Shown here: one piece after another, positions 1 through 64,000 of the stretch
Layout: the number at the start of each line of letters is the position of its first letter
How positions within the stretch are numbered: position 1 is the stretch's first letter
Assembly: GCF_029542785.1 (NCBI RefSeq)
Contig: NC_083371.1
Coordinates: 1 to 64,000, forward strand
Length of the DNA stretch: 64,000 nt
Source of the DNA: Malassezia japonica
Taxonomy: Eukaryota; Basidiomycota; Malasseziomycetes; Malasseziales; Malasseziaceae
Reading direction: 5' to 3'
The notes under the pieces: model-generated
Told to the model about the DNA's origin: nothing
Seen by the model: only the letters and a program-made list of their open reading frames with translations
Database searches by the model: none
Made by a program: the position numbers and the translations under genes

Positions 1-357
1 AATCCTAATCCTAATCCTAATCCTAATCCTAATCCTAATCCTAATCCTAATCCTAATCCTAATCCTAATCCTAATCCTAATCCTAATCCTAATCCTAATC
101 CTAATCCTAATCCTAATCCTAATCCTAATCCTAATCCTAATCCTAATCCTAATCCTAATCCTAATCCTAATCCTAATCCTAATCCTAATCCTAATCCTAA
201 TCCTAATCCTAATCCTAATCCTAATCCTAATCCTAATCCTAATCCTAATCCTAATCCTAATCCTAATCCTAATCCTAATCCTAATCCTAATCCTAATCCT
301 AATCCTAATCCTAATCCTAATCCTAATCCTAATCCTAATCCTAATCCTAATCCTAAT
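1..357. repeat. Telomere: 59 perfect AATCCT hexamers
   Basis: The first 354 bases are 59 uninterrupted copies of AATCCT, followed by a partial AAT. Read on the minus strand toward the end this is TTAGGA, so the G-rich strand runs 5' to 3' off the left edge, as expected for a left chromosome end. The unit differs from the common fungal TTAGGG at one base and no TTAGGG copy is interspersed. The array passes directly into unique sequence at about 358; no subtelomeric helicase gene or long satellite follows. The spacer 358-554 contains nothing I recognise apart from the presumed promoter of the first gene. Confidence 0.95.
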
Positions 358-554
358 TATTCGCATGTCATTTATTTTGTCGCGCGTGCTAAAATTGTAA
401 TGGGAATTGGTCAATCAACACAGTGACAACATTATTCGCATTTGTCTAATAAGCATGACAATTCTGAACGTGATGTATCCATTCTATTTTTTCGCATCAT
501 TTGGCAAGGTCCAATCTGTTATAATAAGTGACACCGTAATACTGTGCCAAGGCC

Positions 555-2399
555 ATGATCTTTATTTTTGTGCTCTTATGTCTAGTGCTATCTGGTTTAG
601 CAAAGGCAGCCCCAAGCTGTCGATGTGCCCGTGGTGATCCTTGCTGGCCCACGGCTGCTGACATCCGTGCGTTACAAAATAATCTCTCGGATCCGACAGC
701 GTTCTTGTCGGACATACGTCCACCCGCGAGTGTATGTCATGGCGAAGAATACAACCCTGATGCATGTACGTTTGTACAAGCAAATTGGGCAAATGATGTG
801 TGGCGCACCTCCCTACCAGGTGCCGCAGTAAGCCCGATTCTTGAGTCGGAAGCTCCTTATAATTTTGATCCAACCCAACGACTCGTATGCGACTATTCAA
901 CTCCAGCAAATTCAACATGCGCTCAAGGACGGGTGCCGTCGCTTGGTGTAGCTGTCAAGAACGAAAATGATATTGCTACAAGCCTCGTATTTGCGCATAA
1001 GCATAACCTGAGGGTAGTCGTGAAAAACACGGGACACGATATGCTGGGTCGCTCTATGGGGGACCACGCATTTATGATCTGGACGCATCAACTGAAAGAC
1101 CGTGAGATAAAATCAAAGTTTGTCCCAGCCGGTTGCTCTGCGGATGCAAAGGAGCGGGCCGTTGTACGCTTGAGCGCAGGCGTGCAATGGTCTGAAGCAT
1201 ACGACCTTGTTGCGGCAAGCCCCGACTTTGTCGTGGGAGGGCTCAGTGTCAATGGCACCGTGGGAGCTGCAGGTGGTTGGTTAACCGGCGGAGGACATTC
1301 GCTTGTCAGTCCGTCATATGGTCTAGGCGTGGATAACGTGGTCCAAATGCGCGTGGTTCTTCCATTCTCTGACCAAGACACTGTCCCGCGTATCGTTGAT
1401 GTATCAGCTTGCTCGCACCCTGACCTTTTCTGGGCGCTGCGAGGAGGAGGTGGCGGCACTTTCGGCATCGTTACCGAGGTATTCTACCGATTGCACAAAG
1501 ATGAGCCCGGCCTTTTGGCTACGTTTTCGGCCTCGACCCAGAACGTGACTCAGTATCAAGCGATGGTCAGTACATATTATCGTGATGTTGCAACCCTCTC
1601 GCGGGACCAGTGGGGGGGTTACGCATTCTTCACCCCGCAGCCAGCGAAGGATAACAGCCCAGGCAAGTACAATGTGGCGGTTCTCATGTACTCTGCAAAC
1701 ACGTCGAGTGGTGATCGACTGCAACAAGTTAACGCGACGGTTCAACAGCTTCTCTCAAACCTCAGTACCATTATGGATCCATCATCAGTCTCCTCAGGTG
1801 TTCATGAGGTGGAGTCGTGGAAGCAAGGCATGAAAGTATTAGGAAATATCATGCACCAATCGGGAAGCAGTGCACTTACTCGCCGAGCTTCAACCCAGAA
1901 CTCTGATGCTGAGCAGCTTGCTGATGCTTCAGAGACTCTTACAAATATTCTTAATCAATTGGCCGGGTCAGTCAGCCGTCTTCTGACCGGCAATGCGCTG
2001 CAGGGTACATCTCCCGGTGAGCTAGCTGAAATCGCGACTACATCCGTGATAACCAACAGTCTCGTTGGTGGCGGCGCTGTATTGCGACCCTCGCGTAACG
2101 CATCGGGGCTTCACCCTCATTGGCGCTCTACGCTGATTGAAACCATTGCAACACCTCTTGATCCAACACTTCTTCCTAATGTCTCTAAAGCATTCTTCAA
2201 CTTATCTGGGCCTGACGGTGGCGCGGCTTATCTGAACGAGGCTGGGTACTATGACCCTTACTGGCCGTCATCTTTCTGGGGCTCGCATTACAACAAGTTG
2301 CTCTCCATTAAGCATAAGTATGATCCCAATGACCAGCTGGTCGTCTTGCGTGGCGTTGGTTCAGATCGCTGGAGTGAAGATCTTATGTGCTCCAAATAA
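555..2399 (+). CDS. Secreted FAD-linked oxidase, berberine-bridge/isoamyl-alcohol-oxidase type
   Basis: This 614-residue single-exon gene encodes a putative secreted flavoprotein oxidase. An N-terminal signal peptide of about 18 residues is followed by a cysteine-rich stretch (CRCARGDPCWP) typical of fungal isoamyl-alcohol-oxidase-like proteins. The FAD_binding_4 domain spans roughly residues 125-300. His161 in NTGHD is the expected covalent FAD attachment site, and GGWLTGGGHS is the phosphate-binding segment. I see no second cysteine at the usual bicovalent position, so a single covalent link is inferred. The C-terminal BBE segment (DPYWPSSFWG, then a YDPNDQL motif) is intact. The substrate cannot be read from sequence; alcohols, sugars and alkaloid-like amines are all used by the family. 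The ATG lies only about 200 bp from the telomere repeats. Confidence 0.88.
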   Translation: MIFIFVLLCLVLSGLAKAAPSCRCARGDPCWPTAADIRALQNNLSDPTAFLSDIRPPASVCHGEEYNPDACTFVQANWANDVWRTSLPGAAVSPILESEAPYNFDPTQRLVCDYSTPANSTCAQGRVPSLGVAVKNENDIATSLVFAHKHNLRVVVKNTGHDMLGRSMGDHAFMIWTHQLKDREIKSKFVPAGCSADAKERAVVRLSAGVQWSEAYDLVAASPDFVVGGLSVNGTVGAAGGWLTGGGHSLVSPSYGLGVDNVVQMRVVLPFSDQDTVPRIVDVSACSHPDLFWALRGGGGGTFGIVTEVFYRLHKDEPGLLATFSASTQNVTQYQAMVSTYYRDVATLSRDQWGGYAFFTPQPAKDNSPGKYNVAVLMYSANTSSGDRLQQVNATVQQLLSNLSTIMDPSSVSSGVHEVESWKQGMKVLGNIMHQSGSSALTRRASTQNSDAEQLADASETLTNILNQLAGSVSRLLTGNALQGTSPGELAEIATTSVITNSLVGGGAVLRPSRNASGLHPHWRSTLIETIATPLDPTLLPNVSKAFFNLSGPDGGAAYLNEAGYYDPYWPSSFWGSHYNKLLSIKHKYDPNDQLVVLRGVGSDRWSEDLMCSK

Positions 2400-2651
2400 A
2401 ATATAGTGAATCACTACAAATCTCTAGCAACGCTTATGTTAGTTAATACACTATATAGAATGGAACAAAGAAGTCGTTATTATATCTCTACTGAATTCAT
2501 TACAATTGGTGTTTCCGTGCGTGTGCCAAATGGCGTTCCCGAGCGATGCAAACATGCGAATAGCATATCAAATTTGTTCTTGTTGCTAAAATGAAAATTG
2601 CTATGCGTACGGACGTATAATAACTGAGAGCTGGGTATACAACCTTTACCA

Positions 2652-3695
2652 ATGACCACTGTTCAGCTTGTTGGAGACGCCAACGCCCCATTGCGTGAAT
2701 ACGACGGCAAGCGCCCTTACCTCAAGGAGGAAGATCACCTTGCCAGTGATATTTCGAAACCCGTCACTACAGCAATCGGGGAGAAATTTGGCTCGAGTAT
2801 TAACCTTGCCGCGCTCGCACAAGACACATCGCCCAAGGGAGATGACATCTTGCGTGATCTCGCCATTCGAGTGTCAGAACGCGGTGTATGCTTTTTCGAG
2901 AACCAAGAGCTGACTTATGACGAGCAGAACGTACTCGTCCAACGCATGGCGCGCCTCACTGGTTCATTGAAGGAATCTCACCTTCATCATCAGCCTGTAA
3001 CCGGCGACAAGAAGGAGGGTCACCGCTTTGAGGTATCGAATAAGATCATCGAGGAGCACGGCAAGGCCCTATTCCCCAGTCTCTTTTCCAACAATTATTG
3101 GCACGTGGATGGAACGTTTGAAAACGTTGGACCGGCGTATTCTTGTTTGCGTATCTATGCCGCTCCAGAAGCAGGCGGTGACACGCTTTGGTGTAGTCTG
3201 TATGACTGCTGTGATAAACTCTCACCGTCATTCCTCAAGTACCTCGAGACGCTTACCGCCGAGCACAGCGCGAAATGGTATCTTAACTTCACTGATAAGA
3301 GTAAGATAGCCCTTGACCGCGGTCATCCGGACAACTCGGACGTATCCATGACGACTTCTCACCCTGTTATTGCCACGCATCCAGTAACGGGCCGCAAGGT
3401 CCTGAATGTTAACCGCGCGTACACCACACATATCAACGGTCTCACTAAGGAAGAATCGGACTTGTTACTCGGTTATCTATACCGCATCATTAGCGACAAC
3501 CACGACATCCAAGTGCGGTTCCATTGGAACGCTAATGATGTGGCACTATGGGATAACCGCAGCACTGCCCATTGCGTCACTAATGACTACTTGGGCAAGA
3601 CACGATACGGAATTCGCTCTTTGAGTATCGGAGAGCGCCCGGAAGTCAACAAGGAGAGTATGACCAAAGCACAGGCGCTGGCCAACCAAGAGTAA
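2652..3695 (+). CDS. TauD/TfdA-family Fe(II)/2-oxoglutarate dioxygenase
   Basis: This 347-residue single-exon protein belongs to the TauD/TfdA dioxygenases, which use iron, oxygen and 2-oxoglutarate to hydroxylate small substrates. Sulfonates such as taurine are the classic ones, with release of sulfite. The iron-binding triad is visible: His151 and Asp153 in WHVDGTF, and His307 in NRSTAHCVTND. A downstream Arg (TRYGIRSL) is the likely 2-oxoglutarate carboxylate ligand. No signal peptide is seen, so the protein is probably cytosolic. It follows the oxidase by 252 bp on the same strand. The substrate is not established; the fungal family also contains alkylsulfatases and enzymes acting on other acids. 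Confidence 0.88.
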   Translation: MTTVQLVGDANAPLREYDGKRPYLKEEDHLASDISKPVTTAIGEKFGSSINLAALAQDTSPKGDDILRDLAIRVSERGVCFFENQELTYDEQNVLVQRMARLTGSLKESHLHHQPVTGDKKEGHRFEVSNKIIEEHGKALFPSLFSNNYWHVDGTFENVGPAYSCLRIYAAPEAGGDTLWCSLYDCCDKLSPSFLKYLETLTAEHSAKWYLNFTDKSKIALDRGHPDNSDVSMTTSHPVIATHPVTGRKVLNVNRAYTTHINGLTKEESDLLLGYLYRIISDNHDIQVRFHWNANDVALWDNRSTAHCVTNDYLGKTRYGIRSLSIGERPEVNKESMTKAQALANQE

Positions 3696-4044
3696 GCGGT
3701 ATGCCGCGTCATGTAGGACCAATTTGTATCCTATATTCGTAGCAAATCAGCTATGACTGTTTCTATTTTTACGAACTCTTGCGCATTTGACAACAAATAC
3801 TACAGCACTGCTGCAGTAGTGGTAAGCTAATCGAGCGGTCAGTCTCACTGGCCCATGCGGCGTTCATGAGCATCCAGTTGCAATTTATGTGAAGCCTCCA
3901 CATGAACGTGCGCGCGGCAGGGGTAAATTTGGACAATTCGCATGTCAAAAAGCAAGCGATGCGCGCTATGTGGCCTATGCTCCTTTGCCTGCAAGGGACA
4001 TTGCCAGGATACAGTCAACGCAATGTCCAAAAATTGGGCGCCCG

Positions 4045-7000
4045 ATGGCTGTGTCCTCCATATCTGCCATGCCGGAGGACTCCCCATCAAAGCGAGGCGC
4101 TATGGCCATGCTCTGCGGCAAGTTCCGGCGTCAGCAACCATCTGCGGCTGCCACCAAGGAGGACATAAAGAAAGAAAAGACAGATAAGCCCAATACAGCC
4201 ACAGTATCAGACTTTCTTCGATTTACGACTAGGACAGATCGGATCTGCAATGTAGTGGGACTCTTGTGTGCTTGTGCAGCGGGTGTCACCCAGCCATTGA
4301 TGACAATTGTACGTATCGTCTCATGGCCTTACCTCTAGGTATTTGGCAACCTGACACATTCCTTCTTGCTATTCTATCAAGTCCGCCGATCTGGCACGTC
4401 TCCAGAGGAGATTGACGCTGCACGCGTTCGACTCCATCATGATGCAAGAGACGACCTACTTTACCTTGTGTATCTCGGGATTGCTACCATGGCACTCAGT
4501 TATATGTATATGGCAGCCTGGGTATACACGGGAAACAGTGTTACGAGTCGTATTCGACAACGCTACTTGGCTGCAATTTTGCGGCAGGACATCTCCTACT
4601 TCGATACGGTAGGTGTAGGAGAGATGGTCAACCGACTTGAATCGGACACACAACTTATTCAAGAAGGTATCAGTGACAAAGTGCCAATTTCGTTTATGCT
4701 GCTATCAACATTTGTAGCTGGCTACGTCGTTGCATTTGTCCGCAGCTGGAAGCTGACATTAGTACTCATGTCCATCTTGCCATGTGTACTGGTGACTGGT
4801 GCAATTATGGGCTCATATGTGCTAAAGCTGCAAACCAGTGAGCTTGACAAGGTTTCCAAGGCGGCAAATGTAGCCCAGGAGGCGCTTTCTTCCGTCCGTA
4901 CAATCAAGGCATTCGGGTTTGAATTGGAAATGACTGCGCTCTACGACACCTGGAATAAGACTGCTACGACGTTGGGTTTCCGCCGTTCAAGAATCGCAGG
5001 AATTGGCATGGGAATCTACTTCTTCGTCATTTACTCCGCATACGCACTAGCATTTTTTTTTGGTGCCAAGCTCGTGGCCAACGGTGAAATTTTTGCCGGG
5101 AATGTCATCAGCGTGATTTTGTCCGTGATCATGGGCACCTTTAGTATTGCCATGCTTTCTCCTAACCTACAGGCACTGGGATACGCCGCCAGCGCCGCTG
5201 CAAAAGTGTTCCAAATTATTGACAGACCGCCCGCATTTGATTACGACGATCCAAATGGGGCTCGTCTGGAGCACTGCAATGGTTTGGTGAAGCTTGAGGG
5301 TGTCTCATTTTCCTACCCAGCACGACCTGATGTACCTGTTTTACATCAATGCTCGCTGACATGCGCTCCAAAACAGGTGACAGCGTTGGTGGGGGAGTCT
5401 GGCTCCGGCAAGAGCACAGTGCTCTCGTTGCTTCAGCGGTTTTACGACCCAACGGAAGGGGTCGTACTCTTTGACGGCAAACCCGTATCGGAATATAACA
5501 CACAGTGGCTCCGCTCCCAAATTGGCTTCGTTACACAAGAACCGATTCTTTTCGCAACGACGATTCGGAAAAATATCGAGTATGGCCTGTCACCTTCTAA
5601 TCGCGATGACCTTTCCTTGGAGGAAAAAAATGCCATGGTTGTCAAAGCTGCTTCAATTGCTAATGCCCATGCTTTTATTCAAAGTTTGCCAAATGGCTAC
5701 GACACATTTGTTGGCGAACGAGGATTTCTCTTGTCAGGTGGGCAGAAGCAAAGGATCGCTATTGCACGCGCAGTTGTCCGGGATCCGCCTCTCTTACTTC
5801 TCGACGAGGCGACATCTGCGCTAGATGCCGAATCTGAGTCTCTTGTGCAATTTGCGTTAGAAAGTGCATCCAAAGGCCGAACCACTATTGTCGTTGCACA
5901 TCGGCTCAGTACGATTAAGAATGCCGACAATATCATCGTGATGAGCTCAAAAGGTGGTCATATAATGGAACAGGGTACTCATACTGAACTACTTTTAAGG
6001 GGAAACACGTATGGTTCCCTCGTGCGTGCACAGAGGCTTCTCGTCCAACCAAAACTAGAAAATGTTGAAATCGGTTCGAGCTTGGCGCCTACAGTAAAGC
6101 AGTTATCTGTATCAGGATTTTCCTCTTATACAAACGGGAAAGGAGAGGAAATGACTGGTACCACAATTACTCTTGCAAATGATATTGAGTCTCAAACGAA
6201 GTTTGTTACCAATGCAAATGACTCCAGGTCCAATAAGCAGCGTTCCATGCCCTACCTCTTTTATCAAATTGCAAGGCTAAACGGGGACAGCACGTGGTCT
6301 CTTTTCGTGCCTGGAGCCATCTGCGGCGCTGCATTTGGGGCTGCTTACCCTTGCTTTGCAATTCTACTTGGCCGTTCGCTCTCAGATATGGCACCATGCA
6401 CGCATGCAAACCCTACCGTTTGTCCCTCGCCTGCAAATCAAACCATGCGATCTGCCATCAACCGTGAAGCCTTGTGGTTCTTCGTTATTGCTATTTTGGC
6501 AGCACTTGCAATTGGGACACAGACTTATTGTTTGATGTACAGTAGCGTTTTATTGATGGAACGCGTCCGGCGAAAAAGTTTTCACAAGATGCTGACGCTA
6601 GACACTTGTTACTTTGACGTGGAAGGACACTCTAGTGGTACATTGTCAAGCTCGCTTGGAGCTAACGCGTCGCAAATCAATGGTCTCTTTGGAATCACTA
6701 TGGGGAGCTTGATCCAATCCCTTTCAACGCTTATTACTGGCATCACGATTGCTCTTATCTTTGGATGGAAGCTCTCGCTTGTCGTTATTGCTTGTATCCC
6801 GGTAATCCTTGTTGCTGGCTTTATCCGTCTGCAGCTAGTCGTCCTGAAAGATGTCCGCGTAAAGGCCGTGAGCCAGACATCGTCGCAGCGCGCTTGCGAA
6901 GCGATCAGTGGTATTAGGACTGTCGCATCGCTTAACCTGCAAGAAAAATACTTGGAGATGTATCGTGATGATCTTCAAGGACCGACGAGCTTTGTGTTCA

Positions 7001-8067
7001 AAATCGCTATTTATGGTAACTTACTATACGCACTTTCGCAAGCTGTGTCATTTTGGATCACCGCCCTAGCATTTTGGTATGGATCGCACCTGCTTTCCAA
7101 CGGCGAGTACACACCTCTTCAGTTCTACACAATCTTTACTGCTGTTGTTTTTGGGTCAATACAAGCATCCAACGCGTTTAACTACGCTCCCGATATTAGC
7201 GCGGCTAAGCAAGCGGCTGCACAATGCGTCTCCCTGCTGAACACACCAAACTCTTTGGAAGCGCCCTTTGAGATAAAGACTCCAAATGGAGAGGTTCCCA
7301 GCGATGTTACGGGTCAAATTCAATTTGATAACGTACACTTCTCTTACCCTTCGAGACCATCCGTCCACGTGCTCCAAGGCCTGACCATCGACATTAGTCC
7401 TGGACAATCATATGCTCTTGTGGGAGGAAGTGGAAGCGGGAAGTCAACTGTTATTCAACTTCTCGAGCGCTTTTATGATCCAGTATATGGACGTATACTG
7501 CTGGACGGCAAAGACATCAAAGAATTGAGCATTTCGGAATACCGTAAGCATATTGCTATTGTCCCACAAGATCCTGTCATGTTTGAGGGTTCAATTGCTT
7601 TTAATATCATGATGGGATTGCAAGATGCAGAAAGTATGACCATGGAGGCCAAGATGAAATGTGTTTACGATGCGGCAAAGCAAGCAAATATCTTGGCTTT
7701 CGTTGAGTCACTTCCGGACCAATTCAATACTAATGTTGGTCACGCTGGCGTCCAGCTTAGTGGTGGTCAGAAACAACGTTTGGCTTTGGCGAGGGCCTTG
7801 GTCCGCAATCCAAAAATTCTATTGCTAGATGAAGCTACCTCTGCACTTGACTCTGAATCAGAGAAGTTAGTGCAAAATGCTTTGAAGGACGCTGCCAAAG
7901 GGCGAACGACCATTTCAATTGCCCACCGGCTTGCTTCAATTGTCAGCGCTGATCAAATCCTATGTATGCAAGATGGAATCGTGGTGCAGAGTGGAACTCA
8001 TGCCGAGCTTATGGCTACTGTTGGTCCTTATGCCAAGCTCGTTGCTTCCCAGAGCGTAAATTTGTAA
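4045..8067 (+). CDS. Full-size ABCB (MDR/P-glycoprotein-type) ABC exporter
   Basis: Two exons (4045-4308 and 4339-8067) separated by a 30-nt intron encode about 1330 residues in the TMD-NBD-TMD-NBD order of B-family exporters. Splicing restores the conserved run PLMTI|VFGNLTHSF in TM1. NBD1 has Walker A GESGSGKST (near residue 440), signature LSGGQKQR and Walker B LLLLDEATSALD. NBD2 has GGSGSGKST (near 1116), LSGGQKQR and ILLLDEATSALD. Both ATP sites look complete. The start is uncertain: in-frame ATGs occur at 3889, 4045 and 4069, and I chose 4045 by length. Family members export lipophilic drugs, lipids or the farnesylated mating pheromone (Ste6). Its position near the PKS cluster makes a lipid or metabolite export role possible. 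The gap 3696-4044 (349 bp) shows no gene. Confidence 0.93.
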
Positions 8068-8193
8068 TAGACTAAATTTGGCCAAATTAAAAATTGCCGG
8101 GAATCGATACGTTAAATCCTCGACGTAGCGCATAAGGCAATTCAAGATTAATAACCAACAATCCACAATGGAGGATTATTCACATTGTTAAGA

Positions 8194-8963
8194 CTACATA
8201 CCTACAAAAGAAAAGGCTACTACGGCCAATACTTCCATAAGGTACTGTAGAACGACCTTTTCAGCGAGAGTGCCGTTGTAAGGATGATCGGAAAAGGCCA
8301 AGTAGACATAATACGCAGAACGTACAAGCATGAAAGTCAAGGCAAGCAGGATACTGCATGAAGACGTATGCGCATGACCTGTGCAAACCCAATGGGTAGC
8401 TACCATGCCTAAGAGTACAACAGTTAGGCACAAATAAATGACATATCCTGCTTGGACCAAAACATTAAAGTGCACATTGCTTTGCGGGTTCTCTGCCACC
8501 GTTACCAGCATGTCCGTATTAGCTTCAAAACCAATAATAACGAGAACGAGTGCTGCAACATTGACGAGTATCAGCGTTACTCGAATAGCAACACGACCCT
8601 TGTCTGGTAATTGTCGAGTATTCGACGTCTGGGCAAGTTCATTAAAAAATCCTACCGCGGATGTCACCAAAAAGCTGTAACCAAATCCTTGAAGGATGTA
8701 TCCAGTAACTGGAATTGATAAATTATTGTAATTGGTGAGGTACCCAACGAGAAGGAGGATGTTCGCGACCAGTCGAACTAAGCACAGTTAACTAAAGCAT
8801 GGCACTTACTAGCACAAAACAAGGTCAAAAAAATGAATCCTAACCTGTTACCCTTTTGAGATCGTATGGCATTGAAAATAGACAGGAGCCCAAGCAAGCC
8901 AAAGATAGGAATGAAGACGACATCCAAAATAACGCTTCCGGGCCATGCCATGGTGGTAAACAA
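8194..8963 (-). CDS. Seven-TM fungal membrane protein, DUF7702/RTA1-like topology
   Basis: Two exons on the minus strand (8810-8963 and 8194-8777) flank a 32-nt intron (8778-8809). Joined, they give 245 residues in one frame. Seven hydrophobic segments are evident: VILDVVFIPIFGLLGLLSIF, the segment across the splice (LGFIFLTLFCA|IRLVANILL), one near GYILQGFGYSFLV, then four more ending at the C-terminus. The final LMEVLAVVAFSF helix and the first cytoplasmic loop resemble the fungal DUF7702 family, but I assign this only by pattern memory. The gene converges on the ABC transporter with a 126-bp gap. ATG 8963 is used; ATG 8951 is an alternative. The function is unknown. Confidence 0.7.
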
Positions 8964-9172
8964 TCCGTTCTAAGTGATCTACTCTAAGAGTTCTGATACA
9001 TTATTCAAATCTTGCACGGAACCAAAAATGCAATGCGTTCAGCACCCGCTATGGATGCGCGCCGCCCAAGGCCTCAAGTAGTTACAAGGAATCTGTCATG
9101 CGCCCACGTTCCTGAGCGGTCTTACTCAATCGATTCTGGCCAATCATATCCCCGCGATATCCCGAGATTGGC

Positions 9173-10417
9173 ATGCGAAACAACAAGTGTGGAGGAATGA
9201 ATGGCGCGCAACGCTTCATTTCCTGCGCTAATTACCGCGGCCGATCTACATCGCACGTACGCCGCCCTCTGGTGTTTCGCCACCCCCCCTCTCGCCATAT
9301 GATGTGGTCTGGTGTCGGAAAATCTTCAAGCAATAACGAAAACTCTGAAATCGAAGACCTAGAAGCAGAAATCGTTGAAAATGCCTTGAGCTTCGCAAGA
9401 CGCGCGCCCGCGCGGCACGGCGACGTACAATTGCGACGACCAGTTGGGATCCCAAGGCTCGAGTCTCGAGCTGGAGCACCCTTTGCAAGACTCTATGCTC
9501 CTGATTTATGGTCTTTTGACGTACCTATGGATGAATTTATCGAGTTCATTGATAACATGAACATTGTTTGCACAGAATTTGCTCCGCTACAAATTTTGGA
9601 CGTTGTGGGTTCGTTTGTCGGTATGGTACCATACCACTGGGCCCAATTGGCGGGTACAATCGTATCCTTGGGCTCAAAAGCTACTGTGTACGCGTTAAGC
9701 AAAATTCGTGGAGAAACGTTTCTTCGGCGGGCGAACGCCGAGTACTTCAATCCAAGAGGACTCAAAGTTCAAATGTGCACGACTGATGCGCTGGTCCGGC
9801 TCGGGCACATCCCGAGCGAGGCAGCAACTATTCCTGCTCTTAACCATGAAACTGCAGTGATGTCTATTGAAGAGCGCCGATTGTCGGGCATGATGCCGTG
9901 GTTGTCGCCATTGACTGACAAGGTGCCACCACCAGCACCACAGACCAATAAGCTGAAGGCACTTAGCAACAGGCAAGCGGAACGTGCTTCCAAGAAGGCC
10001 CAGCGAAAAGCCATGAAAAACCGAATTCATGCTTTTGAAAAACAAGGCTTGGGACCGGGAGAGGCGGACCAGATGTTTGCCACTCTCCGATCGAAGGGAG
10101 AGTTTACACCCAGGCAAGTTGACAAGATGGAGAAGGATTTCTTGAAGGGAGAGAGGGAGCGAGACAAAGAACAACGAGAATATGGAAAAGAGCGTGCAAA
10201 AATCGAAAGGGAGGCAGAGAAAGACATTGGAAAAGCGTATCGGAAAGGAAAGATGGACGACGTGCAAAAGGCAGAGCGAGAGCGAATCCAGGAGCTCACA
10301 AAGCTGGACCGCGAGTATAACAAGGAGCAGCTGAAGCACAAGCGGAGCTTTGAAAAAGAAGACAAAGAGAGGAAGAAGGGCCATAAAGCGGCTTGGCTCC
10401 TAATTCATCAACTATAG
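9173..10417 (+). CDS. Uncharacterised fungal protein with charged coiled-coil tail
   Basis: This 414-residue single-exon ORF resembles a widespread but uncharacterised fungal family whose core reads like VPMDEFIEFIDNMN, followed by GSFVGMVPYHWAQL and a short alanine/glycine-rich hydrophobic stretch, then FNPRGLKVQ. I recognise the pattern but know no function. From about residue 265 the protein becomes extremely rich in Lys, Glu and Arg (KERAKIEREAEKDIGKAYRK is one segment), predicting a long charged coiled coil or single alpha-helix. No signal peptide is convincing. Several in-frame ATGs exist near the start (9173, 9197, 9299), so the N-terminus is uncertain. Confidence 0.75.
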   Translation: MRNNKCGGMNGAQRFISCANYRGRSTSHVRRPLVFRHPPSRHMMWSGVGKSSSNNENSEIEDLEAEIVENALSFARRAPARHGDVQLRRPVGIPRLESRAGAPFARLYAPDLWSFDVPMDEFIEFIDNMNIVCTEFAPLQILDVVGSFVGMVPYHWAQLAGTIVSLGSKATVYALSKIRGETFLRRANAEYFNPRGLKVQMCTTDALVRLGHIPSEAATIPALNHETAVMSIEERRLSGMMPWLSPLTDKVPPPAPQTNKLKALSNRQAERASKKAQRKAMKNRIHAFEKQGLGPGEADQMFATLRSKGEFTPRQVDKMEKDFLKGERERDKEQREYGKERAKIEREAEKDIGKAYRKGKMDDVQKAERERIQELTKLDREYNKEQLKHKRSFEKEDKERKKGHKAAWLLIHQL

Positions 10418-10925
10418 ATTGTGATAGACATTTGAACACGAGTGCTTGACTATGGGTATGAATGTCATATTCGGTCATGGTGCATTCGTAATGATCAGTA
10501 AAAAATGGCGGACACGACTCGCTGCAATGATCTGTTATAGCACGAGCTATTCTAAGTTAAGGACGTTGATATGCATTTACTGGTGCAAAATCATATGAAA
10601 TGTGACTTAGTATGTTATTCTCGGTGTTCCTATTTGAGAAGCCATTGGATCATCCAAGTCTTGGCCTAAATGTGCACCCTCGAGCGAGTTTAATCAATGT
10701 TGAAAGAGGTCCTTACGCCTTGGTTATGACATCATACAGCGAGTTGGCCTCCGGCTTTCCGGTAACCGTATCTATGATTGCTGAGCAATTTCTATTTAAG
10801 CCTGCGCACGTGCCAACGTTGGCAGCTCCCTGTTTTCGCATGTCAAAACGCCGTGTGATCAGTGGGCTACGTGCGTCTTGGCGTATAATGGAGCGCTAAT
10901 ACCTTTATCGTCCTCCTTCGTTGAC
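10418..10925. other. Intergenic, no gene recognised
   Basis: About 500 bp lie between the coiled-coil gene and the Rua1-like regulator. No conserved ORF, RNA gene or repeat was recognised. Short open frames occur but lack family resemblance. It presumably holds the regulator's promoter and 5' UTR. Confidence 0.6.
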
Positions 10926-12161
10926 ATGCACACTCTCCAAGGCATTATACTGCCGATCTATTCTGCACAGACGTTTCCCTTTAGCTGCGTTACTTGCTCG
11001 CACCCGAACACGCTGCAGGTCCCTGGACCACCTATACCTAGCTATGAAAATTATGGAGGCGTCTCTCCCACGGCGCAGCACTTTCCGGAATGTTCATTGC
11101 TATCTAGCGAGCAGTTTTACAACACATACAGACAGCTGACGCAGCTCGCCACGCAGCCTCGCGAGACGCAACAAGAAACGCATATGCCTTGTGCTTGTAA
11201 GCAGCAGCGCCCTCCCCCCTCTCTAAGCTGCTCGCACGAGCCGCTCAATGCCGAAATGACTGGGGTTACAATGTCGGATCTGAATGTAAACGGGTCGTCT
11301 CTCATTGGCACAGAGCCTATCAGCATGTCTCCCATCAACCCCCTGCACCCCATAACGTCTATGTCGCCGCTTACGTCTATTTCCCCCTGTGATAGTACTC
11401 CCGACAAAATGTTTACTGGGCTCGAGACCGAACCCACCCTGCCTTCGGGCGTTGACGAGAATGTGATGGCACACTTTTCGTCCCTGTTTGGGGAAAAGAG
11501 GAATGGCCAAGGCGACCCGCAATGCGACCCTACGTTGCTCGAAGGCAGTCGGCTGCAAGTCCACTCGAAACGCCACAGAATGGCGAGCCAGATGAGCAAC
11601 GGCCCCGAAGGCGCCCGCGTCATTGTGCTGAACGAGTACGACCCTATCGTCCTAGAGACGTCTTCCGAGCAAAGCAGCAATTCCGAGCCCATCAAGTATC
11701 CGAATACGGAGGAGTTCCTGCACCGCACCATGCACTGTGAAATTCCGCCGTCGTCCGCGGATGTCACCTTCCGCGATGTTCCCCTGACCTGCGATGAAAT
11801 CGACTTATACACCCCTCGATGGCGTCGTGGAAGCTACAAGGACCGCTTCGGTTGGTGCCACTTGTGCGAAAAAGGCGGATGGTACTCGATGAAGCGGAGC
11901 CAGTATCTCTACCACATGCAGGTGTACCATGGCGTGAGCAACCTCACCAAGGTAGTGTACGACCGTCCACGTGCGATCCGAATCTGGGAGGATTCGTCGC
12001 AGTCTGTGGAGGTGCTTTGTCGTTATTGTGATTCGTGGGTTTCTCTCTCGCACGGACCCATTCGCGCATTGTCTTTCAAGTGCTATTTCAAGCATGCGCG
12101 CCACTGTCATCCGCGGCATTCTGGTGCGAAAGACGAAAGACCACTCATGAAGCGGACGTAG
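10926..12161 (+). CDS. Rua1-like transcription regulator (C-terminal Rua1/DUF4451 domain)
   Basis: The open frame extends upstream, but the first ATG is 10926, giving 411 residues. The N-terminal two thirds are low-complexity (Ser/Pro/Met repeats such as SPINPLHPITSMSPLTSISP). The last about 120 residues match the Rua1 C-terminal domain: TPRWRRGSYKDRFGWCHLCE, then KGGWYSMKRSQYLYHMQVYH and LCRYCDSWVSL, with Cys/His residues spaced as in an atypical zinc finger. Rua1 of Ustilago maydis is a nuclear activator of the ustilagic acid glycolipid cluster. The domain assignment is strong; the same target type here is inference. It converges on the glycosyltransferase with only 28 bp between the stops. 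Confidence 0.85.
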   Translation: MHTLQGIILPIYSAQTFPFSCVTCSHPNTLQVPGPPIPSYENYGGVSPTAQHFPECSLLSSEQFYNTYRQLTQLATQPRETQQETHMPCACKQQRPPPSLSCSHEPLNAEMTGVTMSDLNVNGSSLIGTEPISMSPINPLHPITSMSPLTSISPCDSTPDKMFTGLETEPTLPSGVDENVMAHFSSLFGEKRNGQGDPQCDPTLLEGSRLQVHSKRHRMASQMSNGPEGARVIVLNEYDPIVLETSSEQSSNSEPIKYPNTEEFLHRTMHCEIPPSSADVTFRDVPLTCDEIDLYTPRWRRGSYKDRFGWCHLCEKGGWYSMKRSQYLYHMQVYHGVSNLTKVVYDRPRAIRIWEDSSQSVEVLCRYCDSWVSLSHGPIRALSFKCYFKHARHCHPRHSGAKDERPLMKRT

Positions 12162-12189
12162 TAATGTTAAATATAACGAATGAATGACA

Positions 12190-13623
12190 CTACAAAGTGC
12201 TACGGCGAACTTGAAGCGTCTCGGCGACGAGCGCTGCCGCCGCCGCTGCGCCGCCGCGGGCCCGCAGGTCGTCGGCTAAGCGCGCGGCACGTTCCACGTA
12301 GCTTGGGTTGTCGAATAGCACCTCTTTGGCCGCCACAAGAAGCTGTGTAGCGTCGAGGTGCGGTGCGGTGTCAATCGAGCGGCCAGCGCCCGCGTCCTGG
12401 AGCCGCATGGCAAAGTCGAAGCAGTCCAGCCAGGCGGGCAGGCACACCTGCGGTTTGCCAAAGTACAAGGCTTCGTGCAGCGTGTTTGCGCCGCCGTGGT
12501 TGATGTGTAGCTTGACGCTGGGGTGTGCAAGTACAAGCATCGGGTCGGTAAACCACTCGAGCACCCAGAACCGATCGTTGGTGCGTGCGTCAGGCGGCAG
12601 ATGCGCCTGCTCGCTCGCGCTCAGCTTCCACAGCACGTGAACGGGCAAGGGACGTAGTGCGTCGTAGATAGCCTGGACGCGAGGCGCGTCGAGCCGGTAT
12701 ATCGATCCGAGCGACACGACCACGATCGGAGACCCGCTCGACTTTGCGGTCTCCATCCACGTATGCAGCGGCTGGTTGGCAGGGTCGTCGCCCACCCTGG
12801 CCCATGCTTCCGCAAAGTGCTTTGGCTGTACGAGGCGAGCGGAAGTCTCGGACAGCACAGTGCCGATCCACTGCACCTTGTCTGGCCAAGCCACGCGCGG
12901 GTCGGCCAAGAGCGGGCTGGTGTTGTTGAAGAATGCGACAGCGCCCGCGCCATACGCGTCCGGCGCAGGGACCCCCGCCGCGCTGTCTTGGTCAATGATG
13001 GGCTTCAACTTTGTGACCAGCGCGTAGCCGTACCGCACGACGACTGCCAAGTCGTACAGGCGGTGCCACCAGGAAATTTTCACCAGGCTCGTCCCCGAAC
13101 CGAATGGCGGAAAGATTTTCGGAAGACACTCGGGAAAGTTGAAGTACGGCGGCAATGGCGTATTGACGATAAAAGGTACCTGCGCGCGCAGTGCTACAGA
13201 GAGTGCCGCCTCGGTCAGGGTGTCGCATACCATGAGCCATGGGCGGTGTTCCGCGACCCAAGCCTCCAATCGTGCGGCCGGCAGACGGTAGTTGGCCTCA
13301 CTACGAAGTAGTTCTGTGCAGTTGTAGACCATTGCGTCCACGTTCCGGATACCTGCATCGTTAAAACGGCGGCACGTCTCTTCCGATAGCTCGCACGAGT
13401 CCCATATCGCGAGGAACTCGAGCCCCGCCGCGCGTACCGCGCGCTCGCGCTCACGCGACGTGGCGAGTACCGTGCGCACCCCGGAGTGTTGCTTTGCAAA
13501 GCACTCGGCTATCGCAAGCAAGGGGTTCAGCTGGCCCACGTTGCCGAGCGACGCAAAAAGCACGAGCGGCGGTGCGGCCGGTGCAGTCATCGTTGCGCTG
13601 GCCATGCCGGTCGCACGCAACAT
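12190..13623 (-). CDS. UDP-glycosyltransferase (GT1 family)
   Basis: This 477-residue single-exon protein is a GT1-family glycosyltransferase moving a sugar from a UDP donor to a small lipophilic acceptor. The N-terminal acceptor domain begins LVLFASLGNVGQLNPLLAIA. The C-terminal donor domain carries the GT1 signature in HINHGGANTLHEALYFGKPQ, followed by DCFDFAMRLQ. No signal peptide or C-terminal TM helix is seen, unlike animal ER UGTs, so a cytosolic enzyme like fungal or bacterial natural-product glycosyltransferases is likely. It lies 122 bp downstream of the ACC on the same strand. In this context it is the candidate tailoring enzyme for the PKS product. ATG 13623 is used; ATGs 13605 and 13590 are alternatives. 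Confidence 0.88.
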   Translation of the reverse strand: MLRATGMASATMTAPAAPPLVLFASLGNVGQLNPLLAIAECFAKQHSGVRTVLATSRERERAVRAAGLEFLAIWDSCELSEETCRRFNDAGIRNVDAMVYNCTELLRSEANYRLPAARLEAWVAEHRPWLMVCDTLTEAALSVALRAQVPFIVNTPLPPYFNFPECLPKIFPPFGSGTSLVKISWWHRLYDLAVVVRYGYALVTKLKPIIDQDSAAGVPAPDAYGAGAVAFFNNTSPLLADPRVAWPDKVQWIGTVLSETSARLVQPKHFAEAWARVGDDPANQPLHTWMETAKSSGSPIVVVSLGSIYRLDAPRVQAIYDALRPLPVHVLWKLSASEQAHLPPDARTNDRFWVLEWFTDPMLVLAHPSVKLHINHGGANTLHEALYFGKPQVCLPAWLDCFDFAMRLQDAGAGRSIDTAPHLDATQLLVAAKEVLFDNPSYVERAARLADDLRARGGAAAAAALVAETLQVRRSTL

Positions 13624-13745
13624 CGTCCGGCCGCTGCCCTATCCGACGCATGCGTGCTTTTGGTATGCGCCATGCCACGCATGTATCCCGACGCGCGGAC
13701 CTGGGTAACTCAAAAACGCATATCAAAAACCATCGTAATCAACCC

Positions 13746-16700
13746 CTACTTGTCTGCAAGGGCCATCCTGCGCGCTTCCGGCGAGAGCGCATCGAGCGCC
13801 GCACGTACGGCGCGTGCCTGTGCAGTAGCAATGGCCGTCTGGATCGCGGCGTCCGCGGCATCGAGCCGGTGCACGGCGGCCTGGTCCGAGTCGCTCTCCT
13901 TGTACCCCGCCGCGTCGTACACGAGCGCCTGTGCAGCGTCCGCGTCGAGTGCCGTGTCCGCGCGCAGTAGCGCCTGTTGTGCACGGAGCTCGGCGAGGCG
14001 GCGGCGGGCGCGCCAGTAAAAGTACGCGCGTGCGCCCTCCCAGGCGACCGTGCGCCGGAGCACGCCTGTGGCGAGCATGCGGCCGGCGCGGTCGTGGGCG
14101 TCGGCATACTCGAGTGCGATTGTGTGATAAAGCGGGGCGAGCTCGCGTTCGCGTTCCGCGGCGCGTGCGGCCGCCGTGGCACGCGCGTCGCGGTCCGTGG
14201 CGGTGCGCTGGCGTGCGGCAAGCTCGGCGTAGCCTGCGTCGAGGCGCTCCATGACCGCGCGCTGGCGATCCGTGCGGAACTTGATCTCGACGAGGCCTGC
14301 GGCCTCTAGGACGCCGCCCCGTGCGCTGGGGTCGGCGCTCATCTCCATGTGCCCGCTGGCGCTCACCGCTGAGTCGAGCACGACCCAGGAGCCCCCGCGC
14401 AGCTCTGCACGGGGCGGGAGGTGGACAAACACGGGGCGCGTGTAGGCCGCGAGTGCGTCGACGATCTTGCTGCCCTGCGTGAGCATTTCGTCGCGCATGT
14501 CTTGCTGGCCGCCGCTAAAGCCCCGCCAGTTGGCGAGCACGAGCAGCGGGAGTCCCTCGCGATGAAAGTCGGTGATGGCCTGCGCCGTCTTGAGCGCCGA
14601 GTTGGGGTACCACACGAGGCCAGCCTCGAGGACGCGCTGCTCGGTCGAATGCGGGTTCGCGGGGTCCGCCGGCACCACGCGCTCGAGCATGCGTGTCTCG
14701 GCGGCGATCACGCCGAAAGGGATGCCGCCGAGGCGCGCACGGCCGACGACTACGCTCGTGGCCCACTCGGGCAGCGTCTCTTGGAACGAGCCGCGGTCAA
14801 AGAGGCCGGGCGCGTGCGCGTCGCCTACGATCAGCAGGCGTGGGTCGTACGCGGCCGCCGGCGGGACGTACGCCACAGTGCGCTCCACCGGGTCGAGGCT
14901 CGGGCTGCGCGGCAGTGGCGCGCCGGCGTGCGCGGGCACATAGGACAACCAGCGTACGTACGCATGCATTGCGTCCAGGTCCGAGCGTGCGACGAGGTGC
15001 GACACGCCGTTGTGCGCCATGACCTGCGGCCCGCCGAGCTGCATGTTGCTCACGTACACCTGGCGGCCGAGCAGCTGGTTCAGCGCCTGGAAGCCAGTGA
15101 GGACCATCGGCGCGGACTCGACCTGGATCACGCGGCCGCTTAGGCGCGCGAGGTACGCGCCGATGCCGACGCTGCGCCCTGTCACGATGGTCGCGGTGAA
15201 GATCGCCTCGCGCGCGCGGCTCATCTCGCCGGCGGCGCGCCCGCTACCCGAGAGCGACTCGACGCCGAGGCCCGCATCCGCGGCGCCGATAATGTCCGTG
15301 AGGACGTGGTGCGTCGTGCCGTCCGGCGCGCGCACCGCGCGTGTCCGGACGCACCCCGGGCGGAGTGCCGCGAGCGCGGCGTCGTCGAGGTAGAGGTACT
15401 CGATGCCGCCCGCCGCATCGTCGCGGAGCTTGGCGCGGAACTTGTCCAGGACGTCGGGCACGAGCCCGAGGCGTGCGCCGCTGTTGGCCGACACGTAGAG
15501 AAAAGGCACTTTTTCGGCGCGTGCGCGCGCTGCTGCCGCGGAAAACAGCGCGGCCTCGGCGGGCCCCACTGAGCCGGCCTGCACGCTAATGTCGTTGGCA
15601 GCGAGGTACAGCGGGCGCCCCGCGGGGTACTCTTCCGTAGCGAGCACAAGGTGCCACACCACCATCCCGACCGTGTTTTGCGCCGGCGCGCGCGAGGTAG
15701 GCGCGAGGCCGTCTGCGCCGAGCACGAGCTCTGTGGCAGACACGACGGGGTCCGTGTCGGACGCCTGGCGGCGCTGCGCGCACAAGGCGTGGCGCAGCGC
15801 ATCCACGAGGTCGTACACAAACGTGGTGCCGAGGCGCTCTGCGCACGCGCGGCGCGTCGCGAGTGCCGAGCGGTTCGTGTACGGCGTGTGGATGCTCGTC
15901 CCGCCGCGTGCTGGGCAGCACGACGGGGCGGTGATGGTGCGCAGCACCGTGTCGCCGCTCGGCAGGGCCTCCTCGTCGTACACCTCGTACCGCAGCTGGA
16001 ACGCGGACATGGCCGAGACAAAGACGTGCACACGGCGCGGCTGTCCCCCGCCCGAGAGCATGATGCGCATTTCGGCCTCTTCGACGCGGAGGCGTGTGAA
16101 GCGCTCCGTGTAGCGCTCGGCGAGCGTGCGCACCACGCCGAGAATGTCCTTGAGCGCGAGGTCAATGGGAAAGAGCCACGAGAGAAAGAGGTGCGAGCCG
16201 TCTGCGGCGCAGTACGCGTGCTGCCCCAGCGCGACCTCGAGGCAGTCGAGGCTCTCGACGAGCACGCGCTCGCTCTCGACCAGGACGTACTCGCGCACGT
16301 CGCGCGGCGGGGGCATCGGGCGCACGAGCACGCGCACAAAGAAGCGCACGTCGGCGCGGTTGCGTGTGCCCCGGGCGTGGTAGAGGTAGACCGTGGACGA
16401 ATTGAGCTGTACCGGCGCCACGTCAAAGTGCGCGAGCATCCGGTCCAGCTCGAGCTCGTGCGCCAGCGCGGGCTCCACGTTTTGGATCCCCTGTTCCTCC
16501 CCCCAGTGCTCGCCGCTGCGGCGCCAGGTGATGTACAGCGGGTAGAGGCGCTCGCGGCCCACGAGCACCGTCACGCGGCACACACCCGCGCGGGCGAGCG
16601 CCGGGGCCTGGCGCGCAATGACCTGCGCGATTTCCGGGCGCAGCTCCGACTGCGGCCGGCGCTCGCCCACGACGGCGACAGTCAGCACATGCACGGGCTC

Positions 16701-19700
16701 GTCCGCCGGCGCGTCGAGACACGGCAGCGCACGCGAGACGAGCTCCTCGAGCTGCACGCACCTCGCGCAGCAGGTCATGGCGCCTTGGCGCAGCGGCGGC
16801 GGTACGCTGCGGTGTGCCTTGTGTGCGGCGAGGTCCGTGACCGACGCCTGCCGCTCTTTTGTGCGGTCGCTGAGCAGGCCGGGCGGCATGCGGAACGCCC
16901 AGGTGAGCAGTGCACAGGCGTGCCCCCCCACGCGCAGCGTCGCCGGGCGGAACGAGAGGATGTCGTAGACGCGGTACGCGCGCAGGACGTACGTCGCGAG
17001 CGCCGCGTACGCGACGCCTGGAGAGGGGTGCGCAAAGAACGTCTGCAGCACGTCGACGGTGCGGTGCGTCGTCGCGCTCAGCGTCAGCAGCGGCTCGAGG
17101 CCCGGCGTATGGGGCGTCGAGGCACGCCCGGTGCGCGCGAGGATGCTCGTGCGCAGCGTGCGCTCCATCTGCTCGCGGCGCGTCGCAAAGCTGGGGAGCT
17201 GCGCGCAGAGGAGAATCTCGCGTGCTTTGAGTGCGACCGGCGCGACGGCGGCGCCGCGCAGCACCGACAGGCTCTGCAGCGCACGCACCATGTCCTGCGC
17301 ACCCGCCGCGTTACTCACCAGGTCTGCGTCCTGGACGTGGGGCTCGAGCAGCTGGAGGATGAGCGCATTCTTGCTTGCACACCCCTCGTGCGAGAGCTGC
17401 AGCGCGAGGATCGCATCCTCGGAATCGCCCGCCTCGCGGCGGCGCAGCACCGCATCCGGGCCGCCTGCAAACACGGCCTCAACTGCGGCGTACTGCGCAA
17501 AGAGCGCACAGAGCGCGGCACACTCGTAGTACGCCAGGCCGAAACGGTGCTCTTCGACGACCGCCACCGCGGGCGCGAGTGCCGCGGCCGCGTCTGCGTC
17601 CGCGACCCGGTCGAGGGTGCGGCGCAGCGCCTGCACTGGAAACACGCCGCAGGCCTCGTCGAGCGCGGCGTGCAGTGCGCGTTGTACCGCCAGAGGGACG
17701 CGGCTGTGCGCGCGCGCGAGTGCCTCGCGCAGCTGCGCGAACGGCAGGGAGGGCTCGCGCAGCATCGCGACAAACGTGTCTACGGCCGTGTCAATGTCCT
17801 TGACGAGGTAGCCGGCAAGCACATGCTCTAGCGCCGCGCGTGCGTGCGCCAGGCGCTGGTGCGGCTCGCGGCTGGGGAGCTCTGCCGGCGCTCCGGTCGG
17901 CCACGCGCCCGCAAACGGCGCTGGGCGCCGAAACAGCGATGCGTCGTCTACGGCGAGCACTGCGACGAGGTCTCCTGCAGCGAGTGTCTCGCCCGGGGCG
18001 CGCGCAAAAGACACGGCGCCGCCCACCTCGGCGACGACCGGCAGGTACATTTTCATCACCTCGATCTCGGCGATGCTCGTGCCCGCGGCGACGTGCTCGT
18101 GCTCGCAAACGAGGAAGCGCACGAGCTTGCCCGGCGTCGAGCAGCAGATGCGCGACGGGTCCTGCTCCTCTTCAAAGACGCACGTCTGCCCGTTGATCGA
18201 GAGGCGCAGCTGCGCTGCATCCTCGCTCCAGTACACGGTGTGTGCGCGCCCCGACAGGCGCACAAGCATACCCCCGTCGCTCAGCTCGCGCACATCTACG
18301 TGCGCCGTCTGTGAGTTTATGCAAAGCGCCCACTCGCGCGGCGCACACTGGCGTGCCTCGACGGCGAAGAGCTTGCCGTCGTACACAAACTCCATCGCGT
18401 ACACCACGCGCAGCGTCCCGCATGGGGGCGCCTGCCCCCGCCGCAGAGCGAGCCGAAATTCGTCGCGCGACGTGCGCGCAAGTAGCTGCGCACGCACCGC
18501 CGCGCCGCACAGCACCGCGACGTGGAGCGCGACGCGCTTTTGGGGCGCCTTGTCGCGGAGCAGAGCATCGAGCCAGCCGGTGGTCACTGCATTGCGTGCA
18601 AATGCAGGCGATTCGAGCAGTGTCACGAGGTACTCGACTGTGGTGCGAAACTCGCCGTGGACCGACAGCGCCTTGAGCGCGACGACCATCTGGCGGCGCG
18701 CCTCGTCGCGGTCCTTAGCATGGACGAAAACGTGGCCAAATTGCGAGTCTGCATACTTGTGCAGCGCACCGTGCGCACCGATGCTAAAGTAGCCCCATGT
18801 CCCAGGGCCCGAGCGCAGCTGGAGCTCGTGCAGCGCGCCGAGGTTGGGCTGGAAGCCTTCGTCGGGGTTCTCGGCGGTGATGCGGCACGCGACCACGTGG
18901 CCTTGCGGCGCACGGGCCTCCTTGTGCAGTGCCCTCCACACGCCGGCGCCACGAGGGACGCCGTACAGGGCGCAGACGCTGTCGATTTGCTGCAGTGGGA
19001 TGCCCATCGCTACCTGGAGCTGTGCGGCAGGGATGTTGATTCCCGTGACCATTTCCGTCGTGGGGTGCTCGACCTGTAGGCGGGGATTCAGCTCGAGGAA
19101 CGTGTAGGCCTCTGTCTCGGGCGTATAGAGCCATTCGACTGTGCCCACGGACTGGTAGCCGACGAGCTCGGCGAGGCGTACGGATGCCTGCTCCATCGCG
19201 CGGCACACGTGGGGGGGAGCGATGCATATCGGTGCTTCTTCCATGATCTTTTGGTGGCGGCGCTGCACGGAGCAGTCGCGCCCATACAGGCTGACCACCT
19301 GGCCGTGCTGGTCGGCGAGCAGCTGGACCTCGAGGTGCCGCGCGTCCTCGGCGAGCTTCATGAGAAACACGGGCGAGCCTGGCACCTCGCCGAGGACCGC
19401 GCCGTAGAGCTGCGTAAAGCTCTCTGGGCTGTGGCACATGCGGATGCCCTTCCCGCCCCCGCCCTCGCTCGCTTTGAGCATCACGGGGAAGCCGATCGCA
19501 TGTGCGCACGCCAGGCCGTGCTCTGCGTCCCGAAGGCACGCACGCGCGTACGCGGCGCGCGGCACGGACACGCACCCGTCCGCCCCAATTTCTGTCTCGC
19601 ACACCTCCGAGCCGCTCCAGGGCAGGCAGGGGAGTCCCGCGTGCTGCGCGACGATCATTGACGATATTTTGTCACCGAGCGCGTGCATCGCCGCTGCGGG

Positions 19701-20143
19701 CGGGCCCATGAATGCGATGGGCGGCGAGAGCGCCGCAAGCTGCTCCGGCAGACGAGGATCCTCGGACGCATGCCCCCAGCCGGGCCACACTGCGTGGACG
19801 CCCGCGCGCTGGGCGACGTCGACGATCAAGTCGACGTTGGCAAAGTTGTTTGCATTCCCGCCCGCGGGCAGCTCAAAGTACATGTCTGCGAGGCGGATGT
19901 ACTCTGCATTTGCGCTCAGGTCGTGCTCGGTCGCGAGGGCGACCAAGGTCACGCACGTTCGTCGCCAAACGTCATGTAGGCCCACATGCGGATCGAGCGG
20001 ATGCACTTGACGGCAGCCAGGCCATTGTTGCATATCAGTAGCTTGGACACGGCGCAGTGCCCGCCGCGTGCGCGGACAAAGTCGTCGACCAGCATCCGCG
20101 GCTCGTCGCAGAGGCCAGAGCGCGTGCCCGGAGGAGGAGCCAT
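13746..20143 (-). CDS. Divergent acetyl-CoA carboxylase with an apparent -1 frameshift near the N-terminus
   Basis: This is a multidomain eukaryotic ACC of about 2132 residues, carboxylating acetyl-CoA to malonyl-CoA. In order: biotin carboxylase (KLLICNNGLAAVKCIRSIR, KASEGGGGKGIRM, RHLEVQLLADQHGQ), biotinyl motif EVMKMYLPV (Lys codon 18051-18053), a central region, and carboxyltransferase (GARLGLVPDVLDKF, PQVMAHNGVSHL, ANWRGFSGGQQDMRDE). It is divergent from housekeeping ACC: for example MEMSAD replaces MEMYAD. From ATG 20143 the frame is open to TGA 19951-19949, just after the conserved TFGDERA. The next conserved block (VTLVALATEHDL) continues one frame back, and the rest is open to 13746. 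One extra G would restore it. An assembly error, a true null allele or programmed frameshifting are all possible. It is divergent from the PKS. Confidence 0.85.
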
Positions 20144-20391
20144 GGACGGCATGCCGATACAGGTGCGTCTTGATCTGCGCAAGCAAGACGCGCGCCAAGC
20201 GCCATCTGCAGCGCGATGTACCCGTGCGCGTGTGCCGCCCAGGGCCACCCTTTCGGCAGCACGAGCGCGCCGCGCGTGGCAGGCCAAATTTCCTCGCTGC
20301 TGGCATTGCGCATACCAAATTTGTTGCCATGCACAGACCACTTTTAAAAGAGGGGCACGGCGCTCGCTAGTGCCTTGTGCCGCCGCCAAGC
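20144..20391. promoter_or_regulatory. Bidirectional ACC-PKS promoter
   Basis: These 248 bp separate the ATGs of the divergently transcribed ACC and PKS. A TATA-like TTTTAAAAG lies at 20342-20350, about 42 bp before the PKS ATG. The sequence TGCGCATACCA (20307-20317) contains a GCGCA core resembling the Rua1-responsive element as I remember it, with one mismatch to the degenerate consensus. CCAAATTT occurs twice nearby (about 20283 and 20314). Confidence 0.5.
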
Positions 20392-23300
20392 ATGTCGGAG
20401 ACGAACGCGAACCTGACAAACGGCGCGCCAGCCGACGATACGGTGTGTATCGTCGGTATCGGCGTCATGCTCCCGGGCGCGAGCGACAAGGCGGAATTCC
20501 TCGATATGCTCACGTCGAAGCGTAGCGGCATCGGAAAGGTGCCCAAGGACCGCTGGAATGCAGACAAGTATACGGGCCGCGGAGACATTCCCTCCAAGAT
20601 CTGCACGGACCGCGGCGGTTTCCTACACTATATCCACGACTTTGACAACCTCGAGTTTGGCATCTCGCGCAAAGAGGCATACGACATGGACCACCACCAG
20701 ATGGCCCTGCTGAGCACGTCGCTGCAGGCGCTCGAGGACTCGGGGCTGGCGTACCGCGGGTCGAGCTGCGGCGTGTACGTCGCGGGCTCGCACGAGGCGC
20801 ACAACATTCCCCGCGACATGTACGAGATCAGCGCATACAACGGCACAGGCAGCTCGCCGTCGATCCAGGCAAACCGGCTGTCGTTTGCGTTTGACCTCAC
20901 CGGGCCGTCCATGTACCTGGACACGGCGTGCTCCGGCGGTCTCACCGCCGTGCATTTGGCGCGCTCGGCGATCCTGCAGGGTGACTGCGATACGGCGCTC
21001 GCGGCGGGCACCTCGCTCATCTTCTCGCCGAACGCCTCGATCTCGTTCAGCAAGCTCGGCACGCTGTCGCCCGACGGCGTGTGCCGGACATTCGACGCGG
21101 ACGCCAACGGATACGTGCGCGGCGAGGGCTGCGCTGTCGTGGTCCTTAAGCGCACGTCGGCCGCGCTGCGCGACAACAATCATATCTACGCAGAGGTGAC
21201 CGGCAGCTGCATCAACGCCAACGGCCGCGGCAGCTCGCTCACCATGCCCGAGCGGCGCATGCAAATGCACACGATGCGCCGCGCCTATGCACAGGCGCGC
21301 CGCGCACCGCACGAGGCCGTCTACGTCGAGTGCCACGGCACAGGCACGACGGTCGGCGACCCGATCGAGGCGAACGGCGTCGGCGAGGTCTTCAGCGAGG
21401 GACGCGCCGAGGCGCGGCGCCTCGCGATCGGGTCCGTCAAGACCAACGTCGGCCACCTCGAGACCGGCGCCGGTATCGTCGGCCTGATCAAAACCGCGCT
21501 CTCGCTCGACACCGGCCTGATCCTCCCGTCGCTCAACTTTCGCACGCCGAACCCCAAGATTCACTGGGACGCGTTCAAGATCCGCGTCGCGACCGAGGTC
21601 GAGGAGTATCCCTCGGACGCCCTCACGCACGACGGACGGTACGTCGCGTCAGTCAGCTCGTTCGGGTTTGGCGGCGCGAATGGGCACCTGGTGCTCGAGC
21701 GCGCGCCGCACCATGCGCCGCCCGCCTCGGCGCTCGCGAAAGACGACCTGTTTCTCGTGGCCGCGGGCGGCATGACCAGCCGCTCGCTCGCGGCCGTCAC
21801 AGAGGGCATCTCTGCCGCATTTGCGGCCGCGCCCGACGTGGTGGACGCCGCGCTAATCGCACGCGTCGCGACCGAGCGCGCACGCGGGCACACCCTGACC
21901 CAGTACGCAGTCGGGGCCGCCGGCGCGCCGCTCAAGTTTAGCGAGCAGAAGCTCATTGCCTCCAAGGACCTGCGCATGCAGAAGCTGTTTGTGTTTAGTG
22001 GCCAGGGGCCGCAGCACGGCGCCATGGGCCGCCGCCTCTATGCGCGCTACCCCGCGTTCCGCGCGTCGATCGAGCGTAGCGACGAGGTCGTGCGCAAGTT
22101 CTACGGGCGCTCGTTCGTGCACGACTACGGGCTTTTTGCGCCGGGCGGCACCGCCGCCGTTCCTGCCGGCGATGACGGTGTATGGGACGTCGACGGGATC
22201 GTTATCTCGATCACCATGTTCCAGATCGCGCTCTACGACCTGTGGGTCGCTGTCGGTCTCGTGCCCGACGCAGTCGCCGGCCACTCGGTCGGCGAAATCG
22301 CGGCGCTCTACGCCTCGGGCGCCTTCTCCCTCGAGCAGACGCTGCGACTCGCGCTTGCGCGCTCGCATGCGCTTGCGGATCTGCGCTCGGTCGGCGGCAC
22401 GATGGCTGCACTCGGCACGGATGCCGCCAGCGGCGAACGCCTTGTGCGCGACGTCCTGGACGAGCAGCGCGTCTCGGACGGCTTGTGGATCTCGGCGGTA
22501 AACTCGGTCGAAGCAGTCACCGTGTCGGGGCGCAAGGAGCTCATTGCCGCGCTCGTCGAAAAGGCGCAGGCCCGCGGCATGTTTGCACGGCCGCTGCGCG
22601 TCGGCGGCCCGTACCACTCGCCGCTCGTGGACGTGTGCAAGGCGTCGTTCTGCGACGAGGTGCACGCCGTCCTCGGCGAGGGCGGCGTGTCGCAGCGCAC
22701 GTTTGTCAGCACTGTCAACGGCACAGTGTACGAACCTGGCAGGCGGTTTGAAACGGACTATTGCTGGGACAATGTGCGGAACCCCGTGCTGTTCCAGCCC
22801 GCGCTCGATGCCTACTTTGCACACGGCAAGCAGCAGGAGCAGTCGATGCTCGTTGTCGAGATCGCCCCGCACAATGTACTCCTCTCCTACATGGACGAAA
22901 TCGCCAAGGCGGCCGGCGTTGCGGAAACGACCACGGTCGTGTCGAGCGCTCGGCGCCCGAACCTGCGCGCAGGCGAGGCGCCCGACGCCCCTGCCGAGGT
23001 CGAGCAGTTCCTCCACGCGGCCGGCACGAGCCTGTGCGCGGGCGCGCGCGACCTGTCCGTCGACCTGCTCGAGAGCCTCGCGCCGGTGAGCCTCCCGCTT
23101 GGCTACAACCACAAGCGTCTGCCCAACTTTCCCCTGCAGGGCGTGGAACAGGAGTTCTCCGAGGACCCCGTGTCGGCGAACCGCCGCCTGGCGTTTGACC
23201 CGCGCCCACTGAGCTCGCCGCTGTTCCGCATGTCGCCCAAGACCCACAGCTGGACGCTGGGGCACCAGATCCGCGAGGCGATCGTCGTGCCCGGCACCGC

Positions 23301-26300
23301 ATACCTCGAGGCGGCATTTGAGTCGGGCGCGCGCACGCTGCGCCATGTGCAGATCCACCGCGCGCTGATGCTTCGCGAGGACGACCTGCCCAAGTACTGC
23401 GGGCTGCGGCACACGGACGTGCCAAACCAGTGGACGTTCAGCTCCGCGTCCAAGGTCACAACCGACGACCGCGGCGTGATCCTCGACACGAAGCACGCGT
23501 CGGGCTTTGGCTATCCCGAGCCCTCGACGCGCGGCCCGGCCAATGCGACGGAGCTGCTCGGGGAGAACTTTATGGACGACTTTGACCTGACGATGGAAGC
23601 GGACCACTTCTTCTCCAAGATCCGCAGCACGGGCGCCTCGTACACGCGCGAGTTTGCCATGATCACCAAGCTCCTGACGTCGTCCAAGCGTGGCCGCGAC
23701 TACCTCAGCTTTGTCGACCCCCTGCCGGACCTCTGGACGACCAAGGAGGCGCAGGGCATGTGTGTGCACCCCGGTCTGCTCGACTCCCTGCTGCTGTCGA
23801 CGTGGGCGATCGTGTTCTCGTTCGAGGACCAGAGCAAGCTCGTCAAGGACACGTACATGCCCTCCTCTTTCGAAGAGGTCTCGCTCCTGGTCGACCCGGC
23901 AGAGCTGCGCAGCGTGCGCGGCTTCATGATCCACTTTATCTGCCTCGAGGCGAACGAGATCGGCACCTGCCTCGACATTACGCTCTTTGATCGCGACACG
24001 GGCCGCACGCTTGTCATTGTGCGCGGCCTGCGCTCGCGCCGTGTCATTGAAAACGACGGGCAGGAGATGGTCGCGTACACAGAGACGTGGGAGCCGCGCT
24101 TCCTGGGGCCCATGGCGCACCTTGCGCCGGCGCTCGACGAGAAAGAGGCGGTGGCGGCCGTGGCCGACATGTCGCTTGTCCACGCCGCAGACCGCCTCTC
24201 TGCCGAAGCAGAGCGCAACGCACAGGAGATGTATGCACTGGACGCGGTGCGCGACGCCGTGGCACTTGGCGCGGTGGCCCTCCTCGAGTCTGTGCTGGAA
24301 CATGCCGCGGCCGAGGGGCGCCAGGTCGTGCGTGTGCTCGAAGTGTACGTCCACCAGAAAAAGGCGCGGCTCAGTGGACTCGTGGCCCGCGCCGCGAAGC
24401 GTGGGATCCACCTCGAGGTCGTTCCGCTGAACCTCGCCAAGAACAAGGCGCAGGGAGACGCGCCATACGACATTGCGTCTGCGGCCAAGGACGCCGAGCG
24501 CGTGCGCCCGGCAAGCTTCGAGTTTGTGTGTGCCATCGACGTGCTGCGCTCGAGCCCAACGCCGCAGGACGCACTCGACGAGCTCGAGGATATGCTTGTT
24601 CCTGGCGGCGTGCTCGCCGTGTTTGAGCTCTCTGCTGCGAATGCAGTGGTGTGTGCTGCATGCTACGGTGCTGACAAGCATACCACCGACTTTTTGCAGT
24701 CGGCCGGCTTTGACAGCGGCATGCACACCACGGTGGTGCGTCAGCGCACCACCCCTTGGCTGTGCCGTGCAGGCCACGTCGACGTGGATCCCAGCGGCGT
24801 GACCAAGCTGGATGATACCACGGTCGTGTACCGTTTCTGCGCTGGCACAGAGACGGAGCTTGTCGAGGCGGTCAAGTCGCTTGGCGCGAATCCCACAGGC
24901 TCGGTCTGGGTCCTCGGCGAGGACGATGCGCAAGGCGCGCGTGGCCTCTCGCTCGCAGGCACCATCGAGAACGAGTTCCCAAACATCCATGCCTACGGCG
25001 TGGTCTTTGCCAGCGACGTGCCCGAGGAGCGCCGCCTGGCCGTGCTCGCCGAGCTGATCCAGCTCGCGCCTACAGGTGCCGTCGAGCCCTTTACGCGCGT
25101 CTGCGGTGGCGGCACCATCTTCCAGCGCCGCATCGTGCGTGCGCCTGGAATTGTCGAGCAGCCGCTCACGAGCCCGTGGGTGCTGGACCTCGATGGGCGC
25201 CAGCTCGCTGCGAGCGTGTCGGCACTTGTGCCTCACCAGTACCTCCCGCCACCGCTCGGCCCGCACGAAGTGCTCGTGCGCACCGAAGCTGTCGCACTCA
25301 ACTTTAAGAATGTACTCTCCGCCACAGGACTCTTGCCGGCCAACGACCGCCTGTCAGAGTTTGCAGGTACCGTCGTCGAGAAGGGCAGTGACGTGACGCG
25401 CTTCCAGATTGGAGACCGCGTCATGGGCTCGTCCAACCTGTGCCGCGAAGGCACGCATGCGACTGCGGGCGATCTGCTGCTCACCGCGGTGCCGGACAAC
25501 ATGAGCACCCTGGAGGCCGCCGCCTTCCCGATCGTCTACGGCACCGTGTACCATGGCCTGGTACAGCTGGCCAACATCCGCCGCGGCGACGCGATCCTGA
25601 TCCAGGCTGCTGCTGGCGGTGTCGGCGTGAGTGCGATCCAGATTGCGCAGCGCCGCGGCCTCGAGGTGTTTTGCACCGTGGGCTCGCAGCAGAAGCGCGA
25701 CTTCCTGCACAAGACCTTTGGCATCCCGTACGAGAACATGTCCAACTCGCGCTCGATCGAGGCATGGCGCGGCGAAAGCCGCCGCTGGCTGCAGGCACGC
25801 AACAAGAATGGCTTTGACGTGGTGCTAAACTCGCTACAAGGCGTGGGACTGCAGGCGGGCCTGGACTCCCTCGCGCCGCTCGGGCGCTTTGTCGACATCT
25901 CGAAGCGCGACCACCTGGCGGGCAGCCCAATGACCATGGCGCACTTTGCCAAGGCGATCTGCTACTTTGCGATCGAACTCGGAATGCTTGCACACAAGGA
26001 CCCCGAGCGCATGGCTCAGCTGATGGAAGAAGTCACTCAGGAGCACGTCCATGCGCCGTTCCAGTACCTCGTGGGCCACCCCTTCTCGGGAGTCAACGGC
26101 CTCCAGGAGGCGTACCTCTTGATGGAGTCCGGCACGCACATTGGCAAGATCGCCGTGGACCTCTCCGAGGCTTGCAGCGCTGGCACACGCTCGCCGCAGC
26201 TGCCGCCCAAGGCGGTGTTCGACCCACGCGCTACCTATGTGTTGCTGGGTGGCTGTGGTGGACTAGGTCCGCGTCTGGCCATTATGATGATCGCCAACGG

Positions 26301-28455
26301 CGCCCGCAACATCATCCTCACCGGCCGCCGTGGAAAGCTCGACATGGTCGACAAGCGCTCGATCGATGCGATCGGCGGCGACCCACTCTATCCTGGCGTG
26401 CGCGTACGTGTGATGGCTGCCGACGCATTGAGCGAAGACGACATGCGCGGCGTGTTTGATGCAGCGAACGAAATGGCGCCACTCGCGGGTATCTTCCACA
26501 TGGCCGTCGCGCTCGCCGACGACCAATTTGTGAACATGGACGAGGCCAAGTTCAAGCGCGTCACGGACAGCAAGCTCGGTGTGCTGGAGGTGATCGAACG
26601 GCTGGTCGATGTGTCTTCGCTGGACTTTTTGATGCTGTTTTCTTCGACCGCCGCGCTCTACTTTAACCCGGGCCAAGCGAACTACAACGCGGCCCAGGCC
26701 TACTTCAACCGCATGGCCAAGGACCACCGCAACATCATCAGCATTGCCGTGCCCGCCATCACCGATGTCGGTGTCTTTGCGCAGCTCGTGGAGGCCAAAG
26801 GAAAGACGGCCGCGACCAAGTCGATGCTTGCGCTGGCGTGCTCGTCGCGTGAGCTGTGCATGCGGATCCGCGATGCGTTGTCGCGCACGGTGACCAACCA
26901 GCCGGTGCCGTACTACATCCCGGGCAACCTTGACTGGACCGTGAGCTACAAGATCGCTGAATCGTGCCGCACCTCGTTTTCGCACCTCGCCGAGCACGAC
27001 GACGACGACGAGGTTGTCGAGACGGGCCTCCAAGAGGTGGATGCAGTCACCGGCATGCTGTGCAAGCTGCTCAACCTTGAGCCCGACAGCATCGATGACT
27101 CGGCGTTCCTCTCGGCGCTCGGACTCGACTCGATGTCTGCCTCGCGCCTCAGTGCGGTGCTTGATGCAGAGCACGGCGTGAAGATGACCCAGCTCCAGCT
27201 GCTCGGTCCCGTGTCTGTCGGCGCTCTGCGCGCGGTGCTCGCCGCGACCGGTGACGAGAACGGCGGACCCAAGCAGGCCCTTGCCGACAAGGCCGAGGAC
27301 TATGCTGCAGACGTCACGAAATTCGAGAGCGAAGCAATCACCGACGAAACGCTCGGTGAGTTTGACATTGCGCAGATCAACGCCGAGAACGACAAGCTCC
27401 GCGTTTTCATCACGAGCGGTACAGGGTTCCTGGGTAGCGCGGTGCTGGCAAGCATGCTTAGAGCCCTTCCCCGCGCCCACTTTACAGCGCTTCTGCGTGG
27501 CGACTGTGTCGCCGGTGCAGAGCAGCGGCTGCGCGAAGCGTTCTCAAAGAACATGCACGATACCGCAGAACTCGGCCGCGTCCATGTCGTGCTCGGCGAC
27601 GTGACAAAGCCGCGCCTCGGGCTGTCGGACGCAGACTGGACGCAACTTGCGGCAGAGACGGACCTCGTCGTGCAGACACACGGCAAGGCCGACCACGTCG
27701 CGGGTTACCGCAGCCTCGTGCAAGTGAACACGTACTCGACGAGCCAGGTGCTTAAGCTCGTCGCAACTACGAAGCCCAAGGCCCTCTGCTACTTCGGCTC
27801 CACAAACATGTGGATCAACACGGCAGGCGAAAAGAACGTCAAGGTCATACGCGAAGACTTTGACTTGTCTGCACTCGCATCGGGACTGCTGGGTGGATAC
27901 CGCCAGTCCAAGTGGGTGTCCGAGAGGCTTGTGGAGCGCGCACGCGCTCGTGGCGTGCCGGTGCTCGTGGTTCGCCCCGGTACACTCGGTGGTATCGCCG
28001 GCATGGGCGAAGAACTGAACCGCGAGACCTACCAGCTTGGTCGCAGCAAGGACAGCTTTATCAATCGCATCATCGCAGGGTGTGAGCAGTTCGGATATGC
28101 GCCCATCTCGCAGGCGAACTTCTCCGAAACACCGATCAGCTGGTTCGGCGACATGTTTGGCCGTCTGCTGACGAAGCCAGCGGCGTGGTCTGGCAAGTAT
28201 CCTGCGTTCCACATCAAGAACCCGCACGCGCTTACGGACATGAACAGCTCGCGCGTGGAGACTACCTTCAAGTGGATTCCCATGGACGAATGGGCTACAA
28301 GTTTCAAGGCATATGCAAACACGGAGGAAGGTTCTACAAACCCTCTCACGCCTCTGGTCGGCTATATCGACCTGCTCGTGTCGCTGCCTGACTTCGATAT
28401 GCAGTTCACCCGCTCCGTGCTCGGCGAGGAGTTCGTTGAATGCCCCACGTCGTAG
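20392..28455 (+). CDS. Highly reducing type I polyketide synthase with terminal thioester reductase
   Basis: This single-exon gene encodes 2687 residues. I start it at the first ATG, 20392. Order and key residues: ketosynthase (Cys180 in DTACSGG, His315, His355), acyltransferase (Ser632 in GHSVGE), dehydratase (His958 in LGHQIRE, Asp1131 in HPGLLDS), a methyltransferase-like region without the glycine-rich SAM motif, enoylreductase (AAGGVG, about 1740-1745), ketoreductase (GGCGGLG, Tyr2098), acyl carrier protein (Ser2247 in GLDSM), and a C-terminal NAD(P)-dependent thioester reductase (SGTGFLG, Tyr2503 and Lys2507 in YRQSK). The dehydratase has Glu where HxxxG normally ends. The expected product is a largely reduced fatty-acyl-like chain released as aldehyde or alcohol. 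The adjacent ACC could supply malonyl-CoA. The subcellular site is probably cytosol. Confidence 0.95.
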   Translation: MSETNANLTNGAPADDTVCIVGIGVMLPGASDKAEFLDMLTSKRSGIGKVPKDRWNADKYTGRGDIPSKICTDRGGFLHYIHDFDNLEFGISRKEAYDMDHHQMALLSTSLQALEDSGLAYRGSSCGVYVAGSHEAHNIPRDMYEISAYNGTGSSPSIQANRLSFAFDLTGPSMYLDTACSGGLTAVHLARSAILQGDCDTALAAGTSLIFSPNASISFSKLGTLSPDGVCRTFDADANGYVRGEGCAVVVLKRTSAALRDNNHIYAEVTGSCINANGRGSSLTMPERRMQMHTMRRAYAQARRAPHEAVYVECHGTGTTVGDPIEANGVGEVFSEGRAEARRLAIGSVKTNVGHLETGAGIVGLIKTALSLDTGLILPSLNFRTPNPKIHWDAFKIRVATEVEEYPSDALTHDGRYVASVSSFGFGGANGHLVLERAPHHAPPASALAKDDLFLVAAGGMTSRSLAAVTEGISAAFAAAPDVVDAALIARVATERARGHTLTQYAVGAAGAPLKFSEQKLIASKDLRMQKLFVFSGQGPQHGAMGRRLYARYPAFRASIERSDEVVRKFYGRSFVHDYGLFAPGGTAAVPAGDDGVWDVDGIVISITMFQIALYDLWVAVGLVPDAVAGHSVGEIAALYASGAFSLEQTLRLALARSHALADLRSVGGTMAALGTDAASGERLVRDVLDEQRVSDGLWISAVNSVEAVTVSGRKELIAALVEKAQARGMFARPLRVGGPYHSPLVDVCKASFCDEVHAVLGEGGVSQRTFVSTVNGTVYEPGRRFETDYCWDNVRNPVLFQPALDAYFAHGKQQEQSMLVVEIAPHNVLLSYMDEIAKAAGVAETTTVVSSARRPNLRAGEAPDAPAEVEQFLHAAGTSLCAGARDLSVDLLESLAPVSLPLGYNHKRLPNFPLQGVEQEFSEDPVSANRRLAFDPRPLSSPLFRMSPKTHSWTLGHQIREAIVVPGTAYLEAAFESGARTLRHVQIHRALMLREDDLPKYCGLRHTDVPNQWTFSSASKVTTDDRGVILDTKHASGFGYPEPSTRGPANATELLGENFMDDFDLTMEADHFFSKIRSTGASYTREFAMITKLLTSSKRGRDYLSFVDPLPDLWTTKEAQGMCVHPGLLDSLLLSTWAIVFSFEDQSKLVKDTYMPSSFEEVSLLVDPAELRSVRGFMIHFICLEANEIGTCLDITLFDRDTGRTLVIVRGLRSRRVIENDGQEMVAYTETWEPRFLGPMAHLAPALDEKEAVAAVADMSLVHAADRLSAEAERNAQEMYALDAVRDAVALGAVALLESVLEHAAAEGRQVVRVLEVYVHQKKARLSGLVARAAKRGIHLEVVPLNLAKNKAQGDAPYDIASAAKDAERVRPASFEFVCAIDVLRSSPTPQDALDELEDMLVPGGVLAVFELSAANAVVCAACYGADKHTTDFLQSAGFDSGMHTTVVRQRTTPWLCRAGHVDVDPSGVTKLDDTTVVYRFCAGTETELVEAVKSLGANPTGSVWVLGEDDAQGARGLSLAGTIENEFPNIHAYGVVFASDVPEERRLAVLAELIQLAPTGAVEPFTRVCGGGTIFQRRIVRAPGIVEQPLTSPWVLDLDGRQLAASVSALVPHQYLPPPLGPHEVLVRTEAVALNFKNVLSATGLLPANDRLSEFAGTVVEKGSDVTRFQIGDRVMGSSNLCREGTHATAGDLLLTAVPDNMSTLEAAAFPIVYGTVYHGLVQLANIRRGDAILIQAAAGGVGVSAIQIAQRRGLEVFCTVGSQQKRDFLHKTFGIPYENMSNSRSIEAWRGESRRWLQARNKNGFDVVLNSLQGVGLQAGLDSLAPLGRFVDISKRDHLAGSPMTMAHFAKAICYFAIELGMLAHKDPERMAQLMEEVTQEHVHAPFQYLVGHPFSGVNGLQEAYLLMESGTHIGKIAVDLSEACSAGTRSPQLPPKAVFDPRATYVLLGGCGGLGPRLAIMMIANGARNIILTGRRGKLDMVDKRSIDAIGGDPLYPGVRVRVMAADALSEDDMRGVFDAANEMAPLAGIFHMAVALADDQFVNMDEAKFKRVTDSKLGVLEVIERLVDVSSLDFLMLFSSTAALYFNPGQANYNAAQAYFNRMAKDHRNIISIAVPAITDVGVFAQLVEAKGKTAATKSMLALACSSRELCMRIRDALSRTVTNQPVPYYIPGNLDWTVSYKIAESCRTSFSHLAEHDDDDEVVETGLQEVDAVTGMLCKLLNLEPDSIDDSAFLSALGLDSMSASRLSAVLDAEHGVKMTQLQLLGPVSVGALRAVLAATGDENGGPKQALADKAEDYAADVTKFESEAITDETLGEFDIAQINAENDKLRVFITSGTGFLGSAVLASMLRALPRAHFTALLRGDCVAGAEQRLREAFSKNMHDTAELGRVHVVLGDVTKPRLGLSDADWTQLAAETDLVVQTHGKADHVAGYRSLVQVNTYSTSQVLKLVATTKPKALCYFGSTNMWINTAGEKNVKVIREDFDLSALASGLLGGYRQSKWVSERLVERARARGVPVLVVRPGTLGGIAGMGEELNRETYQLGRSKDSFINRIIAGCEQFGYAPISQANFSETPISWFGDMFGRLLTKPAAWSGKYPAFHIKNPHALTDMNSSRVETTFKWIPMDEWATSFKAYANTEEGSTNPLTPLVGYIDLLVSLPDFDMQFTRSVLGEEFVECPTS

Positions 28456-28961
28456 GTAGAACCGGGCCTTGGTTTGCGTGCTAGGGTTTTTTCAATATAC
28501 GTCCCCTTTCACTTCGAATCGCAATTGACTTTTCAAAATCTTTTTTTTTTTTTGAATAGTGTGAATCAATGCTAGAGTTACAACTGTACAAAGATCATTG
28601 CTACGCAACATGAAAGTTGGCATTCTCAGCGCAACACTGGGCCTTGAGCCCTGCTCAAGCAAGCACTATTTATGTATTACAAAGCTCCATTATCACCTGT
28701 AGCGCCTACTGTGTGTCATCAAACCAGCATTCGGCTTTGTTTTTTGTTTTTTTTATTTTGCCAAGCTTGACAAGTACAAAAGGCTAGGCTATACGGCAAC
28801 ATTTCCCAATACCTCCACTATGTATTTCCCCACACCCGTGGCTCGGCATGCACATGCCAAAATCACGTGCATGTCCCTGTTCGGGGGTTGATCGAGTATC
28901 CACGGCCCATTTGATCTCCACGTCCAATTTACGGTCCTCGTTCCTGTTTCTCTGTCACACA
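28456..28961. other. AT-rich intergenic with T tracts
   Basis: This 506-bp spacer marks the sharp change from GC-rich PKS to AT-rich island. It contains homopolymeric T runs near 28541-28553 and 28739-28759 and no convincing gene. The 3' part should be the promoter of the small secreted protein gene. Confidence 0.6.
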
Positions 28962-29204
28962 ATGTACGGCTTCAAGGCTTCCGTCATCGTTCTTCTCGCT
29001 CTTACTCTACTCCTCAACGTGGTTTGCGCTGCCGGTATGGAGAAGCACGTCGCTATGCAGAAGCGCGCTGGCCAGGACTGTGACAAGTGCGCTCAGTCCT
29101 ACGTTGACTGCTTCTTCCGCTTCGGTATTTCCGGCTGCACTGACCCGAACGCGGAGCACTTCACTTACTGCCGCAACTGCTACGGCGTTGATCCCTCCTG
29201 GTAA
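28962..29204 (+). CDS. Small secreted cysteine-rich protein with Kex2 site
   Basis: This 80-residue protein starts MYGFKASVIVLLALTLLL, a clear signal peptide probably ending after VCAAG (residue 25). A dibasic Lys-Arg at 34-35 is a likely Kex2 site, leaving a mature 45-residue peptide. The peptide has six cysteines at 40, 43, 50, 59, 70 and 73 (C-x2-C-x6-C-x8-C-x10-C-x2-C), consistent with three disulfides. An upstream in-frame ATG (28848) exists, but the signal peptide begins at 28962. I recognise no family. Effector-like, antimicrobial or cell-wall roles are all possible; no function is assigned. Confidence 0.78.
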   Translation: MYGFKASVIVLLALTLLLNVVCAAGMEKHVAMQKRAGQDCDKCAQSYVDCFFRFGISGCTDPNAEHFTYCRNCYGVDPSW

Positions 29205-29534
29205 TTGCCTTGCTAGGACTGCCTCTACGGACGGATGGATATTCACAAATGCCACTATTTAAGACTGATCCTAAGAAACCTTTTACCAAATATGTATCCG
29301 CTACTATTGAGAACTTGTACGGTTCGCGAATCAGGGCACTGACGTCCGTGATTGATGCAACCCTCTCAAGTGTACCACTTCATTGATCGAGAGATTCTCA
29401 TAGCTCTTAGTACTCTATCTCTTACAACGATTCCCAAATCTACATCCACCTTGAACTCGATTGCCAATATACCCTCAATACGTTTGATCATGGCGGCGTC
29501 TTATTGATGCGCCGAGAAAAAATTGGGCCATTCC
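29205..29534. other. Intergenic between convergent genes
   Basis: These 330 AT-rich bases between the secreted-protein stop and the Dal5-type transporter stop hold no gene that I can see. They serve as two 3' ends. Confidence 0.6.
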
Positions 29535-31074
29535 TCACCCTCCTGCGACTTCAAGAGTCCGGTCCTCCACCCTGGGTGTCCTTCGGTCGGACCACTTGTA
29601 CAAAAGGGTCCATACAATGCAAAACGCCGATGCACCAAGTACGCATCCGGCACAAATTAACAAGCCTTTCTTGTAACGTGGCGCATCTTGCTTCTCGAAT
29701 ATGTTACTGCCCACGAAACCGGCCAGTTGAATACTCATTGCATAGGCAGCCAGCGCGACAGGCCGTTGTCTTTCAGATAGTTTGGAGGATAGCCATGCGG
29801 CATTAATACCTTGTACACTTCCCATTCCGCCCTCCGTGACAATTACGGCCGCAAATAAGACCCCTTTTGCAGTGCCGTCAGGCGCTAGGGCAAGCCAGAG
29901 AAGGCCAACCGCAGATAAGAGAAACCCAGCCAGGATATGGACTCCACGCTCTCTGAACCGGTCTGAGCTCCATGCCAGCCCAATCGAAACAAACAAGGCA
30001 AGCACGTTACCCACACTGTTTAGTCCATTCGCAGTGTATCCTTGGAACCCAAGCGACTTGATAATGGAAGGGGCATACGTGTTGATTGGCATAAACATGA
30101 CCGAGCTCAGAAATGCCATGGCACAATGGCCAGGAAGTTTCCAGCCCAAAAAGCAATCAAAGTCTCTAAGCTGTACACCACGGGATGATTCAGTGTGTTT
30201 GGTAGCATCATCCAGCTCGACTCGCGTTACCAGTGTAGTTGCTTCTTTTTCCGATAGAATACCTGGCAGCTTTCCCCAAAACAGATTGCTCCATCGGTTT
30301 CTAGAAGCGCTTTGCAGATCTCTGGGGAGAAAGCTCATTCCAACCAAGGCGACTACACAGGTCATCAAACCCTCGATAATGAATAGCCATTGCCAGCCAT
30401 GAAGACCACTTCGGCCGTTCAATTCCAAAATACCAAGAGCAAGAACACCTCCAATAGCACCAGCAATGGAATTGGAACACCATAGAATTGCATACCGCAA
30501 CCCCATCTCACCTCGGACGTAAAATCGACCCAAGTAGTAGGCGGCGCCGGGAATGAAACCTAGCAGTTGGTTAGCATGTTGTTCCAGAAATCTAGCAAGA
30601 CGTACCAGCCTCGCACATTGCGAGAATAAACCGTGTAGCATAGTACCCGCCTTCGTTCTTGAGGCTTGCTTGACATATCGTGACAATTCCCCAAGCTAAC
30701 ATGATGCCTGGTAGCCAGACGTGCGGCCCCATGCGCTTTACAATAATATTGCTGGGCAGTTCGAACAGTACGATGGCCAGTGTAAAAAGAGTTTGACCGG
30801 TGTTGATCTGAGTTTGTGTCATTCCTAGCTGAGGAGCAAATCCATCTGTCAATGCGTTCCCCAGATTAGTCCTGTCAAGTTGAAGGTGGATGAACATCAA
30901 CACAAGGAACCCGAGCACGAAAACGTCAATTTTGAGCCGACCTGTAAAGAACTCATTGCTTGATACAGTCTCTTCAGGTAAAGTGATAGAGTTGTTGGAG
31001 TCAAGCTCATCATTCATGCATATGTCGGTTTTCTCAGTGGACAATCGTTTTTCCTCGTTATGATCCTGGGACAT
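29535..31074 (-). CDS. MFS anion:cation symporter, Dal5/allantoate permease type
   Basis: Two exons (30606-31074 and 29535-30559) around a 46-nt intron (30560-30605) give 497 residues. Splicing restores the family block LAMCEAG|FIPGAAYYLGRFY. Other family marks are LQLDRTNLGNAL after TM1, SNIIVKRMG in loop 2-3, and GWQWLFIIEGL in TM6. Twelve TM segments are expected at the plasma membrane. Members import organic anions such as allantoate, nicotinate, pantothenate, biotin precursors, dipeptides and, in some fungi, sulfur compounds. The substrate cannot be read from sequence. It is divergent from the arylsulfotransferase-like gene, across a spacer with three Zn2Cys6-type palindromes. Confidence 0.88.
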
Positions 31075-31252
31075 TGCAATCTTTCTCGCAGCAAAAAGCT
31101 TCGCACTCAGGACTACATTTCATCTTGAAGTTCGACTGCTTTTTGATACATCCACGCAGAGGAGATTGCGCAATCTCGAACCTGGAATAAGGTTTAACTG
31201 CCCCGCGAAGAGCCAAATCTCAAGAGTCTATCACGAACAACCCCGCCTGGGC

Positions 31253-31266
31253 TCGGCCTAGACCGA
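31253..31266. promoter_or_regulatory. TCGG-N6-CCGA site 1
   Basis: Inverted TCGG/CCGA half-sites around CCTAGA, closest to the transporter start (about 190 bp upstream of it). Probable binding site of a dimeric Zn2Cys6 factor. Confidence 0.5.
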
Positions 31267-31408
31267 ACTTGTTATCTCCCTTCCCCATGACTTGGCGTTT
31301 CTTGGCCAATGCTTTTTAGCGCAGATTGCGTCTTTTGCTTCTTACCTAGTGGCTTGTAGAGCGGCGCTTTTCTATTGGTGACTTGCAAGCCCTCAGCTCG
31401 TCAGAGCC

Positions 31409-31422
31409 TCGGCGCCCACCGA
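31409..31422. promoter_or_regulatory. TCGG-N6-CCGA site 2
   Basis: Inverted TCGG/CCGA half-sites around CGCCCA, about 180 bp upstream of the arylsulfotransferase-like ATG and 22 bp from site 3. Confidence 0.5.
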
Positions 31423-31426
31423 CGTT

Positions 31427-31448
31427 AATCTCGGCGCATGCCGAGATT
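31427..31448. promoter_or_regulatory. TCGG-N6-CCGA site 3 within a 9-bp inverted repeat
   Basis: The TCGG-N6-CCGA core (31431-31444) is extended to perfect 9-bp arms, AATCTCGGC and GCCGAGATT, separated by GCAT. The extension beyond the core makes this the best candidate high-affinity operator. Confidence 0.55.
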
Positions 31449-31604
31449 TCGTTATCTTATTTCGAATTCTATACCTCACGGCAAATCAGAAATTGTTATC
31501 GCGTGGAGGCGCTTTGGCCCTTACGCAATGTTCCTGTCCAGTATAAAATGAGTCTTGATACAAAGATGCAAGTTTAACCTTACCCTCAACAACTCTCAAA
31601 GGTC

Positions 31605-32771
31605 ATGCCGTCCAAGGTGGATCAAAACTCTATCCGTCGACGTGGTGTCGGTCTGATTGCGAGTGACCCTGACAAAGTCACGCCTGGGTATCTGTTGTTC
31701 TCGCCTCTAACCTCGAACACAACATATCTTGTCGACGTGGAAGGGAACGAGGTTCACCGATGGACACGCCCGTATCGTAATGGTCGTCACTCGCGCCTTC
31801 TTCCCAACGGAAACTTGGCTATAAACAGTATTGATCCAGATACCCCCCGTCCCTTTTGGTTCTTCAACAAGTACGGTGGAGGTATCATGAGCGAAATTAA
31901 CCCGGCTACGGGCGAAGTGGTTCACGAGCACCGCGATCCCCTCGCGCATCATGATGCATACCACTACGGAGATGGCACAGGGAGGATCCTATATGCATCA
32001 CTGGAGAAGCTTGACCATGACACGAGCGTCACGGTACTGGGTGGTCTTCCTGGAACAGAGGCCGATGATGGAAGCGTCTATGCGGATGTAATCAAAGAGG
32101 TGGATGGAAATGGAAACGTCACCTTTGAATGGCGTGTTAGTGAACACCTGGATCGCACTACGTTCCCGCTGCAACCTCACTATCCTAGGGAGCAATGGCC
32201 TCTGATCAACAGTGTATACCCGCTGAAAGATGGGAATATTCTGTGCTCACTTCGGAGTGTTTCTGCGGTTATCATCGTCTCTCGCACAGACAAGTCAATT
32301 CTTTGGCATTTGGATAGCAACACGGTTGCTCAGCAACACAATGCTACGGAACTTGACAATGGGAACATCTTACTGTTTGATAACGGTGCATTCCGCCATG
32401 ACCAAAGTTTCCAATTTTCTCGCGCTTTGGAGATCGACCGTGCCAGAAAGTCAATTGTGTGGTCATGGAGTGACCCATCCAAGGAGCGTTTCTATTCTCC
32501 ATTTATGGGAAGCGCACAGCGTCTGGGGTCTGTTGACCCTAATGCTAAGCGCGGAAACACACTCATCTGCGAAAGTGCATTTGGTCGCATTGTTGAGATT
32601 GATGATGAAGATAATGTGTGCTGGGAGTACTTCAATCCTTACTTTGAGCAATACAAAGAGCAGAGGCTTCTTGATGTTTTCCCTGCTGAAAGCAATGCCT
32701 TGTTCCGTGCCTATAAGTATGGCCCAGAGCACTTTCCTTGGCTTGAGCGAGCTAGCAGCAAGAGCTCGTAA
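31605..32771 (+). CDS. Arylsulfotransferase (ASST)-family protein
   Basis: This 388-residue single-exon protein resembles the arylsulfotransferase family, beta-propeller enzymes that move sulfate between aryl esters and phenols without PAPS. Family-like motifs include TPGYLLFSPLTSNTTYLVD at the N-terminus, RLLPNGNLAINS, DPLAHHDAYHY and QQHNATELDNGNILLFDNG. The histidines in the last two are candidate active-site residues. Bacterial enzymes are often periplasmic, but no signal peptide is seen here, so a cytosolic location is inferred. Substrates are unknown. Its divergent pairing with a transporter suggests a catabolic or scavenging role. It converges on a Zn2Cys6 gene with 32 bp between stops. 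A bacterial origin is possible but untested. Confidence 0.8.
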   Translation: MPSKVDQNSIRRRGVGLIASDPDKVTPGYLLFSPLTSNTTYLVDVEGNEVHRWTRPYRNGRHSRLLPNGNLAINSIDPDTPRPFWFFNKYGGGIMSEINPATGEVVHEHRDPLAHHDAYHYGDGTGRILYASLEKLDHDTSVTVLGGLPGTEADDGSVYADVIKEVDGNGNVTFEWRVSEHLDRTTFPLQPHYPREQWPLINSVYPLKDGNILCSLRSVSAVIIVSRTDKSILWHLDSNTVAQQHNATELDNGNILLFDNGAFRHDQSFQFSRALEIDRARKSIVWSWSDPSKERFYSPFMGSAQRLGSVDPNAKRGNTLICESAFGRIVEIDDEDNVCWEYFNPYFEQYKEQRLLDVFPAESNALFRAYKYGPEHFPWLERASSKSS

Positions 32772-32803
32772 ATATAGTATACATTATAAAAACAAAAACA
32801 GCA

Positions 32804-34873
32804 CTAAGAGGGAAGACCAAGGGCAAATTCGTCGATCGTTTCCAAAACAGTTTGGTCGAGTTCGTAAGGCACAAAGTTTGCGGATAACAACAACGCATTC
32901 CAATCGATACTTGGACTAGGCTCCTCTGGTGCATTGCTTACGCTTGGAAGTGGGCTTGAACTAGGGTCATCTCCAGTATGCCTCGAATAGTGCGGTGTTG
33001 TATTAATAGGGATAGACGAAGTATTCCTTGTGTGTACTCTGCGCGCTTTTCGGTACATCATATCCAATGTCTCGATTGCGTGCTGTGCAGCATTACTGCA
33101 GTCGGATGCGTCCGACAAGAGCGAAAACGTCAGTCGAATATAATCCTCAAGGCTCTGCACACTTTCTCGTCGAGACCCGCTCCAGTATCCTTGATGGTAT
33201 AGCGCCAAACAACAAGCAACCCCAGCCGTGAAGACATGGATGCGGATAACCCACCATCGTAGCCCAGGAAAGTTGCCCAGTCGCCCTTGGGAAACCAATT
33301 CAAGAAGTTCTTTTGCAGAAGAAAGGGTGACGTCTGTGGAGTGTTGGTATGTTGGGTCAGTGTAGCCTCGAACCATAAAGGACCGATGCAGTCTCATGAT
33401 TCGATTGTGTAGTGTGATATCAAGGAAAAGTGCTTGCCATTGCAGGGGTGTAGTAGGGCATTTTTGCTTGCTAAATTGAAGATAAGAGGGAAGCCTCTTG
33501 TGTAAGCCCCTTGTTTCCTGTTCCAAAGAAAGTATATCATGGTATTGGATCCCATGGGGAGAATGGCACAGGTCAATATATCGTCCCACTGTCATTGCAT
33601 AAGGGATCTTTTCAATATGATAGCTCATCGAGGTCGGACCCAAGTGAATTGCATTCTCTTTTAATCCGGAAAAACAGAGATCCTCATCTTCAATATTGCG
33701 TGGCCTTTGTATTTCAACTTGCCCTGGCTGAATCAGGTATGTGAATTTACACGATGACGCTGTGTAATAGTCTTGACAGACGAGACTCCAGTACACTCGA
33801 CGGTTTAGCTCCTTCTGTATTTCAATATTTTCATCTTGATCATGGTCTGAGGTGCCACTGGTTATTCCACTTCTTTTCACCGTCAGTCCATCTTGACTTG
33901 CCATCCCTAGCAGGTTTGCCATACGGATGGCAATGGCTAGATTGTGATGGTGCCTTATTCCTTTCCCATGGTCATTAAGCCATAGACCTTGCATAATTAG
34001 GGCTTGAATAGTGACAAAATTCGGATGATCAAGATATTCCCCGACTTCAAGCGCGCGACAGCTAAGCCTAAAGTAACGTTGCGCCTTCTGATACCTTTCT
34101 CGAGTTATAGTTATGTCAAAATAGATCGAGAGACATAGCATCGCAAAAAGAAGGGACAGTTGGATACAATTTGTATGATCACTTTTCATACTGGAGTAAG
34201 GCTCTTGAATTACTTGATCATACCAAGACTTGAACGTAGGTCGGTGCACGACATGGTGAATCCATTCGACTCGTTCAAAATACACACTGACCATATGATC
34301 ACACGTAAATTTGTCGGGTAGAAAATTGAGTAATCCAAAAAAAGAATGGATATCTTGTTCCATCACCTCGCCGGTGTCCGCCGGACCTGCTTTCCGCTTC
34401 TTTGTGATGATTTGCTGGTCGAACATGTCGTGGTCTTGAACGCTAGAAGAGATTGCAATTTCAGCAGAAGATGAGTCGTAAGCATTTGTAGGAACTAAAC
34501 CTGAAGTCCAGCTAGAGGTATGGCCGTGTTGTTCTTGTGCATGACTTTGATGGGTTGGCGATGCTCTGGAAAATGTTCGTGTAGCACTGGTTTCAGACGG
34601 ACCAGACGCATTTAGATGATTACTTCTGACCAGCTGCTCAAGCGCTGAAACGCGATGTTTTAACTCTTCAACGCCAGCTACCAGAGATTCTTCTTTGAGA
34701 GAACCCTCAGTAGCCCATTGAGGCAGGGATGATAATGGCCATGTACATTCTTCTCCCCGCCTTTTGCAGTTTCCACAGTGCTTTTGTCTGTCGCATCGAA
34801 CTTTTCGTGTACGACACGGAAAACATGACACAGGAGGACGCGATCCGGATGCGCTTTGATCGTCCTCGACCAT
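32804..34873 (-). CDS. Zn2Cys6 transcription factor (first of two)
   Basis: From ATG 34873 this gene encodes 689 residues. The zinc cluster near the N-terminus is C-x2-C-x6-C-x5-C-x2-C-x6-C (CFPCRTRKVRCD, then HCGNCKRRGEEC), followed by a heptad-like linker (VEELKHRVSALEQLVRS) that would dimerise. The fungal-specific TF domain (PF04082 type) fills the middle, with YFERVEWIHHVVHRPTF and a later ...RRVYWSLVCQDYYTASS segment. Nuclear localisation and binding to CGG triplets are expected from the family. It lies next to the arylsulfotransferase-like gene, so it is a candidate regulator of the upstream palindromes. I found no obvious intron. Confidence 0.88.
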   Translation of the reverse strand: MVEDDQSASGSRPPVSCFPCRTRKVRCDRQKHCGNCKRRGEECTWPLSSLPQWATEGSLKEESLVAGVEELKHRVSALEQLVRSNHLNASGPSETSATRTFSRASPTHQSHAQEQHGHTSSWTSGLVPTNAYDSSSAEIAISSSVQDHDMFDQQIITKKRKAGPADTGEVMEQDIHSFFGLLNFLPDKFTCDHMVSVYFERVEWIHHVVHRPTFKSWYDQVIQEPYSSMKSDHTNCIQLSLLFAMLCLSIYFDITITRERYQKAQRYFRLSCRALEVGEYLDHPNFVTIQALIMQGLWLNDHGKGIRHHHNLAIAIRMANLLGMASQDGLTVKRSGITSGTSDHDQDENIEIQKELNRRVYWSLVCQDYYTASSCKFTYLIQPGQVEIQRPRNIEDEDLCFSGLKENAIHLGPTSMSYHIEKIPYAMTVGRYIDLCHSPHGIQYHDILSLEQETRGLHKRLPSYLQFSKQKCPTTPLQWQALFLDITLHNRIMRLHRSFMVRGYTDPTYQHSTDVTLSSAKELLELVSQGRLGNFPGLRWWVIRIHVFTAGVACCLALYHQGYWSGSRRESVQSLEDYIRLTFSLLSDASDCSNAAQHAIETLDMMYRKARRVHTRNTSSIPINTTPHYSRHTGDDPSSSPLPSVSNAPEEPSPSIDWNALLLSANFVPYELDQTVLETIDEFALGLPS

Positions 34874-35187
34874 TACCGCTGCATGCTCAGCCAAGGTAGC
34901 AAGCGTAAAGCGAGCGAGCTTAATCAGTCCCAGCACGTCATTTGGTTTGTGTGGAGGCAGCTTAGCAAAGACCAGATAAGCAGGTAATTATGCACGGTGC
35001 AACAATAATTATGACACCATCGTGAACGTGGGGTATAATGGCAAGCACTAACATGGATTGTGCAAGGTAACGTCATGGAGAAATCGATCGGCATGATGTG
35101 CTATATTAAAAGATATATATTTCACAATGTTATGCATCGTCGCGCCTAGCTGCCTTTCCACAACCCGTTTTATGCTCATCTGAAGGC
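34874..35187. other. Divergent spacer
   Basis: These 314 AT-rich bases separate the Zn2Cys6 gene from the UPF0643-like gene. No TCGG-N6-CCGA site, RNA gene or repeat was seen. Confidence 0.55.
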
Positions 35188-35908
35188 ATGGCAACTACAG
35201 TGGCTAAGAGGGTGGATGACATTCCGAGAAAGTGGTACAGACACGAAGAGCTAGAAAGCCTAGTCCAAAGTACTTGTAAACTAGGCGGTCAATTGCGTTT
35301 GCTGGGAAAGCTTGAAGACTCGTTATTGCAAGTGTCTTACTACGATGCTACAGAACACTGCCTTGCGCTTTCAAGTGTTAGTACGCCATACCGGCTGTTT
35401 GCCTTAGCACTCAGCATTTTAAATCCTTCCACAAATGTGTATGCAACAGCTCCTTATGAAGATGCTTTCAATTGGTCTGAAGTTATGCACACCCTAAAAG
35501 CACTCGCCTCGTACGAACGTTACCACTGGCCACAAACAGAGTTTTATGTCGTCGATTTCCGTTCACAACTCAAAGCTGAGCTGGATCGCGACAAATTGTT
35601 CGAGCTTGATAGGGAATCGCATCGTGAAGCAACACAATCTGGAGGACTTTTAAAGTATTGGTTTGGTACCCCTGATTCTGAGCGCAAAAACCTTGCCACT
35701 TGTATGTCATTGATCTCCAACATACTAACTCTTGTTAGGTCTTTGGCGAGACAAAGAAGATGCCATTGCAGGGGGTAAAGGCCCCTGGCATAAGTTAGCC
35801 CGTGGTTGCACTGTCCATATGTACGACCAAATAAACGTTCGTGCACTACGGTTGACAATCGACAAGAACATAGAAGGGTGGGCGTTTGAGCCCTTTAGCA
35901 CGGGCTAG
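35188..35908 (+). CDS. UPF0643-like conserved fungal protein
   Basis: Two exons (35188-35701, 35739-35908) around a 37-nt intron give 227 residues. Splicing restores the family block KYWFGTPDSERKNLATC|LW RDKEDA (the splice completes the Cys codon). Another conserved segment is TEFYVVDFRSQL. The protein resembles the fungal UPF0643 group, whose biochemical function I do not know; the C-terminal half carries a GGKGPWHKLARG-type motif in related proteins. Its stop is only 5 bp from the stop of the next, convergent gene, so their 3' UTRs must overlap. Confidence 0.78.
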
Positions 35909-35913
35909 GGACT

Positions 35914-38136
35914 TCAATACATTCCAAGGTCGTTGGAAAGTAGGAAAAAGTCGAGTCCAGCAAGCAGCGTTGTATCTTCGCCCATCCCAAACGTTGGATT
36001 TGTGTCCATATTCGCATTGAGATCCATCCCAGGATATTCTTTCAGTGCACCAACATTGTCTCCGTTCAATTCATCGAAGGGAAGGAACAGGTTTGCTCCA
36101 GTCCATTGCAGGTCAGGCGCAAAGTCCACAGTTGGTATCACATTTGTATCCGTTAAGACAGGTTGCTTGCCCCTTTCACGTCCACAGAATTGGCGGATCT
36201 TCGACACTGTTTTTGAGAAGTCAACTGGTCCGCGACTGAAGTCGCTTCCTAGCTCGTCAATAAAGTCCATTGCTTTGCCCAAGGTTTGCTGGTGAACATG
36301 CAAGTTAACCCCTTGTAATGCCAGGCTATCCGAAGAGCCAACCTTCGCAGCCACAACACAGGATAGTGCCAATGCACCACAAAGCAGATGCCACTTGAGA
36401 TATGGTGCCACAACATTTGGGTTGCATGTCTCGCGCAATTCTTCCCAAACCAGTACAGCGATGTTTGCTCCTTCAATACATGTATCCAAAGAGCGCCGGA
36501 AAGCCAGCTCACTCACGCCAGCTCGGAGATGAGTAAGATGCAAGCGGAGCAGTAAATGATGGATACTCTCCTGAACAAATGCACGCTGTACGGCAAGGTA
36601 CGGGTGCTCTCTGTGTATTTTCAATACTCTCGGCGATTTCTTGATATGCTCGTCTTGTCTGAAATAGTCTGGAAGTGAGTTCAAGATGAGCCGTAACTCC
36701 CCGTCGAGACGAATGACTTCGTCATACGGCGGCGCCATAATCTCGCGCTTACTCAAACGCTCAAGACAAATTTCGGATAGCATCCTGGCACAGCGCGAAA
36801 TGTTCAGACGTAGTTTGCAATAGACATTGGAGGTGATACGGTATGGATCACGGACCACCTCGAGAGGTAGCGTACTAAGCTGAAGAACCTCATCGTCCGT
36901 CAAAGAAGCTGGTGGAGCAGTCTTGTTCATCCCTTCCGAGATAGTATAGCCGAAATCGACGTGCATCGACAGGGTCCAGTCATGGGCCACCAGTGTTGTC
37001 CAGATTTTCCGGCCCAGCTCGCGCTTGGGAAGGTCATCCGGTGCAAACTCAGTCAAGCACGGAAAACTTTGCAAGAACATCTTATCATTTCCGTTTTGCG
37101 CTTGTTTACTGCGAACGCGCTCCAGTTCTTCACAAGTGTCGCCCAGGCGATTCAGGCCCATCATTTTTGCAAGTCGAATGATGTTCGAGTACCCTAGAGT
37201 GCCAAGGCCAATACGATTCATACGTAGATGTCTCCTTTGCTGGAGCATCAGTGCCTGTAAAGTCCATAGCGTCGCGTGTTCCTCGCATTCGGACTCGTGC
37301 AAGAAAAACTCAGAAAGGAGGTAGTAATCCTCGATTGCGCGCAAGAAGTCTTCAGAGTCGGTGCATTCATGAAACAGGTTCAGAACATGAAGGCGGGGCA
37401 AATACATCACATCATAAGTGACGTAAAGCAAGGCATAGACAAGTGAAAGGAGCCCATAGTTTCTCACGTCAGCCCAGAAAGACGACGGTGGCGCAACAGC
37501 TTCGATACCAAAATCCAGTTCTTTTGGAGATTGTGCATCAGGGTGGATATCCTTCAAATGCTCCCAAAGCATGCTCAAATCATTGTGCAAAATGACGCTG
37601 TTCACGCACTGCGAAAGAGGCTCTACCTCTCGCAAATAGACGGAAACGAGCTGATGCAATAAGCGACGGTCTGGCAGCAGCCGGAGTTGATGAGACATGA
37701 TTTTTTTCCACAATGTTGGGTTAAAGGTACACAGTTGAGCAAGTCGTGAACCTTTCGTCCTTTTGGCTTCAAAGAGGCCTGATACCGTTTTCTCTTCCTG
37801 GGCCATCAAGGAAAAGGCACTGTACTGTTCAGCAGCAATGCCCAGATCATACAGATTCGGGTTTGAAGCCCGTTGTATGTGCTCTGAAATTTCCTTTTCC
37901 TTCCAGTTCTGTTTCGTTGACGGGGTGTTTTTCACGCTAGCATTGTCACGTTCGTCGCCCCAACGACACTCGCCCACAATACCACGCCTGATGCACGTAG
38001 CACAATTAGGTACATTTCGATCACATTTTATCTTTCGCTCACGACATGGGAGGCAGCTTACATGTTTCCTGATTCTTCGCGCTTTGGGACGGGGCTGTTC
38101 CACATGTTGTTCACCCCCGCTTTCCGAAGCGGACAT
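35914..38136 (-). CDS. Zn2Cys6 transcription factor (second of two)
   Basis: This 740-residue single-exon protein has an N-terminal zinc cluster CLPCRERKIKCD...CATCIRRG...C after an Arg/Lys-rich leader (PKARRIRKHVS) that may act as nuclear signal. The middle has fungal-specific TF-domain features, including LTHLRAGVSELAFRRSLD-like helices. The C-terminus is acidic and hydrophobic (DTTLLAGLDFFLLSNDLGMY), plausible as an activation domain. It may control genes in this AT-rich island. A TCGG-N8-CCGA palindrome lies about 93 bp upstream of its ATG, suggesting autoregulation. Confidence 0.87.
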   Translation of the reverse strand: MSASESGGEQHVEQPRPKARRIRKHVSCLPCRERKIKCDRNVPNCATCIRRGIVGECRWGDERDNASVKNTPSTKQNWKEKEISEHIQRASNPNLYDLGIAAEQYSAFSLMAQEEKTVSGLFEAKRTKGSRLAQLCTFNPTLWKKIMSHQLRLLPDRRLLHQLVSVYLREVEPLSQCVNSVILHNDLSMLWEHLKDIHPDAQSPKELDFGIEAVAPPSSFWADVRNYGLLSLVYALLYVTYDVMYLPRLHVLNLFHECTDSEDFLRAIEDYYLLSEFFLHESECEEHATLWTLQALMLQQRRHLRMNRIGLGTLGYSNIIRLAKMMGLNRLGDTCEELERVRSKQAQNGNDKMFLQSFPCLTEFAPDDLPKRELGRKIWTTLVAHDWTLSMHVDFGYTISEGMNKTAPPASLTDDEVLQLSTLPLEVVRDPYRITSNVYCKLRLNISRCARMLSEICLERLSKREIMAPPYDEVIRLDGELRLILNSLPDYFRQDEHIKKSPRVLKIHREHPYLAVQRAFVQESIHHLLLRLHLTHLRAGVSELAFRRSLDTCIEGANIAVLVWEELRETCNPNVVAPYLKWHLLCGALALSCVVAAKVGSSDSLALQGVNLHVHQQTLGKAMDFIDELGSDFSRGPVDFSKTVSKIRQFCGRERGKQPVLTDTNVIPTVDFAPDLQWTGANLFLPFDELNGDNVGALKEYPGMDLNANMDTNPTFGMGEDTTLLAGLDFFLLSNDLGMY

Positions 38137-38442
38137 GGCGGCGTTAGTGGAAACGATGCGGGGACCAAAACCTCCACATTTTTAATACCGCTTGCTTAGA
38201 AATGGCGGGGTCACGCTGAAATGAACTGTCGGACACGAGGCCGAAAGGGCACGACAACGCCCGATGGGCCGTCAAAAGCACTTAGCCTCAAAGTGCATCT
38301 AAAAAGCGTATTAAAATGGTTTGCGCTCATATATTAGAGTACACTCGATAATAACAGCTAACTAGTTCTAAACAATGCGGGAGGTAACATAGAGACCATA
38401 ACCATTAGGCAAGGCCACTGCTGAGCGGTATTATATTTACAA
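38137..38442. other. Spacer with TCGG-N8-CCGA palindrome
   Basis: This 306-bp spacer lies between the Zn2Cys6 start and the 8-TM gene stop. It includes a palindrome TCGG-ACACGAGG-CCGA at 38229-38244. This has the same half-sites as the 31 kb operators but an 8-bp spacing. No gene is seen. Confidence 0.5.
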
Positions 38443-39633
38443 TTAGCAGCGGCCGCGAATGACATCGCGTAGGGAAGGTTTGTTTGTCTTATCGACAGGG
38501 TTAATGCCAACATAACGCGACGGCGTGAATGCGTAGAGAACACCGGGGATTGCAGCAACAGCGACAAAGATGAGGTCAGGCACGACGCTGACCACGTAGA
38601 ACGCCGGCTTTGTGCAGACGGCATCGTAGTTAAACATTGTAGCAACACTGACTGAAGGTTAGAGAGGCAAAGTCAGATACGTACAAGTTTGTTTCATAAC
38701 GAAGAGACCTGTGAGTACCAACATGAAAATGTTCATCTGTTATGTTAGCATCTGTTCAAGCGGCTCTCTTGACATACCTTGTAAATGAGGTCATGCGACG
38801 GCGACATAGTCGACTCCATCTTCACACTTGGATGGTAGATGCGAGTCGTAATCAAGCTGCTTTGGACGGTCGGCACAGACGATTCTTCCTCCTTGGTAAC
38901 AGGCGGTTGCACCTCATGCCTGTTCTTCGCGACCCAGTTGAAGGTGAGTGACAGTATAATGTATATGCCCACAAGCATAGCAAGCATGATGCACGAAGTG
39001 ACTTGCAACGCGACCCTACCGTAGTTCCCCGGGTTCGAAAGATTAGCGGCACCCGACGCTGTAACCGCGATGAGACCCGAGATGGTCAGAGAGTAGACCA
39101 CAGTAAAGCGACTGTGCTCTGAAAACCGGAACACCTTCGGGAGAGGCATAACCGAGGTTGTGATTGCACACCATGCCGTGTAGAGGCGATAAAGGGCGCG
39201 AATCACAAGAATAGTGCCGATCGAGTACAACGCGATGGACGCCGCAAACATGGGAACGTTTCCACCACCCTGAGAGATGGCGAAGCGGAGGGCAAATGAT
39301 GCTGTTTGTAATGTGGTAAACAGTGCAAGAATGCCTGTCACGATCTTGGGCCTGCTGAAAATGGTGTAAAGGATAAGCACCACTGCAAAGAGACCAAACA
39401 AGATCGTAAAGAACATGTCACCCCCCGCACTCGTACATGACGATAGATAGACTGACTCGGCTGACATAGCTTTGATGTTATGGTACAGAGTGAAGACAAT
39501 TGCACTTATAAGCAAGTATGGCGTAAACGAGCGAAAGCCACACCACGGACCACCGTCGTTAAATGCCGTGGGCGTGCTTATTACGCCCAATGCCTTGAGC
39601 GAGGACCAATTACTGGTTTGTAATTGTGCCCAT
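38443..39633 (-). CDS. Uncharacterised multi-TM protein, four exons
   Basis: My model joins exons 39614-39633, 38778-39576, 38685-38736 and 38443-38651 (introns 37, 41 and 33 nt), giving 1080 bases and 359 residues in one frame. The last two introns are well supported: splicing gives SHDLIYK|MNIFMLVL and MKQT|FSVATMFNYD. The first is needed because the main exon has no ATG before a hydrophobic N-terminal helix (FTPYLLISAIVFTLYH); its branch site is weak. About eight TM helices are present, including VPMFAASIALYSIGTILVIR and AFYVVSVVPDLIFVAVAA. I cannot name the family; RTA1-like sensors or exporters have comparable topology. The function is unknown. Confidence 0.68.
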
Positions 39634-40042
39634 TCCCCCGCCTATTTTTGTATCGTGCGCACGTGGTAATCTTGTCAGGTACACGGATCCTATCCCGATC
39701 CCGATTCACCGCCTTGGAGAGTTACACCGCCTGGGCTATGCTAATTTATTCAGCCTACATATGCCAAGACCTGTTCCCATGACACTGGCATCGGATAGGA
39801 CAATTAGTGCCCTGACCAGGGAAAGATAGGCGAAATTACATGTCATGTAACGATATGCAACGCACAGGCCCATCCATTAGCCAGTTAGATAACACCATGC
39901 CCTGTCAAACCGAAGCGGTGCTCGAACGTGCGTGTAGACATAGGGGATGAGGTCTTGGCAAGAGATTGCGAAATCAACGCTATAAGTTAGTGACGTAGCG
40001 CTGGCAGAGCTATCTACTCTTATCCCATCACCCCTTTCCACT
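39634..40042. other. Divergent promoter spacer
   Basis: This 409-bp region between the 8-TM start and the first MFS start includes a CACGTG E-box near 39659 and a short ATCCCG direct repeat near 39690-39710. No gene is seen. Confidence 0.5.
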
Positions 40043-41675
40043 ATGTCTGCCGCTTCGTCTGCGAAGCAGAGCATGGACACAAGCCAAACGACTCCTAACA
40101 CATCGTACATGCCTGAGCTGTGCGCTGATGAGCCTACAACCATGGCCCACTGGGCCGATCCCGAACGTCAGGGGGCGGCAGATGTCGAGGAAAAGAGCAC
40201 CTGCGAGCCCAAGGCCGGGCAAAGCCCATTTCTTGCGTCGTGGGATGAGACGGACAAGCATATGAACCCCCGCGGATGGACTAGGTCTTATCGCATGTTC
40301 CTCGTCTTCCTGGTTTCTTGCTACACGGTTCTGAGTCCGATCGCAAGCACTTCAAACGTGCCTGCGTTGGACGTTCTCCGTCGTGACTTTGGCGTTGACT
40401 CCTTCGTCGTGGGCAACATGATGATGTCGGCTCCCATGCTTGCGTTTGTAGTGGCTCCCATCTTCTACGCTCCCTTGAGCGAGCAGTTTGGGCGCAAGTA
40501 CATCCTCCAAGTGACCAACATTGTGTACGTATCCATTTCTTACCGACAGCTTCTTGATTTTTAACCTGTGCTGTGGCTTTGCCCGGAACTCGACCGAGAT
40601 GATCATCTTGCGCTTCTTTATGGGTATGGCCGGTGTTGCACCGGTCGCCATTGGCCCGGGTGTGGTTGCGGATCTCTTTGAACCCGAGGAGCGTGGACAG
40701 GCAATGGCCATGTACACCCTGTCACCCATCCTTGGCCCCTGTATCGGCCCCATCTACGCTGGATGGATCGTGCAAGAGTTTGGAGAAGACAAGTGGCCCT
40801 GGATCTTTTGGGTATCGACCATGCTTGGCGGTGTGATTACTGTACTGGGGCTCTTCTTCTTGCAAGAGACGTATACCCCCGTGCTACTGGAGCAGAAGGC
40901 ACGCCGCCTGCGGAAGGAGACGGGCAACGCCGAGTGGCACACCGTCTTTACAATGAGAGAGCCGCTGCGTGTGCGCATCTTCCACGGTCTCTTGCGTCCT
41001 TGTATCTTCCTTGCGACACAGCCCGTGGTCCTGGTCACCTGTCTGTACCAAGGTATCATGTTTGGATGTCAGTACCTGCTTCTTGCCTCCTTCTCGCGTG
41101 TGTTTAAGGAAGAGTACAATCAACCTCCAGGTATTGCTTCGCTGCATTACTTTGCCATGATCATCGGATTCCTGATCAGTGGATTCATTGGGGGCAGATG
41201 GGTGGACTGGAACTATGGCCGCTTGAAGGCCAAGAACAACGGGGTAGGCAAACCCGAATTCAAACTCCCTCTGCTGGTAGTGACCGGCATCAGCATGCCT
41301 ATCGGTTTGATCTTGTACGGTTGGACAGCCGAGTACAAAATGCACTGGATTGCACCCGATATTGGCATCTTTATCCTGGCGTGGGGCCTGCGCGCCACCA
41401 TGTTCATCTGCCCTCTGTACCTGGCAGACTCTGTTACAATGTATGCGGCATCGGCGTCGAGCGCTGGAATCATGACTCGCGGCGTCTTCTCCTTCACCTT
41501 TCCACTCTTTGCTCCCAATATGTATGAAGCTCTCGGACAAGGATGGGGCAACAGCGTGCTTGCCCTAGTCACCTTTCTCATCGGCCTTCCTGCGCCATTC
41601 GTACTGTACCACTTTGGAGAGAGGTTGCGTAACCGCTCCTCGTACTCTCGGAAGGGTATGGCACTCATGTCGTGA
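40043..41675 (+). CDS. MFS multidrug/polyamine-type transporter (DHA1), tandem copy A
   Basis: Exons 40043-40524 and 40550-41675 with a 25-nt intron give 535 residues. Splicing gives ILQVTNIV|FLIFNLCC. The cytoplasmic N-terminus is long (about 90 residues). DHA1 motifs include APLSEQFGRKYILQ (motif A), RFFMGMAGVAPVAIGPGV, and DLFEPEERGQAMAMYTLSP with GPCIGPIYAGW (motif C). Twelve TM segments are expected. Relatives (Flr1/Tpo1-like) export drugs, polyamines or small metabolites by proton antiport. The next gene is its close tandem paralog, with the intron at the same place and phase. Confidence 0.92.
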
Positions 41676-41860
41676 TGTAACATTTATGAAACATAGACAA
41701 TCCCTTGTAGGTAACGACAATCCCAAGCGTATAACATCCTCTGGAAGTGGGCTGGTGAGATGCGATGAGGGAATTCCGAATATTGCCGCGTCGCTTGGGC
41801 CCACATTTAAATTATGCACGCCATCTGACGCCTCTTTTTTATTCGACCGCCACGAATGAC

Positions 41861-43457
41861 ATGGGAGTCATAGGAGTGAATGGCGGCTCTGCATCAGCAA
41901 AGAGTCCCACCGATGCATCGAGAACGCCGCCTCTTGATGAGGACCAAGAGGTTCCAGCGATGGTACCGAATGGACATGCAGAATTGAAGCAGGACGTCGA
42001 AGAAGAAGACGCGTACATCGTGACGTGGGATCAGAGCGATGCGCATGAGAACCCACGCAGCTGGTCACGACGATACCGCATGTTTCTCGTGTTTATTGTC
42101 TCGTGCTACACGCTGCTGTCTCCCATTTGCAGCACGATGAATGCGCCGGCACTTGATACACTCCAGCGCGAGTTTCACGTCGAGTCCGAGACGGTGACCA
42201 ACATGATGATGTCGGCTTCGATGCTTGCATTTGTCATAGCGCCGATGTTTTATGGTCCACTGAGCGAGCGTTTGGGACGCAAGTACATCCTGCAAGTTTC
42301 GAATGTCATGTATGTGCAGGCACTTACCCAGTTTCCTCATTTTCAACGTGGGATGCGGTCTGTCACGCAGCGCAGAGCAGATGATTATCCTGCGCTTTTT
42401 CAACGGCCTTGTGGGTTGTGCTCCTGTTGCGATCGGCGCAGGAGTCATTGCGGATCTCTTTGAGCCGGACGAACGTGGCGAGGCTATGGCCATGTACACG
42501 CTCTCGCCTGTGCTAGGCCCGTGTATCGGCCCCATATTTGCAGGCTGGATTATCCAGGGGTATGGCGAAGAAAAGTGGCGCTGGATCTTTTGGACGTCGA
42601 CCATGTTTGGAACGGCGATCACCGTACTTGGTCTATGCACACTAAAAGAGACTTATTCGCCTGTCCTCCTGGAACGCAAAGCACGGCGTATACGCAAAGA
42701 AACCGGCAACCCAGAATGGCACACAATATTTACCATCAAAGAGTCGCTCGCGACCCGCATTGCGCATGGTGTCATGCGGCCGTGCATTTTTTTGGCGACG
42801 CAACCCGTGGTCCTGGTGACGAGTATTTACCAGGCGCTCTTGTTTGGGTGCCAGTACTTGCTGCTCGCCTCCTTTTCGCGTGTGTTCAAGGAAGAGTACC
42901 ACCAGCCTCCTGGCATTGCATCGTTGCATTATATTGCCATGGGCCTCGGTTTTACATTGAGTGGGCAGGTAGGCGGCCGCTTTGTTGACTGGAACTATCG
43001 CCGGCTCAAGCAAAAGAATGGCGGACAAGGGATACCCGAGTTCAAACTTCCACTGTTAATCGTTACTGGATTCCTGATGCCAATTGGATTGTTGATTTAC
43101 GGATGGACGGTGGAGTACCATGTCCACTGGATTGTTCCAGATATTGGAATTTTTATTCTCGCATGTGGCGTGCGCATGACGCTATTCATCTGCCCTCTCT
43201 ACCTAGCAGATGCCATCACGATGTACACAGCGAGTGCAGCAAGCGCCCTCGTCATGACGCGTGGTCTGTTTTCGTTCACATTTCCCCTCTTTTCCCCTAT
43301 GCTGTACAGCCGGCTGGGCCAGGGTTGGGGAAATAGCGTATTGGCACTGGCAACGGCCTCGATTGGCCTGCCTTCGCCCTTTATTCTCTACCGTTACGGC
43401 GCTGGGCTGCGTGACCGATCGGCCTACTCGAAGCGCGCCATGAAACTTATTTCATGA
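41861..43457 (+). CDS. MFS multidrug/polyamine-type transporter (DHA1), tandem copy B
   Basis: Exons 41861-42309 and 42332-43457 with a 22-nt intron give 524 residues. ATG 41861 (MGVIGVNGG) is preferred over the in-frame ATG 41765, which would add an atypical leader. Splicing gives QVSNVI|FLIFNVGC. It is collinear with copy A from the NPR(S/G)W(S/T)R segment to the end (LYLADAITMYTASAAS versus LYLADSVTMYAASASS). Second exons of both copies are exactly 1126 bases. Divergence is concentrated in the cytoplasmic N-terminus. Same export role expected; substrate unknown. Confidence 0.92.
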
Positions 43458-43513
43458 TGTGGAGGTCATAAATGGCCCAATTTGGCCGTACTGTACATGG
43501 AAGCATATAGACA

Positions 43514-45140
43514 CTAATTAACCGACCGTTTCGCACTTTCGCGCTCTTCTTTCTTGCGTTGCCATCCAGGCCCCAGGCGGATGACGCACTCAATAAGCGG
43601 AATAGGAATCACGAAGCTGGCCAAACCAAAGATAGTAAACGTCCAACCGTTTCCCACATCGTCGATCACGTACTGTACCGCGGCGACAAAAGCAGCGCCG
43701 ACCAAGCAGCGACCAATGTTGAGCGCGGCCGTAACGGATGCAGCCCGACCAGGGGACAGGTCGACAAGGATCGTTTGGCTGGGTTAGTCGGGGAACATAC
43801 ATTGCGTTAAAATACAAAATAGCAAACACGCTCAAGAAAAATTGGAACACCATCGGAGCCGCAATATGCACGCCCTTTTGCAAACACCATCCATTGGCAA
43901 TGGTCATTGCAGTGAACAGCAGATTAAACAGCTGTGCATGCTGTAGGCGCGCATGGTGCAAGTTCATCTTGTTTCCGTGCTTCTTATGCGCTCGCGCAAA
44001 GTCGTAGTCGAGCAACTTTCCCGACACGATACTCCCCGCTGCGCTTCCTACGCCCAGGGGCAGGAAGCAGAGGCCAGAGTAAATCGCGTTGTAATGGTAA
44101 GTCGTGCTGAGTGTCGGGGAGAGCGACGACGAGACCATGGTAAACACGCCGAACGGAATGGCAAAGCTCACAATCATCATGGCAATGTCCGCTTGGAGGT
44201 ACGCGCGCCATGGGCGGTCAAAGCCCATGGCGCGGATGTTCAGTTTCGGAGGCTTGTTCATCCACTGCTGTTTCTCGACGCCGTCCTCGATCGTGTTGGT
44301 GGGCCGGTCGACCATGCGGATCGGGACGAGTGCTCGCCAAATTCCATACGGCATCAAGCTTCCGTCGCCAACGAGTGCGCGCAGCGACTCGGGCAGGACA
44401 AGAATCATAAAGAGCAGATATACACCACCGAATGCCGACAAGAAAAAGAAGACTGCGTGCCAGTCCCAGCGCTGGGACATGAGGCCGCCGATGATGGGAC
44501 CAACAGCCGGTCCCAAAAGCGTACCGGTCTGGAAGAAGCCCATGTAGGTACCACGCTCCTTGAGGCGCGACACGTCACTGATGCACCCCGCACCAATAGA
44601 AATGGCACTGCTTGCACCGCACGCTTGCAGCATACGCAGGACCAGCAAGAGCCAGTAGACCTTGGCAAATGAGAGACCAAGGTTGGCAATGAGGAACACG
44701 ACAAATGTGAGGATGAGAATCGGGCGGCGCCCGTAGGTGTCTGAAAGCGGTGCCCAAAATGACGGCGAGAGGCCCTGCATGATCATGTAGAGCGTCACTG
44801 AGAGAAGTGTCTGGCTGCTGTTAATATGCAGCTCCTCCGAGATTGCCGGTACGGCCGGCATGTATATATTGATAGCAAAAGGGGACATGAACGCGGATGT
44901 CGATGCGAGTACGACGACAAATATCTTTGCACCTCTCCGGAATGCGGAAAAGTGTTCGTCATCGTCCAGCTTGCGCTCTGGCTCCGCGTCCGACGGCAGT
45001 GGCACAGCAATCGGTCCGACCTGCTCTAGTTCGGGCGTGGGGCACTCCGACTTGTAATCTGACGGAGTTGGTGATTCTTCTGAAGTGAATCTATATGGAT
45101 CGAGCATGCTAGGTGTGCCAGAGGGGTACCCTCGGGTCAT
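43514..45140 (-). CDS. MFS transporter (DHA1 family), distinct from copies A/B
   Basis: Exons 43801-45140 and 43514-43778 with a 22-nt intron give 534 residues. Splicing gives ILYFNAI|QTILVDLSPGRAASV, a conserved TM10-TM11 block of this group. Motif A is WAPLSDTYGRRPILI; motif C includes GPAVGPIIGGLMSQRW. A long central loop carries PNTIEDGVEKQQ-type sequence. It resembles fungal QDR/TPO-like drug or carboxylate exporters rather than the adjacent pair. It is transcribed toward copy B, with 56 bp between stops. Its promoter (45141-45298) includes a CACGTG at 45231. Confidence 0.9.
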
Positions 45141-45298
45141 TTTCCACGCTGCACGCCACTACAAAGCACGTCAGGGTGCCTGGCTGAAAGAAAATTCTCT
45201 AGGCCCGCCAAAATCCGCATAAAAAAACGCCACGTGGGGTGCACGGACAGGGACGTTCACAGTTGGAAGGGTGGAGCTGGGGATCTAAGGAGTGCTGC

Positions 45299-46041
45299 TT
45301 AGAGCTTTGCGTAGTCGTACGGGCCGCCCTTTTCGAGGGCACGACGGTAGGCCGGGCGGTCGTGGACGCTTTTGACCCATTGATGCAGCGACTGCGGGAC
45401 AAGCGACGGGTCCAAGCGGGAGGCCGTTGCAGTCTCGAGAGGGAAGATCATCTGGAAGTCGGCCGCCGTAGGTCCGCCAGCACTGTCTCCACCCGCAAAC
45501 CAGGCTTGTCCGTTGCTGCCGCGCTTTTCAAGCTCAGCAGCAACAAAGTTGATCTTGGTCTTGATATCCGGATCGGTGAACGACTGCTGCGTCTTGCTCG
45601 AAATCATGTTGACGATCGGGCGCACGAAGAACGGCGCCTGGGTCGGGATGACCTTGAAGACATATTTCATGACGAGGGGAGGCATGAAACTGGCCTCGGC
45701 GAATTGGGCCCAGAACTGGTTGTTCTCCTCCTCACCCGGCTTCGGCAGGCCACGACCGTTGCCGTAATGCTTGATCAAATAGTCTAGGTCAGAAAGGATA
45801 CGTACCAATGATCACGCCACTCTCAGCAACAACTTTGTTGCGCTCAGTATCAGTAATCACCGGGCTCTTTCCGAGCGGATGCACCTCTTTGAGCTCCTTC
45901 GGCGCGAGGTGATTCGACTGGCGCTTGTAGTGCTTGATCTCGTACGGGATCTCAAGCTCCTCGAGCAACCAAAGCACACGCTGCGAGCGCGAGTTATTCA
46001 GGTGGTGCTGCGTAAGTCTTGCTACCTACCAGAATAATCAT
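45299..46041 (-). CDS. Glutathione S-transferase, Gtt1-like, tandem copy 1
   Basis: Three exons (46030-46041, 45806-46007, 45299-45783) with two 22-nt introns give 232 residues. The first coding exon is only 12 nt (MIIL). Splicing gives the GST thioredoxin-fold start MIIL|HHLNNSRSQRVLWLLEEL. Ser9 in NNSRSQR is the probable catalytic serine. The cis-Pro/SNAIL-type segment is PLGKSPVITDTERNKVVAESG. The C-terminal helical domain ends AYRRALEKGGPYDYAKL. The role is glutathione conjugation or peroxide reduction in the cytosol, by family. The neighbouring copy has identical exon sizes. Confidence 0.9.
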
Positions 46042-46323
46042 GGTGGGGTGTGGCGAGCCCTTCGTCCACCCCGGTGTCAATGCGGGGTTCCGGGTGGAAG
46101 CCACGTGGCATGCTTACGCCCATGCCCTTTGTGAATCTAAGCGAACTAATATACGAAGTGAACCAGAAAATAGCGCTCGGGCGATTCGAGTCGCACATCA
46201 TTACAAAACCCGTCGGGATGCCAGGCCGAAGATAATTGCCTTTCCCACACCCTCTGCGCCAAAAATACGCCACGTGTGCACGGACAGGGCAGGCCGAGGT
46301 GGAGGCCCATGCCCGCCGTGCGC

Positions 46324-47066
46324 TTAGAGCTTCGAATAATCGTACGGCCCCCCCTTTTCGAGGGCGCGGCGGTAGGCCGGGCGGTCGTGGACCATATTTA
46401 CCCAGTTAAACAGCAATTTCGGTACAGAATCCCGGCCCATGCGTCCACCCGTGACGGTTTCGAGAGGGTAGAGCATTTGGAAGTCGGCGGCTGTCGGCCC
46501 CCCCGCGCTGTCGCCGCCCGCGAGCCAAGCGATTCCGTCGCTGCTGCGTTTTTCGAGTTCGGTGGCAGTAAATTCCATCTTGGTCTTGATATCCGGATCG
46601 GTGAATGCCTGCTGCGTCTTAGCCGCAATCATGTTCACGATTGGGCGAATAAAGAACGGGGCCTGCGAAGGGATCACGTAGAACACATACTTGATGACAA
46701 GGGGCGGCATGAGACTCGCCTCGGAGAACTGCACCCAGTACTGGTCGTTGTCCTCCTCGCCGTGCTTCGGCAGGCCGCGCCCATTGCCGTAGTGCTTGAT
46801 CAGGTAGTCTTGGTGAGAGGCTACACGTACTAATAATCACGCCGCTTTCAGCGATGACCTTGTTACGCTCTGTATCGGTAATCACCGGGCTCTTTCCGAG
46901 CGGGTGCACCCTTTTGAGCTCTTTCGGCGCGAGGTGGTCCGACCCCCGCTGGTAGTATTTGATCTCGTATGGAATCGCGAGCTCCTCGAGAAGCCACAGA
47001 ATCCGCTGTGAGCGGGAGTTGTTTAGGTGGTGCTACATGAGTCGTACTACCTACCAGAATGATCAT
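46324..47066 (-). CDS. Glutathione S-transferase, Gtt1-like, tandem copy 2
   Basis: Exons 47055-47066, 46831-47032 and 46324-46808 (12, 202 and 485 nt) are the same sizes as copy 1, with both introns again 22 nt, giving 232 residues. Every exon boundary is offset by exactly 1025 bases from copy 1, so no coding indel has occurred since duplication. The catalytic NNSRSQR and PLGKSPVITDTE are intact. The 3' flank (CACGTG then TGCACGGACAGGG) is also duplicated, at 46271 and 45231. It begins 98 bp downstream of the mitochondrial intermediate peptidase. Confidence 0.9.
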
Positions 47067-47164
47067 GGTGGCGAAGGGCGTGCGGTGGCACGTCCATGCC
47101 AAGCCTTGACCATTTGCGCCCAGCGGCGTACCTGCTGGTGCGGGGTTCCGACCACGTGTCGCGT

Positions 47165-49659
47165 TTACGCCGAAGAATGGCCCAATCCCCAGCGGCTGGG
47201 TAAGCGAGAGTACGTACCCGATGGTCTGCATAGCATGCAAATCGCCCGCTGCGATTTGGTCGTCGCGCAGGACGGTGGAGAGCATCGACCAGGGATTCTT
47301 TCCGCCGCCGTGCTGCAGGACGTCCTTTTTAAACGTCTCGCCCGCCTCACGTGAGAGCGGATTCTGCTGGAAGACCTTGTTCCAGACGCGCGCCGCGATT
47401 GCGCGGTCGAACAGGTAGCTGTAGTACGTTGCGCCGTAGCCAAACAGGTGACCAAACTGCCCCTGCCATGTCGAGTCCTGCACGAACGGAAAGAGGCCAA
47501 TCTGGTTTTGCACCGCCTGCATCTCGGCCGTGGTCGAGAAGCCCGGCGTGCCGGCAGCTTCGGCGTGGTAGGCCTGGTCGAGCTGCGCGAGGAGGATCTG
47601 CTGCTGCGCGTCGAGTGCATCGAGCTTGCGCTGCGTCTGCAGATGGGCCTCAAGCTGCCGGTACGGCAGCGGCGCGCCCGTCTTTTGGTGGTGTGCAGTG
47701 AGGCCAATCACGGCAGGATCGGTCAGAAAGTGCTCCATCAGGATCGACGGGAGTTCGACAAAGTCGGTCGCACAGCGCGTGCCCGAGACGTTGTGGAACT
47801 CGGTGCGCCCGATCATGGCTAGGTGAGTCGTGTGATGACGTACAATGGATAGCGTGGCCCATTTCGTGAAAGAGCGTCTCGACCTCGTGCCAGCGCAGGA
47901 GGCTCACGCCGCCGTGCGCTGCCGAGGGCCACTGGAAGTCGGTCATGAGCACCACGACCGGGAGCTGGAAGCGTCCCGCGCGGCCCGGCGATGCGACGCC
48001 TTCGACGTCCAGCAAATTCGAGAGGTCCACGTCCCGGGGCAGGTCGTCCGAGTGGCCGTACCGCATGTCGTTCTCGACATCGTCGGCGTCCACACGACGC
48101 GAGCAGCGCACTGTGTAGTGCGCGGCGCTCGGCGGCTTACCCGCACGCGTGTACAGGTCGCAGTAGATCGTGCCGATCACGCCGCCCTCCGTCTCGTCGA
48201 CCACCTCGAGCTTCAGCACGTCCGGGCTCCAGACCTCGCCCGGCTGCACCGGTGCGGCGCGGAAGTGGACGCCGTAAAGCAGGTAAAACAGGCGCGAGAG
48301 GCCAGTAAACACGCTGCCCAGCGACAGGTAGGGCGACAAGGGCAGGAGGTGGTCCGGCCGGTTCTTTTGGGCGTACTCTTCCGAGAAGTACTCGCGGTCC
48401 CACGCCTGAAAGGTCGGCAGCGGCCCGCTTGCCGAGCCCCGCTTGAGCGTACGCAGCTCGTCCAGCAGCGCCTGGGCGGTGGGCCGCTGGGCCTCGGCGG
48501 TGATGTTTAAAAAGTTGCGCACGTTGCTCGGCGTGCCCGCCATCTTGTCAACGAGCGTCATTTCCGCAAACGAGCCCTTGCCGGTGAGCACCGCCAGCTC
48601 GTGGCGCGCGCGCAAGAGGCGCTCCAGCACATCGACCGGCCCGTGGCGGCCGGTGTACGAAATGAGGTAGGCGAGGCGGCGTGCGCGCTCGTCTGGCGCG
48701 TACTTGCTGATGCAGTGCAGTTCCCAGGACCCCGGCACGACCGGGATCGTGTCCGAGGCGCGCATGAATCCGCTCTGTGCACGCAGCATCGTGAGCATGT
48801 TGGCGTCCATGCCCTGGAGCAGGTCGATCGGAAAGTCGCTCACGTCGTCGCCGCTTCCCGACGCGATACCCTGCAGGAATGCGCGGCCCAGCACGAGGAT
48901 CTCATCGCTGAGCTCGACGAAGCGCTCGCGCTCCTGTGGCGGGAGGTGGATGCCCGACTTTTCAAAGTCGCGCAAAAAGATCGTTGCGACTGCCTGCGCT
49001 TCTTCCGAGAGCGACTTCCAGATCTCGGGGTCGTCCATGGCGTGCTTCAGCGCATAGTACAGGCCGGTGTGTGTGTTGAGGATGTTCATAAAGTTGCACA
49101 GGTACTCGTACGCCGCGTTGGACGCCTCGGCCCACGCCGGCTCGGGGTGTGCGTGGCGGACGAGTTCCGCCATATCGATCACGCCGCAGAGCAGGTCGCT
49201 CAGGCGGTCGAGGTTGTTGACGACGCGCGCGAGCTCGGCGCGCGGCGCGCCCGGCTCGCCCGCGCGTGCGATGCGCTGCACAAGAAGCTGCGCACGCACG
49301 AGCGTTTTTTGCGCCAGCGTCATGAAAGCTTCCGGCTCGCGAAGCGCTTCGATTTTAAACAGGCCGGTCGGCAGCCCCGCCGTGTCCTGAGTCGTATTGA
49401 GCCGCGGCTTGTCGAGGAGGTCACGCAGCATCTCGTGGTCCTTCTCGACGGCCGGTGCGACGCCCACCTCGAGCGCGTGCGACGTCGCGGCGGCCGAGCG
49501 CGAGACGTGCATCTGCCGCGGCTCGGGACGCCAGCGCTTCACCTTGGCGAAGCGCGGTGTATCGCGTGCGGGATGCAGCGCGGCGCTCAGCGTGCTGAAT
49601 CGCGAGCCGCGTATCGCGCATCTGAGGCCCGGCGCTGCCGCGGCGCTGCGTCGGAACAT
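47165..49659 (-). CDS. OCT1: Mitochondrial intermediate peptidase (M3A metallopeptidase)
   Basis: Exons 47844-49659, 47218-47818 and 47165-47195 with introns of 25 and 22 nt give 815 residues. It removes octapeptides from imported precursors in the mitochondrial matrix. The N-terminus is Arg/Ala/Ser-rich, as a presequence (MFRRSAAAAPGLRCAIRGSR). The zinc site HEMGH lies in TLFHEMGHAIH, and the 25-nt intron follows immediately (HAIH|SMIGRTEFHN). The second zinc-site block is CATDFVELPSILMEHF. The second intron restores the family C-terminus (AMQTIG|RWGLGHSSA-stop). Without it the frame would run on through the downstream GST gene. Confidence 0.94.
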
Positions 49660-49695
49660 GGCGGTCGAGAGAAAAGCAGCACGTGGACTATGGAC

Positions 49696-51294
49696 TTAAA
49701 AGCGCACGGCCGGTGCCTTCTCCACCGACTCGAGTGGGGTCTTGTGGCCGACGAGCTGGCGGATATCCTTGATGCCGTAGCGGATCATGGTCGGGCGCTC
49801 GAGCGAGAGGCCCCAGCCGAGGACGTTGACGCCGTCGGGAATGCCCATCGGGCGGAGCATCTCTGGGCGGAACATGCCGCTGTTCCCGATCTCGACCCAC
49901 TTTTTGAGGCCCTCGTGGTAGGAAAAGATTTCCAGACTCGGCTCCGTGTAGGGGTTGTACGCGGGCTTGAAGCGCAGCTGCTTGACGCCCATCTTGGAGA
50001 AGAAGATCTGCATAAAGCCGATCAGGTCGCCGAGCGTAAGATTGTAGTCGGCGACCACGCCCTCGACCTGGTGGAACTCGGCGAGGTGCGTCGCGTCTGT
50101 CGCCTCGTTGCGGAACACGCGGTCGATCGAGAAGAGCTTCGCGGGCCGGAAGCCGTCGGGCTGGTTCGCGATCGCGTACAGCATCGCGGACGAGACGGCG
50201 GTCGTGTGCGTGCGGAGCACCAGCGACTCGGTCACGCTGCGGTCAAAGGGATAGCGGTATCCGATCGAGCCGTACGCGCCCTTTTCGTGCACCTCGGTGA
50301 CGCGCGCAAGGTAGTCCTCCGGGATCTCTTTCGCAGCAGGGGGATCGGCGACGAAAAAGGTGTCTTGAACGTCGCGGGCGGGGTGCTGCTGGGGGACAAA
50401 CAGCGAGTCAAAGCACCAGAAGGACGAATCAACAAAGCGGTTCGTCGGCATCTCGGAGAAGCCCATCTCGAAGAAGATGTTGCGGAACTCTTCGCGCACC
50501 TTGAGCAGAGGGTGCAGCGCGCCGCTCGGCGGCACGACGCCCTCCGCGTCAAAGTTGTACTTTTTGAACGCGGCCGTCTTCCACGCGCCGGACGCGAGCA
50601 TCTCCGCAGTGAGGTCCGTCTCGAGCTTTTGCACGGTCAGCGCAAACTGCGGCCCCTTTTCGATGGAGAAGTAGAGTAGCTTGCGGTTGCCCAGCATCTT
50701 GCGCTTCTTGAGCTCGGCGACCTTTTTCTCGTCCGACAGGCCGCCCGTCTTGGCGATCTCCACGAGCTCCGCCTTGGCATCGTCGGCCAGCGAAGAAAGA
50801 CCCTCGGCACGCGCAAACGTGCCGTCGGGCAGGCGGCGCGCCAGCTTGTTGCGGAACGCACGCGCCTGCGCCTGCTTGAACGTATCCGCACCGAGCGCTT
50901 CCTGCAGCTCGGCCTGTGCCTTGCCGACGCTCGCGTCCTCCGGAAGCAGGGAAAAGAGGCGGTACTCGGGCGAGCCGAGGCGCATGCACTCGCGCCCGTC
51001 GAGCGTCAGAAAGAGCGGCTGCTGCTCGATGCTCTTGAACTGAACCATCTCCTTGCTCTGCAGACTGAGCAGCACGCCCTGCAGCTGCAGCTGCCACTGC
51101 GCCGCGGCCTTGTGCGCGGCCTCCTCCTCGGCGAGGTCCTTCTTGTCCTGGTCGAGCGACGTGCTCTGCTCCACGCGTTTCAGCACCTCTTCCCGCGAAA
51201 AGGGCTGCACCGGAGAGAGCGCGCGAGAATCCGCAATCGCGCCGTTCGGCGCATCGTTCACGGCCGCCAGCAGCGCTTCGGCAGACAGCGACAT
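49696..51294 (-). CDS. FRS2: Cytosolic phenylalanyl-tRNA synthetase alpha subunit
   Basis: This 532-residue single-exon protein (ATG 51294, MSLSAEALL) charges tRNA-Phe as part of the cytosolic alpha2-beta2 enzyme. The N-terminal winged-helix region is followed by the class II catalytic core. Motif 2 is near FSIDRVFRNEATDATHLAEF and motif 3 near VLGWGLSLERPTMIRYGI, with the Phe-binding-pocket strand EPSLEIFSYHEGLKKWVEIG between them. Length agrees with eukaryotic alpha subunits (about 500 residues). Its start is 39 bp from that of PRP4 on the other strand. Confidence 0.96.
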   Translation of the reverse strand: MSLSAEALLAAVNDAPNGAIADSRALSPVQPFSREEVLKRVEQSTSLDQDKKDLAEEEAAHKAAAQWQLQLQGVLLSLQSKEMVQFKSIEQQPLFLTLDGRECMRLGSPEYRLFSLLPEDASVGKAQAELQEALGADTFKQAQARAFRNKLARRLPDGTFARAEGLSSLADDAKAELVEIAKTGGLSDEKKVAELKKRKMLGNRKLLYFSIEKGPQFALTVQKLETDLTAEMLASGAWKTAAFKKYNFDAEGVVPPSGALHPLLKVREEFRNIFFEMGFSEMPTNRFVDSSFWCFDSLFVPQQHPARDVQDTFFVADPPAAKEIPEDYLARVTEVHEKGAYGSIGYRYPFDRSVTESLVLRTHTTAVSSAMLYAIANQPDGFRPAKLFSIDRVFRNEATDATHLAEFHQVEGVVADYNLTLGDLIGFMQIFFSKMGVKQLRFKPAYNPYTEPSLEIFSYHEGLKKWVEIGNSGMFRPEMLRPMGIPDGVNVLGWGLSLERPTMIRYGIKDIRQLVGHKTPLESVEKAPAVRF

Positions 51295-51333
51295 GGTCGG
51301 AAAACAAGCCACGTGCCTTTAGTGGAGGCTGCG
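51295..51333. promoter_or_regulatory. 39-bp shared divergent start region FRS2/PRP4
   Basis: Only 39 bases separate the two ATGs, too few for two independent promoters and 5' UTRs. Transcription start sites may lie here or inside the opposing reading frame. Confidence 0.6.
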
Positions 51334-52844
51334 ATGGCCGAGGCGGGGATCGCGTACGAGGACCTGGGTAGGTCGTGCTTCTGACGCAGGCGATGCGCGG
51401 TATGCGCCCCGAAATGAAGGCGATGTGGCGACGAATGCGATGCTGGACCAGCGCAAGTCCGCGCGGCGCGTCGCCGTGCCGACCGACGACCGCGACGTGC
51501 GCCTGCGCCTGCGCGAGTACGGCGAGCCGATGACGCTCTTTGCCGAGCGCGAGCCGGATCGCCGTGCGCGTCTGCTGCAGGTGATTATGGAGAATGGCGG
51601 GCAGCCTGCGAAAGGCGCCATCGTGGAGGAAAGCGACTCGGACGAGGAGGAAGAGTTTTACACCGAGGGATCTGCCGAGCTCCTCGACGCGCGCCGCCGC
51701 ATCGCCGAGTACTCTCTGTCGCGCGCCAAGGAGAGGGTCGCACGGCAGCGCCAAGAGGCGACCGTGCCGCTTGCCGATGTCGCGGCCGTGCGCAAGGCGG
51801 TGCTCGAGCCGCTGAAGCACTACACGAGCCTCGGCTCGCAGATCGGCGGCGAGCGCCCGATTTCTGCGGTGCGCTTCGCGCCAAACGCCCAGCTGCTGGC
51901 CACCGGGAGCTGGTCGGGCAAGGCGGCGGTGTGGGACGTGCCGAGCGCGACGCAGCGGCAGCTCTTTGCGGCGCACGAGGACCGCGTAACGGGCCTTGCA
52001 TGGCACCCGCAGGCGACGCTGACCCAGTCGGCCTCCGCGGTGAACTTGGCGACGGGCGGCGGCGACAATGACGTGTGCCTCTGGTCGCTCGAGAGGTACG
52101 TAGAGAGGCTGACACAGCGACCGAGCCTTGCGCCGCATGAAAGGACACGAGGCGCGAGTGTGCCGCGTCGCGTTCCACCCGATGGGCGACTATGTCGCCA
52201 GTGCGTCCTTTGACGGGACGTGGCGCCTGTGGGACGTGGAGCGCGGCGCCGAGCTGCTCCTCCAGGAGGGCCACTCGAAAGAGGTGTACGGCATCGACTT
52301 CCAGTGCGACGGCGCGCTCGTCGCTTCCGGCGGCCTAGATGCGATCGGGCGCGTGTGGGATACACGCACGGGGCGTACGGCGATGGTACTCGATGGCCAT
52401 GCGCGCGAGATCCTCTCGCTGGCCTTTGCGCCGAACGGCTACCAGGTTGCGACCGCGTCCGGCGACGATACCGTGCGGATCTGGGACCTGCGCAAGCTCA
52501 GCAGCGTATATACCATCCCTGCGCACCGCTCGTCGGTCGCCGACGTGCGCTTCTACCAGGCGGCAGACGAGGCTCTCCCGGTGCCCCGGCCGTGGGCGGC
52601 GATGGATGAGGACGCGGATGTGCGTGCTGCGCCGCCGCCGCCGCGCATCCCCCGCTCGGGCATGTACATGGCGACCGCCGGCTACGACGGCCTGGTCAAG
52701 CTGTGGAGCGCCGACGACTGGCAGCTCGTCGCCTCGCTCAGCGGCGATTCCGGCAAGGTGATGAGCGTCGACATCAGCTCCGACGGGCAGTACCTCGCGA
52801 GCGGCGAGTGGGCGCGCACTTTTAAACTGTGGGGCCAACTGTAG
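51334..52844 (+). CDS. PRP4: U4/U6 snRNP WD40 protein Prp4
   Basis: Exons 51334-51367, 51390-52095 and 52118-52844 with two 22-nt introns give 488 residues. It is a spliceosomal U4/U6.U5 tri-snRNP component in the nucleus. The N-terminal SFM domain of Prp4/Prp18 type is seen as [16 protein letters not shown]. About seven WD40 repeats follow (for example [27 protein letters not shown]). A Pro/Ala-rich insertion separates the last repeats (near 52560-52670). Splicing gives [13 protein letters not shown] and [14 protein letters not shown] across the junctions. It converges on RLP24 with 14 bp between stops. Confidence 0.93.
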
Positions 52845-52858
52845 AAATACTATACAAG

Positions 52859-53395
52859 CTACTCGTCCATGCCCATGGACATGCCGTCGTCGTTGCGCAC
52901 CAGCGCGCTCTTGCGCGCCGGCACCTTGACCTTGGCGCGCTTTGCGCTCTCCGCATCGCGCGTGGCCTGGACGGCGCGGCGCAGGTGCTGGTTGCGGTGC
53001 ACCGCCAGGCGGTCGACCTGCTTGGCCTTGGCCTTGACGCTGCCGCCCGCGGCGTTCGCCAGGCGGGCGCGGTAGAAGGCACGCTCGCGGCGGGCCTTGA
53101 TCTCCTGGATGCGCTGCATCGCATTGAGCGTGGTGGCCACGAGCTCGCGGTCGTAGCGCACAGGGATGTTGCGGCGCTTCTCGAACTCGAGCGTCGTGTC
53201 GACGGTCATCTCCTTGCCGTGTGCCTTGCGGAAGGCCTTGGTCCAGCGCACCTTGCGCGGGTTGCGCTTCATCTTGAAGTTCTTATGGCACTTGCTCTTG
53301 CAAAAGCGGAACACCTTGGCATCGTTGCGCACGAACGTAATGCCCCGGCCGGGGTACGACGGCGCCGAGCAGAAGAAGCAGTGCTCCACCCTCAT
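52859..53395 (-). CDS. RLP24: Ribosome biogenesis protein Rlp24 (L24e family)
   Basis: This 178-residue intronless protein starts [18 protein letters not shown]. The L24e-type zinc finger uses Cys6, Cys9, Cys32 and Cys36 ([12 protein letters not shown]). The block [20 protein letters not shown] is diagnostic of Rlp24 over ribosomal eL24. The basic C-terminus is the region that in yeast recruits the AAA ATPase Afg2/Drg1 to release Rlp24 from cytoplasmic pre-60S particles. A run of A lies upstream in the 66-bp divergent spacer shared with the glutaredoxin gene. Confidence 0.95.
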
Positions 53396-53461
53396 CCTGG
53401 AGCGAAGCAAACGCCACGCCAAAAAAAAAAGGGCTATCCGTGCGCTCGGCCGAACTCCACC

Positions 53462-54330
53462 ATGCACGACACACGGCTCGACCTGGGCGTGCTGCCGGGC
53501 GGCGCGCGGAAGAGCGAGCGGGGCCATGCATATGTTCCGGTGCAGTGGCTGCGCCGCCGCAAGTTTCTGATCGGCGGCGTGTTCCTCATTGCGGTGGTGC
53601 TCACGTACCTGAACGCATTTGGGCACGTCCAGCGCATGCAACCGTGGGCGAAGCCGACGGTCGACGCCGAGATCGCGCACCTCTTGCGCACGGTGCCCGG
53701 CGCGCTGCCCGGGCGCGAGACGAGCGCACAGAGCGACCCGCTGGCGGACGACGGGCACCACGGCGCGGCGTACCCCTCGCGCTCGGACCTGACGCTCGTT
53801 CTCCTTACACAGCTCCAGGAGCCCCACTTTCAGCCACACGACTCGGTGTGGGCGACGTGGAAGGAGTGGCTGCAGGAAGGCACCGAGGTGCCGAGCGACA
53901 TGCACATCCAGTTCCTCACCGAGCTCAAGCGCATGGACAATGGCACGGCGGATGCGCGCCTCGTACGTTTTGCTTCTCACACAGTACCTCGAGCACCCGC
54001 TGCACTGGGCGGAAAAGCACCGTGCCCGCACGCCATTCACCGTCTTTTCCAAGTCGTACTGCCCGTACTCGAAGCGCGCCAAGGCGCTGCTCGACTCGTA
54101 CGGCGCCAAGTACGACAGGTACGAGGTGGATCTCGCACGTACGTTGCGTTACTCACGCAGACCACAGCGACTTTTTCGCATCGCTGCTGTGGGACCTCAC
54201 GGGGCACCGCACGTATCCCAAGGTGCTCGAAGGCGCACGCCTCCTCGGCGGCTACGACTCCTTGGAGCACCTGCACGAGGGGGGGCTGCTCCACGGCATT
54301 CTCAACGGCGCCGGTGTCCTCCCGTCATAG
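53462..54330 (+). CDS. Membrane-anchored monothiol glutaredoxin, Grx6/Grx7-like
   Basis: Exons 53462-53962, 53985-54138 and 54161-54330 with two 22-nt introns give 274 residues. One N-terminal TM segment ([19 protein letters not shown], about 36-54) makes a type II anchor. A luminal linker follows, then a glutaredoxin domain starting [18 protein letters not shown]. The active site is CPYS with Cys193, as in yeast Grx7 of the early secretory pathway; the usual second cysteine is Ser. Later conserved blocks are RTYPKVLEG (cis-Pro replacing the TVP motif by TYP) and [12 protein letters not shown] (glutathione site). It probably controls thiol redox in the ER/Golgi. Confidence 0.88.
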
Positions 54331-54337
54331 CTATATA

Positions 54338-54732
54338 CTACTTCTTCTTGCCCTTTTTCTTGTTCTTGCTCTTGCCGCCGCCCTGCTTCGGCGCAGCGTC
54401 GGCCGGCGCGGCCGGCGCGGGGGGCGCCGCCGGCTCCTCGCGCTTTTGGGGTGCGGGCGCAACGCCCGACATCTTTTCAAACAGCTCGCGCTGGAACTCG
54501 TCAAGACGGTTCAGGATAATCGCCGACTTGGCACGGTACTTGAGCGTCTGGGTGAGATCGGCGACGTACCACATGGTCGTCCGTGAGCTTGAGCACGAGC
54601 ATCTGCGTGCTTGGCCGCGCCTTGACGACGAGACGCGCCTGAGTTAGTAGCAGTACGTACCCGCTCCGGCGCTTTGGCATAGAGCGCGAGCGCGTCCTGT
54701 TTAAACTCGCCCCAGTGCTTCCGATACACCAT
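54338..54732 (-). CDS. SRP9: Signal recognition particle 9 kDa-type subunit
   Basis: Exons 54661-54732, 54570-54638 and 54338-54547 with two 22-nt phase-0 introns give 116 residues. The SRP9 fold is read across the splices: MVYRKHWGEFKQDALALYAK, PER|ARLVVKARPST, LKLTDDHV|TLKYRAKSAI. SRP9 binds the Alu domain of SRP RNA with SRP14 and slows translation during ER targeting. The C-terminal Ala/Pro-rich tail ending in a Lys cluster (KSKNKKKGKKK) is longer than in animals. It converges on the glutaredoxin gene with 7 bp between stops. Confidence 0.9.
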
Positions 54733-54781
54733 CGGAAGAAGAGGTTGCTTAGTAAGCCGTCGGCGCTTGCGTCCTCTGACG

Positions 54782-55999
54782 ATGGCCGACGTCGAGGTAG
54801 GTGGATTGGCTAACGCAGGCATTTGCAGCGCTGCTGCACGAGACCATTGCACAGAACAAGTTGTCTGGCTCGCGTGTCAAGGCAGTGACCGAAAGCGCGA
54901 CGAATGCACTGGCTGTACGTTTTTTTTTTCCTCACGCAGGATCCCGCGGGCGTCGCCAAGGCCATGCTCCGCGCGCACATGCGCTCGGCGCCAAAGACGA
55001 AGTTAATCTCTCTGTACATCTTTGATGCGGTCGCAAGGCATGCGCAGGAAATTGCACGCCGCAACGGCGCGGGGTTCTCGGCGCGCAACCGCACCGCCGA
55101 TCAGCTCGCGGCAGACGCGAGCGCGTTTTTGCGTGCTGCGCAGGAGCCCGCCGCGGAAGTAGGCATTGACTGCCTGCGCCATGCGCCGCCGGAGCAGCGC
55201 GAAAAGGTCTTGAAAGTGATTGATATTTGGGGTCGCGCCAATACGTTTTCGTCGAAAATCCTGCAGCGCATCCACGACTACGCCGATCGCGAGGGGCAGG
55301 GCAGCAAGTCGCCTCAGGTAGAACCGCTCGGCCCGCCGGGTCTCCCGGCGAATGTGCTTGCCATGCTCGGCGGCGCTGGGGCTGCACCGGCGGCCGGCGG
55401 CGCGGCTCCGGCGAGCGCAGCGGCGCCTGCAGCGCCTGCCGCCGCGTCCGTGTCCCCTGTGGCCCCAGCGGCCCCGGCGGGGCCTGCGGCAGCCGCGCAG
55501 CGCTCCGCGCGTGGTCCTCCCCCGGGCGGGTGGCCGCCGGGCGGTGGCAGCGCGCAGTCGCGTGGGCCGCCGCCGGGCGGATGGCCGCCGGGCGGCGGCA
55601 GCGCGCAGTCGCGGTCTGCGCCCGTGCAAGAGAAGCCCGTCACCGAGGACCTGCGTGCGTTTGACCAGTCCAAGTTTGATCCTACGAGGCCCGACGACTG
55701 GGCGCGTCTGTCGAAGCTATGGGAGAATACGTACAAGTACGAGCCGACGGGCCCCGAACTGATGATGGCGCTGAGTACGTATTACTACTAATCCAGTGTC
55801 TGGCATGCTCTCGAAAGAGTCCGACGCGCGGTGGGCCGGCATGCCGTCGATGGGCATGCCGTCGATGGGCATGATGCCCATGATGCCCGGCATGCCGGGC
55901 ATGGCGACGCCTGGCATGCCGGTGCCCGGTGCGACGAGCCCCCCGCATGGCGCACGCTCCCCCCCTGCGACAGGCGACCCCCGCCGCGGCCGCAGCTAG
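54782..55999 (+). CDS. CID (RNA polymerase II CTD-interacting domain) protein
   Basis: Exons 54782-54796, 54819-54914, 54940-55774 and 55797-55999 (introns 22, 25 and 22 nt) give 382 residues. The N-terminal CID of about 130 residues reads MADVE|AFAALLHETIAQNKLSG, then TKLISLYIFDAVARHAQEIA and KVLKVIDIWGRANTFSSKI. Such domains bind phosphorylated CTD in termination and mRNA processing factors (Nrd1, Seb1, Rtt103, SCAF types). No RRM is seen. The rest is Ala/Pro/Gly-rich with two 17-residue GPPPGGWPPGGGSAQS-type repeats, and ends in a Met/Pro/Gly-rich tail. The last intron is needed to avoid a stop after STYYY. Confidence 0.85.
55510..55611 (+). repeat. Two 51-nt in-frame repeats in the CID gene
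   Basis: Adjacent copies (55510-55560 and 55561-55611) encode RGPPPGGWPPGGGSAQS twice, with a few third-base differences. This is a proline/glycine low-complexity linker, not an insertion element. Confidence 0.85.
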
Positions 56000-56142
56000 C
56001 GGCTCGCCTCGTAGATACCCAATCCCCACGCGTAGCTGCATTCCTTGCATTCCGCCGCGGGCGGTGCGACACGTGACCAACGCGTCGCGCGGTGTGGAGG
56101 TTCCCCACTCGCTCTCGAGAGCGGCGTGCGCCGAGGCGGAGC

Positions 56143-58419
56143 ATGGTGTCGCCCGTGCCTACACGGTCGCGGAGCCATACGACGGCGCCGCGGCCGCGAT
56201 CGAGCTACATGCTGCTGTCGAACCTTGACCGGCGTACGTCGCTGTGTGCCGAGGACATGGGCCGCGTGCTGGCATGGCCCGACGCCGGAACCAACAGCGG
56301 GCGGGCACCGCCCCCCCGCAGCCAAGATACCCAGGTGCGGATGGACACACGGCGGCGCGTCGCGCTCGAGCTGTACGAGTCCGAGAAGACGTATGTACAA
56401 GGCCTCGCGACGATCGACCGCCTGTACTATGCGCCGCTCTACGATTGCATGGGACGCGACGATGCGATTGTGCCACGAAGCACGCTGAACCGCATCTTTT
56501 CCAACTTTGTTGATATCCTGCAGCTGAGCCGCGAGCTGCTCTTTCGCCTTGAAGAGCGCCTCGGTGACCCCCTTGCTGCGATGGGCACGTCGGCGCCGCA
56601 GGTCGCAGTCGCCGAATGGGATCCGTGGTCGGACGTGTTGGGCGACTTGCTCGTGCCGATCGCGCCCTTCTTCAAGATGTACACGCTGTTTATGAAGAAC
56701 TTTGCGAGCGCCATGCAGGCGCTCGACGAGGAGCGCCGCAGCAACGACGCGTTTGATGCGTTCCTGAAGCGCGCCGAGGCGGCCGCATGCCGCGCCGGCG
56801 GCGGCGCCGAGCTCGGCCTGCAGGCGCAGATGCTCACGCTCGTGCAGCGCGTGCCGCGCTACCGCCTCCTGCTCCAGGAGCTGCTACGCAACACGCCGCC
56901 GTGGCACCCCGACCACGAGCCGCTACGCGAAACATTTCGTGTGGTGGACCACACGGCGCTGTTTATCAACGAGCATGTGCGCCAGCAGGAGCTCACGCTG
57001 ATTGCGCTTGCGCTGCAGCGTATGCTCGTCGGCCTCGACGAGGCGCTGGTCGTGCCGGGCCGCCGCCTCCTGCGCCACGGCACGCTGCTCAAGACGCGGC
57101 GCAAGAATATCCAGCCTAGGCAGGTGTATCTCTTTTCCGACTGCATCCTGCTCGCGAGCGCGAGTGTGCTGGGCGACGCGCCGCCGGCGGCCCGGGACGA
57201 TGCGCCGCGCGAGGAAATCGACTGGACAACCGCGCCGCTGTCGCTCCTCGGCGGCCCGTCGCTGTACCTCACGCACAAGCTGCCGCTCGCCGACTGCACG
57301 GTCGTCGGCTACGACGAGGCGGCCGCGCCGCCGACCGGCCTGCCTATCTCGACGAGCATGCCGGACCTTTCGGCGAGCGTCGGGCGCGCGCCGCTCCCGC
57401 TGCGGCACCGCTTTGACGTGCACTCGCCGCAGTGCTCGTTCTCTTTGTACGCCGCGACGTCCAGTGCCAAGAGCATGTGGATTGCCGCGATCCGCGAGGC
57501 GCAGGAGGAGCACATTGCCGCCATGCGCTCGCTCAAAAAGAGCGAGTCGCCGCCGGCGAACCGCCACTCGTCGTGCTCGTCGGGGAGCTCGGCGGCAAGC
57601 TCTGAGCCCGCGCTGAGCGTGAGCGGCTCGCCGCCGCACTCGCCCATGTCCCGCACGGCGCACGGCGTGGCGGCGCTCCTGTCGCCCCGCCGCGAGCGCG
57701 CTCTCCCTGCCTTGGAGCACTACCATGCTCCGGTATGGGTCCCGGATAGCTTCTCGGTGCGCTGCGCGCGCTGCGTCGAGCCGTTTACGCTGTGGCGCCG
57801 CAAGCACCACTGCCGCCTCTGTGGCCAGGTGTTCTGCGCCGCATGCTCTTCCTGCTACGTCCTCCTGCCGCCGGCCGTGAGCGGCGCTCCGGATACAAAA
57901 GCGCGGGCGTGCATGGCGTGCTACGCCTCGACGTTCCGCGCACAGCGCGCGCCGGCCACGCCACAGACACCCAAGCTGGAGTGCTCGCCGGCACTGCCGA
58001 CCACGCCGACCGCGCGGCGGCCGTCGAGCCATGCGCTGCGCCCGGTGCTGCACGCGCTCACGCCGACGATGCCGCCGCCCGCGCTACCTGCCCCACGCAC
58101 GGAGCCCAAGACACCCAAGGCACGGCCGAAACATGCACGACGCTGGTCGATCGTGTCTGTGCCGCTCGCCGACCAAACGGAGCACACGCCTCCCTTCCAT
58201 GTCCATGCATCCACCTCTGGCACGCTCACGCTCGAGCTGCAAGAGCAACCGCCTACGACACCCACGCCGCGGTCCGCACCGACGATGCCAAGCCCTGTGG
58301 CACTCGGCGCACCGCTACTTCCTTGTACGACCCATCAAAACTCGCCCGTCTCTAGTTCGCATGCCGCACAGTGGCTCCAGTCGATGCTCAGCCCACCGAC
58401 CCCGCTCCGTGCTCCGTAG
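56143..58419 (+). CDS. RhoGEF with PH and FYVE domains (FGD-like)
   Basis: The open frame extends upstream, but the first ATG is 56143, giving 758 residues. The DH domain (about 70-280) starts RRVALELYESEKTYVQGL and includes LTLVQRVPRYRLLLQELLRN, the conserved CR3 helix. The PH domain (about 300-460) has RRLLRHGTLLKT and FSLYAATSSAKSMW. A FYVE zinc finger (about 540-605) contains CARCVEPFTLWRRKHHCR and CGQVFCAAC, with the PI3P-binding basic patch. The tail is Pro/Thr/Ser-rich. By family it activates Rho/Cdc42 GTPases at PI3P- or phosphoinositide-bearing membranes, in polarity or endocytosis. It lies 31 bp upstream of the next gene. Confidence 0.9.
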   Translation: MVSPVPTRSRSHTTAPRPRSSYMLLSNLDRRTSLCAEDMGRVLAWPDAGTNSGRAPPPRSQDTQVRMDTRRRVALELYESEKTYVQGLATIDRLYYAPLYDCMGRDDAIVPRSTLNRIFSNFVDILQLSRELLFRLEERLGDPLAAMGTSAPQVAVAEWDPWSDVLGDLLVPIAPFFKMYTLFMKNFASAMQALDEERRSNDAFDAFLKRAEAAACRAGGGAELGLQAQMLTLVQRVPRYRLLLQELLRNTPPWHPDHEPLRETFRVVDHTALFINEHVRQQELTLIALALQRMLVGLDEALVVPGRRLLRHGTLLKTRRKNIQPRQVYLFSDCILLASASVLGDAPPAARDDAPREEIDWTTAPLSLLGGPSLYLTHKLPLADCTVVGYDEAAAPPTGLPISTSMPDLSASVGRAPLPLRHRFDVHSPQCSFSLYAATSSAKSMWIAAIREAQEEHIAAMRSLKKSESPPANRHSSCSSGSSAASSEPALSVSGSPPHSPMSRTAHGVAALLSPRRERALPALEHYHAPVWVPDSFSVRCARCVEPFTLWRRKHHCRLCGQVFCAACSSCYVLLPPAVSGAPDTKARACMACYASTFRAQRAPATPQTPKLECSPALPTTPTARRPSSHALRPVLHALTPTMPPPALPAPRTEPKTPKARPKHARRWSIVSVPLADQTEHTPPFHVHASTSGTLTLELQEQPPTTPTPRSAPTMPSPVALGAPLLPCTTHQNSPVSSSHAAQWLQSMLSPPTPLRAP

Positions 58420-58450
58420 ATGTGGAGGTTACGTTTCTTGGCTCGACGCG

Positions 58451-61400
58451 ATGGACAATGCGCGGCGCGCGGCGGGCGCTCCGCGCGTAGTCGCCACGTC
58501 GGACGACGAGGAGGCCGTGGGCGTCGTGAGTGAGGACGAGGTGCAGGCGAGCCGAAAGCGGCTGCACCGCTGGGGAACGCGCGCACGGAAACGGGGGAGA
58601 AGAGAGGTAGGAGAAGGGGTTGGGCTGGAGGGCGCTGGGCATCGGCCGGTGCCACAGGCGCCAGGCGCGTCGCAAGGGTCGCTGGACACGTCAAAGGTGC
58701 CTCAGGACGCGTCGCAGGCGTCGCAGGTGTCGCAAGTGGCGCACGCACCGGCCACACCAGCGCCTCGTCCACCGCCCGCGACGCCGCCTGCCCTTGACCC
58801 TTTGCCGGCCCTCTCTCCTGGCCCAACGCACTACCCATTGGAGCAACACACGTCACCACCGTCTGCATCGAATACCGCGCAGTCTACCGATACCCCGTCT
58901 ACAGGACCATCGCGCCACGCGTCAAGCGGCCCGCTCCGTCCTACGCTTCCAGACACGCGTTCTCCTCCGCGCCGCAACCTGCGCCGGCGAAAGCTCGCAC
59001 AGATCCGGCCGTACACGGTCGAAGCGCTCCAGTACCGCCGCGAGCTCTATCAAAACGACTGGCAAGATGCCGTCGTGTCGCAGCGGGAATGGCAGCGGCA
59101 TGCACTGCTCCGTGCCGAACTCCCAGAGACGCAGTCCAGTGCACCGGACGTTGCGTCGGAGGGCGAGCGCGAACGGTCGCCATCGCTCACGGCCTCGCCA
59201 CGCGTGCGACGCCCATCGCCTCGGCGGCGCCCGACACCTACGTCGTCGCCCGAGCCCGAAGCGCCGCCCCGACGCGTACCGCCCCGCTCGCCGTCGCCTG
59301 CATCGGAAGATAGCACCGATTACGAGCGCCGCTTCCGCGTATTGAAGCGCATGATGCCGGCACACATGGCGCGTGCGTGTATTGACGATCTACGCGCCAT
59401 GCGCCATGGCCATGCCGCTCCGTCCGAAAGCGAAAGCTCCGAAGACGAGCGCCCGGCACCGTCCAACTCGCCTCTGCGCCCTGGCGAGTCGCGGCGTAGG
59501 CGGGGCGCACATATTGACGCACATGCACCTCTACTGAGCGACGTCGAGTCCAGTTCGGATGGCTCAGAAGAAGAGCGTGCGCCGAGCCCAGTCCTGGAAA
59601 ATACGGATGTACGCTGGTGGTGCCGGTCGCCACGCGCACGGTCGCCGCCGGCGCACGAAGAAGATGCAGTGGACCGTATGCTGGCACGCACAAGCGGCGC
59701 ACGCGGATTCGGGCAGCGCACTAACAAGAAAAAAGGCAGCGGCCGCGCCAAGAAAGCGTCAACCGAATGGCTCTGGGGCAATCCCAGTGGAAAAAAAGTA
59801 CGGAGCGCACACGGCACGCCGAGAGCCGGCGCGCTAGGGACGCCTGGCGCACACGGCGCACGGCACGCACCGGAATGGGCGCCGCGGAATGGCTCGGCGC
59901 CGCGTCCGCCGAACACGCAGCAGCCATCAAGCACGCCTCGGCCGTCGAGTACGCAGCGGCCGTCGAGTGTCCCTCGTCTGGGTGCCGGACCGCCCGGCGC
60001 TCTGCCCGACAGCGGCGCAGCGAGCTCGGACGACGAGCGTACCTCTGTCTTTTTGCTTCCCGGCCAGCCCGACCGGTTCCTCGGCGTGCCGACAACGCGT
60101 GGGGACTTGCGTGCGTTTGCGCGCCTTCCGTACACGCCAGGAGCGACACGGAACCTGCCTGGCGACGACGAGATGCTCATGCGCGTGCCGCTCGACACGC
60201 TGAGCACCCGTCCCAAGAGTGTGCCGCGCCATGAGCTGACGGCGGCGCCAAGCAAAGGCGCGGTCCCTGCTACCCCCGCGCCTGCGCTCCCTGCCCTTCC
60301 GACTGCGTGGCAGCACGCGATCCTCGATACCCCCGAGCTGCAGACAGAGCTGCAAGATCTCTTATCGTTTGACCAGCTCGCCAATGTGTCGCTCGACTTT
60401 GGCCTGCATCCCCCGCCCCCAGGCGTCCGCTTTGCACCGCATACCAACCTGGCGAAAGGCAAGCTGCATGCGTTGCTGCGTGCGCGTGAGCGCGACGTGC
60501 GCCACGACGAGGCGCCGGTGTGCCACGTCTTTGGGCACACGCTGCGTGGATGGCTCGGCATGGCGGAGCTCGAGCAGGTCCTGCCTGCGCTTCTTGACCA
60601 AGCATGGGAGGCGATGGAAGAGGGCAGTATACGTCCCCTCCGTGACCTCCTCGCTTTCTTGGGCGAGTGGATCAGTTGGCAGAGCGCGCAGGCCGCGTCG
60701 ATCGACCTTGTGGACCTCGATGGCCTTGCGCCCGACACGCCGAGTCCCGACCTGGCGTCGATGGCCGCGCGCCTCTTTGCACTCGTATATACCCTGCTGG
60801 AGCGAGCGCCGAGCGATGCGCGTGCACTACGTCTTGCGCTCCTCTGGTTCCGCGTGGAAGTCGTATGGCGTACACACAATGCCTGCGCAGCGTCTGACGT
60901 CGATGTGCTCGAAGCCGCGCAGCCCCTTGTCGTCCATCTCCTTGCCGACGGTGTGCACCGCTGCATGAGCAAGCTGCGAGACGAGACGGTGGACGACGAC
61001 GCGGCCGAGCTATGGATTTCGCTCATGCACCTCTTGCACACGCTTGACACGCCTGACCGACCGCCTGCCTTTTACGACGTGCTCGAGGCGGCGCTCGACG
61101 ACTGGCACGAAAGCGCGCCTGCGTCGCACATTGTATGGAGCGAGCGCGTGTGGTACGTGGTGCTGGCGATGCATAGCCTCGCCCACTTTGGCGCAGCGGC
61201 TGGCGTGGCACGGACGACGCCTGTCATGAGCCCCACCTGGACGCTTGTGCAGCGTGCGCTAGCGCTCCGCCTGCGCTTTAGTGCCCCCGTCGAGTGTGCG
61301 GCGCCCCGCGCGCTGCTGCGCCGCCGTGACGCGTACATCCGCATCGTCGTATGCCGCTGCCTCTTGCTGCACGAGCAGTATGACTTTTCGCTCGTGGATG

Positions 61401-63247
61401 CAGAGAGCGTACTCGGCCGCCTCTTTGACGTGTTTGATCAGCACCGCCTTGCGGATCTGCCGAGCGAGTCGGACCACGACTTTGCGCCGTTCCTGCGCCG
61501 CTACGATATCGGGCGCCTGTTGCATGGGCCCCCGGATGCCAATGCGTACCACGTCTTCTTGCAGCTTCTCGGACGCGCCGGCGCGGCGCTCGCCGAGCGC
61601 GACGCACTCCAAGGGACACACCGAGCCGCGCGCCTATTCTCACGCATGACGCCTGTGCGTGTCATGCCGTTCACCGAGGCGAATGTGCCGATGTCGGCAG
61701 AGCGTGCGATGCTCTTTAATCACTACTCGATCGTGATGCTCTTCCTCTACTTTGTCCCGAGCTCGGCGGTCCAGCGTCTGCGGCAGATCCGCAGCTTCCT
61801 TGCGTTTGCCGGCGCGGACAAAGTGAGCCAAGTGACGTGCGTCCGCGCGATGGTGTACTGCGGCACGCTCTTTCGGCACCATGGCCTTGGTCTCGCGCCG
61901 GTGGTTGCGTGGTTCGTCGACGTATGCCGTGCTGCAGCGGCAGAAGTGCGCGCCGCGCCGCTCGTCGATGCCCCCTTTGCCGAGCGTCGGCAGGCACATG
62001 CTCAAAAAGAGGCGGCACGCATTCTTCTCGGTGTCGTGCGTGGTGTACAGCATGTCGTGCAGCATGCGTCGCTGGCCAAGCAGGCACCGGTCTACCCACC
62101 CCCCGAGCTGCTGCACGCCGCGTGGACCGACGAACTGCTGCAGACCATTGCCGATCCGTCCATCGAGGCCGAGGTCGTGCAAGGCATCCGCCTCTTTGTG
62201 CAGCAGCGTGCCGACGTACGCCCGAAAGAGGACGACGAGTTCGACGACGCCTTCCTGACCGACCCCGCGCTGGCAGCGCTGCTCGGCGAAGAAGCACCGC
62301 CGCCGCCGCCTGCATGGGACGCAAGTCGCGACCGCCTTGTGGCGGATGCACTGCATGCGCGCATTTCGCCCGCTCTCTTTGCGCGGCTTGCGCATGCGCC
62401 GAGCGAGCGCGAGGTTGGCGGGAGCACGCCGCATGCCCAGGTCGAGGCGCTGGTCGCGCACGCCGAGGCGGACGAGCGCCGTGCGAAGCTCGTCGAGTGC
62501 TGGGCGGCGTGTGCACAGGTCCTTGTGCAGAACGAGCTGCGGTCGTGGCACAGCTATCTGACGCTCGGCGCCGAGTCGTGGCGTCGGATTAGCGACGGCG
62601 TGCTGAAGCGTGACATTGCGCTGCAATTTGCCGTATGTATGGCGCGTCTCGATCCCCGCGCATTCCGGGAAGAAGCGTACGAAATCGTCGGCATTTGGTT
62701 CCAGAGCATTGCGGCGCCCGCAGTAACACTGCAGCCGGTGCTCACTGCGCTGATTGTCGAGAGCGGCGGGCTGGGTCTCTTTCGTGGCGTTGGCGCCATT
62801 TGGCGGGGCGTCGAGGATTCGCAGCCGAGTCCGTCGCACCCGAGCGCCGCGCCCCCGCCCAGTGCGACGCCGCATCTGGGCGCGCCCCCGCCCAGTGCGA
62901 CGCCGCATCTGGGCGCGCCCCCGCCCAGTGCGACGCCGCATCTGGGCACGCCCTTGTCGCTCTCGACGCCATTACCCCCCCTGCCGCCCAAGACGTTTGC
63001 GATGCGCCGTGCGGCGCTGCTGCGCTGCGTCCTGCACAACCTCAACACGTCGCTGGGCCCAGTGATCTCGGCGGGCTATGCGATCCAGTGCGTCTCGGCG
63101 CTGCTCTCGTCGATGCGCGCGTACGCCAGCACTGATACCAAGCCGTATCTACGCACGCTCCTCCCCCACCTCCACGGACTTTCTGCAGTGCTGCAGCGCG
63201 GTATTGCAACCGAGCTGCATGCGACGTCGGTTGTATGTAACGAGTAG
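58451..63247 (+). CDS. Mms22/Mus7-family replication-repair protein
   Basis: This single-exon gene encodes 1598 residues from ATG 58451 (MDNARRAAG). The N-terminal 500 residues are low complexity, Ser/Pro/Arg-rich, with acidic SSDDE-like clusters. A conserved motif NLRRRKLAQIRPYTVE (about 176-191) and the large helical C-terminus, with HSYLTLGAESWRRISDGVL and EAYEIVGIWFQSI, resemble Mus7/Mms22. Mms22 joins the Rtt101-Mms1 ubiquitin ligase at stalled replication forks. I assign this from motif memory; length fits (1450-1900 in fungi). Three perfect 33-nt repeats lie near the C-terminus. It converges on the desaturase with 6 bp between stops. Confidence 0.68.
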   Translation: MDNARRAAGAPRVVATSDDEEAVGVVSEDEVQASRKRLHRWGTRARKRGRREVGEGVGLEGAGHRPVPQAPGASQGSLDTSKVPQDASQASQVSQVAHAPATPAPRPPPATPPALDPLPALSPGPTHYPLEQHTSPPSASNTAQSTDTPSTGPSRHASSGPLRPTLPDTRSPPRRNLRRRKLAQIRPYTVEALQYRRELYQNDWQDAVVSQREWQRHALLRAELPETQSSAPDVASEGERERSPSLTASPRVRRPSPRRRPTPTSSPEPEAPPRRVPPRSPSPASEDSTDYERRFRVLKRMMPAHMARACIDDLRAMRHGHAAPSESESSEDERPAPSNSPLRPGESRRRRGAHIDAHAPLLSDVESSSDGSEEERAPSPVLENTDVRWWCRSPRARSPPAHEEDAVDRMLARTSGARGFGQRTNKKKGSGRAKKASTEWLWGNPSGKKVRSAHGTPRAGALGTPGAHGARHAPEWAPRNGSAPRPPNTQQPSSTPRPSSTQRPSSVPRLGAGPPGALPDSGAASSDDERTSVFLLPGQPDRFLGVPTTRGDLRAFARLPYTPGATRNLPGDDEMLMRVPLDTLSTRPKSVPRHELTAAPSKGAVPATPAPALPALPTAWQHAILDTPELQTELQDLLSFDQLANVSLDFGLHPPPPGVRFAPHTNLAKGKLHALLRARERDVRHDEAPVCHVFGHTLRGWLGMAELEQVLPALLDQAWEAMEEGSIRPLRDLLAFLGEWISWQSAQAASIDLVDLDGLAPDTPSPDLASMAARLFALVYTLLERAPSDARALRLALLWFRVEVVWRTHNACAASDVDVLEAAQPLVVHLLADGVHRCMSKLRDETVDDDAAELWISLMHLLHTLDTPDRPPAFYDVLEAALDDWHESAPASHIVWSERVWYVVLAMHSLAHFGAAAGVARTTPVMSPTWTLVQRALALRLRFSAPVECAAPRALLRRRDAYIRIVVCRCLLLHEQYDFSLVDAESVLGRLFDVFDQHRLADLPSESDHDFAPFLRRYDIGRLLHGPPDANAYHVFLQLLGRAGAALAERDALQGTHRAARLFSRMTPVRVMPFTEANVPMSAERAMLFNHYSIVMLFLYFVPSSAVQRLRQIRSFLAFAGADKVSQVTCVRAMVYCGTLFRHHGLGLAPVVAWFVDVCRAAAAEVRAAPLVDAPFAERRQAHAQKEAARILLGVVRGVQHVVQHASLAKQAPVYPPPELLHAAWTDELLQTIADPSIEAEVVQGIRLFVQQRADVRPKEDDEFDDAFLTDPALAALLGEEAPPPPPAWDASRDRLVADALHARISPALFARLAHAPSEREVGGSTPHAQVEALVAHAEADERRAKLVECWAACAQVLVQNELRSWHSYLTLGAESWRRISDGVLKRDIALQFAVCMARLDPRAFREEAYEIVGIWFQSIAAPAVTLQPVLTALIVESGGLGLFRGVGAIWRGVEDSQPSPSHPSAAPPPSATPHLGAPPPSATPHLGAPPPSATPHLGTPLSLSTPLPPLPPKTFAMRRAALLRCVLHNLNTSLGPVISAGYAIQCVSALLSSMRAYASTDTKPYLRTLLPHLHGLSAVLQRGIATELHATSVVCNE
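62849..62947 (+). repeat. Three identical 33-nt tandem repeats in the Mms22-like gene
   Basis: Perfect copies start at 62849, 62882 and 62915 and encode APPPSATPHLG three times in a proline-rich loop. Complete identity, including third codon positions, implies recent expansion or ongoing slippage. Confidence 0.92.
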
Positions 63248-63253
63248 TGTAAT

Positions 63254-64000
63254 CTATCCGTGCAGCTCTCCGCGGGCCTGCGCGTTGGCAACACATAAGA
63301 GAAACTGCACCTGGTCCGCGACCTCCTTCATGCGGCTGAGCACCTTGCCGTTGCCCGGTGCAAAGGACATCTCCTCGTACGTCAGCCCCTGTGCCTTACA
63401 GAACGGCTCGACGAAGCGGTCGCGCGTCTCGCGCAGGTTGTGGCGGGGCATACGGGGGAAGAGGTGGTGCGTCACCTGCATATGGAGACCGCCGTGGACA
63501 AAGTCGAGGTACGGCGGGCACTGCACGTCCATTGTCGTGCGGATTTGGCGCGAGGCAAAGCACTCCTGCGGCCCCAGGTCGCGCGTGTCCTGCGCAAAGT
63601 GCGAAAGAACGATCTGCACATGCACCGGCGAGGCAAAGATGTGCGAAATGAGCAGGTAGGCGACGCCCATCTGCCACGACGGCAGCGAGCCGATCACCAG
63701 GCCGCCGAACCAGTACCAGAACACGGCGAGCCCAGTCGCCTCGTACCAGAACCACTTGTCGCGGCGCGCGCGCAGGAGCAAAAAGCTGTAGGACAGCGCG
63801 TACAGGTTGAAGCGCGCGAGCGACATTATAATAAAGTACAGCCGGTGCTGCATGCGCAGCAGGACCTTGGCAAACGCGTCAAAGTACATCACGCGGCGGT
63901 AGTATGACGACCAGAGGCCGACCGTCTGCTTGCCGCCTTTCTCGGGCTCGTTCACAAAGCGCGGCGAAATGGCAAAGATCGGCATGTGCTGGATATCGGG
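63254..64000 (-). CDS. Delta-8 sphingolipid desaturase-like, C-terminal part (truncated by window)
   Basis: The frame is open to the right edge, so about the last 248 residues are seen and the N-terminus, including any cytochrome b5 domain, is outside. The visible part starts PDIQHMPIFAISPRF. The third histidine box is QVTHHLFPRMPRHN (QxxHH type of front-end desaturases), and HVQIVLSHFAQ and TMDVQCPPYLDFVHGGLHMQ match fungal delta-8 sphingolipid desaturases. Hydrophobic TM segments include FWYWFGGLVIGSL. Such enzymes desaturate the sphingoid base of glucosylceramides in the ER. The first two histidine boxes are not in the window. Confidence 0.88.
   Translation of the reverse strand, partial: PDIQHMPIFAISPRFVNEPEKGGKQTVGLWSSYYRRVMYFDAFAKVLLRMQHRLYFIIMSLARFNLYALSYSFLLLRARRDKWFWYEATGLAVFWYWFGGLVIGSLPSWQMGVAYLLISHIFASPVHVQIVLSHFAQDTRDLGPQECFASRQIRTTMDVQCPPYLDFVHGGLHMQVTHHLFPRMPRHNLRETRDRFVEPFCKAQGLTYEEMSFAPGNGKVLSRMKEVADQVQFLLCVANAQARGELHG

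Follow-up and report, generated by a model that had tools for sequence, protein, structure and literature searches.

A candidate motif-sharing cluster for a glycosylated reduced acyl chain at a chromosome end of Malassezia japonica

Our analysis suggests that the first 28.5 kb of a 64-kb window of the Malassezia japonica genome (the whole stretch of DNA analysed) form a cluster whose genes share a promoter motif and which, under an active Rua1-like regulator, would make and export an acyl chain that has been reduced and glycosylated. We put the probability of this reading at roughly 0.58. In the working that we propose, the Rua1-like C2H2 protein would bind the site CGCATRYCA upstream of its own gene and of those for an FAD oxidase, an ABCB pump, a glycosyltransferase and a polyketide synthase (PKS). 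The PKS would build the chain from malonyl-CoA, reduce it through its KR, DH and ER domains without methylation, and free it as an aldehyde or an alcohol by means of its reductase domain. The FAD oxidase and a TauD dioxygenase may modify the chain, the latter perhaps by hydroxylation, while the glycosyltransferase would attach a sugar to it and the ABCB pump would export the product. The extra ACC gene beside the PKS would be a Malassezia copy, probably drawn in as a supplier of the PKS before its frame broke in this species, and malonyl-CoA would now come from the ACC encoded on contig C7.

Gene content and chromosomal setting

The window forms the left-hand 64 kb of the 1.41-Mb contig C2, in a genome of 8.43 Mb on nine contigs. 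M. japonica is reported to have a genome of 8.3 Mb and is assigned to cluster A (PMC4634964), and nine chromosomes have been predicted for it (PMC7025860). CCTAAT telomere repeats open the window, and in the 10-kb stretches examined the starts of C1 and C3-C9 and the end of C2 are likewise telomeric.

Reading from the telomere, a gene for a BBE-type, FAD-linked oxidase (614 aa; 555-2399, plus strand; PF01565 and PF08031), whose best solved-structure match is MtVAO615, is followed by one for a TauD-family 2-oxoglutarate dioxygenase (347 aa; 2652-3695, plus strand; PF02668). Next comes a P-glycoprotein-like, ABCB-type transporter with two TM and two ATPase units (4366-8067, plus strand; ABC_membrane and ABC_tran matches). 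Judged from reading frames only, this gene has a short first exon, probably from about 4050, and a very short intron of about 30 bp within 4050-4366. An earlier note on this DNA had suggested an ABC pump at 4-8 kb as a possible exporter; the gene is real, and a motif copy upstream supports its inclusion. To its right lie what is probably a spliced gene encoding a small membrane protein (8194-8951, minus strand), likewise read from frames only and partly present in the ORF list, and an open frame of 414 aa with no Pfam match (9173-10417, plus strand).

The four genes on which the earlier note had based its cluster stand 11-28 kb from the telomere, and Pfam domain matches place them in the order that it gave. 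They encode a Rua1-like C2H2 regulator (411 aa; 10926-12161, plus strand), a GT1 glycosyltransferase (477 aa; 12190-13623, minus strand; UDPGT, 73 bits), the extra ACC and an iterative reducing PKS with a terminal reductase (2687 aa; 20392-28455, plus strand). The assignment of the regulator to the Rua1 type is borne out by a match of 61.5 bits to PF14616 (Rua1_C) against a cut-off of 27; it is the sole PF14616 match in the genome, and a combined search of low sensitivity retrieved no relatives of it outside the species. The ACC has a main open frame of 2068 codons (13746-19952, minus strand), out of frame with an N-terminal piece of 64 codons that ends in TGA (19949-20143, minus strand). From the ACC start at 20143 to the PKS ATG at 20392, the divergent start codons are separated by 248 bp (20144-20391), so the common promoter described earlier is there at the length given.

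Base composition divides this region. In 2-kb steps, the GC fraction is 0.47-0.51 over 1-12,000, 0.62-0.72 over 12,000-28,000, 0.46-0.54 over 28,000-44,000 and 0.60-0.69 over 46,000-64,000. The glycosyltransferase, ACC and PKS genes have a core-chromosome-like composition, yet they are embedded in an AT-rich subtelomere. Their GC3 values all lie between 0.75 and 0.85, which favours the cluster reading for these three, against 0.65 for the Rua1-like gene; the latter and the genes to its left sit in a block of lower GC, which counts against a single cluster.

To the right of the PKS, 29,535-45,140 holds MFS transporters, an arylsulfotransferase-like gene and two Zn2Cys6 regulators, with intergenic regions that lack the cluster motif. 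When repeats of the right flank (28,460-38,200) were sought elsewhere, a single match of 119 bp at 74% was found. Farther on, 46,863-64,000 carries genes for an M3 peptidase, PheRS, a RhoGEF/FYVE protein, Mus7 and a desaturase; from about 46 kb on, the sequence seems to belong to the conserved core of the chromosome.

A promoter motif shared along the cluster

The earlier note had treated the linked genes as a functional unit. This idea is supported both by a common promoter motif and by relatives of the glycosyltransferase and the PKS that lie on contigs of equal size elsewhere, as set out below. The 11-mer TTCGCATGTCA occurs on the plus strand upstream of the FAD oxidase gene (360-370), upstream of the ABC transporter gene (3937-3947) and 80 bp upstream of the ATG of the Rua1-like gene (10835-10845). 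These are three of its four exact copies in the 8.43-Mb genome; the sole copy outside the cluster (C2:467712-467722) is near a minus-strand frame that looks actin-like by eye. A weaker copy, TTCGCATGTTT, with two mismatches to TTCGCATGTCA, stands between the FAD and TauD genes (2550-2560, minus strand). The glycosyltransferase promoter holds GCGCATACCAAA (13659-13670, minus strand) and CGCATATCA (13717-13725, plus strand), and the same 12-mer GCGCATACCAAA recurs in the ACC/PKS promoter (20308-20319, plus strand). A further copy, TTCGCATGCCA (9169-9179, minus strand), overlaps the listed start of the 9173 open frame and, on its other side, lies some 220 bp upstream of the membrane-protein gene, which starts at 8951.

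In its common form, CGCATRYCA, the motif has 272 genomic sites, nine of them in C2:1-20.4 kb against 0.66 expected; the degenerate form was fixed after the sites had been seen, so that Poisson values overstate the excess and more weight should go to the de novo shuffles. Among the 100 sites that were listed out of the 272, no other 20.4-kb stretch has more than four, and 20 other 10-kb loci together held two copies. The seven cluster regions are the intervals between ORFs of the list, counted from the telomere as far as the PKS. Six of the nine copies are intergenic, in five of these seven regions (3.3 kb, or 2.3 kb after trimming), four of which lie upstream of the genes for the FAD oxidase, ABCB transporter, Rua1-like regulator and glycosyltransferase, and the fifth between the divergent ACC and PKS genes. 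Against this count the two regions without a copy, and the three copies that lie elsewhere: within ABC coding sequence, within glycosyltransferase coding sequence and, at 9169, at the 5' end of a gene. None of the eight intergenic regions on the right (4.7 kb, untrimmed) contains CGCATRYCA.

De novo, the 9-mer TTCGCATGT was found in four of the seven cluster regions. With first-order shuffling any 9-mer reached this level in 2 of 1000 sets, and with second-order shuffling in 0 of 300. One region, 8,068-9,172, holds most of a minus-strand gene absent from the ORF list; with that gene trimmed away, a re-run gave four of seven in 0 of 2000 shuffled sets. The same de novo test found nothing unusual in the eight right-hand regions. 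A search for 7- to 10-mers common to all three of the glycosyltransferase, ACC/PKS and Rua1 promoters found none. On the sequence evidence, the genes of the cluster are probably co-regulated.

The motif resembles the site of Ustilago Rua1, which we take to be KKCGCATWYYR, and this resemblance serves as a lead only. This pattern has five exact copies in the window, two of them in cluster promoters (the glycosyltransferase and ACC/PKS promoters), and it is not enriched across the window, with 51 sites seen at up to one mismatch versus 64 expected and 11 versus 12 for its 9-base core. The claim of a shared motif rests on the de novo tests and not on this pattern. Because the motif is spread across the promoters and is similar to this Rua1 site, we consider it likely that the cluster is larger than the four genes originally noted and that it is controlled by the Rua1-like protein.

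The synthase and glycosyltransferase, and the separate ancestry of the carboxylase

The PKS has the domain order KS-AT-DH-(degenerate MT)-ER-KR-ACP-reductase (NAD_binding_4), and this full domain set with its terminal reductase agrees with the earlier assignment as a putative reducing PKS with reductive release. In an alignment of 26 rows, the catalytic residues of the KS, AT, DH, KR, ACP and reductase domains are retained. None of the 26 rows has the glycine motif of the MT domain, and C-methylation is therefore not expected. Two substitutions are unique to the window PKS among the 22 rows other than chytrids: G962E in the DH motif, where the glycine is also replaced in three of the four chytrid rows, and G2342S in the nucleotide-binding TGxTG motif of the reductase, where all 25 other rows have glycine.

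The closest relatives of the PKS are P0002 (71%), P0004 (61%) and P0003 (60% over 54% of the query). Its nearest relative from a named species, the PKS of Exobasidium rhododendri (P0005), belongs to the same clade and is 57% identical along 54% of the query. Among the 120 matches listed, the PKSs of M. pachydermatis (twice), M. yamatoensis, M. vespertilionis, M. sympodialis and M. nana show 46-47% and fall in another clade. A second PKS of the genome (C3:607593-615767), of the type described as the core Malassezia 'type I iterative PKS', has an equal domain order with a terminal reductase, and like the window enzyme it is a single-enzyme reducing PKS. It differs in sharing 46% identity with the window PKS, in belonging to a separate clade (SH-aLRT 100) and in having an upstream gap without CGCATRYCA. 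Its neighbours differ as well: the four ORFs scanned around it gave three Pfam matches (nucleoporin, Nramp and VPS13), and neither an ACC nor a glycosyltransferase. The C3 PKS adjoins those of M. yamatoensis (80.6%) and M. vespertilionis (77.6%) within the Malassezia PKS clade, in keeping with the earlier supposition that the host is a Malassezia. The window PKS is not an ortholog of this core Malassezia enzyme. Its arrival by horizontal transfer is possible; an old duplication followed by losses would give an identical pattern.

A KS-family search of the genome pointed to four places: besides the two PKSs, open frames of 386 and 409 aa each gave a short match. The FAS_meander profile, run without a positive control, gave no match in the genome, and a PPTase candidate is found on C5 (48.8 bits). 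Among solved structures, the window PKS best matches mycocerosic acid synthase and animal FAS. Together with Pks2, these mycobacterial and animal proteins, all lipid-making reducing synthases, are among its best structure and NCBIfam matches; the window PKS scores below the curated NCBIfam cut-offs and differs from them in its ACP-reductase release. PKSs of similar make-up with 38-45% identity (P0022-P0025) come from the chytrids Spizellomyces, Cladochytrium and Physocladia, hinting at an old fungal family of lipid PKSs.

For the glycosyltransferase, the five close relatives are P0243 (62%) and P0244-P0247 (46-48%), after which identity falls to 33%; a match of 99% identity (P0241) was treated as the same species and left out of the five. 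The longest contig is exactly 24,298 bp both for the relative P0246 (47%) and for the PKS relative P0003 (60%). This equality of size indicates that the two genes are probably on one contig of another fungus, and by this match the glycosyltransferase and the PKS travel together. No contig of 24,298 bp appears among the 120 ACC matches listed. The glycosyltransferase (12190-13623) and P0243-P0248 have a glutamine (GQLNP or GQFNP) at a position where many GT1 enzymes carry the catalytic histidine, and another residue may act as the catalytic base.

The extra ACC has a different history. Its region (13746-20330, minus strand) gives seven ACC-type Pfam matches, and the BC, BCCP (with the MKM biotin site), central and CT domains are all present; the further ACC motifs examined are likewise retained. 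The frame that opens at 20143, however, stops at a TGA (19949-19951), and the remainder is read in another frame from 19952. Both sides of the break align to ACC and join without missing or extra residues, and for this reason we interpret it as a one-nucleotide frame break; the gap-free alignment on either side rules out an intron. No canonical -1 slippery heptamer was seen at the break by eye. P0121, a protein from an ENA contig of 35,058 bp, matches the window ACC except at 4 of 2068 residues, and its predicted start is a GTG just past the break. An assembly error confined to one genome is unlikely, as P0121 comes from a separate contig and starts at that GTG; the break is probably common to a second strain. 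Given a frame break so near its start, the window ACC is predicted to be dead. The description of this gene as a dedicated ACC is not supported, since in this strain, and probably in the second one, the gene is predicted not to function. We also considered whether the extra copy had lost an AMPK/Snf1-type site, and this was refuted by the retained RQASVTDL.

A canonical ACC is encoded on C7, with 56% identity to the window copy, and the sister ACC P0122 (61%) has an intact N-terminus. In ACC trees P0122 and the window copy have long branches and lie within Malassezia; P0123 is nearest to them (support 93-94), and they are not adjacent to the host's own ACC. A position of these two outside the other Malassezia ACCs was rejected (p-AU 3.2e-6), as was one within the host's own clade (p-AU 1.9e-4); both groupings were named after the tree had been seen, and the branches are long. 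On these trees, the window ACC, additional to the canonical one, is of Malassezia origin. The separate ancestries of the PKS and the ACC suggest that the two were united from different sources.

Comparison with known systems and alternative readings

In the ustilagic acid cluster of Ustilago maydis and Sporisorium, a Rua1-type regulator, a glycosyltransferase, an ABC exporter and a chain synthase are reported together (PMC7673458, PMC12715866), and the likeness to the present cluster holds at the family level only. In contrast to that cluster, a PKS with a terminal reductase (plus an ACC) takes the place of fas2, and no P450 corresponding to cyp1/cyp2, nor any acyltransferase, was found among the 26 Pfam-scanned ORFs of the 104 listed for the window. 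Malassezia species, skin commensals that depend on lipids, are described as lacking a cytosolic fatty acid synthase; the same source describes PKSs in five Malassezia strains and no FAS in the two M. furfur genomes searched (PMC5603697). Two PKS genes are listed for M. pachydermatis (PMC12722467), and the word 'polyketide' does not occur in the main text of the genus-wide Malassezia genome paper (PMC4634964). No description of this cluster was found in titles and abstract openings of the openly licensed literature. The earlier note had held that a PKS with its own ACC would be notable if the host were a Malassezia without a fatty acid synthase. The host is as supposed; the C7 ACC and the C3 PKS mean that the cluster need not be the only route to acyl chains.

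We could tentatively speculate that a Rua1-type glycolipid regulon was rebuilt around a PKS in a lineage whose fatty acid synthase had been lost. It would have retained the regulator and the DNA site of that regulator, and the PKS-glycosyltransferase pair, shared with Exobasidium-like fungi, would have been acquired, possibly by horizontal transfer. A Malassezia ACC gene would have been drafted in beside the PKS as a private source of malonyl-CoA and later lost.

It is less likely, although worth weighing, that the cluster is a decaying relic, which once made a product and now yields little or none owing to the loss of the ACC and the glycine changes in the PKS. The ACC frame break, apparently common to a second strain, and the substitutions G962E and G2342S point in this direction. 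So does the number of otherwise invariant columns at which the window ACC is off consensus (41 of 495, a count that leaves out the sister P0122 and two short rows), with 47 of 513 for P0122 and 17 of 471 for the next-highest row. However, the frames of the PKS, the glycosyltransferase and the regulator are open, a second ACC is present on C7, and the DH glycine is replaced in the chytrid rows too. Moreover, by the same measure the window PKS, at 14 of 698, deviates less than its sister P0002, at 30 of 714, and less than the PKS of Exobasidium, at 34 of 718.

We regard as improbable that the genes are independent subtelomeric neighbours, with the regulator and the pump serving other jobs and the motif arising by chance or belonging to another factor. 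The subtelomeric position, the shift in GC3 between the regulator and the other three genes, and a degenerate motif form picked after the fact would fit this explanation, whereas the density of the motif, its placement in promoters and the glycosyltransferase-PKS contig match in another fungus argue for a connected set. Still more doubtful, to the point of being very unlikely, is that the extra ACC was a self-resistance copy, such that the PKS product inhibits ACC and the cluster carried an insensitive target. It is true that a duplicated essential enzyme, divergent at conserved positions, adjoins the PKS, and that its sister P0122 is intact at the N-terminus, but the broken frame would give no protection now, and titles and abstract openings of the literature yielded no fungal case of ACC self-resistance.

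If the cluster works as we propose, at least one Malassezia species would be able to make a dedicated acyl glycoside, perhaps a skin surfactant or an antimicrobial. With a concrete motif and gene set in hand, both its regulation and its product are directly testable. In addition, the extra ACC would be a case in which a housekeeping gene was pulled into a PKS cluster and then lost.
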